From: Strigamia acuminata
Taxonomy: Eukaryota > Arthropoda > Chilopoda > Geophilomorpha > Linotaeniidae
Length of the DNA stretch: 60,000 bases
NCBI GenBank assembly: GCA_949358305.1
Contig: OX442314.1
Span: 51,036,581 to 51,096,580 of the forward strand
Direction of reading: 5' to 3'
Under the pieces are notes generated by a model. The model searched no databases. It was given only the letters and a program-made list of their open reading frames with translations, and was not told where the DNA came from. The translations under genes were made by a program, and so were the position numbers. This document shows positions 1 through 60,000 of the stretch, one piece after another. Every line of letters begins with the position of its first letter. Positions within the stretch are counted from its first letter, which is position 1.

Positions 1-228
1 CTTCCATCACGCCGCCAGTGTTACTGTTGGCGTGCTCTGCTGTAGGAATTAAATCAAGGTTCAAGTCGTCCCACTTGAATAGTTCCTTATTTAATTTGGT
101 TGCAAGTACAATTGGTGGGGGTTTCTGATCCTTTCCAGATAATTCAAATAAATCATCTGAAAATTCCGAGAAATCGAATGGGTCTGTTTTAATGGGGGCT
201 GAAATGGTTGGTTCAACCCCCCTTAACA
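1..228 (-). CDS. pol: E0 Pol, N-terminal part (frameshift product, truncated by window edge)
   Basis: From the frameshift heptamer at 229-235 the -1 frame stays open through base 1, about 76 codons with no stop. It has no start codon, so it is read as the N-terminal linker of Pol made only as a Gag-Pol fusion. The stretch is acidic and hydrophilic and upstream of any protease motif. No enzyme domain is visible inside the window, so the assignment rests on position and frame only. Confidence 0.65.
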
Positions 229-235
229 GTTTTTT
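194..235 (-). other. E0 programmed -1 frameshift signal at the Gag/Pol junction
   Basis: Minus-strand heptamer A AAA AAC at 235-229, phased X XXY YYZ to the Gag frame, three codons before the Gag stop. Six bases downstream a G6 run (222-217) can pair with a C5 run (198-194), enclosing a smaller GGTT/AACC hairpin. Spacer and phase match known retroviral -1 sites. The pairing was read by eye, not folded. Confidence 0.75.
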
Positions 236-2505
236 GACTCATCTGCTTTTTCTGTCGAGCTTGTAGGAGCTTTCAAGAATTTTGTAAGTAGATCGGTAAC
301 TGAGCTGTGAAGGGACTTTTGAAGAGACGACTGCAATGTTGATTGTAAATCGCCTAGTTTCTTGTCTAGAAGTTCGGTCGTAACCCAGTTAGGTCTAGGC
401 CGTTTTACATCATCGGGCGTAGCTTGTGAGCTCGCCGGACGTTTATTCGCGGGATCTGCTTTATTTTTATTTAGCCATTTCGGGCATTCCCGTTTGAAGT
501 GCCCTGTTTCATGACAGTAAAAACACTTCCCGGACTTGGTCTCCATGTGGTTAATATAGATGGTCTCCATCGATTCTTCGTCTCCGCTTTCAACTTCAAT
601 GTCACTTTCCACTTGGGTAATTGGTTCATAACCGACAGTGGAACTCTTGAGTGATGGTCTAGATGCGAATTTGTTATCTTTTGCCTTTGTCGAGGCATTG
701 GATGCTGGGAATTCGCTGTTGTCAAACTCGAGACGCGCAGAATGTTGCTTTTTGTTTTCAAACATACAGCGATGTTTTCCCACGAAATAAATGATTTCTT
801 CGACTGTACTTTCACCGTACAGGTCCTTGTTCATCAATAACATAAAGCTTTCATCAGTTACATTATCGAATAGGTGGTCTATACCTTCTCTACTTCCGGG
901 TGCAATTTTCCCTTGCGCTTTGGAAAAACGCAACAGAAAATCATATAAGCTTTCGTCAGCTCTCTGGATTACGTTTTTCAGTCGTCTTGCTCGCGTGAGC
1001 GGGACGAGATCGAAACGTCTTAGAAAAGCGTCCTCGAAAATTTCCCAACTTGTGAAACGTCGTTTCTCTTGCCTGAACCATGTTTGCGCATGGCCCAGTA
1101 AATAACCCGGAATGATTTCATGTACCATGTTGTCTAATGTTATTTCTCGTAACATTGAAACTGATTTCACGACTTCCAAAAATCTTGACACGTCTTCCTG
1201 CTTTCCTTCAAAAGCTGGAATTTCTATTCCTTTACAGATGAATTTCCTATTTGGTTGCGGTTGCGATTGGGTATTTCGCACATTTCCCGACAATCTCTGA
1301 ACTAGTAAGTTCATGTCGTCTTGTGACAGAGTGGGGGCAGTGCTACTCGCACTGTTTCCCCTCCGTGGCGGTGGAGAATCTGAACGTTGAAAATAACTGG
1401 GAGGGAGCAAGTTAGGATTATCGGTGTGATGTCCCCCTTGCCCTCCTTGTCCCCCTGGCTGGGGTGGACGGGGCTCATTTCTTCGACTCCCCCTTGCAGG
1501 AGGTGGCGAATATGAGCGTTGAAACTCATCTGGTCGCGGTGGCGAGGAACGACGGAATCTCCCCTGGCTGGGGGAGTTATACCCGTGATTCGTCTGATAA
1601 TCTTCGTAATTTGGCCGAAATTCCTCATACCCTATTTGAGCACGGGGAATAATTGGCGACGGCGACTTCTCTCGACGCAAGGCAGGCAAGTTCGGCCTTC
1701 TTCGCGGTGACTCGAAATGTGTATGAGGTTGAATCGGATTTGGGTCCACATCTCGTACTTCGTCGCGAACTCGTTGTTGGAAGCGTTCGATCGGATCGGC
1801 CGGAAATTTTCTAGTCGGAAATTCCTGCTGCGCCCCGTAATCAACAGGGGTTTTCAACGTTGAGGCTTGATCCCTAATTTCTTGTTGGAAACGTCGTATG
1901 GCTTCAGAGGGATGCTTAGGTGGATAAACAACTCTCCTCGGCGGAATTTCCTGTTCCAACACTAGCGGGAGTGCAGGAATAGGCTGTTGGTTACGCCGTT
2001 CAGGGACGATGGCCTGCGACTCGCTCGCGACTTTGTCCACTACAGATGGTCGTTGTACGTTATCCGTACGTTCAACCAGTAAAAGTTCATCTGACTTTGG
2101 AGTCGATGCACGTGGTTCTGTCGTTTGTTCCTTACTTGGAGAAGTAGGGTTAGCGAGTCGTAATGGAGGTGGAGCGGATGGCGGGTCACGCGACTTCTCG
2201 TAAGTTGCCGGCGGCCCTCCGTTGATACCTCCGCGGTTCAGTTCCAACTCGTCCGCTGATCGGCCGGAACGGTCGGACGAACCTCCCGGCTGTTGATTGC
2301 GAGCCATATACTGTTTGGCTTCGGTCAGCGAACCGAAGAAACGTACATCTAAATTGAAGTGGCGACAATACGCCCGCAAATCCTCGTCGGCGTCGTACTG
2401 CGTGCTTTCCTCCGTTATAGGAGTAAGCTGGTTCCGCGATTGATTCTCGTCTTCCTGATCTCTCGTTTGATTCAGGGTGTCGAACAGATTACGGTGATGT
2501 GTCAT
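223..2505 (-). CDS. gag: E0 Gag polyprotein
   Basis: Structural protein of the E0 particle, 760 codons from the ATG at 2505 (MTHHRN...). The open frame reaches back to 2694, but that part is leader-like. The N-terminal 370 residues are proline/arginine-rich and low complexity. A Retrotrans_gag-type core follows, with a WFRQEKRRFTSWEIFEDAF block typical of Ty3/gypsy capsids. Near the C terminus is one CCHC zinc knuckle (C-X2-C-X4-H-X4-C, CFYCHETGHFKREC), the nucleocapsid RNA-binding motif. A PPSY late-domain-like motif lies before the core (about 1390-1404). The frame is uninterrupted. The stop overlaps the frameshift signal leading into Pol. Confidence 0.9.
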   Translation of the reverse strand: MTHHRNLFDTLNQTRDQEDENQSRNQLTPITEESTQYDADEDLRAYCRHFNLDVRFFGSLTEAKQYMARNQQPGGSSDRSGRSADELELNRGGINGGPPATYEKSRDPPSAPPPLRLANPTSPSKEQTTEPRASTPKSDELLLVERTDNVQRPSVVDKVASESQAIVPERRNQQPIPALPLVLEQEIPPRRVVYPPKHPSEAIRRFQQEIRDQASTLKTPVDYGAQQEFPTRKFPADPIERFQQRVRDEVRDVDPNPIQPHTHFESPRRRPNLPALRREKSPSPIIPRAQIGYEEFRPNYEDYQTNHGYNSPSQGRFRRSSPPRPDEFQRSYSPPPARGSRRNEPRPPQPGGQGGQGGHHTDNPNLLPPSYFQRSDSPPPRRGNSASSTAPTLSQDDMNLLVQRLSGNVRNTQSQPQPNRKFICKGIEIPAFEGKQEDVSRFLEVVKSVSMLREITLDNMVHEIIPGYLLGHAQTWFRQEKRRFTSWEIFEDAFLRRFDLVPLTRARRLKNVIQRADESLYDFLLRFSKAQGKIAPGSREGIDHLFDNVTDESFMLLMNKDLYGESTVEEIIYFVGKHRCMFENKKQHSARLEFDNSEFPASNASTKAKDNKFASRPSLKSSTVGYEPITQVESDIEVESGDEESMETIYINHMETKSGKCFYCHETGHFKRECPKWLNKNKADPANKRPASSQATPDDVKRPRPNWVTTELLDKKLGDLQSTLQSSLQKSLHSSVTDLLTKFLKAPTSSTEKADESKNC

Positions 2506-3955
2506 GATATTTTTGTTCAAAAATATGAAAACACAAAGTGAGAAGTTGAAAAATCGGCGATAGATTCGGTGTGAGATTACGTACCGTTTAGTACGTAACC
2601 GACAAAATCGAACAACAACAAAAATTGGCGATAGGTTCGGTGTTAAAACGTGCACTGTGGGGTACACGAAAAACAACAAGAAAATAACGCCCAAAAAATA
2701 GATTGGAGTACTGAGGATTTTAATACAACACTAGCGCGGAGAAACAGTCACGCCTAAAGTAAAACTAGAGAAAGAATAGTACAACTGATTCTTTAAACTT
2801 GGTGTGGGCAAAACACACTTAAACTACAAAAATGAAATACACTTTTTATACTAAACTAGCGCTTAGGAAGGTGCGCTTTAAACTACAATGTTTTAACAAA
2901 ATTACACTTAACTTTACGGCTTTTTCGGATGCAAAATGGTCCAAACGAACAAGGTGGTCACGGTCCAAAATGGTGGTCAAGAGACGTCCAGTCAGTGTGG
3001 ATGCAAGAAGGCAAGTGGTCTTCACACTTCCCAAAAAATGAATTTTGGGGGTTAATCCGTTCAGTGGGATTGGACGAATGAAAAAATGACACATTTGACG
3101 TGTGCCACTCATTCATCACCCAACAATGCATTTCCTTTTCTGGATATGCCACCCACTGAGTTTTGGTCCAAATTCTTTTTCGAGAATTTGAACTTTGCCA
3201 TTCTTGTCAGCAAGATTAACCTGTTTTTTAAGACAAGTCAAAATCGCCCATTCTCCACAGCTGCTTGACAATCTCCAGTCTCTTTGTAAAGAGAAAATTG
3301 TTTTTATTTCTTTTTCGGGAAATAATCACAAAATACTACCATTAGTCACATTTTTGGTGAGAAAATATGACCTCTTCAGACTACCATCCAAGTGTCGTTA
3401 ACTTTTCGTACAAAAAGTTAAAGTTCAAGCATTTTGATTAGAAATAACTTAAACAATGGACAGCATCGTAAATTCTTCTAGTTGTAGAAACTTCTGTTTG
3501 TTTGTCGAGAATCAAAACTTTTTATTCAAAAGAAATGATCCAACAAACGTCTGGCACATTTATTTATATTTTTTGCGAAATAATAAATAACGTACGGTAG
3601 TCTACTTGTTACACATTCTTGTGAGAAAAATGCAACTAGACTCGGGAGACAGTGTTGAAATAATATTTCGATTAAAATATTAACAACACTGTGAAATTTG
3701 TAATTATATTTTTCTTTTTCGAGAGAAAATACAACAAACAAATCAAAAATCGTAATTTTCTCGTTAAAGAAAATCACAACACGAACAAAACGGTTATAAA
3801 TTTCTTTTTTAAGAAAATTTACAACACGGACATTTAGTCATAATTTTCTGGTTAGAAAAAATACAACTCAGCCATAATTTTCTTGGTAAAGAAAAATTAC
3901 AACAAAAATGTCAAAATTCAAAATTTTACCTAAGTTCACTTTTAGCTTGCAACCT
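2506..3955 (-). other. E0 untranslated leader between primer site and Gag
   Basis: About 1.45 kb without a credible coding frame, unusually long for a Ty3/gypsy leader. It is AT-rich and holds degenerate short repeats (see 3705-3910). Several short open frames read through it on both strands but none has coding character. Confidence 0.6.
3705..3910 (-). repeat. Degenerate ~45-bp repeats, each with a small inverted repeat
   Basis: On the minus strand a TGTTGT(n)ATTTTCTTT...AGAAAAT unit recurs about five times at roughly 45-bp spacing. In each copy the TTTTCTT and AAGAAAA arms face each other over a short loop, so the RNA could fold as a row of small hairpins. Related but more degenerate copies appear near 3290-3370. 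Confidence 0.6.
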
Positions 3956-3973
3956 ATCTCGGTAGAACCTCCA
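3956..3973 (-). promoter_or_regulatory. E0 primer binding site, tRNA-Gln type
   Basis: Minus-strand TGGAGGTTCTACCGAGAT matches the complement of the 3' end of animal tRNA-Gln (from memory) at 17 of 18 positions. It begins 2 nt after the LTR end (...GTCACA), the expected place for the minus-strand primer site. Confidence 0.8.
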
Positions 3974-3975
3974 CG

Positions 3976-5637
3976 TGTGACGATGACCTTTCGATGACGC
4001 TATCCGCTCAAAATGTGTATTTTGGCATAACAAGCAAGTCTATCAATTCTAGTAGTTGAGAGATAAGTTAACAAACCTAAAGTGTGAACTGGGTAAAATA
4101 ATGAAACCGGTGGTTATCAAGACATAACATATTTATTGATATCTGAATATAATCACCGTGAAGTGATTATATTAATCAATTTGCATAAAATATAGTTACA
4201 CAATAACTATGCCGACAAGTGGCCGTATAAATGGGTAGATAACTATACATACAGTCGCCTAACCGGCGCTATGATAATATCAAGTCGGCTTCATCGGGTC
4301 AGTAAGATGTCGTCTGAATCGGTTGATTATTTGGTCCTGGTTCGAATCTGTAATGAAAAGGTTAGTATCCGAGGACGTCCGGTTGACGGTATCTGCATCG
4401 CCACAAACTTGGGGCGGTTATTGGTTTAAATGGCTTGTGAGAGCCATTTACCAATTGACCTCTTATAAATGTTTTAAGACATTTATAATTGGTGTGATAC
4501 GTCAAATTGGTTCTTCATACGAGAGTAAACTGTTGCGAGTTTACAATCATAACTTCTGGTTCCGTGTAATGGATGTATTTATTAGAGTATTACTTTTCAG
4601 TAAATACTCGTAATAATTCTGCTTACATAAAGTTGGCAATTTAGCTACACATTTACTGGCAAGTAAATGCTAATGTAGCTAGTCTTCAGTTTTGTACAGT
4701 TCTGGAAGAAGTATCCGTGTTTATGCACAATGTTGAGTTGTGACATAAACTAGCTGGGGATTTAATCTAACTAAACTTTTCCGAGTTTAGTTATTTCAAC
4801 CCTAATGTTACATTTTCGACACGCTGTTCGGCAGCCGTGGTTTACTGTAACTGGCAGGCCTTGTGGAACACTTGTTGAATTATACCCGGCCCGACGGGAT
4901 TCTTACTACTCATCGCCGCGACCTGATCTCCTCACGGCCACACAGCCGTCATCGGGCACCCGGACATGGAGGCATCATATCACCCATCTCCACGTCAAGT
5001 GTACGCCGTATGTAGGTTGTCATAGGCCCGCAGTATAAGGGGCATTGACTGCGCAATCAACAGACAAGCAAGTGTCTGCGCAATCAACATGACAACCGGA
5101 GTAGTAGAAAGGGCTCAAGAAAACATATAGTCAAAATATCTGGTCAAGAGCGAGCTACTTCCTGTTGCGAGGAAGTATATACTCGGGGAAAACAATAGCT
5201 TGGCCATTACTCCAATGAGAGCAATGGTCCTGCAAATCCCCCCAATCACTGGTCCAGGTGATGGGATACTCAGGACACATTTTCAGTCCAGGTGGTCATC
5301 AGGGCAGACCATAGCTCTCTGCTAGGTCGGGACAGGAACTGGATAGCGAGGAACACTTTTGGATTAAGTCTTTCAACTTGATCCACGGGGGTCCACGCTT
5401 GGAGCAGGTGCGAGGGGGAGATTTAATCCCCTAGGCCTAGTTTTGGGGTAACTTTGCAGAGTTACCACAAAACAACCTAATATCCATATTTATTGCCATA
5501 AACATAAGATAACGTTGATTCTCTGCCTTAAAATCACATAAAAGTTGTATTTTATGTGGTTTTACGTCAAGTGACAAATTCTATTCGAATTTGCCGCTTT
5601 TGGTCGTCAGCGCCATCTATTGGCGTAATTTGTCGCT
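3976..5637 (-). repeat. E0 5' LTR
   Basis: About 1.66 kb. The LTR 3' end (...ATCGTCACA on the minus strand) abuts the primer site. Several blocks align with the solo LTR at 24771-26422: the TATA region (minus TATATAC near 5176-5182 beside a shared AACAGGAAGT block), a GGCGATGCAG...GTCAACCG block near 4370-4400, and a poly(A) signal AATAAA at 4132-4137. TATA to AATAAA is about 1 kb, so R would be very long. Many 15-40 bp inverted repeats occur in 4040-4850. The U3 end near 5637 is inferred from the alignment only. Confidence 0.7.
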
Positions 5638-6221
5638 ATATCGATGAGCGACTGCATGATCGTCATAAACTGTTCGACCGGTTCTCGGAATTTGGTTATG
5701 TCGGCGGAATGGAATACGTGTGGTCGACATTCACAGTCGGCGAACGAGACGAATGTGCGATTGGATTGCGCGCTGTCAGAGGCGCAAATCGAAGCAATTG
5801 CTTTCTACTTGAGCTGATGAGCGAGGAGCAATTGGCCGCTTATTTTTCTGTGTCGGCAAATTTGTTGTCGGTTTTGCAGAGCTTACTCGAGGATTGGGTG
5901 TACGTGGATTTGTTCGTGCGGGTGGCACAGGCGCACCGCGCTCGATTGCGCGACTGCGACGTTCAGGTTTTGCTCATGTGGGCGGCGGAACAGATTCGAG
6001 AGAAGCGCGACGACGATGGGTGCAAGGTTTGTTTTCAGGATTTGTGGACAAGTGCTTCGTCGGAGTTGAGGAAGGTTGTCATTAATTTCGAAGTGAATGA
6101 GCCCTTGTTGAGTGTAGCGCTTCACGAGGCGCGAGATTTTGCAAATATTCAGTTGTTGTTGAGAAATGTGAGTGAAGAAGACAAGAAGAGTATAATGAAA
6201 AGCATACAAATAAAATATTAA
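5556..6221 (+). CDS. Hypothetical protein, unrecognised
   Basis: Open frame of 221 codons. The first 27 or so lie in the E0 LTR, so the methionine near 5709 (MEYVWSTF...) is a more likely start, leaving about 170 residues. The protein is mostly helical in character, with Leu-rich stretches (SVLQSLLEDWVYVDLFVRV) and no signal peptide or membrane segment. Composition is more GC-rich and coding-like than the flanks, and an AATAAA overlaps the stop region (about 6208-6213). It could be the last exon of a host gene or a transposon-derived fragment. I see no diagnostic domain. Confidence 0.4.
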   Translation: MVLRQVTNSIRICRFWSSAPSIGVICRYIDERLHDRHKLFDRFSEFGYVGGMEYVWSTFTVGERDECAIGLRAVRGANRSNCFLLELMSEEQLAAYFSVSANLLSVLQSLLEDWVYVDLFVRVAQAHRARLRDCDVQVLLMWAAEQIREKRDDDGCKVCFQDLWTSASSELRKVVINFEVNEPLLSVALHEARDFANIQLLLRNVSEEDKKSIMKSIQIKY

Positions 6222-6879
6222 ATTTTAAACTACTGAGTACATTTTTCTAATTACACTCGATATTTATGGAAGAAGTCGTTTTTGAAAAGGGGATAGAAAT
6301 GATCCACCATTTTATTACAAAAAACACTAAATTTAATAATAATTCGCAGGTGAGATGCCGTAGTAAGACTTAAACTCGATTAGTCTGAGAAATGTGTCTA
6401 GGTGATAATTAAATAAAAACAAGTTTGAATAAATATGAAAAAATACACAATGATTTTATTCGGTTTTAAATTACAAATGATAAATTAATGATAATAAATT
6501 AAAAGATTAAATCAAGACTAGAATTGAGACTAAATATGAAATAATCGAAAAGGAAATAAAAGAAAGAAACGCGCGACAACGACTTGTTGTTGCGCCCGAA
6601 AATGGCGACACACTCGCACGTACGACTGCGGTGGCAGGAGCTCCGGAATAGCTCTCGGTGGCTCCTGTGATGGTAACAACAAAGGAATTGTTCCCCCAAA
6701 ACGGTTGCTTTTGCTAATTTTGTTTTCTTTCTCTTAGGAGATGAGCTTAAATTGCTCATGTCATTTCTATGTTTTCTAATGCGAGTGCAAATAGTTTTTG
6801 CAAATTTTGACAATTCATGTTTGTTTTTTAGCAAATGAATTTTGTGCATTTAGAGTTTTCTCACACCCTCAAATTTCAG
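6222..6879. other. Intergenic, no gene seen
   Basis: AT-rich sequence. A 116-codon minus-strand open frame at 6499-6849 has a basic, low-complexity translation and no recognisable domain, so it is not called as a gene. Confidence 0.5.
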
Positions 6880-6945
6880 TGGGATATGACCACTATAAAC
6901 AGGCTACGAAGAGAGCCAATCCCCGGTCTAATTTGTACTAGGTGT
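6880..6945 (+). repeat. Dispersed promoter-like repeat, copy 1 (copy 2 at 58870-58936)
   Basis: About 65 bp shared with the sequence upstream of the ORF at 59024, including the block GGCTACGAAGAGAGCCAATC and CTAATTTnTACTAG. A TATA-like element (ACTATAAAC here, CTATATAAGG in copy 2) precedes the block. This copy is not followed by a matching ORF, so it looks like a 5' remnant of the same repeat family. Confidence 0.7.
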
Positions 6946-6962
6946 TAATTCCATAGTAGGGA

Positions 6963-7052
6963 TTGCAGTACTGGTTTCAGTATCGGTTCCAGTACCGGTA
7001 TTGGTACCGGGATTCAGTGCCAGTCTTGGTACCGGGATTCAGTACCAGTCTT
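6963..7052 (+). repeat. Short tandem repeat (TTGGTACCGGGATTCAGTACC-like, about 25 bp)
   Basis: Two to three imperfect copies of a GGTACCGGGATTCAGT(A/G)CCAGTC unit, preceded by shorter GTTCCAGTACCGGTATTGG variants. It has no coding meaning. Confidence 0.7.
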
Positions 7053-7320
7053 GGTAAGGAAAGACGAAGTTTTGAGCGTTTAGCGAAGATTTGGCATCGT
7101 TATTGTCGGAATTCCCTACCTACAGATCGCTCGTGCGGCGATGGCAAACACCGGAGCACGCTCAACGGTGGTTCGTGACGGCGGCAACGAACGTGGGCTG
7201 CGCGTGTGACAAACGGTGTTTGGCACACGCAAAGGAGATTAAATGAGACACTAAACTAGGGATAAATTGCGGGTGTCAGCTATGGTTGGTACGATTGTTT
7301 TGAAAAGCATTTTTCATATT

Positions 7321-7508
7321 GTGACAGCACATTATCACCTTTATTTTCGATAACGCGAAGTCAGAGGGCCAAAAGTTACAACAATCTGCCTAAAAAAGAA
7401 AAAAATCGTTTTACGTAGCAAACGTAAATCGTTTTTTTGTTTTTTTGGGTAGATTGTGGTAACTTTGGGGCGACTGACTTTGCGTTATCGAAAATAAAAA
7501 TGACAATG
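7321..7508 (+). repeat. Foldback MITE, copy 1
   Basis: Nearly full-length palindrome: GTGACAGCACATTATCACC...TTTCGATAACG pairs with CGTTATCGAAAATAAAAATGACAATG, centred on ACGTAGCAAACGT. The second copy at 23249-23444 is complete at both ends. This copy lacks the terminal GTGCTGTCAC and joins directly to flanking sequence shared with copy 2. Confidence 0.8.
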
Positions 7509-7553
7509 ACGCTTCTCCTGGTTTTGTTCGGCGATATAATTCTCAATTTAAGA

Positions 7554-7607
7554 AATCTCTGGATTTGCTAATCGAACAAAACGAGGGCGAAGACGAAGAT
7601 ACACACA
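7554..7607 (+). repeat. Inverted repeat arm, partner at about 22893-22943
   Basis: About 50 bp (TCTGGATTTGCTAATCGAAC and onward) recurs in reverse complement on the far side of E1. With E1 removed these arms would face each other across about 330 bp, so E1 landed inside an older inverted-repeat element. Confidence 0.75.
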
Positions 7608-7643
7608 ACGTGTGGCGTCATGGCGATTAACGTCCGCCAAACG

Positions 7644-8604
7644 TGTAATGAGCCCAAATTATTATTAAATAAATAATAATAATTCTAGACTTATTGATGC
7701 TTAGACAAGACTTATCATAAAAACTACTCTCTAATATAAAACTCACAAAATGGTTTATTCTGACTTAGAATAAGATAAATTACAGTGATGAATAAAGCTT
7801 AATGGAAATAAGAAATGAAATAATAGATGAAATGACGAATTAACTTCAAATCGACGTGGAAACGTTATTCTGACGATTCCAACGTTCCGGCGATGATAAC
7901 GGCTCGTTTCGTCGCGCTTCTACGGCTCTCTTTCGACGCTCGACTCGATTTTCTACTCGGCGTCGCTCCTCGGTGAAACGGACTTGTTCCGTGACTCAAC
8001 TTCTTGAAATTGTCTGGCACAAATCGACTCCCGTCGATTTGCTTGGTCAGCCGGACTCTTTCCGATACTTCTTCTACACGTTCTCCGCAACTCCGTCGTC
8101 TTGGCGGCGAAACTGCGACTCTTTCGCACAACAATCTCTTCTCAACAATGTCGTTGAGACAAGATGAAATCTCACAATTGTATTCGTACAATTGCAAGAA
8201 TGGACTCTAGCTGGATCCCTCTCAGCAAGAGTGTGGCTTCCCGTGTCACTAGTTGTGGTGGCACAAGATGAATCTAGCTGGATTCTTCACAGCAAGATTA
8301 GGAGTATAAAACTTCACGGAGGTTTTCACAAAATACTGGAGGATTTCTCTGGGTTATTTTGTGTTGTTTCTCTGGCAAAGTTGAATTCATACTGAGGAGT
8401 TCTCACTCCTCTCAGGACTCATTTCCTGTTTGGAGGCTTGTGGGCTGGTTACCCTGGCAACCACCCACATTTCCTCCCACTCTACTTAGCTTTCTTGCCT
8501 GTAGACAGGAAGCATAAAAAACTCAAACTAAAATATAATAAACTAAAATATAATTTTACAGACTTTTTTCTGTTACTTCCTTAGTGACCACTAGGGTCAC
8601 TACA
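7644..8604 (-). repeat. E1 3' LTR
   Basis: 961 bp, TGTAATGAG...GTCACTACA on the plus strand. Minus-strand AATAAA at 7754-7759 is a plausible poly(A) signal. The open frames at 7865-8197, 7973-8167, 8004-8210 and 8192-8395 recur unchanged in the other LTR and are not genes. Confidence 0.95.
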
Positions 8605-8618
8605 CCTCCCTCCTTTTT
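8605..8618 (-). promoter_or_regulatory. E1 polypurine tract
   Basis: Minus-strand AAAAAGGAGGGAGG directly abuts the 3' LTR start (TGTAGTGACC), the expected plus-strand primer. Confidence 0.9.
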
Positions 8619-8647
8619 AGGAAGGATCCCCGATTCTTCCTTTACTC

Positions 8648-11600
8648 CTAGTCTTCGTATTGAGCAGTGGGGTCCAGGACTGGTACCTCACTCTCAGACA
8701 CCGAAAATCGGGGCATTCCCCGAGTTGGACCCGACGCTGCTCCATTATTGACATGGAGCCAAACTTCAGTAATGTCCGTCGTCGTCGGGAATACTCTCGC
8801 ATAGTCCATGTCGTACTTCTCCCGTGTGCCCGTTGGTGCCTTACGGACAGCAATCACTCTTCGATGCTGGGTCACCCTTTTTGGTTCCCGGACCGCATTT
8901 TCCAGCCATTTGAGAGCGTCATGGCTCAAGGTGTTGCTGTAGATCAACATGGTTCTTGTGGCCTCGGATATTCGCAATTTTGGATAAAGGTAACGAATTT
9001 TCCCGAAATCTTGGTTTTTGCTTCTCCTCGCCCCTGGTTTGGGCGTTTTGTCGATGTTGGCCAACCCTCTTCTGGAGACGTCCGATTCCTTGGCCGAGGA
9101 CTCAATTCCTTCTCGCCTACTTTGATCTATTTCGCTGCCACACGCCTCGGATTCGGAATTTCTTGCCGACCTGTTCATGGCCAATTGGTGGGCCATTGGC
9201 GTGTAGGTCGCAGCTGGTTTAGCTCGAGTTGAGTGTACGTTTGACATCCTCATTGGTGTGGTCGCCATCAGAATTGTTGGTACTTCTTCGATCGTGGGCG
9301 CAGGTGGTTCCATTGGAGCCCACTCCATTTGTTTCTGCTCCACAAAAGTACGGAACTTCTGTTGAGCCATTACGTTTTGATAATGTTGGACCCATTCAGC
9401 CCTCAGTCGCATCGCGCACTGGTCCGGCGTTTCCCCATTTCCCAGGACATCCTTCATTAGTTGTGCTCGTACTGCTGGCGGGTCTCTTAAGATGGAAGTC
9501 CAGTTTCCGATCATCTCGTTGGGGATTCCTAACGCGGCCGTCCACAGGAAAGTGGTGGCGATGAATGTCGTCTCGACTGAGGGGAAAACTCCTGGAAACA
9601 TTACTCTGTAGAATGCGGCGTCTAGCAGTGGTTGGAACTGTCCGAGCCACTCCGTCGTTTGCAGTTCCACTGCTTGCTGCACGAACTCTCTCGCTCTCCT
9701 TCTGAGGTCGTTGATCGCTTCGTGAATCTGCGCGTTCTGGTACTCGTCTAAATTTGCCTTCAATAATCCTTGGTGGCAAAGTGGAAATCGCAGAAACATC
9801 TCCCAAAGTGGACGATAGTCTTTATCGAACCCCTCCTCTGGCTGCATTGCGGGATTATTCGAGTAAGGTGCCGTGGCCAAATTTGGAACGGGCAACGTGA
9901 TGTTTACAGCAGGGATTTGCTCCGTGAACGGCAAAGTGTGTGGATTTACCCCTTGCTGTTCTCTTGGTTTAGCCTTTCGTGGGTCCTTCGCCTTTTGCGA
10001 CTCGTCAACTCGAATCTCCACTTCCGCTTGCGGTCTCTTTACCGTTTCTCGTCTGTCTTCTGTTTGAGGCTTTACGGGTCTTCTTGGATCTCTTCCTCCG
10101 CGGATGATTGATGATCTCCCTCGTGGGCGTAATATTCTCGGCTTCGATTTCCTCTCTTTAACCCCTTTCGCCATTTGGGCATGTTTTATCGCCAAAGCTT
10201 CATCCAACGTGGGTAGGTCGACGAAACTGTACGTCTCCGGTGGTGATTTCCTCGGAGTCGGTGTTGGAGGCACAGACCGTGGCGTCCACGTAATTGGTGT
10301 ATGGGTACCAATGACTGGTGATCTTGGTGGAGTCGCTTGAGGCGTCCTTGGCCCTGTCGGACTTTTTTCCGTTTCCTCAAGTTCATAGGTGATCACGGAC
10401 GTTATCTCCTGCGAAAGCTGCGTCTCTTCTGGTTCCTCTTCAGAAATTTGCATCTTCTCCTGACCTTCCAACGAAATTTCCCGCACCTCGTCTACAAGCA
10501 CGTATTCATTTTCAGACGCAGAGTAGTATGAATCGCTGCTTTCTTCCACTTGGATTCTCAAAATATCTTCATCGTCCTGTGTCACAGTTCGTTTTGGACG
10601 CATTTCGGAGTATCGGTGCGATCGTTTCGCCTCGCTTTTCGCTCCTTGTCGCTTGGTTGACGAATTTCGACTTGAATGTTCTTGCCTTTCCCTCGGACTC
10701 AATTCCGGACTTCGACTGTCTCTTCTACGGGAACAGGAAACATATTTTACTTTACGTCGTTCCGACGAGTGACTTTGATGCTCCCTTGTTTCTTGTCGCA
10801 TTCTTTCGTTTCGTTCAAGGGGTCTTGTTTCCCTACTTCGGTTTCTCGACGTACTTTGCTTCGGCGGAGTTTCTTTCCTCCGTCTGTCGCGTCCTCTGTA
10901 TCGAAGTGCTCCTCGGGTCCTTGCTTCCCTTCCTCTTCGAGCTAACTCATGTTGTTCAGATCGGAATTCATCATAGTTTCTATCTCTAGAATGGTGACTT
11001 CTCGATGACTGATGAGGTTTCGGACTTAATTCCGACTTTTGTTGACTTCTGGATGCTGATCGACTTCTCGGATGGCGTGTGGATGTTGTAGATCTTTCTG
11101 ACCTCTTTGGCGGAGTCTTCTTTCGCTGCACCGTACTTCGTGGTCGTCTTGACGAATACTCCTCTTTTCGAGTTGTCTGGGGCGGTGTCTTTCTTCGACG
11201 CTCTGGACTTGGCTCCTGATCGGCCTGAGATCTTTTATCTCTACGCTCCCTTTCCTCCCTCTCTAGCCGTTGCCTTTTTACGTAATAGAGAGGTCCGAAG
11301 TCATCTCGCAACTCTGGTTTCTCCTTTGATACAGGAGTGATGTGGACACCAAGTACCCCTGCCATCGTCAATTGATGCATTTTATATTGAGAGTCCACGT
11401 AATAGGGTGGTACAGTTTCCAAATCTGGTTCGTCTAGCAATGCCTGCTCCGCCTGCCATTTCGCCTTCTTCTCCAAATACTCGGCTGCTACATCCGCCAT
11501 GCCCTCCTGAAGTCGATTCATCACTTGCCGTGCAAATTGAATTCGATTTGTCGCCGGGTCACAATAAATGACATAATCCTCCGCTTCTTCTGGAGTCATC

Positions 11601-11878
11601 GGAAAATCCTCGCCTATCAATTCGTTCCAAATTGGTCCATGTGTGTCCGTTAATATTGAAATTAATTTTAACATTTCATGGAAACACGTTTTGAAACCTT
11701 TGAACAGTCTTTTCAGGGTTCCCCAGCGTCGTTGCATGGCTAATGAGATGAATTGTCTGACGTTGGCTGGTTTGTAGCCTCTCTGCTCGAATATTCTTTT
11801 CAACTTTCGATGGATTCTTCCCCGATAGAAGGTTCGTGGGACTCTCGCGTTTTTGGGTAATGCGTCCCATGATTCCAT
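8648..11878 (-). CDS. E1 3' ORF: arginine/serine-rich protein in the env position
   Basis: 1076 codons from ATG at 11878, ending 30 nt before the polypurine tract. Residues 1-210 are basic then mixed helical and contain a PPYY motif (157-160), the late-domain consensus that binds WW domains of Nedd4-type ligases. Residues about 205-430 are dense in RS, SR, RE and KR pairs, like splicing-factor RS domains. An acidic Ser-rich stretch and a Thr-Pro-rich stretch follow. Around residues 720-880 is a more globular helical region (WEMFLRFPLCHQ..., FLWTAALGIP). I see no signal peptide, furin site or transmembrane anchor, so it is not a classical envelope. An AT-rich tract ending TTTATAG lies about 12 nt before the ATG and would suit a splice acceptor for a subgenomic mRNA. 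Function is unknown. Confidence 0.85.
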   Translation of the reverse strand: MESWDALPKNARVPRTFYRGRIHRKLKRIFEQRGYKPANVRQFISLAMQRRWGTLKRLFKGFKTCFHEMLKLISILTDTHGPIWNELIGEDFPMTPEEAEDYVIYCDPATNRIQFARQVMNRLQEGMADVAAEYLEKKAKWQAEQALLDEPDLETVPPYYVDSQYKMHQLTMAGVLGVHITPVSKEKPELRDDFGPLYYVKRQRLEREERERRDKRSQADQEPSPERRRKTPPQTTRKEEYSSRRPRSTVQRKKTPPKRSERSTTSTRHPRSRSASRSQQKSELSPKPHQSSRSHHSRDRNYDEFRSEQHELARRGREARTRGALRYRGRDRRRKETPPKQSTSRNRSRETRPLERNERMRQETREHQSHSSERRKVKYVSCSRRRDSRSPELSPRERQEHSSRNSSTKRQGAKSEAKRSHRYSEMRPKRTVTQDDEDILRIQVEESSDSYYSASENEYVLVDEVREISLEGQEKMQISEEEPEETQLSQEITSVITYELEETEKSPTGPRTPQATPPRSPVIGTHTPITWTPRSVPPTPTPRKSPPETYSFVDLPTLDEALAIKHAQMAKGVKERKSKPRILRPRGRSSIIRGGRDPRRPVKPQTEDRRETVKRPQAEVEIRVDESQKAKDPRKAKPREQQGVNPHTLPFTEQIPAVNITLPVPNLATAPYSNNPAMQPEEGFDKDYRPLWEMFLRFPLCHQGLLKANLDEYQNAQIHEAINDLRRRAREFVQQAVELQTTEWLGQFQPLLDAAFYRVMFPGVFPSVETTFIATTFLWTAALGIPNEMIGNWTSILRDPPAVRAQLMKDVLGNGETPDQCAMRLRAEWVQHYQNVMAQQKFRTFVEQKQMEWAPMEPPAPTIEEVPTILMATTPMRMSNVHSTRAKPAATYTPMAHQLAMNRSARNSESEACGSEIDQSRREGIESSAKESDVSRRGLANIDKTPKPGARRSKNQDFGKIRYLYPKLRISEATRTMLIYSNTLSHDALKWLENAVREPKRVTQHRRVIAVRKAPTGTREKYDMDYARVFPTTTDITEVWLHVNNGAASGPTRGMPRFSVSESEVPVLDPTAQYED

Positions 11879-12596
11879 CGCTTTTCTTGTCTATAAATTA
11901 AATTTTCATTAATTTTTTATCTTTTTACGAAATTATTCTCAATTGTGTGTGTCATTTTCTTAATTTTTCGTTTCATAAAATTCTCGCCAGATGGCGTTCT
12001 TTCGTATATCGCGACGTATTTTCATGTCGCTTTTCTCAAGTTTTTGCCAGTATTTACTAATTTTGTCACATAAAACTAATTATTTCTGATAGTTTTAACT
12101 TAGTTTTAGCCTTCTTAGCGATATTCCATGCTTATCTCGATCTTTTATCGGTTTTGTGATCGCGTCTCCGTATTTACGACTTATTTTGTTTCGTCTCTTA
12201 CGATCATCGATAAATTTTTACTTTTATGACACGCACAATTGATGAATAATGATAACTATTATTTTGGATCTCTTATCCTTAGTTTTTTCGACTTAATTCG
12301 ATTTTTTACTACCTCTTCGTGTACCGGTTTCTTCGGTTTTGGCGGCGGACGAAAATCTTGATTCATCGTGGTGTTGATGATTGCTCCGTCCGGACTTCCT
12401 CGTAATTCCTTGTTGTTCGATCGTTTGATGCTTAGTTTAAATCACTCCAACGTTTTTGTTATTGTTTTGACGAATGTCTCCACACATGTGATTTTTACTT
12501 CACGTTGAATCGACATGCGGTTCGTTCAACCAATCACGATCGAGCTGCGACGTCGTCCACTTCCGGACTCCCGAGTGACGTCGCTACCTTCTATTT
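11879..12596 (-). other. E1 spacer between Pol and 3' ORF
   Basis: 718 bp, AT-rich, without a credible open frame. Its downstream end holds the candidate splice acceptor for the 3' ORF. Confidence 0.5.
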
Positions 12597-15500
12597 TTAG
12601 AGGTAGTCTGGAGGTTTAATCCTCCCTCTGTCTCGAAGTGGATATTTCTTCAAGACAGCTTTCTTTTTAATTGTCTTGGGTTGATTTTCGCGCAGATCTT
12701 TATATCTTTGTTTTGTTTTCACTTTTTTCACCACTTCTCCCCCCTTTTTAGGAAACGACGCAACTTGTTCGTCTGTTTCCACAACTAAATTTTTTGGAAA
12801 AAGTGGCACATCAACTTGTGATTTCTGTTGCAAAGTTGCGCTCAATTCTTCATTAATATCTTCACTTTGTTTGACTTGCTGCTCGCTTGGAATTGCAAAA
12901 TCTATTTCCTCATTATTTTCCGTGTTTGATGAACTTGGCGTTGTTTGTAATTCCTGTTGTTCTTGCGAAATTTGCGAATCTTGCAAATTTTGTGTTTGAT
13001 CCAAAATTTGTGATTCTTCCGAATTTCCTTGATTTTGCGAATCGTCTAAATTTTGCATTTGACGCAAAGTTTGAGATTCTATTGAATTACTGCCTTGAAT
13101 TTGTTCATTCTGCACGTTCTGCGAACTCTCTATATTTGCAATTTCTTGCATTTCGGATGGTGATGGCTCGTCGAACAAAGTGTTAATAATTTTTCCTTCC
13201 GGGTTACTTTGTGTTTGGCCTTTTTCCCAAATTTCTTGATTAAATTCCGGGAAAAACGGCGTTAACTCGGACATGTGAATGGAACGCAAGATCTTATTAT
13301 CTTTAAGTCGTCTTAATTTGACAGCTCCGCCCTGGTGAACTTTAATAATAACATATGGTCCACTTCTCTTGTCGGATAATTTCGCAGAAATTCCCTGTGA
13401 CGCTTTTGACAAAGTGTGATCTTCTTTCCATACAAGGTCATTTGTTCGAAAATCTTGGAATTTCCCATCTAATTTATGGTTGTCCACACGCTCACGAAGG
13501 TCCATGATGTGTGCCATCATATGATGGTACGTGTCGCGAATGACCTTCTCTAATCGTTGGATGTAAATGTGTGGCTTATTTGGGTCAATTTTCAAAATTC
13601 CATCCAAAATTCGAGGATCCCACGGTATCCTAAATTCTCTGCAACAATTCAAATATGCCGGCGAGTAATCACGGCCTGTTGTTGCTGTTGTGCGTATACT
13701 AAACGCTATCTTTCTTAGATATTCGTCCCAGCGCTTGTGGATCGATGTGTAGATTGACAAAATATATTTTAAATCTCTGTTGGTCCTTTCCACGGTGTTG
13801 GCTTGGGGATGATATGGTGATGTAAATCGCGGCACGATTTTGAACTTTTTACAAAATTCATGATAAAGTCGTGCTTTAAATTGCGGTCCGTTATCCGATA
13901 TGATTCGGAGCGGAAATCCCCAGCCCATGCATGTGTCATATAAACAGTCTGCTATATCTTGTGCCACCGGGTCTGCCAGCGGATAAAGTTCTGGCCAGCG
14001 AGTGGCTATATCCAGAATCACCAAAATATAGTTATTTCCTGTTTCCGTTCTAGTTAACGGTCCTACTAAATCGATACTCAAACATTCAAATGGCGCATAC
14101 GGGCCAATTTGAGCTGGTTCTACTCGTGTCCTTGTTCTGGGTTTACACGCTTGGCAGCGAGAACAATGTTTAATAAATCGAGCTGTATCTCGTTTCATCC
14201 CCTCCCACGTATACACTTGTCGCATTCGATAAAGTGTCCGTGCTATTCCACAGTGGCTCGCCAAAGGATGTCCGTGCATTTGCCACAGAACTCTAAATCT
14301 CAATGATCTCGGCACTACAATTTTAAGTGCTCTCGAATCCTCTGCCAAATCATCCGACATTGTTGGGTGATATTTGAGTAAAAGGTTTTCTTCTACAAGG
14401 TGTTTTGTTGCTAAAATCCGATATTTTTTTCTATGCAACGGAGTTTTCACGTATGTGGGAAATTGCTCAGTTTCAAGATAATGTCGCATGGCCTGACAGT
14501 GGCGGTCTTTGATCTGGTGATCAACGAGCTCTTCTCGTGTCGGCGGTGTGCAGTTTGCCTGTTCCGTCACTTTTGCAATAAATGCCGTGACCATCTCGTT
14601 TTCAGAAGTTGGCATGTACTGCCATTCTTTCTTTTCTTTTGGACTCTGTTCCAACTCTTCACTTGATGCGCTATACATCTGACACCAATACGATGCGACT
14701 TCTTCGTCTTCAGCCAATGGTCGTGGTAATTGGTTCCAATTTCCTACCACCCATTTGCGTGGCTCAGTTGGACAATATCGCAGATCGCCGTCAGCTTCTC
14801 CTGTGTCCTCCGCGTCGCAAATTATCTGAATTGGCGCCCTGGACAATGCGTCTGCCAAAGTGTTGGTTGTCCCTTTCAAATACTGAATTTGGAAATTGTA
14901 AGACATTAATTCCATCTGCCAACGGGCAAGACGGCCTGCTGGCTCTTCCAGTCTCATCAACCATTTCAGGGCCTCATGGTCAGTTTGTACGACAAAGCTC
15001 GTAAATTCGAGGTACGGCCTAAATTTTCGCAGTGCCCATATGACAGCTAAACACTCGAGGTCGGTGGCGCCGTAATTGAGTTCTGCTTGCTGCAGACATC
15101 GGCTGACATAGACGCATGGGGATTCTATCATCTGGCCGTCAATTTCCTTCATTTGCATTAAAGCAGCGCCTAAACCCTTTTTGCTTGCATCTGTTCTTAC
15201 AATGAAAGGTTGATCTAAATTTGGCAGGTGCATTGTCTTTGCATCAGTTAATAACTTTTTTATTTCATCAAATGCAACTTGGTGCTCATTTTCCCATAGG
15301 AACTCTATTCCTTTCTTCAACAGTGGGCGTAGTGGTGCCGCTACAGTTGCCAAATCTTTTAAAAGACGGTGGAAAAAGTTGACCATTCCGAGGAATCTCT
15401 GGAGCTCAGTCAAATTCTTTGGCGCTGGAAATTCCGAGATTGCCGCTACTTTCGCGGGGTCTACACTTAATCCATTAATTCCTAATTTATATCCTAGGAA

Positions 15501-17672
15501 TTTGAGTTCCTTCCTACAGAATTTGGACTTAGTCGGATTCACATGTAATCCGGCTTGCTGTAGTTTTCCCAATACTGAGTCCAAGTGCTTCATATGTTCA
15601 GCATATGTCTTTGATACGATCACTATATCGTCCAAGTAGGCCCAAGCATATTTCCTGAATGCTTCGCCTAATACCTTTTCAATCAATCGTTGAAATGTTG
15701 TTGGCGCGTTGACCAGCCCGAAGGGCATGACATTGAACATTAAACGACCCATGGGGCTCCAGAAAGCCGTTTTTGGGCGGTCTTCCGGTCTCAGGTCTAT
15801 TTGCCAATATCCCTTCGTTAAGTCGATGGTCGACACCCACTGGAATTCTCCTAATTCTCTTAAGATTTCCGTAATGGTCGGCATCTGTGGCGGGTCATAA
15901 AGGGTATGTTCGTTCAGCGCTCTGTAATCGATACAGAGGCGTGGCTCCGAACCTGGTCTCATTACCAGTACGATTCGCGTTGCGTAATCCCCTTCAGCTT
16001 CTGATACATAGCCTTTGTCGATCATCTCCTGGCAGAGGGTCCTTAAAATTTCGCGCTTCTGCGGGTTCCAAGATTTAAATGGAACTCGGATCGGTTTATC
16101 CGTGTCTAAGTTTATCGTATGTTGGAGCACGTGTGTTTTTCCAGGATTCTTGCTGAGTATCTTTTCATATTTCCTCAGCACATGCTCCAATTGTACTGCC
16201 TCAGTTAATTGCAGTTTTGCCTCTTCGATCATGTCATGGACTCCATTTCCAACCTTCAACCTCGCCTCGAATGCACAAAAGCTACTTTCTTTTCTAAATG
16301 TTTTCAATGACGATTCGGGCTCTTCTTTCTTTTGCTCATATTTATCAAGAAGATACTGCGGTATGTAAGGTTGTGGTACATCTATTGTCGTGATGAAATT
16401 CCATTTACCGTTGAGTGGATTCGGCTGTATTTTCATCCTCTTCATTGCGTCATTGCCGATTAACATGAACTTCATGTCGTGAGGCAACACTAAGAAATAC
16501 TGCTGCATCATACCATGAGTCCATCTAATCATCATCCTAATTGTTCCCATAGGTTGGACTTGTTTATCCGCTGTATTTACAGTCATGTTGGCTTTGAGAG
16601 GCCAAACTTGTTTTTCCAACCCCATCGCTTGAATCAGTGGCCAAGAAATACAACTGCGGTTGGCGCCGGAATCCAACATCGCGGCGATCGAACCTTGTTC
16701 TGTCTTGATGTCAATCGTCGTCATCCCTTCTAAAACATCTTCTTCGGGGAGTAGAATGTTAAAGACTCTAATTCTTGGTCCTTCTGGCTCCAAAGTTGTT
16801 AATTCCTTTAGGAGTGGGTCCCAATCCACTGGTTCAACTGACGTATCGGTCATCCAAGCCGCTATAGATGGAGTTTCTTCATAGGTCTTTTTTACCTTCG
16901 TCCAAAAAATAGTCGCCTCATTTTCTTGTATCAATTTTACATCTTTTAATGCTTCGGTCACTTTGACTGTGAAATACGATTTGTCAAATTCATTTGATCG
17001 ATAAGCTTCTTGTATTACAGGTGGGCAGTCTTTTATTTCTAGAGGTGGGAATCTCATTCCGACGAGTTGTCCACACTCCATGTCACAGATCATTTCACCT
17101 CTTTTTGGCATTGTGCCGATTGCTTCTGGTGGCGTGAGTATTATAGGAATAGTTGTATTTTTGAGTGGTCCATTATCGCCTAAACTGTCCGATTTTGATG
17201 AACACCCGGCTATTTCCGGTTTTGTTGAATACCCGGCTACTTCCGGTTTTGGTTCCGATGTTGCTTTTGGGGCTGGAAATTTCAATCCCACAACTTCGCC
17301 ATCTTCGTAATCAACAACTATTGTTCCTCTTCCACCTTCCAACGTTCCAATTACTTTTCGTGGTTTTTCAGTCAACTCCGATTGCAAATATTCTCCGGTT
17401 TTACTGTCCTTGATGAATCGTGATCCAGAAGGCGCTTCCACCGTAGGTTGAGTCTTCTGGATATTTTCAATCGAATTTTCTTGTTCCACAGCTGTTTTTA
17501 ATATTAAGGAAGTCTCTATTACTTTTCCATCTATTGGTAGTGTTTCTATCAATTTTTCCGAGTTCTCTAGCACTTTTACAGATAGGGCTGTTGTTGGTTG
17601 GGCATTTTGCAGTTTTTCCGAATTTTTGGTCAGCGCGAGCTCTACTGCTTTTCCTGAGCCCGCGCGTTCAAG
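12597..17672 (-). CDS. pol: E1 Pol: protease, reverse transcriptase, RNase H, integrase
   Basis: No ATG fits the start. The frame is entered at 17672 by -1 slippage from the zinc-knuckle frame. Residues below are counted from 17573. Retropepsin motif DSGAN at 301, with the later flap partner MLIGND. RT has STIDLTKGYWQI, MPFGLVNAPTTFQRL and the catalytic YLDD at 646-649. RNase H has RTDASKKGLGAAL and TDHEALKWL. Integrase has the HHCC zinc site (HGHPLASHCGIA...CSRCQAC) and the catalytic triad IDLVGP, SDNGPQF (D at 1227) and E in VERTNRD. It ends with a GPY/F module (GPYVIIKV, about 1405). The remaining C-terminal tail is Gln/Asn/Ser-rich and low complexity. All catalytic residues are present, so the enzyme set looks functional. 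Confidence 0.97.
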   Translation of the reverse strand, partial: LERAGSGKAVELALTKNSEKLQNAQPTTALSVKVLENSEKLIETLPIDGKVIETSLILKTAVEQENSIENIQKTQPTVEAPSGSRFIKDSKTGEYLQSELTEKPRKVIGTLEGGRGTIVVDYEDGEVVGLKFPAPKATSEPKPEVAGYSTKPEIAGCSSKSDSLGDNGPLKNTTIPIILTPPEAIGTMPKRGEMICDMECGQLVGMRFPPLEIKDCPPVIQEAYRSNEFDKSYFTVKVTEALKDVKLIQENEATIFWTKVKKTYEETPSIAAWMTDTSVEPVDWDPLLKELTTLEPEGPRIRVFNILLPEEDVLEGMTTIDIKTEQGSIAAMLDSGANRSCISWPLIQAMGLEKQVWPLKANMTVNTADKQVQPMGTIRMMIRWTHGMMQQYFLVLPHDMKFMLIGNDAMKRMKIQPNPLNGKWNFITTIDVPQPYIPQYLLDKYEQKKEEPESSLKTFRKESSFCAFEARLKVGNGVHDMIEEAKLQLTEAVQLEHVLRKYEKILSKNPGKTHVLQHTINLDTDKPIRVPFKSWNPQKREILRTLCQEMIDKGYVSEAEGDYATRIVLVMRPGSEPRLCIDYRALNEHTLYDPPQMPTITEILRELGEFQWVSTIDLTKGYWQIDLRPEDRPKTAFWSPMGRLMFNVMPFGLVNAPTTFQRLIEKVLGEAFRKYAWAYLDDIVIVSKTYAEHMKHLDSVLGKLQQAGLHVNPTKSKFCRKELKFLGYKLGINGLSVDPAKVAAISEFPAPKNLTELQRFLGMVNFFHRLLKDLATVAAPLRPLLKKGIEFLWENEHQVAFDEIKKLLTDAKTMHLPNLDQPFIVRTDASKKGLGAALMQMKEIDGQMIESPCVYVSRCLQQAELNYGATDLECLAVIWALRKFRPYLEFTSFVVQTDHEALKWLMRLEEPAGRLARWQMELMSYNFQIQYLKGTTNTLADALSRAPIQIICDAEDTGEADGDLRYCPTEPRKWVVGNWNQLPRPLAEDEEVASYWCQMYSASSEELEQSPKEKKEWQYMPTSENEMVTAFIAKVTEQANCTPPTREELVDHQIKDRHCQAMRHYLETEQFPTYVKTPLHRKKYRILATKHLVEENLLLKYHPTMSDDLAEDSRALKIVVPRSLRFRVLWQMHGHPLASHCGIARTLYRMRQVYTWEGMKRDTARFIKHCSRCQACKPRTRTRVEPAQIGPYAPFECLSIDLVGPLTRTETGNNYILVILDIATRWPELYPLADPVAQDIADCLYDTCMGWGFPLRIISDNGPQFKARLYHEFCKKFKIVPRFTSPYHPQANTVERTNRDLKYILSIYTSIHKRWDEYLRKIAFSIRTTATTGRDYSPAYLNCCREFRIPWDPRILDGILKIDPNKPHIYIQRLEKVIRDTYHHMMAHIMDLRERVDNHKLDGKFQDFRTNDLVWKEDHTLSKASQGISAKLSDKRSGPYVIIKVHQGGAVKLRRLKDNKILRSIHMSELTPFFPEFNQEIWEKGQTQSNPEGKIINTLFDEPSPSEMQEIANIESSQNVQNEQIQGSNSIESQTLRQMQNLDDSQNQGNSEESQILDQTQNLQDSQISQEQQELQTTPSSSNTENNEEIDFAIPSEQQVKQSEDINEELSATLQQKSQVDVPLFPKNLVVETDEQVASFPKKGGEVVKKVKTKQRYKDLRENQPKTIKKKAVLKKYPLRDRGRIKPPDYL

Positions 17673-17678
17673 TTTTTT
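17633..17678 (-). other. E1 second -1 frameshift signal (zinc-knuckle frame to Pol)
   Basis: Heptamer A AAA AAC at 17678-17672, in phase with the upstream frame (ACA AAA AAC). After a 6-nt spacer (TTGAAC) comes a stem of ten pairs: GCGCGGGCTC (17665-17656) with GAGCTCGCGC (17642-17633), one of them G-U, closing a 13-nt loop. The stop of the upstream frame (17642-17644) falls at the edge of this stem. Heptamer, phase, spacer and GC-rich stem all fit a canonical -1 signal. Confidence 0.88.
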
Positions 17679-18217
17679 GTAAGGTTGTCTGATAAAGAAT
17701 TAATGAGATGTTCCATTTCTTCTTTAGACAACATTCTCTTTGGTTGTTGACATTGCCGTACCCAGTGTCCAACTTGGCCACAATTATGACACGGTGCATT
17801 TTCCGGTGTCAATTTTGCTTGACTGGTCTTATTACCATCTGTTGCGCCGCCTGGCGTAGAAGTCTGTCCCTTATTTTCACCTAATTGTGGAGTTTGTACT
17901 TCTATTTTTGAGTTGAAGTCGACAGAATACGGTTTGGTTGGAAAGGATGAATTTCCTTGTGTCTGTGGTTGCACAACCATTTGATGTGGCAACCTTGTTT
18001 GCATTTGCGGTTTGTATTTTGTTATCGCTGGATTGTTCCGTGTAAACAATACGCTTGCCGCGTCCATCAAAGTATTTAATTCATTTTCCGAGTAGTCTGT
18101 CAACATTATTTGTGTATCACCGACTGATTCGGTTACTTCGGACGGGTCTTGTACCCATTTGACCGTTGGTCGCGTTGGTACTCGTGGTTGAGGATAAGGC
18201 GATGGTCCACTTTCTTG
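17642..18217 (-). CDS. E1 nucleocapsid-type zinc-knuckle frame (middle, frameshift-accessed)
   Basis: 192 codons in the -1 frame from the heptamer at 18217-18223 to the TAG at 17642. An internal ATG exists at 18106, but the frame is open and protein-like upstream of it (Pro-rich, then SEVTESVGDTQI), so frameshift entry is more likely than initiation. It carries one CCHC knuckle (CHNCGQVGHWVRQC), the RNA-binding motif normally at the C terminus of Gag. The Gag ORF itself has no knuckle, so the nucleocapsid would be present only in the extended product. Confidence 0.8.
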   Translation of the reverse strand, partial: QESGPSPYPQPRVPTRPTVKWVQDPSEVTESVGDTQIMLTDYSENELNTLMDAASVLFTRNNPAITKYKPQMQTRLPHQMVVQPQTQGNSSFPTKPYSVDFNSKIEVQTPQLGENKGQTSTPGGATDGNKTSQAKLTPENAPCHNCGQVGHWVRQCQQPKRMLSKEEMEHLINSLSDNLTKNLNARAQEKQ

Positions 18218-21200
18218 TTTTTTGGTGGCCCTTCCTCCCGAGATACTAAAAATTGCGAGCGTGGACGCATCATTTTTGCACCGGATCTCGTATAGTCTGA
18301 GTGGTGTCGCTGCAAGTCATCCCGTGCTCTTTGCTCTTCCAGCGGGAGGTCTGATGCATATCTGTCATCAATATACATTTGATTGTTCCTTATAAACTCT
18401 TGTAATTTTTCGAAAGAGCTGGCCATTGGTGCATCCACCATTCGTAATACCTTCTCGGAAAAAGGTGTCAGACCATTTCTGAATTTTCTATCTTCGTCGA
18501 AATCGCTGATGTGGTACGGGAGCTGAGCAATTAGATCTTCTGTTCGTCTTAAGTAAGACCGAATGTCTTCGCCCAACATTTGTTTGTGGTTGTCCCAATA
18601 CTTTATCATCATTGCATTGGACTCCCCGTATTCTTTCATAAATGCTTTTACAAATTCATTCCAGTGCGTGAATTTATTTTTTCGGAACCAATTCGTTGCT
18701 CCTCCAACCAACATTTTTGGTATCAACTTATGTAAAGCCACATCCGGGTCCATTTCGTGACTTGTCACCACATGCATTACTTCATCTAAAAACTGGGTTC
18801 CGATTTGCCATCCTCCATCAAACATGTCCGGATTAATGCGGTCCCACTTGATTTGGTGAGGTGAGCTGTAGTAATGTGTCCAATTATCAGTACAATATTT
18901 TAGAATAATCTTTCTTAAAACTTCCTCCATTTCCTGAGACTTTGAAGGAATTTGTGACAATTTTGAGTCAATCTGTCTCGCGATGATTTCTTCTAATTCT
19001 CTGGAACTAGTTGGTAATGCATTTAGTGGGGGCGGATCTCTATTATCCGAACGGGATTTCCCTCTATCCCATCTCTCGCCTCGTGGCCTTGAGTAGTTAG
19101 GCTCTTCACGATGAAATTGCTCAGAATGTGAGTATTTCCTTTCATACTCGTGTTGTGATGGTGGTGGACTAGAACGTGACCTTCGTTGGTCTCGGTATGA
19201 GTCGTCTCGTCGCCTATTGGAATCTTCACGTCGCCTGTGTGAATCATCACGTTGCTCATGTGAATCTCTATTCGTATAGGATTCGTACCAATAGGAGCCC
19301 CTATTTTGTTGTGAATCCTGTTGGCGACCATGTTGTGGATTTGGGCTTTCTCTTGATATCGACTCATTTCGATTATACCAGCTTTGTCCTACTGGACCAT
19401 AATCACCTTGTCTACGAGTCTCGTCTCTGAAGCGGGCGTCACTTTGCTGGCGCGGTTCGTCTTGATAACACGATATATTTCGCATGTCTGTGTCATTATG
19501 CGCTCGTGTTTCATTTGCAAATCGTACTTCACTGCGCGGACGGGCTTCTTGACGGTAATACGACTCATTTCGTAGATTTGTGTTTTCTGGTTGTTGGACA
19601 TTGTAACTGGATCGAGTCTCACTCAACTGTTGAGTGCTTCTATTGTAATTTTCGCCTGAATGTTGCGAATATTTTCCTTGTAGATAGTCGTCATAGTTTC
19701 TTATTTTCGTATAACTGGCTTGTCCAGTTGCTTCATCTTGCCCGGTTGCAGCATCTTGACTACTGCTTTTATCTTGCTCCGGAACTTCTTGATCATGTTG
19801 GAATTTTTGTTTTTCACTTTCGCGACTCAATTCGCGTTGACTATCTACTTGTTGTTTTTTCTGTGTTTCCCGCAATCTTCGTCGATCCTCTCGTTCGTTG
19901 GCTTCGGCTAACTGTTCAACCGCTTCCATGAATGTGTATGACCTTCGATAGGCGGGGTTCTCGTCATCTCGAGCGTCTTCAAGGTATTCTCCCAAGGCTT
20001 TGCCTCCACACGCGCCTTTTGTTGCAGGGTTACTGACTTTTTCAGTTTCCATTGGAGTTTGGCGATCTCTGCCATCAGAATCCATTTTTCTGCGTGCTGT
20101 CTGCCACTTTTGAAATTCATCCGGATCCACTCCTGTTACTGCACCTTGTTTTTTAATTGGTCCAGCAGGTTGGTCTGTTGCACGCTGACGATTTCTCTGT
20201 GCAATCATGTCCAGCACGTCTGGATTTTTTGCTGGTGAAACTGATGCTCTTTTAGCATCTCTTCTTTCATCCATATCACCTCTCCTTTTTAAAGGATTTG
20301 CGGACGAGCCTGGTGATAAATTGACCACTTCCGGCTGGTGTGGTGGAATGTTCGTTGGTCTGGCGTACTGGCATTGTGCAAGATATTTGAGCTCCTCATT
20401 TTCTTGGCGGACTCTTTCCGCTGCTTCTTGCGCTTCAAGAGCGTTCTGTCGAAGGTAGTGGATCTCCTTGCTTTCTGCTGTTTCCGCTGCCTGTTGTGCT
20501 GCAATTAATGCTAAACGTTCCGCTTCCACGCGGACTCTTTCCGCTGCAATCCTCTGTCTTTCGGCTTGCATAGCTGTTCGATCAGCCGCTATTTCCGCTA
20601 GACGTTTCTCCTGCAAGTCTCGATACTCGTTCGCCAAACGTATTTTTTCCTGTTCGATACGTTGATTTTCGGCACGTATCGCATCTCGATTTGCCAATTC
20701 CTGCGCTTTACGTCTATCACGTAATTCTTGACGTTCCGTTGCTAGGCGGATTCTCTCAGTTTCCATTCTGTCTTTTTCAGCTTGAATTTCTCTGTCCGAC
20801 TGGTCCTTTTTGGCACGAATTTCGTCTTCCGTCGCCTGTTTGGCCAATTCTGCCTCGTACTTCGCTTGGCGCGCTTGGCGTTCTTCCATTTTTAGACGTC
20901 TCACCATCTCGTACTCTTCCTGATGGAAATCTTGTAGCTGTCGGGTGCTGTCTTTCATCGCCTTTGTGATGTTTGCAACGTCTTCATCGGAAAGTGTAAC
21001 GCCTTCTGCGTACTGACGCTGTCGCTCTGCCAATCGATCTGCATTTTCTTGCATTAGGTCGGCGATACGTTGGCGCACTCGTGACAATTTGTGTCGGGTC
21101 GGGGAATTTTCGCCCGAAGTTTCCGCGTCGTCTCGCGCTCTTTGCTTGGCCGCGGTGTGATAATGTTTTATCAACTTCCCTCGTTTGTGAGCGACGGCGA

Positions 21201-21513
21201 TCACTTGCTCCAACGACATATTCGTCAAATCAATTTTACTGCTTGGAGTTGACGGCACGCTGGGTGGAGTTTTGTCGACTGGTGAGTTAACACAGGGCTC
21301 TTCTCTTCGAGTTTCCTGCGACGTTTCCAACCAAAAATCTTGACTGGTCAGTCGGCGCTGCTCGGGGTCTTGGTCCGATTCTCTCTCCGGACTGGATGAT
21401 GAATCGAAATACGGCTCCGCTGCTCCGCCGGTCGCTCCTCCAGCCGTACCGCCTCTAGTGCGGAGTCCTCGTCTCGTTCCTCTCCCTCTCCTCGAATCTT
21501 GTGGCAAAGACAT
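18133..21513 (-). CDS. gag: E1 Gag
   Basis: 1126 codons from ATG 21513, 128 bp after the 5' LTR; about twice the usual gypsy Gag length. N-terminal Gly/Arg-rich segment, then a long charged coiled coil (about 150-385, repeated AERxRxEAER-type heptads), then a Gln/Arg/Ser/Tyr-rich disordered part. The capsid core follows near residue 880 onward, with the hallmark TNWFRKNKFTHWNEFVKAF (W at 942). No zinc knuckle occurs in this frame; it follows in the -1 frame. The coiled coil is unusual for the family and could drive assembly. Confidence 0.92.
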   Translation of the reverse strand: MSLPQDSRRGRGTRRGLRTRGGTAGGATGGAAEPYFDSSSSPERESDQDPEQRRLTSQDFWLETSQETRREEPCVNSPVDKTPPSVPSTPSSKIDLTNMSLEQVIAVAHKRGKLIKHYHTAAKQRARDDAETSGENSPTRHKLSRVRQRIADLMQENADRLAERQRQYAEGVTLSDEDVANITKAMKDSTRQLQDFHQEEYEMVRRLKMEERQARQAKYEAELAKQATEDEIRAKKDQSDREIQAEKDRMETERIRLATERQELRDRRKAQELANRDAIRAENQRIEQEKIRLANEYRDLQEKRLAEIAADRTAMQAERQRIAAERVRVEAERLALIAAQQAAETAESKEIHYLRQNALEAQEAAERVRQENEELKYLAQCQYARPTNIPPHQPEVVNLSPGSSANPLKRRGDMDERRDAKRASVSPAKNPDVLDMIAQRNRQRATDQPAGPIKKQGAVTGVDPDEFQKWQTARRKMDSDGRDRQTPMETEKVSNPATKGACGGKALGEYLEDARDDENPAYRRSYTFMEAVEQLAEANEREDRRRLRETQKKQQVDSQRELSRESEKQKFQHDQEVPEQDKSSSQDAATGQDEATGQASYTKIRNYDDYLQGKYSQHSGENYNRSTQQLSETRSSYNVQQPENTNLRNESYYRQEARPRSEVRFANETRAHNDTDMRNISCYQDEPRQQSDARFRDETRRQGDYGPVGQSWYNRNESISRESPNPQHGRQQDSQQNRGSYWYESYTNRDSHEQRDDSHRRREDSNRRRDDSYRDQRRSRSSPPPSQHEYERKYSHSEQFHREEPNYSRPRGERWDRGKSRSDNRDPPPLNALPTSSRELEEIIARQIDSKLSQIPSKSQEMEEVLRKIILKYCTDNWTHYYSSPHQIKWDRINPDMFDGGWQIGTQFLDEVMHVVTSHEMDPDVALHKLIPKMLVGGATNWFRKNKFTHWNEFVKAFMKEYGESNAMMIKYWDNHKQMLGEDIRSYLRRTEDLIAQLPYHISDFDEDRKFRNGLTPFSEKVLRMVDAPMASSFEKLQEFIRNNQMYIDDRYASDLPLEEQRARDDLQRHHSDYTRSGAKMMRPRSQFLVSREEGPPKNKKVDHRLILNHEYQRDQRSNGYKTRPK
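18190..18223 (-). other. E1 first -1 frameshift signal (Gag to zinc-knuckle frame)
   Basis: Heptamer A AAA AAC at 18223-18217, in phase with Gag (CCA AAA AAC), 28 codons before the Gag stop. The -1 frame beyond it reads directly into the zinc-knuckle ORF. Downstream only a weak GTGG/CCAC pairing (spacer 6 nt) is visible by eye, so any stimulator here needs folding to identify. Confidence 0.78.
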
Positions 21514-21621
21514 TATTTGTTACACAGAATAGAGAAGAAAGAAACAGAAAAACTTTCTAACACAAATTTTTAAAAGACAAAATGGTGGTCCCTCAACTGA
21601 AGATAGTTGTTAAGGTTCAAA

Positions 21622-21639
21622 TTATTTAACGGGCCCCCA
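21622..21639 (-). promoter_or_regulatory. E1 primer binding site, tRNA-Pro type
   Basis: Two bases after the LTR the minus strand reads TGGGGGCCCGT, matching the tRNA-Pro 3'-end complement (TGGGGGCTCGT, from memory) at 10 of 11 positions. Farther on TTTGAACC resembles the T-loop complement. Confidence 0.75.
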
Positions 21640-21641
21640 GG

Positions 21642-22602
21642 TGTAATGAGCCCAAATTATTATTAAATAAATAATAATAATTCTAGACTTATTGATGCTT
21701 AGACAAGACTTATCATAAAAACTACTCTCTAATATAAAACTCACAAAATGGTTTATTCTGACTTAGAATAAGATAAATTACAGTGATGAATAAAGCTTAA
21801 TGGAAATAAGAAATGAAATAATAGATGAAATGACGAATTAACTTCAAATCGACGTGGAAACGTTATTCTGACGATTCCAACGTTCCGGCGATGATAACGG
21901 CTCGTTTCGTCGCGCTTCTACGGCTCTCTTTCGACGCTCGACTCGATTTTCTACTCGGCGTCGCTCCTCGGTGAAACGGACTTGTTCCGTGACTCAACTT
22001 CTTGAAATTGTCTGGCACAAATCGACTCCCGTCGATTTGCTTGGTCAGCCGGACTCTTTCCGATACTTCTTCTACACGTTCTCCGCAACTCCGTCGTCTT
22101 GGCGGCGAAACTGCGACTCTTTCGCACAACAATCTCTTCTCAACAATGTCGTTGAGACAAGATGAAATCTCACAATTGTATTCGTACAATTGCAAGAATG
22201 GACTCTAGCTGGATCCCTCTCAGCAAGAGTGTGGCTTCCCGTGTCACTAGTTGTGGTGGCACAAGATGAATCTAGCTGGATTCTTCACAGCAAGATTAGG
22301 AGTATAAAACTTCACGGAGGTTTTCACAAAATACTGGAGGATTTCTCTGGGTTATTTTGTGTTGTTTCTCTGGCAAAGTTGAATTCATACTGAGGAGTTC
22401 TCACTCCTCTCAGGACTCATTTCCTGTTTGGAGGCTTGTGGGCTGGTTACCCTGGCAACCACCCACATTTCCTCCCACTCTACTTAGCTTTCTTGCCTGT
22501 AGACAGGAAGCATAAAAAACTCAAACTAAAATATAATAAACTAAAATATAATTTTACAGACTTTTTTCTGTTACTTCCTTAGTGACCACTAGGGTCACTA
22601 CA
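21642..22602 (-). repeat. E1 5' LTR
   Basis: Same length (961 bp) and ends as the 3' LTR. The right end abuts the AACG duplication at 22603. Confidence 0.95.
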
Positions 22603-22626
22603 AACGTTTTGAATTGACCTACGACG

Positions 22627-22773
22627 TATATAAACAGCAAGTTCCAGTTAATCATTCATTCAACAATGCCACGTACACCAGCTGTGTCTCCCGCGCGGAA
22701 TTTCGACGCACCCGATTTGGAAAACGTTAAGCGAAGATTTGGCAGGAACGATACACACGTTTGTAAAATGTGA
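22627..22773 (+). promoter_or_regulatory. TATA-box promoter and 35-codon truncated ORF
   Basis: TATATAAA at 22627-22634, an initiator-like TCATTCATTCAACA about 25 bp later, and ATG at 22666 opening MPRTPAVSPARNFDAPDLEN before a TGA at 22771. A block of this ORF (GACGCACCCGATTTGGAAAA) recurs at 23228-23247. The arrangement looks like the 5' end of an older transposon gene interrupted by repeats. E1 sits 24 bp upstream of the TATA box. Confidence 0.5.
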
Positions 22774-22806
22774 CCGGCATAAAATGCATTGTAAACTTAC
22801 AGACAG

Positions 22807-22892
22807 TGTTCCTGAATATGAAGATCGAATCGAAAGAAGTGTTGGGAATTTCTTACACTTTCTTTCGATTCGATCTTCATGTTCAGGAACAG
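22807..22892 (+). repeat. Palindrome with ~36-bp arms
   Basis: TGTTCCTGAATATGAAGATC... faces ...GATCTTCATGTTCAGGAACA across a short GGGAATTTCT-containing loop. Confidence 0.85.
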
Positions 22893-23016
22893 TATCTTCG
22901 TTTTCGCCCTCGTTTTGTTCGATTAGCAAATCCAGAGATTTGTTAACGCAACCGACAAAAGTTCACACATTCTTGGGTCTTTAAGTGAATTTTTTATACC
23001 GGATAGAGCCTGTCCT

Positions 23017-23106
23017 CGCGGAAACAGTTGAAGAATATTCGAATTCTTCAGCATTCAATTCGAATTGAATGCTGAAGAATTCGAATATTCTTCAACTGTC
23101 TCCGCG
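23017..23106 (+). repeat. Near-perfect 90-bp palindrome without loop
   Basis: Two 45-bp arms (CGCGGAAACAGTTGAAGAAT... and its complement) meet at AATTCGAATT with one mismatch by eye. Such a sequence can extrude as a cruciform. Confidence 0.9.
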
Positions 23107-23248
23107 ATTTATTTCGACGCTTTTAATTAATAATTTCATTAATTTAGTTGATAAAACATCGATTTATCGCGATTTCATTCAATAAGGAAAGACAGAGTTT
23201 TGTGCAACGCGGTTCTATTGTTAATCCGACGCACCCGATTTGGAAAAG

Positions 23249-23444
23249 GTGACAGCACATTGTCACCTTTATTTTCGATAACGCGAAGTCAGACGCCCAA
23301 AAGTTACAACAATCAGCCTAAAAGAGAAAAAATCGGTTTACGTTACAAACGTAAATCGGTTCTTTCTCTTTTTAGGTAGATTGTGGTAACTTTGGGGCGA
23401 CTGACTTTGTGTTATTGAAAATAAAGGTGACAATGTGCTGTCAC
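23249..23444 (+). repeat. Foldback MITE, copy 2 (complete)
   Basis: GTGACAGCACATTGTCACC...GGTGACAATGTGCTGTCAC; almost the whole 196 bp is one inverted repeat with a centre at ACGTTACAAACGT. No clear target duplication is visible, so the superfamily is not assigned. Confidence 0.85.
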
Positions 23445-23516
23445 AACTCATAATCATCCCAACTATCGAAATTATTTCCAACTTTCATTATTGACGTTTC
23501 TCCTGATTTTGTTCGC

Positions 23517-23752
23517 ACCATAATAAGGCGGAGTTTGTTGTATATTAGTAGATATGTACTATGTACTAAGCTTATGTAGAGCGGTTTAATGCCGCCGCAC
23601 AATAACAAGAATAAATTCATTTCTAATTCTAAGTATTGAGTATTAACTATTGAGAAAACAATTTTTTTTTTTTTGCAAAATATTCATGTTATTGGGTTTG
23701 TTTTTGGCATTTCTCTAAAAACATGTTTTCAAAATTAATAGATTGATGGTAA
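23517..23752 (+). repeat. Dispersed repeat R230, copy 1 (copy 2 at 52518-52750)
   Basis: About 230 bp with GAGCGGTTTAATGCCGCCGC, a GAATAAATTCATTTCTAA block, a T-run and TTTGGCATTTCTCTAAAAAC in the same order in both copies. They differ by small indels and a few substitutions. Non-coding. Confidence 0.85.
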
Positions 23753-24635
23753 TTTGCTATGAGTGGTTTTAATAAGAAGTCGGACAATATTGAAGTTAAT
23801 TATTGGACGAAACCAAATGGAAAAAATGAAAGTTTAATAATTCCACGTGATAAAGCTAATGCTAAGCTAAGCTAAAAACACCGGCAAAGCTAATGAAAGC
23901 GAGAATGTTGCAACGAAGGAAACGCATTTGAAAGTTAAAGTTGAGCTAAAAAATAACAAATTAAAGAAGAAAATTGTTGAGAGTGGAACGTCAAATGTAA
24001 CAAGTAAACCAAAAAAACTACGTTTTTGAAAAAGGCTTTTATGCTGTATCCCTGCAAAATTTGCCAAATGACAAATCGTTTTTAGCAAACAAAAAATGTA
24101 ACTCAGATCAAAAAGTTATCAGCACCATTTGAAAGAGCGGCAAATTCGGCACGGGAAACATATTTTTAATTTTTTAATCCGTTCATTTTTCATATTTTTT
24201 GTTTTTATGGTCAAATTCAAATTGTTGAAAGTGTAATCCTAACAACGGTAACTTTAAATACTGTATCATTACTCAAACGTGTGCCAAACGTTTCATTAAT
24301 GCTTCAAAAACATATCACGAACGTTTCAAACAATGGTTTTTATTTGTTTAATTCGTACTTCCACTCCACAGCGCTTAAAAATGAATCTATTTTTTATTTT
24401 TTTTTATTATTATGTGTGGAATGACCTGTTCTAGGGCTTGACCAAGCCCAAATTTTAATTCTTTTTTATGCTGAATTAATTTTTGGAAAAAACACCCAAA
24501 ATTACACAAACCGGAAGTTGAACCACACACATAAACGTTCAAGGTAAGTTAAATAAAAGCCTTTAAAAAGGGAAGAAAACCAACAGACATCGTCACCATC
24601 TGTAAACAAATCAACCAAAAAGTCCACTGGAGGAA
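23753..24635 (+). other. Mostly non-coding; decayed Lys-rich reading frame
   Basis: At 23759 an ATG opens MSGFNKKSDNIEVNYWTKPN and stops after 38 codons. Shortly after, another frame is open for about 50 Lys-rich codons (about 23882-24029). Together they could be a broken small gene or chance. The rest to 24635 is AT-rich with no gene seen. Confidence 0.3.
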
Positions 24636-27076
24636 ATGAGTACAGTACAGCAACCTAAAAATCCACCAACCTAAAAAACCGGCACCAAAAGAAAAATCCG
24701 CCAATTTTTCCAACCACCAACGAAGAAAATTAAATTTGAAAGTGTTGTGGGAGCAAGTTGTTCGTCAGAGTGTGACAAATTAGCAATAGATGGCGCCACT
24801 AGTACTAGCGGCAAATTCAACCTCGAACTTACTATTTTCCGTAGAAATAGTTCACAAACATATTATTATGTTTGTTACGAATAAATGTGATTTAAATCGA
24901 TAATATAAAGATATATTATCAATACTTAATAAGATAAAACAGGTGTTACTGCTTTATCACCGATACATGACGAGAAACCCATTTTCAGAATGTATTTCCG
25001 TTCTGTGTATCCATTTCCTGTCCCCGGTATCCAGATCCGGTTTACATTAAGGATTAACATAATCCCACTTTGCATCTCCGTATCCACTTCCTGCGATACG
25101 AGATTGGTGGAACTTAATCACACCGAGTATAAAACTCCCTGACAACAGGAAGTTAGCTAGTTCTGTTTTCTGGTTATTTGGTATGTCCGCATGTCAAATA
25201 GCCGTTTCTTATACTCAGGGCATGGTCCTACCGGACCATGCATAGCATGGCTCTGCTGAGCCATGCAACCCCCGTCAACTGAAGACGAAGTTCGGACTAT
25301 TCATGTTTCCGTCAAACGGTCTTGCCGAGGAGAAAGCCTCCCGCATAAGTATCCTCGTGGTCGGACAATAGAATCACGTGTGATACCAAAGTATTTAGTA
25401 ACCGTCAGTAGCACTGTTACTGCAAGAGATTGACTCCATCACCTGATGGTGCCAAAGCAGTCTGCATGCAAAACATGCAGTTACCGCCAGTAGCACTATG
25501 TGTTTGGGAATGTTATATCTCTTCGGTGATGGTGCCAAAGCAGTCTACTTATGAGTAGTATCTCGGGTGATTAATTCTGTTGTGCAGAACTGCGGGCTAT
25601 ATCCCCCTGAGTACCAGTGCCGTCTCTCACCGCACTGTTATTTAGGGCACGCGCGATACTGTTCTGCTCAGCAAGGCGAACTTTGACGGCAATTGTGTGT
25701 TGCGATGTTTAACCCTAATTTATTTTGTAGTTGATAATAAACCTAAATTGTTTAAACTTGGCAACAAGTTAACAATCGAAGCAAGTCACGAGACTTGTTT
25801 CACCGTATGACGAATCAAATTCGTAACAATAAATTGAATACAATTTGTTGAGTTAATTTATTAAACTCACAACATCGCGAATTAAATATAATTCGCAAGC
25901 GGAACCTTGGCGAATAAATGACTTCATTTATTCATTGCCAATTTCCAACCCTAGTTGTGGCGGTGCAGTTAAAAGTCAACCGCACCTCTCGGATCGAACC
26001 AAACAGCATTACACGGACCATTACACGATACGAACCCGGAACGCGAAGGAACCAGTTCCACGATTACGAAGCGCCGACGGAAGCCGCGAGGACACAGCCA
26101 GCCCGGCTACGCGTAGATGACATCTTTTAACTCGGTCGAGCGGGCGTTTTGCCGTTCCCGAACCCCGGATCACCAATAACCGTAATGTTATTATTTTAGG
26201 GCCATTCGGCCATTTTATTGTATAGTTAAATGTGCTTTTAACTTGCCAAATGTCGGCATTAGTTTATGTATAACTTTTAGATTTGATTCTATTGTTTGAC
26301 AACAATAAATGTTATGATTTGAGAAACTATTCTTGTCTTTATTATCTCGTATTTAATCACTATTTCACGCGACTTATACCCGGTACTATCATGCGATAGG
26401 AGTTGTGGTCGTCACCGTCACAAGAGTCGTTGTCGATTGTTGTTATTGATCCGGTAAAATGGAAAAAAATTCTTAAACAGGATTTGGATTTGGATTACGG
26501 CATTGTGTTTGAAAAGAGCATTGCAGATTGAATGTTTCAACAGTTGGAGAAGCAAACCGAATACTATTCCGGCGATTTGGCGAAAATACGGGTTTTCGGC
26601 AAGTGGCACAACATTCCTAGAAAACAGGTGGCTTACGGTGATAATGGTTTATCTTACAAGTTTTCTGGCAACTGTCTTCCTGCTAAACCGTGGACCCCTT
26701 TCTTATCAACCGTCAGAAACATCGTCGAGAAATTGACTGGTTTTTCGTTTAATTTCGTGCTTATCAACAGGTACAAAGATGGACATGACAGCATTGGAGA
26801 ACATCGCGACGATGAAAATAATTTAGTTGCAAATCATCCGATTATGTCGCTTTCACTTGGCCAACAACGTGACTTTGTTCTTCGGCATGCTCTGGCTAAA
26901 AACAAATCCGGCAGGGACCAGCATCCACCATCATTCACTGTGTCTTGGAGCATGGAAGTTTGTTGGTGATGAATGCACCAACAAATAAACATTGGTATCA
27001 CTCACTTCCGGTAAGAAAAGGCGCGCACAACACACGCCTCAATTTAACTTTCCGCCATATGTTGGCAAAAAAATAA
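24636..27076 (+). pseudogene. ALKBH2: ALKBH2-type DNA dioxygenase pseudogene, split by a solo LTR
   Basis: Fe(II)/2-oxoglutarate oxygenase that in intact form repairs alkylated DNA bases in the nucleus. Part 1 (24636-24770) encodes an N terminus with a PCNA-box-like KRKIRQFF. Part 2 (26427-27076) has FGKWHNIPRKQ, FNFVLINRYKDG, the iron ligands in GEHRDD, and a distal part with HWYHSLPVRK and RLNLTF. The ligand and 2-oxoglutarate Arg motifs are present. Breaks: TAA at codon 13 (24672), the 1652-bp LTR after codon 45, an in-frame TGA at 26529, and a one-base loss near 26943 that shifts the C-terminal part. The frame is otherwise continuous across the LTR site. No introns are seen, so it may be a processed copy or an intron-poor gene. 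Sequencing error could explain single lesions, not the LTR. Confidence 0.88.
24771..26422 (+). mobile_element. Solo LTR of the E0 family inside ALKBH2 pseudogene
   Basis: TGTGACAAATTA...CCGTCACA, 1652 bp, flanked by the 4-bp duplication AGAG (24767-24770 and 26423-26426). It shares ordered blocks with the E0 LTR in opposite orientation. TATAAAA at 25128-25134 and AATAAA at 26304-26309 imply an R region above 1 kb. Between 25200 and 25960 it carries a series of short hairpins. LTR-LTR recombination would have removed the interior. Confidence 0.9.
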
Positions 27077-27399
27077 AAGAAAAACGTACCATAAGCCAGT
27101 GTTTATTACAAGTGTTATCCTTGCTTAAAGTGTTTAGTTCATTCAGGTATTACATATTACATTTTTATTTCACAGTTCGGACAACGCTTCCACCTACCGG
27201 TAGTTTTAAAAGTAAAAGTAAAAGTGTGGTAGCGCCAGTTAGTGGCGAAATATACAACCAATACTTTGATTTTACTTCAAGTTGTAAGCATCAACCAATT
27301 TTTATTTTTGTAACTTTAGTTAAAATATCTTCAATTATTATTGTGTTATCCAGAAAGTATGACAAATCCTTTTCAACATTCAAACCACAAACCAAACTA

Positions 27400-27405
27400 T
27401 TTATT
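27400..27405 (-). terminator. Poly(A) signal of the ABCC gene
   Basis: Minus-strand AATAAA about 83 nt after the ABCC stop codon. Confidence 0.65.
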
Positions 27406-27487
27406 GAATAATCAAACCATCTAAAGATATACAAACTTAAAATAACAATTAATCATTACCACTAAATCATCAACCATCTTCTAAGTT

Positions 27488-36946
<9,459 letters not shown>

Positions 36947-37300
36947 CTTTATTCTCACCACCTTGGAATGAAACAATGCAACAGACACGAGTGTTTTTGT
37001 ATGATTTTTATTTTTATTTTACAATTGTTTAAATAACATTAAAAATATTTTATGTCAGGCAAAGATAGGTGATTCCAATGTGTTGAGCAGTGTGTGTAGG
37101 TGCAGTTTTTCTCTCGGTTTAGTTAGACGTTGAAAAAATTTTGTTTTCATACGTTTTTTGTTTTTATTTTTGACAATTAAGTGCAATCGCATGATTATAG
37201 TTTCTTTCTTTATGGTTTTAAAATCTTGAATTAAAAATTATTAAATTTATTTAAGTATTGTTAAACCCTAGGACTATTTTGTGAGCACCTTGTTGCTAGT
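36947..37300. other. 5' flank of the ABCC gene
   Basis: AT-rich, no gene. The ABCC promoter should lie here on the minus strand; I see no convincing TATA box or initiator. Confidence 0.4.
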
Positions 37301-37486
37301 TTGACACATGTCGGTCAAGATGAAGTGCTACATTCTGTTGAAATTGGCGTAAAAGTACAGTGCACATTCTGTGATCTCATTATACCCGCGACTTACGCTT
37401 TTCAAAAGTTCCAAAAATTTCTCAAAACGCCCGGGTTGTTTGTAGTCTTGTGTCCAAGATGTTCTCAATTTATTTCATTTATTTAT
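37301..37486 (+). pseudogene. Possible zinc-ribbon fragment (paired CxxC)
   Basis: Open frame with VQCTFCDLIIPATYAF...VVLCPRCSQFI, two CxxC pairs about 30 residues apart. The frame then runs into T-rich low complexity. It could be an exon of the decayed element that includes the Ulp1-like frame downstream. At 37792 a 40-codon frame (MAGMVPWNGQLANLFYHVRF...) follows a good acceptor-like TTTATGTTTTCAG. Links among these pieces are unproven. Confidence 0.3.
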
Positions 37487-37976
37487 CTACTTAATTTAAT
37501 CATAATTAAATTTTATTTATTTATTTATTTTTATTTTTTATAGCTGATTAATGATGAAACCAAAGATTTGATTTTTTTAAATGTAAGGTTTAAATGAATT
37601 TCACGGTCTTGTCGCATGACTCTACAGAATTGGCGAAATACCATTTGCTGCGATTAAAGTCATTTTATCTATGTTTCATTATTAGCACGTGTCAGGTTAG
37701 CATTGTAAAAATTGCCCTGCATATTGTTCTCTTTTTTGTTCTTAATACGATTATTTTTAATATCATTTTAAATATTTCATTTATGTTTTCAGATGGCTGG
37801 AATGGTTCCCTGGAATGGTCAACTGGCGAATCTGTTTTACCACGTGCGTTTTTATAGCATGGTGCACAAGTTCACCAAGCACGAGATCAGGCTATATTTC
37901 TATATTGGATAATCCTTATTTCTACTTCAAATAAGTGTGAACATACTTGCATTACCTTACTTCTACTTTTTCATTG

Positions 37977-38013
37977 TTTACTTTACTTTACTTTACTTTA
38001 CTTTACTTTACTT
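37977..38013. repeat. Microsatellite (TTTAC)n
   Basis: Seven or so uninterrupted copies of TTTAC. Confidence 0.9.
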
Positions 38014-38379
38014 CCAAGTGTGAACCAACCTTACTGGTAAATGTTTATTTTACCGAATAAACAAGTTTCTTTCTTAGTTCTTAGCATACCCATCTCCTTT
38101 TCTCTACAATCGAGTTTTGCAAAGAACTCGATCTGAGTAAACTGGAAGAGACAATGATGGGAAGCTGAGTCTGCTAATGCAAACCGAGACGCCTTTGCAA
38201 CCTTCCATGCGTGTTTCTCTGCCGTGAGCCAAAATGTTTGGATTTTGCCAGTGCCCACACATTGACAGCTGTTTATAAATAAGATTAGAAGTTCACCCCG
38301 TTTAGGACAGTCCTCTATGATTCGTATGACCAACTTGACCTGGATTATTGTCCTTGGCAATTCGTGCGCTCGCCTTTGA

Positions 38380-39042
38380 CCACGGCAAGGATTTATTTTC
38401 CGAAGATCCTTATTCTATGGGATCCACCACGGATGCACCAGTTGGCGACAAACCAACAATACTATTTTTTACCCAGGGGCCGCTTCGTGGGTTCACGAAT
38501 CAGTCATTGATTTTTATTTAAGCATGATCCAGCAATACTACCCTAAGGTCTATGCGTTTCCAGTCGCCGCGGTCCACATGTTGATGTCCGGCAAAGATAA
38601 GCCGGGTACTTGGAGGTGGTATCGAGACGAAATTGATAAACCCAACAAGGAGCATAAAATATGGTTCCTGCCGATCCCGGAAAAACAACATTAGATCGTT
38701 TATGTTTTTGACAAATCTCGTTCGCCGCCATGTGTCGGATTTTACGACTCATCTGCTAATCCAACATCTGCACACATAGAATTATGGGAAAATATTAAGA
38801 TCAATTTAACAGGATCCGGAGTGTTTTTGCCAGGATACCAACTGTGGGAAACACCGAAGGCCGCGCAACTCGACGGAGACAGTTGCGGCCCGATTATCCT
38901 GCATTTTGCAAGGCGCTATGTCGAAAACGAAAACCGTGATCTGATGAAATTGGCTGAGAGCTCAGAGTTACGAACCAGAATGGTTTACGAGATACACCAC
39001 GGCCGTCTAGAACCATTTGCGCCAATTACTAAGGACAATTAA
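38380..39042 (+). pseudogene. Ulp1/SENP-like C48 cysteine protease, broken
   Basis: One frame is open from 38380 to 39042 except for a TAG at 38692. Visible family marks: WVHESVIDFYL near the start, WFLPIPEKQH where the His is the expected catalytic His, FYDS, and QLDGDSCGPII with the catalytic Cys and preceding Asp. In intact relatives Trp normally follows the His (HW); here that codon is TAG, one base from TGG. Such domains cleave SUMO/NEDD8-like proteins and are common passengers in DNA transposons. No flanking transposase is seen, so the host element is unidentified. Confidence 0.75.
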
Positions 39043-39630
39043 TTTGAAATTTTGTTTTTTTTCCTTTCCTCCCTCTTTTCCTAAGTTTTTTTTTTATTTT
39101 TTGTTATTTGGTTAATTCAGTTGAAATTTATAATAAAACAGAAAAAGCTTGAATTCATTAATGTAGCATAAAAATAAGCACACTTGTTTTCATTTAGCAC
39201 GAATAAAAGAATATTCATTATTGGCATTGAAACTAAAAGGGAGTAAATTTTGTAAAACACTATGTGATGGCATGAATAAAACAAACATCCTATGGATATC
39301 CGACATTTGTCATCGCCTCGTCATTGGACTGATCAATTGAATTGGGGGGTTATAGAAGATTTCCTATAAAACCATTAACACCCACTGAGGACACTTCACT
39401 CCTACTAAGATTCCAAGTAAGTATGAGCTCCTGTTACTACTGTTATCTAAAGACCTGATGACAGCCCGTTTGTGGCTAGTCAGGTGGTGAACCCAGAGTC
39501 AAATTACATGCCATTACAAAGTGTTATAAAAAGTGTATGTTTTGTTGATGATTATAGTTGTGTTAGAGATTAATAAAGTCCTGATTTAAGTCCTGTAAAC
39601 TCATCTAATATTATAAGTTAGTGAACAGTT
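39043..39630. other. Non-coding left flank of E2
   Basis: AT-rich. TTTCCTATAAAACC near 39360 and ATTAATAAAGTCC near 39571 could be the TATA and poly(A) signal of an older LTR cut by E2, but no matching partner is in the window. Confidence 0.35.
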
Positions 39631-40213
39631 TGTGACTGGTATGATCTCGCCAATGTAACTAGGGGACTAATAACACTGGGTAGGGACGCATACATCACGT
39701 AATAATAACGAGACTCCCACATTGGTTGGTTGGCCTTTATTGTCGTTGTCTAGGGGTATGGGGAATCCCGCTACCCGTTGCAGGGGCGCCATGAAGGCGC
39801 GCCGCACCGGCAACCGACCCGTCACACACTGGGCAGAAGTCCAATGTGTGACGTGGTCGGTTCGACTTAACATTCATGTCGCGCTTACCTGCGACCCGCG
39901 TATCCGCTCATGGAGGCTGCACTACGGACTCCGCCATAGCACTGAGGATCAACGTGGTGAATGGTGAGGAGTGTGGGGTTCAACCTGGGACACTTCTCGT
40001 CCCTCTCGCTGACTACTTCTCCTCTCTGGGAGCTGCTGCAGACACGTCCTTCTCAGGCCGTGTCCAACACTCAACTCTCTCACTCCCTCCTCACCACACC
40101 ACTCCCCTCCCTCCTCCCCGGGCTAGGTCAATCACCCACAAGGGGTTGACCTTTGGGGCCGTATGGTGGTGTGTGGCAGTGCCGCAGGTCACCCAGGTGG
40201 CCTGACGGTCACA
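39631..40213 (-). repeat. E2 3' LTR
   Basis: 583 bp. The left side has the AGTT duplication. The plus-strand 5' ends of the two LTRs match apart from three transitions near the start, a 3-bp indel and one transition later. Confidence 0.95.
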
Positions 40214-40227
40214 TCTCCCCCCCCCTC
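40214..40227 (-). promoter_or_regulatory. E2 polypurine tract
   Basis: Minus-strand GAGGGGGGGGAGA immediately precedes the 3' LTR start TGTGACC. Confidence 0.85.
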
Positions 40228-40927
40228 GAAAAAGGTAGGTTCTAAGGGGCCACACACAACACCAACGGGACACGCAAGTCCAGGCAAGCACGGCAATAGT
40301 GCCGGTCAAAGACCACACACTGTCGGGCCACCGGCGCTGACTTCCGGTGCTGGTTGTCCAAAGGATCACCGCACCGTCAGTCCACGATGTTCAAGCAACG
40401 TTGGGCAACGGAAAACACCCAACCCTAGATTGGCCGAAAAACAAAACAAACTATTGAGGTTATACAACGTAAAAAATAATTCACCGGGCCTGAACGTAAC
40501 AAGCCCGGGAGCAAACCACAAAACAAAACAAAAAAAATATTGACACAAAGTAATAATAAACAAATTAAATTAAAATGTAAAACAAGGATGGGAGAGGTTG
40601 GTCAAGCCTCTCAAGAACGTTAAAAAAAAATTACGTTAAACAAACGGGGAAAAAAAAAGAAAAACATAAATAAGTCTGTACATCAACCGGGATCTGACCA
40701 AGACCCACAGTTGGGAGGTTCCTGGAACGAGGGAAACCTCCAACGGCTCCTTTCGTCGGGCATCTGAGCGCGTGGCGTGGTGTCACCGTCTCGTCACTCG
40801 CACTGGCTCGGCGTCCATGTCTTGGGACAGGCATCTCATGGAATCCTGCTTAGGGAAAAAATATTATCGGGACCAGAGGTCCGTCGTTTGTACAATTCCG
40901 GCGTCTAAGGACGACGATCGGGGCTTT

Positions 40928-43264
40928 TCACGGCTCCGGCGCATCCTCGGACGGCGGTTGCGGTTGAGAGGGGCCTTGGGGCTCCTCTTCAGACGCAATC
41001 GCAACTTCCGATGCGATTTCTCGTGCGGGCCTTGCTGGGGCTGGAGAAGTTCTCGCTGCCTCCAGCACGGACCGTATGGATGGGGGCGGAGGCATCAGTC
41101 GCCTGTCCTCCGCTTCAGCTTGTCCCGCCGCCGACGTTGATGGGGAAGGATGCGATCGTACCTTCTCCAACACCGGCGCAGCAGTTGCAGATGTTGACGG
41201 AAGTGGTGCGGAAAGCGCTCCCTTCTCGTCCTTCGTCGGTGTGGAACCGGTCGCGGCCTTGCGGGACTTCTTTCCCTTCCCCTTCTTCTTCCGCTCGCGT
41301 TTCACCTCCCGCTTGTGCGCCTCGTACTCGGCCTCCACCGGATCCCAAACTTCGGCGCTGAAGTCGTCCTTGTAGGCCTTACGCCTATGCACCCGCTTGA
41401 CGATCACCTCCTCGTAAGTAGGTGGGGGTGGTGGCGATAGTGCTGCCAGCTCCGGAGGCATCTCGATCGGGGCGGGCTCGTGGGATGCCGGTCTGAACAC
41501 CCGCTGATGGCCATGGTTGTCCACCAGTTTGGGCAGACTCGCCAGCGTCTCCACGTAGCCGCGACAGACCGATGGGTCGATGTCGGCGAAATCCGCCCCG
41601 ACAGTCTCTTCTAGCGTCCATTCTTGAACCGCGAACGGTGATGGCAGATGGAGGTACCAGGCGTTCATTGCCGACCCGACCGTCCACGCGACGATCCGGA
41701 CCGTCTCGAACCACCTGAGCCTCCTTGCTGCCGCCGACGCGACAGAGGGGATACTGAGAATGATCCACATTCTCTGTCGTATCAGTGCCACCGCTCGGGC
41801 CATTCGGACGTCACTCCCCCTGGCATCCTCGAAGCGTACATGGAGTTCCCTCCAACGCTTCGCTTCGGCAACCCAGAGCGCCAACGTCTGCTCGTGCGCG
41901 TGCCCAAGACGGGGGACACCCTGTATGAGCAGCTCAGCGCAAACAACTGGGGCTCCGGGGGGCAGCTCGGCGGTCTCGAGCGGAGTCGGGCCCCCTACGG
42001 GCTCGAGAAACTCCGCTCTTTCGTTCTGGTCAGGGGGGTGTGGTACCTGGGCAGGTTCCTCACTCCCCGTTGCCATTTCTAGTTCCATGTCGACCGTCTC
42101 GGGGTCGGCGAGTCGCAGAAGTTGCGCCTCGAGAGACAAGCCCTCCAGGACGGACAACTCCAGCACGTCGTCCTCCGAAACGGCCATCTGGAACTCTTCG
42201 TCCACCGAGGCAGACGACTCGCACTGCTCCATCGGCTGCTCAGCGCAAGCGCCTTGCATCTCCTGGGGAACCGGGCACTGATCTCGTGGCGTGGGCTGAG
42301 CCGACCGTCCTGCCAACGACATGAGGCTACCCCAGGTACGGTGTGGAAGGCCGCCAGTTCCGTCAAACGAGTCGACCGGAAGGCCGAGAGCAAACGACGC
42401 GCAAGCAATCGCTTCCTCCGAGCAAGCTCCGATCACCGGCTCGTCGGAACCCATGGGGAGGTCCGAAGCGGGGGGCATAGCTGCGACAGCCTGCTCCTCG
42501 TCTCTGGACTCCCCAGTTGGCAGCTCGTTGACGTTGTCAGGGTGATCCAGAGCAACGGACACAGCCTGTGTGGCTTGTTCGCTGTCCCCAGGTTCCCTGA
42601 CCGATTGGGCCACTGCCGGCACGGCGGCAGCTTCGGCCTCTTCCAACGCCTTCGCCCGTACGGCGTCGGCACGTGCCCTCCTCGCCGCCTCCTTGAAGCG
42701 GCAACGCACACGCTTCTCTTCGCACTCCACCTGGAACGGTGTGGCCGTAGGGTGCCTGGCACGCCAATCCACCATCGCGGCCGCATGCCGCGCGGACATT
42801 TCCTCCGTCCAAGTAGAGGGCGGCGGTTCCTGCCTTTGGCGCTTCGGGCTCGGCTGGGCTGGCGCCTTTGCAGACGCTGCTCGTCCAGCCTGAGCCCGGT
42901 GACCTGGTTGCGGGACGTCCGACGGGGCCGACAGTTGGTCCCGAATCCTCACCGCCTCAACCGTAAGCCAACGCGGGAGAAGCGCGAACCCGTTCCTCAC
43001 CAGGGTCTGCGTCCTGGACTCCCAGGAGTCTACCTGCATCCACGTCGTTGTCGGGCGGGTGTGATGGCGATCTCCACCCTGCCTCGACAAATGACGCACA
43101 AACCATCTCTGTCTGGGCACGGAGAAGTGGACTAGTCCGTGTCCCAAACAGTTCCCGCAAGGGGACTCCCAGCCGCTGGCCGCAACCTGACACCGTTCGC
43201 CGAGGCAAACGGGGCAGATGCGCCACTGGTCCGCTCCCTCGTCACCAGAATCTCCTGATTTCTA
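40928..43264 (-). CDS. E2 3' ORF, zinc-finger and PPxY protein of unknown function
   Basis: The frame is open from a TAG at 43262-43264 to 40928, about 778 codons, with no ATG near its start. The preceding TTTATTATTTAG is a good splice-acceptor shape, so a spliced upstream exon probably supplies the start. N-terminal CPVCLGERC...SPCGNCLGHG resembles a zinc finger. A long acidic, Pro/Glu/Ala-rich middle follows, then a helical region (WVAEAKRWRELHVRF..., WFETVRIVAWTVGSAMNAWY). Near the C terminus PPPPPTYEEV contains a PPTY late-domain motif (41408-41431), followed by a Lys-rich KRERKKKGKGKK. No signal peptide or furin site. GC content is far above the flanks. It could be a displaced Gag-like or accessory protein. 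Confidence 0.7.
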
Positions 43265-45696
43265 AATAATAAACAGAAAACAAATTAATTAATAAAACCG
43301 TCAAAACCACTGAAAACGTATGGGATTGAAAAGAAAGAGTAACTAAAAAATAGCGTAAAGTGAAGAATGTAAATTGAGGAAACAATGGGGACAAAACTCG
43401 GCACGCGGGGGCGACAAACTCAGCCTCCCAATGCCAAGTGCTCGGTCATGCGCAGAGCGCGTGACGTAACCGACGTTACACAATCGTCGCGAATACCGAG
43501 CTGGCGGGTGCCTAGCTTCGGCGTCCCGACGACGTGAGCGAAAGACCTTCCTGGATTCAAGAAAATTGAACCAGAATTATGATAGAAACTTGACCAAAGC
43601 GCAGAGCTTGGTTAACGGTAGGATGGCTGCTCGAGTTCCAAACACGGCAAGGCAAGGGATGGTGACTCCAACGTAAATCGCAACCAACATGGCGGACCGT
43701 TCTGCACAACGGCCCGGCATGCCGGTAGTCCTCGGCGTTGGCACCAAAACCCAGTTAAGTCGCGAGCACACGAGCAGAACATCAATGATGACAAAGAGGA
43801 TTACATTAATGAAAGCACGCATGTGGGTGAAAAAGTGAAAAGACACCTTTTCAACCCGGAGCGAGCGAAAAGAGAAAAGGAATAATAAAACTCCAATTTA
43901 AACGCGAACAAAAACAAAACCAAACCGAACGAGAGCGAAAAACTCGAGTTCGGGGCAAAATAAGCTAAGAAGGGGTCGAAGAATAAAGAAAAGAACGAAA
44001 AGCTCCAAACGGATGCGGATTTTTGATTTCTTCGAGTCGCGCCGCAGTGACGAGTGAGTCGGAAAGCGAACTTCCCGGCTCCTTTCACCGCAGCGTCGAC
44101 CCCTCGCCACATGCTATTGTTCCCCTAGACTGACGGTCTCTGATCAAGCCGCTGATGACTCAAGTGACCAGCTGCAGGTCTTTGACCTCAATCAAGGACA
44201 ATAGAAATGGGGATGCACAGATTCCGAGGGGTTAGGCGCGGGTCAAAAAGAAAAATTAAAACCTTTACCACTCTACTCGTGAATCTGCCGCCGATACCCA
44301 CCTGTTTCACAGAAAAAACCGGGGACACGGCAAAAGGAGGCAAAAAACAAAAAAAAAGATAAGAATTTTTTTTTTTTCTTTTTTTAAAAAATAAATAAAG
44401 TCCAAAAAAAAAATTAGAAATAATTAACTCAAAAAAAAACTTTTACAGGAACACCGGAAGAAAATGAAGCAAGAAAATGAAACAGACGTGATAGAAAATC
44501 AGGGGAAACAATGGAATGGTAAATCGAAACCAATGTTAAAAGTTGTTACGAAGTGTTTTTGTGAGAGGGAACAGCAAAATTTTCAGGTTTCCTCACACAA
44601 AAGTTGCCTTAAAACAATCACCGAACACATGTTGACCGTAATCAACCGTGTTTCAGTGAAGGTTTTTGGATGCGGCGAGTCGAAAAACGATTCAATTCGC
44701 CAGCATCTCTAGCGGTGAGCGGCGGCCGAAGGCTGCCAGCCCGCGCGCTAGTTTAAACAAGATCGGGGTCCGGGTGTAAGAAAACAGTCGGTCACGGGTG
44801 TAGATCGAGGGAAGAGCGCAGCAAATGATGTAAAAAATTGCAGCCTACCTTCATCGATCAGAAAACACACGAAAAAAAAACGCCTCGAAAGAAAAACGCA
44901 GACAAGACAGCAAACTGATGTTGTCGGCTCACTCTCACGAAAACAAGTGACACACGGGGTGATGTCCAGAAACAAGAAACTTTGTCTAAACATAGAACAA
45001 TCCCCGACCCGTGACCTGTGATTGGGTCTCACGACACCCTCACCCCCTCTAATTGGTGAAATAAACAATCCCCCAGTTGAAAGACGATCCCTTGCAACAG
45101 ATGTGGAGAAAAACACCAATAAAAGTTCATAAAAAAAATAGTTTCACAACCACAGCATTTTCTCGAATTTCTTAGTGGGGAAAAAAAAAAATTCTCACGA
45201 TTTTCGGGCAGTGAAAGAAAACACGCTCAAAAATTGCGGCTGTAGTGTTAAGACCGTTGCCATAGCTACGATCTGCCGTGATATTCGTGACGTCATAAGA
45301 GCGTCGCGAGCTCATCGGTGAAGATTGCACGTGACTGCTGAAACTGGCCTCGGGAAGTTGGTAATTAAATCAACTTTTCCGACCAATTTCAGCAATTTTT
45401 TCTACCTACTTTGGCAGCATCACATGCCTGTGATTGGCATCGATCGATCGGCGGCCACTGCGAATAATCACGGACCACTCGATTGACACACCGATTTCGC
45501 CGAGCAACAGGTGGCGCGTTTGAACATGGGTGAGTGTGATAAAAAAAAAACATACAGCCATTACAAATTAGTCACCGTTCCAGGGCAATTTATTACTCCG
45601 AAATTAAGTTCGTCGGCGTGACAGTAACGAGAGCGTCGTCGTGTCTACGCCTGATAAACGTTTCATCAGTTTTGAATCCGACCGGAACAAGGAAAA
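43265..45696 (-). other. E2 gap between RT and 3' ORF, no integrase core
   Basis: 2.4 kb where integrase should lie. No DDE motifs are readable in any frame. An 89-codon frame at 43577-43846 encodes two hydrophobic segments (INVILFVIIDVLLV and AMLVAIYVGVTIPCLAVF) and could be a small membrane peptide or chance. A- and T-runs occupy 44340-44450. The sequence at 45240-45500 is unlike the rest and of unknown origin. Confidence 0.5.
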
Positions 45697-47634
45697 CTAC
45701 GTTCCTGGCCAGAAAAATACTCGCCGCAACTTTTTCACCATGTCGGCTGCGTTATCCTGCGCATAACGAGGATGCAGTCGAATGACGTCAAGGCAGCGAT
45801 CAAGCAGTGGTGCAGGCATCAAGATTTTTACATCCGCGCCGTGCTCCGCTCTGCTTAGCGATGTGTTGGGTGAGAACGGGGTGTTAACGCACAACTCTCC
45901 GTACCCACCGAACACGAAATCTGGTTTGTATTGCGCCATGGATGGTGGGAGTTGGGACAAAAGATGGTCGTCTCTTTGCCCTTCATCTAACCATTTCATG
46001 ACAGCGCCACAGTCCGGATCATCTCGCTGGATCTGTCTAACTTCATCGTAAGACATGATCGTACCAGTGAGACTCTCCGTAACGAGCGTGTGGGCCAACA
46101 TGATCGTAGCTTCTTCCTCGGGTGTAGCCGCCGATGTCGTTTCCACGTCATCTAGGCTTACCTTCGAAAGAGCGACCGCGATCCTGTTGTCCGCGTGCTT
46201 GTTAAATTTAAGTGAAAATCTCACCTGTTGCAGTTGCATCGCCCATCGTACCAGGCGACCTGACGCGCTCGTTGATGACAAAAGCCAGAGCAACGCCATA
46301 CAACCTGTTTCGATGACGAACTTCGAGTACGCGATGAATGGTCGAAAGGAAGCGACTGCCTGCAGAACCGCCAGACATTCCAACTCTGACAGGCTGAACG
46401 CTGTCTCGGCGCCTTGTAGCGCACGACTCGCGTAGGCAACGGGCCTTTTGACTCCTTGAAGATCCATCTGTGTGAGGACTGCTCCGAGCCCAACTCTACT
46501 TGCGGCAGCCTGGATGACAAAAGTTCTGTTGAACTCAGGCATAGGAAGCACGCTCCCACGCGCAAGATGATCCTTGAAGAGCTGGAACACACCCTGACAC
46601 TCATTAGACCAATTCCACGCAGCGCCGCCATTAAGCAGCGCTTCCAGTGGATTCGAGAGATGCTCCAGGCCCTCGATCGCCGGCGTGTCTCCGCCGAACA
46701 TGCCAAGGAAACGTCGCAGCTGAGTGACATCCCTCGGTTGCGGATAATCCACAATCGCCTGAACGCGGCGCTCGTTCGGCCGGAAACTGTACCGAGTCAT
46801 CGAATAGCCTAGAAAATCCCAAGAGGTCGATAAAATACACGAACCAGACGGGCTGGCGGTCAAACAATGCCTGCTCAACCTGCCTAGCACATCCGACAAG
46901 TGCGTTAAATGCTCTTCGAATGTTTTACTGAACACGACGATCGAGTCCAGGTAGGGCAATGCCCACTTAAACTTCGCTTCGCCGAGTACCTTGTCCATCA
47001 GTCGTTGAAACGCCATAGGAGTATTCAACAAACCGTAAGGTAACTTTACAAATTGAAAAGTACCAAGGGGTGTATAAAATGCTGTTTTAGGTCTGTCAAG
47101 CGGCGCAATCCGTAATTGGAAACACCCCATCGCCAGATCTAACGTCGAAAAAAATATACTCCCCTCTAGACAAACCAAAATCATGGGGATCGACGGGACT
47201 TGATACCCATCCCTCTCCGTGATAGCATTCAGCTGTCTGAAATCTATACAAGCATCAAAGGTTCCATCAGGTAACATACTTACGACTGGCTGGCTCCTAT
47301 AGACACTAAAGCTTTCCTCTATTTCGCCCCTTTTCAGCGCATTACGCACTAAACGGCGGAGAGCTCTCGCCTCCGCTGGGCATGTGTGTTTGACTTTGCA
47401 CGAGAAAGGCGGTGTATCACCTGTGGGGATTAACAACTCCACCGTCGGATGACAACCAGCCGTCTCGCTGAAGGTGTGTCCAAACTCGTCGAGAATACGA
47501 GTCAGTCTCACTTTCCGCATGTCCTCTATTTTACAGGCTTCCAATAGATCTAATTGATTGGATGACATTGACAGTGCGGCCGCATCAACGCCGTGTTCCA
47601 GCGTGACCCTTGCCCACTTGTCAACATCCGCGCC
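45697..47634 (-). CDS. pol: E2 reverse transcriptase/RNase H, catalytic residues lost, integrase truncated
   Basis: Open frame with ATG at 47568, but also open upstream to the A-run near 47634. Family marks: STLDLAMGCFQLRI (first RT Asp kept), LPYGLLNTPMAFQRLM, RRFLGM, LECLAVLQAVASFRPF. Changes: the RT box reads YLDS instead of YxDD (46945 region), RNase H reads IQAAAS where TDAS is usual, and ETGCMALLWLL where TDHxAL is usual. The frame ends in FFWPGT at the integrase zinc domain, with no DDE core after it. With no premature stop through 623 codons, the losses look like missense substitutions, not random decay. Polymerase and RNase H activity are not expected. Confidence 0.88.
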   Translation of the reverse strand, partial: GADVDKWARVTLEHGVDAAALSMSSNQLDLLEACKIEDMRKVRLTRILDEFGHTFSETAGCHPTVELLIPTGDTPPFSCKVKHTCPAEARALRRLVRNALKRGEIEESFSVYRSQPVVSMLPDGTFDACIDFRQLNAITERDGYQVPSIPMILVCLEGSIFFSTLDLAMGCFQLRIAPLDRPKTAFYTPLGTFQFVKLPYGLLNTPMAFQRLMDKVLGEAKFKWALPYLDSIVVFSKTFEEHLTHLSDVLGRLSRHCLTASPSGSCILSTSWDFLGYSMTRYSFRPNERRVQAIVDYPQPRDVTQLRRFLGMFGGDTPAIEGLEHLSNPLEALLNGGAAWNWSNECQGVFQLFKDHLARGSVLPMPEFNRTFVIQAAASRVGLGAVLTQMDLQGVKRPVAYASRALQGAETAFSLSELECLAVLQAVASFRPFIAYSKFVIETGCMALLWLLSSTSASGRLVRWAMQLQQVRFSLKFNKHADNRIAVALSKVSLDDVETTSAATPEEEATIMLAHTLVTESLTGTIMSYDEVRQIQRDDPDCGAVMKWLDEGQRDDHLLSQLPPSMAQYKPDFVFGGYGELCVNTPFSPNTSLSRAEHGADVKILMPAPLLDRCLDVIRLHPRYAQDNAADMVKKLRRVFFWPGT

Positions 47635-48607
47635 TTTTTTCGTCCAGCTGATCAGGCTGAGGGGCGAAAGGAAACGTCACCCCCGGATTGTCGATATGAT
47701 ACCAATCATTCCGGGCGATGCGAATTACAATGCCATTCTCGCCGAGCCAACTGCACCCGAGAAGGATGAAGCTAGACGCGGAAGGTAGCACTGCGAACCG
47801 TAACCAACCAGCTCCCGTCTGCCAGCTGACATGCACGCTCACCGTCCCGACGGGACTGGTGACTCTATCGCCCGTCATAACCCTAACAAAATCATCGCAG
47901 GGTTCAATCGAGGCTGTTAGTCCGTATTCCTCGGCCGCGGCACTACTCATATACTGCCCAGAAGCAGCAGAATCCATGAGTGCCACCGCGCTGCGGTCCG
48001 AAAAATGAATGTCAACGAACGGGAGAGGTAGATCCTTTCCCAGTCCGGCCACGTTCACAGTATCCCAGACCGCACCAACGGCTAAGCCGACAAAACAAAC
48101 TTGACCGGGCGACGAGCCGTCTGTTACGACGCCTTCGTCTGCTTCAGTCGTTCCTAGAGCTTGGAAGGGCGAGATCCGGTCGTAGAGTTCGGCGGGGTCA
48201 ACCACGTCGTTCCCCGCGATCAGATCTGGCGTTCCAACCTGTTCACCTTCGACATCCGAGTCGTCCCGAGCAACGGCTTGATCAGTAGCCGCTCTCCTGG
48301 ACAATTCAAAGATGCGTCGTGAAAAATCGTTTCGGAGTGAAATGGTGGATCTTGCCCAAGCTTCCACCATCTCGGTAACTTCCTTCTGAGCGCGAGCAGC
48401 TGCTTTACGCGCCCGCTTCGCTGCAAAGTTGGACCAACGCGCGCTGCTACGGGCAGCGGCGGCGCCAAGCACTGCCTGCCGCCTGTCGCGTTGATATTCT
48501 TTAATGATTCTCACGACGTCATCCTGCGTCTTCAAATCGCATGGAAAAACGTCGCACAGAATGGCCAGTTCTCTGGCCCAAGCCGGATCGAGTTCCGTGC
48601 TTGCCAT
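47621..48607 (-). CDS. E2 protease ORF with helical N-terminal domain
   Basis: 328 codons from ATG 48607. The first 130 residues are helical and Ala/Arg-rich and do not match a capsid core. The C-terminal part is a retropepsin fold: VDIHFSDRSAVALMDSAASGQYM, then FILLGCSWLGENGI. The active-site triplet is DSA in place of D(S/T)G, so activity is doubtful. The RT frame that follows is +1 relative to this one, and the change would fall at or near a run of six A in GAA AAA AGG (47629-47636). That is either a homopolymer indel or an unusual shift site. Confidence 0.75.
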   Translation of the reverse strand: MASTELDPAWARELAILCDVFPCDLKTQDDVVRIIKEYQRDRRQAVLGAAAARSSARWSNFAAKRARKAAARAQKEVTEMVEAWARSTISLRNDFSRRIFELSRRAATDQAVARDDSDVEGEQVGTPDLIAGNDVVDPAELYDRISPFQALGTTEADEGVVTDGSSPGQVCFVGLAVGAVWDTVNVAGLGKDLPLPFVDIHFSDRSAVALMDSAASGQYMSSAAAEEYGLTASIEPCDDFVRVMTGDRVTSPVGTVSVHVSWQTGAGWLRFAVLPSASSFILLGCSWLGENGIVIRIARNDWYHIDNPGVTFPFAPQPDQLDEKRRGC

Positions 48608-51540
48608 TCTTTTTCAGATTCCTGTCAGCGGTATCTCATGAGTGTGGTCAAGACCACGCACAAGCCAGGAGTGGGGAATTATTCGAAAACTTCTCCACTT
48701 CCTATAAACAAACAAACGTCAGGGTCACCTTAACCAACCACCGCCGCCTACAACTAGGTCAACCGTAATTTGCAAAAAGGTTCCAGTTCCCCTTCGGATG
48801 GAATGTCCAACCACCGGCCATGTGTTGGACCTTCGGGCGCCTTTACGGTGCTTCAAAGATCTACAAGGCTATTTTTAGTAATTTGGCAATGAGGTCTCTG
48901 GTGAAGACAAAAGGTATGCACCAGGGGTGTCATCCTGTTCTTTCATCAGAGTTCACGCTCTTAGGGTTAAAAGTCGATTGAACAGAAGAACTGCGAGGTC
49001 AATGGTTCAATACCCTGACTGCGTCATGCAAATCTGTCCCTTATTTAAAATGTACTATAAAGAATAAAACATAATAAATATATTACAAGATAGTTTAATT
49101 ATTGAGTAACAATAAAAACAACAACAAATTTTAGCTCTTCTCTGCGCCCCAAAATATAAAATTAGCGGTTAAACTTTGGTATTTTTAATCCACGCCCCAA
49201 AATAAAAAATTAGCGAACACTTTTTGGTATTTTTAATCCACGCCCCAAAAAATAAAAAATTAGCGAACACCTTTCCGGCATTTATCCACGCCCCAGAAGA
49301 TAGAAATGGGCGACTGGAAGTTTACTGACACTACCAAACTAACAAACACAATGCACGGTTTGTCTTTCCCTTCGTGTTCTAAATTATTCGCGCCAGAACC
49401 AAGTAGAAAAAACTGCGTATATCGATTTTTCGTGGCATTTTCTCATCGCGCCCCACAGCTTCGATGCTAAGGTCGTACGTTTTCCTTTGCGCTGGTGTAT
49501 ACATCTGCCACCAGTTTTAACCCCTGCTGAAAACGCTAAAATCGCGTATTTTAGGCTTCCTTTGGCATAGCTAGCTCAAGCACCAAATTCACACCCAAAA
49601 CACCATCAAGGTCGCGATAACCCTGATGAGGCAAAAAAATGACTCAGTCACCTCAGACAAAGAATGAAGAGAAATTGGCGACTGAATCTGGATTAGACCG
49701 GGCAGAGTACTGTTGAACACGGTTCAACGCCAGGATGTGTTAGGTCCACACCCCAGGAGTGTCACATTCCCAATCCAATCCGGATATGAAAATAGAGTAG
49801 AAATAGTATAAGAGAAAGGTTAGGAGAAAAATGCGGCGTGTATCACAAAATGATCCACACACAGCACATTGAAAACAAAGATAAAAAAGATGTTGGGCTG
49901 GATTCACGGTCTCTTTTCAAAGCCGTTAGCCACCCAATTCGTGTTTGCAAACATCCCACGCGCGGTCTGAAAGCAAACACCGTTAGGCTCGACACCCAAG
50001 CAGTCCCCTGCAAGGGCCGCCCTCCCCGCTATCCGAGACCCAATTTCGACAGAACGGCAGCAAAATTGACAAAGATGTGCCATAAGTGGCCACAAAAACA
50101 CAAAAAAGCCAAAGTCGTGCCAAACTGCTTCCACCAGTGCCCGGGACAGGGTTGGAAACCCAGTCTCCGTGTGCTCCAAGGAAGTACGTGCGCCTGTGAT
50201 TCAAAAGATTACTCAAACCGCTGAAACCAGGAATGTACCTCTGGCCAGTAATGAACAGAGCTTCCCTAGTTTGTACCAAACATAGTTCATTGTTGTCCGG
50301 ACGAGGCACAAGGCTGAACCGGGATATACTGCACCCAGCAGCATGAATGCCCACCACAACAACACCACAACTACACTTCCCGCCAAAAGAACACCCTCGG
50401 AAAAGGCACCAAATCGCCCGACCCTGAGAGAGAAATCAAGGAACCAAATCCACCAATTGTCCGGTGTGGTGCCTACCCTCTAAGACACTCAACAGCCACT
50501 CTCAATTGCCCTTGAGATGATGAAACAGATCAATACCAACATCCCAAACCACAAAATCTGAGCACCCTCAACTGGTCCCTCCCTCTATAGGTTGCACACC
50601 AAGAAATGAAAAATTATAAAATAATAAGAAATAATGGCATCAAGCTTATGTGCTGGTTGGTCATTGTCGCCCCAAGACGATTAAAGGAAACATCCAGGTC
50701 AACCCAAGCCAAAACCAAACACATAAACAAAACATACCTTCAAAATGATAAAAAAAAAATAAAAATGATACTAAACTAATGTGTTGGTCGGCTACTGCCA
50801 TTGCAAAGTGGACCTCAATTAGAACAAAAAAAACAAGTCAAACAAATCCTAGCCAGACCAACAAAAAGAAAAATTACCATAAAACAAAAGAAAATTGCAC
50901 AAATCCCCCAAAAATCTGAGCAATACCCAGCTCAAACCAAGGAAAAAATGTGGCAGAAGAAAAACAAATGTTTCCCAACCCGGCACCAAAATAGACACAC
51001 AGTGCAATTGAAAAATAAAGACAAAAGCACTGCGAGGTCAAGTCAGTACAGGGGGAGAAAAACACAAAAGATAAGACACAGTGACATGCACCCCTGTGAC
51101 TGACCGAGGGGTGAGCAAATCTCCCAAAGCCAATTAGAGAAACACATATCACAATGTTTTGGTTGGTTGCAGTGCGTCTGAAAAAATTAATTTCAGAGCC
51201 CCAACCACACCAGCACTGAGAAAAACACAATTCAACAACCTTCAAATGAAAAAGCACCCCGCCTCCCACAACTAAACCCACCAGGACCTAAAGTGGTAAA
51301 CAGAATACCCCCTCAATTCCGGTCATAAAAAAAGCAATTAACCCAAGTCCAAAACAAAGAAAAATAAAAAACAATACAATTGACCCCCGCCAAAAAATAA
51401 AGCAAAATGCACAAAAACCTGAAACAAATAGTAAAACAATACATGACAATGATAAAATTGAGACAAAAAGCTAACCACAATGAAACAAAGGGTTGAGCAC
51501 AAAGCAAAACAAAATGGCGGATCAAAAAAAAACTTTCCAA
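48608..51540 (-). other. E2 leader, non-coding
   Basis: Nearly 3 kb with only short open frames on either strand and no Gag features. It is A/C-rich on the plus strand between 50600 and 51540. Confidence 0.55.
49141..49300. repeat. Tandem repeat in E2 leader, ~58-bp unit x3
   Basis: ACGCCCCAAAATAAAAAATT followed by AGCGAACACTTTTTGGTATTTTTAATCC recurs three times with small changes. Confidence 0.85.
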
Positions 51541-51567
51541 GTTCAAATCTCGGACAGGGCCCTCAAT
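51541..51567 (-). promoter_or_regulatory. E2 primer-site region (tRNA-like, tentative)
   Basis: Next to the 5' LTR the plus strand reads like the 3' half of a tRNA: T-arm AAGTTCAAATCTCGG, then ACAGGGC, then CCTCA. The CCA end is imperfect, so the tRNA is not assigned. Confidence 0.4.
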
Positions 51568-52153
51568 TGTGACTGGTATGGTCTTGCCAATGTAACTAGG
51601 GGACTAATAACACTGGGTGGGGACGCATACATCACGTAATAATAACGAGACTCCCACAATATTGGTTGGTTGGCCTTTATTGTCGTTGTCTAGGGGTATG
51701 GGGAATCCCGCTACCCGTTGCAGGGGCGCCATGAAGGCGCGCCGCACCGGCAACCGACCCGTCACACACTGGGCAGAAGTCCAATGTGTGACGTGGTCGG
51801 TTCGACTTAACATTCATGTCGCGCTTACCTGCGACCCGCGTATCCGCTCATGGAGGCTGCACTACGGACTCCGCCATAGCACTGAGGATCAACGTGGTGA
51901 ATGGTGAGGAGTGTGGGGTTCAACCTGGGACACTTCTCGTCCCTCTCGCTGACTACTTCTCTTCTCTGGGAGCTGCTGCAGACACGTCCTTCTCAGGCCG
52001 TGTCCAACACTCAACTCTCTCACTCCCTCCTCACCACACCACTCCCCTCCCTCCTCCCCGGGCTAGGTCAATCACCCACAAGGGGTTGACCTTTGGGGCC
52101 GTATGGTGGTGTGTGGCAGTGCCGCAGGTCACCCAGGTGGCCTGACGGTCACA
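51568..52153 (-). repeat. E2 5' LTR
   Basis: 586 bp, nearly identical to 39631-40213, followed by the AGTT duplication. Confidence 0.95.
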
Positions 52154-52517
52154 AGTTACTTAACTGTCCAAATTAATAAAAGTTTGCATTTGAAACCATA
52201 AATAGAGTTTCTTCTTTCCTATTACAACCCAAACAAAAACAGATTATGTGGGTAGCCATTAAAGGCATAAATCCCACGTAACAATATTTATCGAAATCGT
52301 TCCCATTTCGGTGTTTCTCGTCTTGGAACAATCTCCCCATCGAGCTTCGTTCTTCCGCCCTTGACTGTTCTTCAGCTATGTGTGTGTCTCATTGCCGTCA
52401 TTTCCATCGGCGCCTACATTGTCACTTATTATTTGTTGAATAATTATTCATCACACTTGTATCTCATTTCTTTTTACTCCTTTGGAGTGCGATTAAATAA
52501 ATAAATAAATAAATAAA
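52154..52517. other. Right flank of E2, no gene seen
   Basis: AT-rich; ends in an (AAAT)n microsatellite at about 52493-52520. Confidence 0.5.
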
Positions 52518-52750
52518 TAATAAGGCAGAGTTTGTTGTGTATTAGTTTAGTAGATACGTACTCCGTACTATGTAGAGCGGTTTAATGCCGCCGCACAATA
52601 ACAAGAATAAATTCATTTCTAAGTATTGAGTATTAAGTATTGAGAAAACAATTGCGTTTTTTTTTTTTTTTTTGCAAAATAATTAAATTATTCATGTTAT
52701 TCGGTTTGTTTTTGGCATTTCTCTAAAAACGTGTTTTCAAAATTGATAGA
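52518..52750 (+). repeat. Dispersed repeat R230, copy 2
   Basis: Same ordered blocks as 23517-23752, including TAGAGCGGTTTAATGCCGCC. Confidence 0.85.
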
Positions 52751-53339
52751 TTAGATAAATGGGCCTCGAGATCTTTGAAAAGGTGGTTTGGGTCATTGAT
52801 GTTAAAACCCCCTTTCTAACCAGCAACGCGGCAACAATGGTCGAAAAACAACTTTCCGCTCAGTTCTCATTCTCGATTAGTTTTCACAGTAATCTGGCCA
52901 AGCTGTTTCCTGTTGCATCGCACCAAGTCCCATCTTTGCGTGCTATTAAGCTCGACCCAGATATCGAGGAATGACGAGCACATGGCACATGGCAAGCGAC
53001 TGCAAAACCCCGACAATCTGTTTCAATTGTGTGGTGTATTGACACCACAAGGAATTTATGCAGGCTTTATTGCATTGAAATAGTACATTGTATTGCCAAT
53101 AATACAAGGTACAAAGCAGCATGCAGCTTCCATCTTTTTCCCCTAGTGACAGTTGGTCAGGTTACATGGTAATAAAACATCCACTTCTATTAGAGAAGTA
53201 GAGAAGAAAGTTTAGGCAGAACATCTAGACTTGTTTATTTCCTATCCAAGGGGGCAAGGATGGGAAAAATTGCAAAGGAAATGGACCCAAGGCAGAATAC
53301 CAAGCGTGGTAAGGAGGCAGGCAGAGGAAATCAAAAACC

Positions 53340-53810
53340 AAAGGAAACGTGCGCGATCCAGGTTTTGGACCAAAGAACTCGATCCCCAGAGCTCACCGCT
53401 GTGGTGGAGGACCTTTGGTCCTGGGCAATGAATGCAGACATAACAGTCATCGCAGAGCATATTCCCGGCACGAAAAACTGCCTTGCAGATGCAGCCTCTC
53501 GAGGTAGTGTTTTTGACTTAGGCGACTGGAAGCTTTGAAGCCACTGTTTTTTGGCCATAAGTAATATATGTGGCCCCTTCAGAATGAACTTGTTTGCATC
53601 CATGAATAATTTTCAATTAAATCAATATTTCAGTTGGAGACCCGATCCCTCTGCTTTGGCGTTTAATGCCCTCATCCAAGACTGGGGTTAGGGTATTCCT
53701 AACGCTTTTCCATCCTTTTCATTGATTTCCTCATGTTTGCAAAGGCTAAAATATTCTTCTTCTCAACAGGAAGCCATCTCACAGACATTCTAAGGCTGGA
53801 ATGAAATTTG
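53340..53810 (+). pseudogene. DIRS-type retroelement RT/RNase H fossil
   Basis: One frame reads ELTAVVEDLWSWAMNADITV then AEHIPGTKNCLADAASR, the RNase H end typical of DIRS/Ngaro tyrosine-recombinase retroelements (AEHIPGxxNxxAD). After a TGA (53536) the same frame continues with GPFRMNLFASMNNFQLNQYF and SWRPDPSALAFNALIQDW, the family's LFAS...SWRPDP block. A TAG then follows near 53686. Two or more stops make it dead. The 5' RT part and the recombinase are not recognisable here. Confidence 0.82.
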
Positions 53811-53862
53811 TGAGTTTTTCTGTTGGCAAAATTTCCGAGGGCAGAAACCACAGCAAAGTGTG

Positions 53863-54050
53863 TGTGAGTCTATTACGATGCGACACAGGTTAAGGTAAAG
53901 GTAAGACTAGTTTATTTCGATAAATTCAATATGGCGTACAGTGGGGATTAGCAGGAGCCAATCCGTTAACCCCTTACAAGACGGGACGCCCCCTTACGGT
54001 AGGGAGGCTGACAACGGACAGGGGACGGATTCCGGTGTCCGGGAGTCACA
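53863..54050 (-). repeat. E3 3' LTR
   Basis: The Gag-protease frame runs into it and stops at 53966, so the last 28 codons are LTR-encoded. Confidence 0.93.
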
Positions 54051-55438
54051 CGCCCCCCCAGAAAAGAGCAATCGTCCCTTGATTGCAATTTTGCGAAAAA
54101 GGAGTCAGACGAGCGTGCGGATGGTACGGGCCGGCGTGATTTTTCGATTACCTCGAATGGCTTAGAAGAGATTGGATGCAGAGCGAGGGGACGGGAAAAC
54201 GTTTTCTTCGAGTCCGGATACGCACCTTCGTCCTTTGCGTCGTCACGTAAAGCACCGCAGCGTTGCTTGGGAGCGAGGCGATGGCTGCGAACAACCGGAA
54301 TGGCGAGCACTGTCCTTGCTGTGTGCCCCTCGATGTTGTTTTCAACGATAGGTGCGTCATCAGAAATAGAGAAGTCGCACTCGACGTCGGAACTCGGTCC
54401 AGGAGGTGCGCTGACAGCAAGGGTGACAAAATTGCACATACGAACCTCGTTAGATGCGTCCTTCTGTCTGATGAAATTGGCCAACTTCGTACGCCGACAT
54501 TCCTTGTTTATGGTGATAGTGCCGCCCGATTCGGTGCACCACGACATGTGTTCGCCGTAGCGGAACGGTGTGCCCAACAGCATCTCGTACGGAGACTCGT
54601 CCAGCACGGCGACGTCGTTCACTCGAAATTGTTCGTTCCCGATGGTAATGTTCACCGAGGTGTAACCGACAGGAGTCGCGGAACCGTTCAGGCCGTTCAG
54701 GCGGTTGTTTGAGACGTTCGGGCGGATCTGCGACTTATCCAAAACACAATCGCTGCGAATCAGGCAAACGTTCGCCCCTTGATCGAAAATTGTTTCGACC
54801 GTGCGTTGCGCTTCTGCCACGTATACGTCGACAATCGAGAATCCGGTGCTCGGATATTTCGAGTAAAATGTGCATAAAACGAGCGGATTGGGCTTAGCGG
54901 CAGTGGGGTCGGACGTCCTGGGCCGCGGACAAGTGTGTGTGGTGTGGCCCCATGCTTGGCAACAGTAGCACTGCGTTTTCGTGATGTCGTCGCCGCGTTG
55001 GAAATCATTCGAGTTGGTACGATTCGAACCGGTGCTCCTCGACTGGTCGGCTGGCGGTTCTGGTGCTCGTCCGTGGCCGGCGACGAAAGGCAACTTCGGG
55101 GCGAAAGGGACCGCGGCGCTCGGTCGCGACGACATATTATCGAGCGCGCGAATATACTTGATGACGGCAGGAATCGGCCAATCCTTCGTAATGAAAAGAC
55201 TATTTCTCGTATTATAGTTCGCTACGCCCTCGAGAACCATGAGGACAATATCTTCGGACTGGACTGGGAAATTGCGTTTGGTGGAGTCGATCAACGCGAA
55301 TTTGGCGACGGCGTAATCGATTAACGACTCGTCCTTCTTCTGTGTGCACGTGGTCATGCGGTCCTTCCACTGGGTCCACGTTTCGTTCGCGCCGAAGAAC
55401 TCGGTGATTGAGTGTTCCCATTCGGCCCAGGTGTCGAT
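53966..55438 (-). pseudogene. gag-pro: E3 Gag C-terminal half and protease (frame cut by MITE)
   Basis: Residues after the MITE junction: capsid C-terminal segment (WAEWEHSITEFFGANETWTQ), CCHC knuckle CYCCQAWGHTTHTC, then a retropepsin-like fold with TIFDQGANVCLI and YEMLLGTPF. The triplet is DQG in place of D(S/T)G. The tail after the protease is basic and ends inside the 3' LTR. The open frame extends upstream to 55501 only by running into MITE sequence. Confidence 0.85.
54051..54060 (-). promoter_or_regulatory. E3 polypurine tract
   Basis: Minus-strand TGGGGGGGCG directly before the 3' LTR. Confidence 0.7.
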
Positions 55439-55923
55439 TAGGGATGAGAACGGGACCAATTTTTGAGTCCCGTCCCGTCCCGTGTCCCGAAAATTTTGCA
55501 TTTTTCGGGTCCCGTCCCGTCCCGTGTACTGAAAATTTCAATTTTTGGTTTCCGTCCCGTCCCGTGTCCCGAAATTTTAAATTTTTCGGGTCCCGAACCG
55601 TCCCGTGTCCCAAAGTTTTCACTTTTTCCGGGCCCAAAAAACACGCGTATTATGTAAAATACGCATTTTATGTCGTAATACACACGTATTACGTCATAAT
55701 ACACCTGTTTCACGACGTAATACACACGTTTTACGTCTTATTACGGCGAATTACGTAATACACACGTAATATACAAGTCCCGTCCCGTCCCGAATCCCGT
55801 GGAATACCGTTTCACCCAGTCCCGTCCCGTCCCGAATCCCGTGAAGTATGTTTCACCCAGTCCCGTCCCGTCCCGAATCCCGCTACGGGACCGGGACCAT
55901 TCCCGGTCCCGTTCTCATCCCTA
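55439..55923. mobile_element. hAT-like MITE inserted in E3 gag
   Basis: Perfect terminal inverted repeats TAGGGATGAGAACGGGACC and GGTCCCGTTCTCATCCCTA, flanked by the 8-bp duplication GTGTCGAT (55431-55438, 55924-55931). The interior is built from repeated CCCGTCCCGTGTCCCGAAAA-type units and TTACGTAATACACACG-type units. Insertion plus duplication is 493 bp, not a multiple of three, so it breaks the Gag frame. Confidence 0.95.
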
Positions 55924-55931
55924 GTGTCGAT

Positions 55932-56444
55932 GGCTTCGCCCTGCATCGTGTACCAGTGCGAAGCCTGGTCGCGTAACAATCCGTTCGCCTGGATGAGCTT
56001 GGTTTCCTCCGTCCATCCGCCGATTTTTGCGGCTCTGTTAATGCGGCGAATAAATTGCCACACGTCGTCAGTTTTGGAGCCGGTGAAGGGCTGCAAAAAC
56101 TTTGCGGCGTGCAAGCCGTGTTTCACCTGCATCACGGGGATAGCGACGATCGGGGCAGCGGCTGGAAGAGGCGGCGGGTCTGGAGTGTTCAATATCTTAG
56201 CGGCCAGAAGAGCGACGACGGCTTTCAAGTCCGTCATATCGAGCGCGAGATTCGGAACCGGAACCGGGTTGACAGGCAGCTGCAGCGCGGCGGCCGCACG
56301 TCTTTCGAGATTGTCGGCGACCAGCGCGTCGGTCATTGCCTGTTTCGATGCGCCGACAGGCAAAGGGATCGCGCGTACGTCAACTTCGGCGCGTAATTCT
56401 TCGGCAGAACACCGCAGCAGAAGACCGGCGTTCGTAGCAAACAA
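55932..56444 (-). pseudogene. gag: E3 Gag N-terminal half
   Basis: ATG at 56444 (MFATNAGLLLRCSAEELRAE). An N-terminal SAP-like helical segment is followed by a Pro-rich linker and the start of the capsid core (WQFIRRINRAAKIGGWTEET, LRDQASHWYTM). The frame meets the MITE at 55923 and ends in MITE sequence. Confidence 0.82.
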
Positions 56445-56624
56445 AAAGTTCGTTTCGTCCGTTTCGTTCGTTCGTATCGTTTTTGTTACGTCGTCTCGTT
56501 CGTCTCGTTCCGTTCGTACCGTGTTTGTTACCGCGCACGTGTCGTTCGTTTCGTTCGTTTTTCTTCGTTCGTTCGTTTCGTTCGTTCGTTTCGTTCGTTA
56601 ATCAGTCATAATTTGTAGGTAAAA

Positions 56625-56639
56625 CTGTCAACTGCGCCA
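56625..56639 (-). promoter_or_regulatory. E3 primer binding site
   Basis: One base after the 5' LTR the minus strand reads TGGCGCAGTTGACAG, a tRNA-3'-end complement by shape; the tRNA is not assigned. Confidence 0.6.
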
Positions 56640-56827
56640 TGTGAGTCTATTACGATGCGACACAGGTTAAGGTAAAGGTAAGACTAGTTTATTTCGATAA
56701 ATTCAATATGGCGTACAGTGGGGATTAGCGGAAGCCAATCCGTTAACCCCTTACAAGACGAGACGCCCCCTTACGGTAGGGAGGCTGACAACGGACAGGG
56801 GACGGATTCCGGTGTCCGGGAGTCACA
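56640..56827 (-). repeat. E3 5' LTR
   Basis: 188 bp; GTGTG duplication follows at 56828-56832. Confidence 0.93.
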
Positions 56828-56832
56828 GTGTG

Positions 56833-57866
56833 CTTATGATTACTATGCTTAAGGAATGAAGTGTAGACATTGTTATGACTTTTCGCCAACAACAGAAAAA
56901 AAAACAAGAGAAGGAATTGCCCCAAATGTAAATCAAAAATTAAATTAAATTACACTAGCTGAGTGATAGATAGCATTACATTTGCGGTGACCCTGTAGTC
57001 ACTGAAGAGTTAAAATATTAGAATTGTGTTTTATTTTTTCCCTTTTCAAAATTATTTCTGTTATATTTTATTTCATGTTGCCGAACATTTTCTTTTGTGA
57101 AATATCGCCAAGACGGCATATTTCAACGATCACGATCACGTACGCCAAACGCGATCGTGTTTTGAGCCGTTTACTCGCAATAGGAGTGCCTACACGTGGT
57201 TTCTGATCAATAGAGACTGGATATATATTTGAAATAAAATTCATGTTATGCACATAAAATATGCGCTTAAAAAGTCATTTTATGTGAAAAAAAAGAGTAA
57301 AATATGCAAAATAAAATAGTTTATTTCAGTGAAATCATTTGTTGCAATAACAAATCAGAGCCATTTCTAAGTGTTGTGTGGTAAAATTATGGCGCTTGTC
57401 AGTAAGCACAGACTTAAATTGTGAAAAAAACCGTTCAGATCAGATAAATGTAAGTTAGATTGAGCGGAAGTGACTTTTCGCTTGTTCGTAACATGTCCAA
57501 CGGTTTTAACATGCTGTTTAACTTGCGATTTCTGTGGTGGCTTACCGCTTGCGCCAATCGCAGCCGAACAAACAACACAGAAAATGAAATCACATTCAAC
57601 TCGTATGTGCTTTTATCTATTTCAGTTACGAACGAGTTTAATTGTTTCCGTGTAGATCTCGAACTAACAACTTTCGGCATTGTTGTAAATGAAATGTAAT
57701 ACAATGTCAGTATTTAAATACAGAAAAGGCCTACACGTAAGCAAAACGTATCATGTACGGTGGTACGTATCATTTTCGTAGCACAAAAACGGCAAAATAT
57801 GCATTTATTTCCGATTTTTGGAAAATATGCATTTATAGCCGATTTTGGCTTTATATTGAATATAAA
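56833..57866. other. Intergenic, no gene seen
   Basis: AT-rich. The overlapping 60-90-codon frames at 57435-57704 on both strands have no recognisable domain. A short ATATGCATTTAT duplication lies near 57797-57833. Confidence 0.5.
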
Positions 57867-57868
57867 TA

Positions 57869-58129
57869 CCGTACCGCCCCGTTTAAACGCCCGGGCGTTT
57901 AATTTTTTTTTTCAGCCGTTTCCCCGGCGCCAATTTGAAACCCGGCGCTAAATTGAACCCGGCGCATAACCGAAAATTCGCCGATTTTTCGCAAAAAAAG
58001 GCGATTTTTCGGCAAAAAACCGGCGCTTATACGAAGCCGGCGCCAATTAAGTGAACTGCCGCTGACTGCCCGGCGCTAAAACGGGGCCGGCGCTTTATTG
58101 AACCCGGGCATTTAAACGGGGCGGTACGG
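57869..58129. mobile_element. TA-flanked MITE, 261 bp
   Basis: Termini CCGTACCGCCCCGTTTAAAC and its complement, inverted over about 27 bp with one mismatch, TA on both sides. The interior has GGCGC-rich repeats. Tc1/mariner- or pogo-like by TSD. Confidence 0.85.
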
Positions 58130-58131
58130 TA

Positions 58132-58869
58132 TATTCCATTGATTTATGCATTTATCCGGTCTCTAGTCATTAACCTTTTTAATTAGATTGGGTTAGATTT
58201 GTTGTCACTCAACCTGGCCTCAGCTCACCACTTGGGAATGCAGCTGAGGCCAATTATCAGATTAGTGTTGCTCCAATAGGAGCATTTCTTGTAAATAGTT
58301 TTTGTGAGACAATAAACTTGACCCCAGTGAACATACAAATTTCATGGTGGAAGCACGCTGCAGATTTATTTCAAAATACACATTTATACTTACAAATAAG
58401 CCAGAGACACTTTAGAAATACCAACTAAAAGCGTTTGGAATCAACATGGACATATCATAAAAACTTGATTTCATTCTGCACAATCTTCTATTTCTTCTAG
58501 TCTTGTCCCAAATTACTGTTAATCAGCCCATCATTTCTTCCAGCACTGTTTAGAAACTCCTAAATTGGCAAATAATCACGTGTGGTAAATGCTGCATCAT
58601 TCATATTAGAATGCAGTCTTACAATACCTCAATCAGAAAACCAGAGCTCTCTTCTAGCTAGTTTGTGGCTTAATATAAGACCAACAAACTACCCAGGGGT
58701 GACCACGAGGAGGTAGAGAGTTGGATTTTACACCCCCAAATTCAAAATTTGAAAACTTAATTATAAAGAGGTAAAAAAAAATAATTATACAACATTTGCA
58801 AATAAATGTTGTTAACTTATGGCTTGTCTAATTTTTAACATATCATAATAGTACCTTTAAAGAAAAAAC
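58132..58869. other. Intergenic, no gene seen
   Basis: AT-rich, no coding frame above background. Confidence 0.5.
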
Positions 58870-58936
58870 ACTAGGGGGATGACCCCTATATAAGGGCTAC
58901 GAAGAGAGCCAATCCCCAGTCTAATTTTTACTAGTC
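58870..58936 (+). promoter_or_regulatory. Promoter-like repeat upstream of E4 ORF (copy 2)
   Basis: CCTATATAAGG at about 58883-58893 followed by GGCTACGAAGAGAGCCAATC; shared with 6880-6945. The distance to the ORF (about 130 bp) fits a core promoter. Confidence 0.6.
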
Positions 58937-59023
58937 CACCACGCGGTCGCCAAATTTTTTTTGGGCCTTTATCGCGTTTTTGTGTAAGTTTTTCATCGTT
59001 TTTTTGCGCTTTATTCAACTTCT

Positions 59024-60000
59024 ATGTCTAAAGCCAACCCATCGAAGAAGGCACGTCCTTTGCCGCCCAAATCGAAGCAAGCGCCGATCGCTGCTTTGCC
59101 TGTGTCCGACCCGGCCACGCAGGTCCAGTCGGCCGCCATTATGACCGATTCGACCACGAATCCATCCGTGGCTGCGTTGAAGGAATCGGATTTCCAATCC
59201 ATGTTCCAAAAGGGCCTTCAGGACTTCTTCAAGTCCTCCAATTTACTGCCAGCGGCTCCTGCGATGTCCCAAGAAGCGATTCGACTGGCCACGAAGTCCG
59301 TTTTTTCACTTGATTCCCGCAAGTCATCGCCACGTTCTTCACCCGATTCCGAGTCTTCTTTTTCCCGCAAGGCGTATCCTCGGAACGCAAGAGCGAGATC
59401 CCCGGACGTGGGGAGGCGTCAGACCCGACCTCGATCGAAGGTGCTGGCGTCCTTTTCCGATTCAAGTTCGGATAACGTGGGCTAAGACTCCGGGTCCGAC
59501 CAGTCGTATGCCTCGAATTTTAGTTCGCCCAGTCCGTCCGGACATGGCGACGAGGTAGCCAGGCTCAAGTCAAAGCTGGCCAAGCTGTCGAAATCCTCGA
59601 AACGTAAGCCGGTCGTTCTGAGTTCCGACTCGGACGACGAAATTGCGACGAATGTCCCTATTCTGGCCAAGAAATCGGCAGAAAAAATTGAGGAAATTTT
59701 GTCTACCAGGGTAAACGATTTTTCTTCCCTTTGGTTTTTATATTACTGAGATTTGTCTCTTTCTTTCAGTCGTCAGCTTCCGACGCCAAGAAATTCCGGG
59801 GCAAATTTCCCCGACCTGCTGATCAGGTCCCGTCATTGAAACGTAAGGAAACGGACGACGACGTTAAAGCCTACTTGAACAATAAGAAGACGAATTTTTC
59901 GTCTTTTCGCAAAAACTTTTTGAAAAGTTTGGACTCCTCAGTCCTTCGAATTGGAGCAGTGGCCTCCAAACTCTTCGACGCCGCCTTTATGTCAACGTTT
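59024..60000 (+). pseudogene. E4: Ser/Lys-rich, gag-like ORF with one intron (runs off right edge)
   Basis: ATG 59024 (MSKANPSKKARPLPPKSKQA). The frame has a TAA at 59483 but continues in the same register with coding character (SDSDDEIATNVPILAKKSAE). A 59-bp intron (59711-59769, GTAAAC...TTTCAG) joins in-frame to KKFRGKFPRPADQ and FRKNFLKSLDSSVLRIGAVA at the edge. Unspliced reading meets a stop. Basic, Ser-rich, no domain I can name. A gag-like first ORF of a retroelement is possible, given the repeated promoter segment and the DIRS fossil nearby, but a host gene cannot be excluded. Confidence 0.55.

What the first reader, a model, noticed from the sequence alone, without database searches (positions are those of the whole stretch)
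17633..18223. Two successive -1 frameshift sites with the same A AAA AAC heptamer in one gypsy element
E1 Gag, the zinc-knuckle frame and Pol lie in three frames, each -1 from the last. At each junction the overlap contains a correctly phased A AAA AAC (18217-18223 and 17672-17678). The frame beyond each site is open and protein-like from the slip point. This is a betaretrovirus-like Gag / Gag-NC / Gag-NC-Pol plan, unusual for Ty3/gypsy elements, which mostly use one shift or a single frame.
Basis: partly seen in the sequence, partly recalled or inferred. Interest (0 to 1): 0.87.

Follow-up and report, generated by a model that had tools for sequence, protein, structure and literature searches.

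The report
One frameshift site, one private indel
A mobile element in an unnamed eukaryote genome appears to make its enzymes by one ordinary, well-conserved ribosome slip; the second slip site reported here comes from a one-base difference seen only in this copy, so it is not a new two-step system.

Summary
Both A AAA AAC heptamers exist, correctly phased, and three frames each lie -1 from the last. The two sites are not alike.

Site 2 (17672-17678, Gag/Pol) looks like a programmed -1 frameshift site. The heptamer is intact in 40 of 40 copies found by similarity and phased with the zinc-knuckle frame. A 6-nt spacer and a 10-bp hairpin follow; the stem pairs in all 24 distinct rows of the 40-copy alignment.

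Site 1 (18217-18223, Gag/zinc knuckle) is a private lesion of this copy. Capsid-like and zinc-knuckle parts share one frame in 52 of 54 copies. The exceptions are the window copy and L013, whose lesion lies elsewhere. L002, 99.95% identical over 3.8 kb, lacks the lesion. The window's string across it occurs once in 237.5 Mb. In 53 of 54 copies, the window's included, the site-1 heptamer reads AAA AAA C in the zinc-knuckle frame.

So the family uses Gag (with zinc knuckle), one -1 shift, then Pol, a known plan for animal LTR elements. More interesting in passing: an orphan third ORF (8648-11890).

The parts
7644..8604 (-). 3' LTR (ends TG...CA)
   Evidence: Part of a 962-nt direct repeat, 100% identical to the 5' LTR, 0 mismatches; termini and flanks
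21642..22602 (-). 5' LTR
7640..7643 (.). 4-bp target-site duplication AACG, left copy
   Evidence: sequence printed
22603..22606 (.). 4-bp target-site duplication AACG, right copy
   Evidence: sequence printed
18133..21519 (-). Gag frame as it stands in this copy (stop to stop, 1128 aa), with the capsid-like part; its last part runs on in a displaced frame after the copy's private lesion
17642..18316 (-). Zinc-knuckle (NC) frame, in this copy separated from Gag by the lesion; in 52 of 54 copies in the same frame as the capsid-like part
17744..17794 (-). CCHC zinc knuckle
   Evidence: Pfam PF00098, E 1.8e-6
18217..18223 (-). Site 1, AAAAAAC: slippery phase only relative to this copy's displaced Gag frame; in the NC frame it reads AAA AAA C
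17672..17678 (-). Site 2, A AAA AAC: the family's likely Gag-to-Pol -1 slip site
   Evidence: present in 40 of 40 copies found by similarity, phased with the NC frame
17666..17671 (-). 6-nt spacer
17633..17665 (-). Predicted stimulatory hairpin: 10-bp stem (17656-17665 with 17633-17642), 13-nt loop
   Evidence: MFE -19.6 kcal/mol in 60 nt, 1 of 200 shuffles as good; 100% of stem cells paired in 24 distinct rows
17609..17613 (-). Possible 3' arm of a pseudoknot with loop bases 17644-17648 (unproven)
   Evidence: four of five pairs kept in 22-24 of 24 rows, the fifth in 7 of 24; no covariation
12597..17699 (-). Pol frame: protease (weak match), RT, RNase H, integrase
   Evidence: Pfam hits in PR-RT-RH-IN order
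8648..11890 (-). Third ORF between Pol and the 3' LTR, 1080 aa, no known family

Best explanation
E1 is a young, ~15.0-kb Ty3/gypsy-type LTR retrotransposon. Its family encodes Gag, with the zinc knuckle, in one frame. It makes Gag-Pol by one programmed -1 slip at A AAA AAC (17672-17678), helped by a 10-bp hairpin 6 nt downstream; ribosomes that do not slip meet a stop 25-34 nt after the heptamer's first base. The apparent first shift is a one-base indel seen only in this copy (a mutation or an assembly error), lying between the capsid-like part and site 1. It displaced Gag so that an ordinary lysine-codon stretch now looks like a slip site. Shown: frames, phases, conservation, predicted hairpin, private lesion. 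Inferred: that ribosomes slip at site 2, how often, and that the hairpin forms and matters.
For: Capsid and NC anchors share a frame in 52 of 54 copies. The 0 frame has no stop for at least 1,532 nt upstream of site 2 in 50 of 54. L002 differs from the window copy by 1 mismatch and 1 gap over 3,802 nt and has an undisturbed Gag-NC frame. The window's 31-nt string across the lesion occurs once in the genome. Site 2 is present in 40 of 40 similarity-found copies and phased with the knuckle anchor in 54 of 54; the 0-frame stop lies at +25 to +34 in 54 of 54, and the -1 frame runs at least 801 nt beyond site 2 in 54 of 54. Pol anchor in -1 in 51 of 54. Hairpin. In the Pol frame the 3' arm codons GAG CTC GCG are invariant in 26 of 26 representatives, while codons further downstream take up to 11 forms. 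A different element beside it (L060) has a phased A AAA AAC, a hairpin after it (2 of 200 shuffles as good) and Pol in -1.
Against: No translation data. The stem hardly varies (one G-U to A-U change), so no covariation supports it. With 100 nt instead of 60 the fold is not exceptional (30 of 200 shuffles as good). Part of the stem codes in two frames, and a few Pol codons outside the stem are invariant too (+57 and +75 to +83). Pol anchor was not in -1 in 3 of 54 copies (L016, L022, L031). All copies come from one genome and are related. The 14 extra copies were found with a pattern that contains the heptamer and part of the stem, so they are not independent evidence for site 2.
Confidence: 0.95

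Rival explanations
1. The family truly uses two programmed -1 shifts (Gag / Gag-NC / Gag-NC-Pol), like betaretroviruses.
For: Both heptamers are the same and phased in the window copy; AAAAAAC is present at site 1 in 53 of 54 copies.
Against: Capsid and NC are in one frame in 52 of 54 copies, where site 1 is out of slippery phase. No notable structure after site 1 (39 of 200 shuffles as good). The string across the lesion is unique in the genome. Retained AAA codons need no special cause: 268 of 358 lysine codons in the last 600 nt of Gag-NC of 25 representatives are AAA.
Confidence: 0.01
2. In this one copy the pre-existing A-rich heptamer works by accident as a compensatory -1 site that partly restores Gag-NC.
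For: Phase and direction are right and the next frame is open; A AAA AAC is among the shiftiest heptamers for mammalian ribosomes, and compensatory frameshifting of indels is a described class (passages of PMC5009743).
Against: No stimulatory structure found. The LTRs are 100% identical, so there has been little time for selection to favour it (inference).
Confidence: 0.1
3. The one-base difference near site 1 is a sequencing or assembly error and the copy is intact there.
For: Only this copy has it; its sister L002 is otherwise almost identical.
Against: Not tested; no reads are held here. Frame lesions also occur in at least one other copy (L013).
Confidence: 0.3

Closest known systems
Animal LTR retrotransposons with pol in the -1 frame (survey of 2003 as cited in PMC5009743, passage read: 28 of 51 animal elements, many with classical heptamers)
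   Same: Gag with zinc knuckle, one -1 shift at a classical heptamer, then Pol
   Different: Long Gag frame (1128 aa stop to stop as it stands), ~15-kb element, extra third ORF; that these are unusual is my judgement, not from a call
Betaretroviruses (MMTV, JSRV), -1/-1 pattern (PMC1224870, passages read)
   Same: -1 direction; A AAA AAC at MMTV gag-pro is recalled, not from a call
   Different: Family has one shift, not two; the zinc knuckle lies before the only shift; one zinc knuckle, not two; no separate protease frame
Neighbouring element in the same genome (Gag 223-2730 of the window, Pol in L060)
   Same: Phased A AAA AAC, downstream hairpin, Pol in -1; zinc-knuckle and Pol motifs read by eye, no Pfam scan
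   Different: Different Gag and hairpin (strong stem after 7 nt, plus a weak outer helix in the prediction); frames overlap by only 16 nt

Membership tests
Ty3/gypsy (Metaviridae) LTR retrotransposon | Pol order PR-RT-RNaseH-IN | tested here: met
   Pfam matches at residues 335-421, 585-739, 802-934, 1129-1298; the best PR match (25.6 bits) is below its curated cut-off (28.2)
Ty3/gypsy (Metaviridae) LTR retrotransposon | Paired LTRs with TG...CA ends and short target-site duplication | tested here: met
   962-nt repeat 100% identical; AACG on both sides
Ty3/gypsy (Metaviridae) LTR retrotransposon | tRNA primer-binding site after the 5' LTR | not tested
   Sequence printed but not matched to a tRNA
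Programmed -1 frameshift signal (site 2) | X XXY YYZ in the 0 frame, conserved | tested here: met
   40 of 40 copies found by similarity; knuckle anchor in that frame in 54 of 54
Programmed -1 frameshift signal (site 2) | Structure 5-9 nt downstream | tested here: met
   Predicted: 6-nt spacer, 10-bp stem, z -2.87 in 60 nt but -1.02 in 100 nt; spacing range from PMC5009743. No covariation
Programmed -1 frameshift signal (site 2) | Measured frameshift product | not testable with these tools
   Needs an assay
Programmed -1 frameshift signal (site 1) | Slippery phase conserved in relatives | tested here: not met
   In 53 of 54 copies the heptamer reads AAA AAA C in the NC frame, which in 52 of 54 copies is also the capsid frame; L025 lacks the heptamer
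Programmed -1 frameshift signal (site 1) | Downstream structure | tested here: not met
   z -0.82 in 60 nt, -0.35 in 100 nt
Betaretrovirus-like -1/-1 plan | Three frames with two -1 shifts in the family | tested here: not met
Betaretrovirus-like -1/-1 plan | Two NC zinc fingers | tested here: not met
   One stretch matched PF00098; two expected per PMC1224870 (passage)

The most novel reading that the evidence does not exclude
A copy-private indel has placed a pre-existing, non-programmed A AAA AAC into slippery phase, so that this one young copy makes some Gag-NC by accidental compensatory frameshifting: a snapshot of how a two-shift plan could arise.
Probability: 0.08. Interest if true: 0.4.

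Novelty: new member of a known kind. Interest (0 to 1): 0.15.

Why it matters
It shows how reading a single copy can turn a fresh indel into an apparent recoding system, and gives a clean contrast: same heptamer, one site conserved in phase with a hairpin, the other not. Site 2 adds a well-defined heptamer-plus-hairpin signal to those of animal LTR elements. If site 1 were active after all, it would be a natural test of compensatory frameshifting.

Tried and rejected
Two-shift plan: rejected on the single-frame relatives. Pseudoknot at site 2: loop bases can pair downstream in most rows, but a 4-bp match may well be chance and does not covary; left open. Functional conservation of the site-1 heptamer: it is kept in 25 of 26 representatives, but lysine codons there are mostly AAA (268 of 358, window copy left out), and an 11-nt stretch about 50 nt upstream is fully invariant. 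L055-L059, found by the hairpin pattern, are a different repeat without long open frames there and were left out of the copy counts. Host naming: the nematode-type telomere repeat gave one hit, no more than its reversed controls. The three best-scoring Pol proteins, of the 120 listed out of 2928, are from Trichinella papuae and the pseudoscorpion Cordylochernes at 36-39% identity; host not identified. Structure of part of ORF3: mean pLDDT 44, too poor for a fold search. dN/dS of ORF3: the script crashed at the fourth pair (window with L065) after three pairs; cause not looked into.

Papers: passages of PMC5009743 and PMC1224870 were read; all others were seen only as search listings (7 of 7, 20 of 30, 20 of 21 and 12 of 92 papers listed). 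I saw no listed title or abstract opening about a Ty3/gypsy element with two -1 shifts; that is no proof of absence.

Full report
The observation. On the minus strand of the window three long frames follow one another, each -1 from the last: Gag (18133-21519, stop to stop, 1128 aa), a 224-aa frame with a CCHC zinc knuckle (17642-18316; PF00098, E 1.8e-6) and Pol (12597-17699; RT, RNase H and integrase above their cut-offs, protease weaker and below). A AAA AAC lies at 18217-18223 and 17672-17678, each in the right phase for a -1 slip. As a description of this copy the finding is accurate.

The element. A 962-nt direct repeat with no mismatch marks the LTRs (7644-8604 and 21642-22602), with TG...CA ends and a 4-bp duplication AACG on either side. 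The element is 14,959 bp and, with identical LTRs, probably very young. The host genome is 237.5 Mb and was not identified. The three best-scoring Pol proteins (of 120 listed out of 2928; only 7980 candidates were scored) are from Trichinella papuae and the pseudoscorpion Cordylochernes, at 36-39% identity.

Relatives. A similarity search with the 801-nt junction gave 40 scored copies out of 55 candidates, 73-100% identical, the window's own included. A pattern search for heptamer plus half the stem gave 59 places. Of the 19 not yet fetched, 14 are further copies of the family and 5 (L055-L059) are an unrelated repeat, left out. That makes 54 copies, in 26 groups at 97% identity, lowest pairwise identity among representatives 68%. 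More decayed copies may have been missed.

Site 1 is a private lesion. Peptide anchors from the capsid-like part and from NC were located in each copy. They share one frame in 52 of 54. The exceptions are the window copy itself and L013. In L013 the displaced frame meets a stop before site 1, so it is a separate lesion further upstream. The 0 frame is free of stops for at least 1,532 nt upstream of site 2 in 50 of 54 copies; the four that fail are L001 (the window), L006, L013 and L022. L002, with 1 mismatch and 1 gap against the window copy over 3,802 nt, has the undisturbed frame. A 31-nt string across the lesion occurs once in the whole genome, in the window. Whether the one-base difference is a mutation or an assembly error cannot be told without reads.

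What site 1 is in the family. AAAAAAC is present there in 53 of 54 copies, the window included (L025 lacks it), and reads AAA AAA C in the NC frame, hence is not slippery in that frame. A net +1 displacement of Gag shortly upstream, with no stop in between, puts it in slippery phase (inference). AAAAAAC is not enriched in the window. The sequence after it has no notable fold (39 of 200 and 67 of 200 shuffles as good for 60 and 100 nt). Its conservation (25 of 26 representatives) is matched by an invariant 11-nt stretch about 50 nt upstream and fits a preference for AAA (268 of 358 lysine codons in the last 600 nt of Gag-NC, 25 representatives, window copy left out).

Site 2 looks like a programmed frameshift signal. 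The heptamer is intact in 40 of 40 copies found by similarity, and the zinc-knuckle anchor lies in its 0 frame in 54 of 54. The 0 frame stops 25-34 nt after its first base in all 54 copies, and the -1 frame is open for at least 801 nt beyond it in all 54. The Pol anchor lies in -1 in 51 of 54; L016 gave a weak match in +1, L022 a match in 0, L031 none. Six nucleotides downstream stands a predicted 10-bp stem with a 13-nt loop (-19.6 kcal/mol, 1 of 200 shuffles as good in 60 nt; in 100 nt 30 of 200). The stem pairs in all 24 distinct rows of the alignment of the first 40 copies, with a single G-U to A-U change and no covariation. The 46 nt from heptamer to stem end are the most conserved 46-nt stretch of the junction alignment (mean 0.976; best non-overlapping 0.932; one window at the very start gave no value). 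The 3' arm lies at or beyond the 0-frame stop (in copies with the stop at +34 its first base is the last base of that stop), so it is almost wholly Pol-coding, and its codons GAG CTC GCG are invariant in 26 of 26 representatives although many neighbours vary; some codons outside the stem (+57, +75 to +83) are invariant too. This suggests constraint on the RNA, but invariance alone does not prove pairing. A pseudoknot with downstream bases is possible but unproven.

A second, different element next door has the same plan: a Gag ending in a zinc knuckle (by eye), a phased A AAA AAC, a hairpin whose strong stem starts after 7 nt (2 of 200 shuffles as good), and Pol in -1 with a 16-nt overlap.

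Comparison. [quoted passage not shown] that A_AAA_AAC is among the shiftiest heptamers with mammalian ribosomes; and that 5-9 nt is the spacer length most studied (PMC5009743, passages read). Site 2 fits all three. [quoted passage not shown] This family has one shift and one knuckle. The same paper notes that indels after integration make the original frames of proviruses hard to define, which is what happened here if the difference is real.

Verdict. One ordinary, well-supported frameshift signal, and one apparent site that owes its phase to a damaged (or mis-assembled) copy. The more unusual thing in this element is its third ORF, listed under things noticed.

Noticed in passing
8648-11890 (-): A third ORF of 1080 aa between Pol and the 3' LTR, with no Pfam match and no relative at E <= 0.001 among the 7994 candidates scored from about 5.8 billion proteins. 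It matches in 5 of the 6 other copies examined, whose longest frames are 1012-1087 aa; L064 had no match, and L065 has a stop inside its N-terminal part. dN/dS 0.14-0.15 in the three pairs computed. Two conserved ends flank a variable Arg/Ser-rich middle. A conserved orphan gene in the place where env usually sits; no function known.
   Followed up: partly
223-2730 (-) and L060: Neighbouring LTR element with its own A AAA AAC plus hairpin Gag/Pol -1 junction at the window's edge.
   Followed up: partly
7319-7508 and 23249-23446: A ~190-nt repeat on both sides of the element, 90% identical in direct and 83% in inverted orientation, perhaps insertion into or beside another repeat.
   Followed up: no
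45697-48613 (-): Another gypsy-like Pol (by eye) split over two overlapping frames (330 and 659 aa); whether this is a shift or decay was not tested.
   Followed up: no
18133-21519 (-): Long Gag with a Gln/Arg/Glu-rich, coiled-coil-like (by eye) N-terminal half before the capsid-like part; no Pfam match.
   Followed up: no
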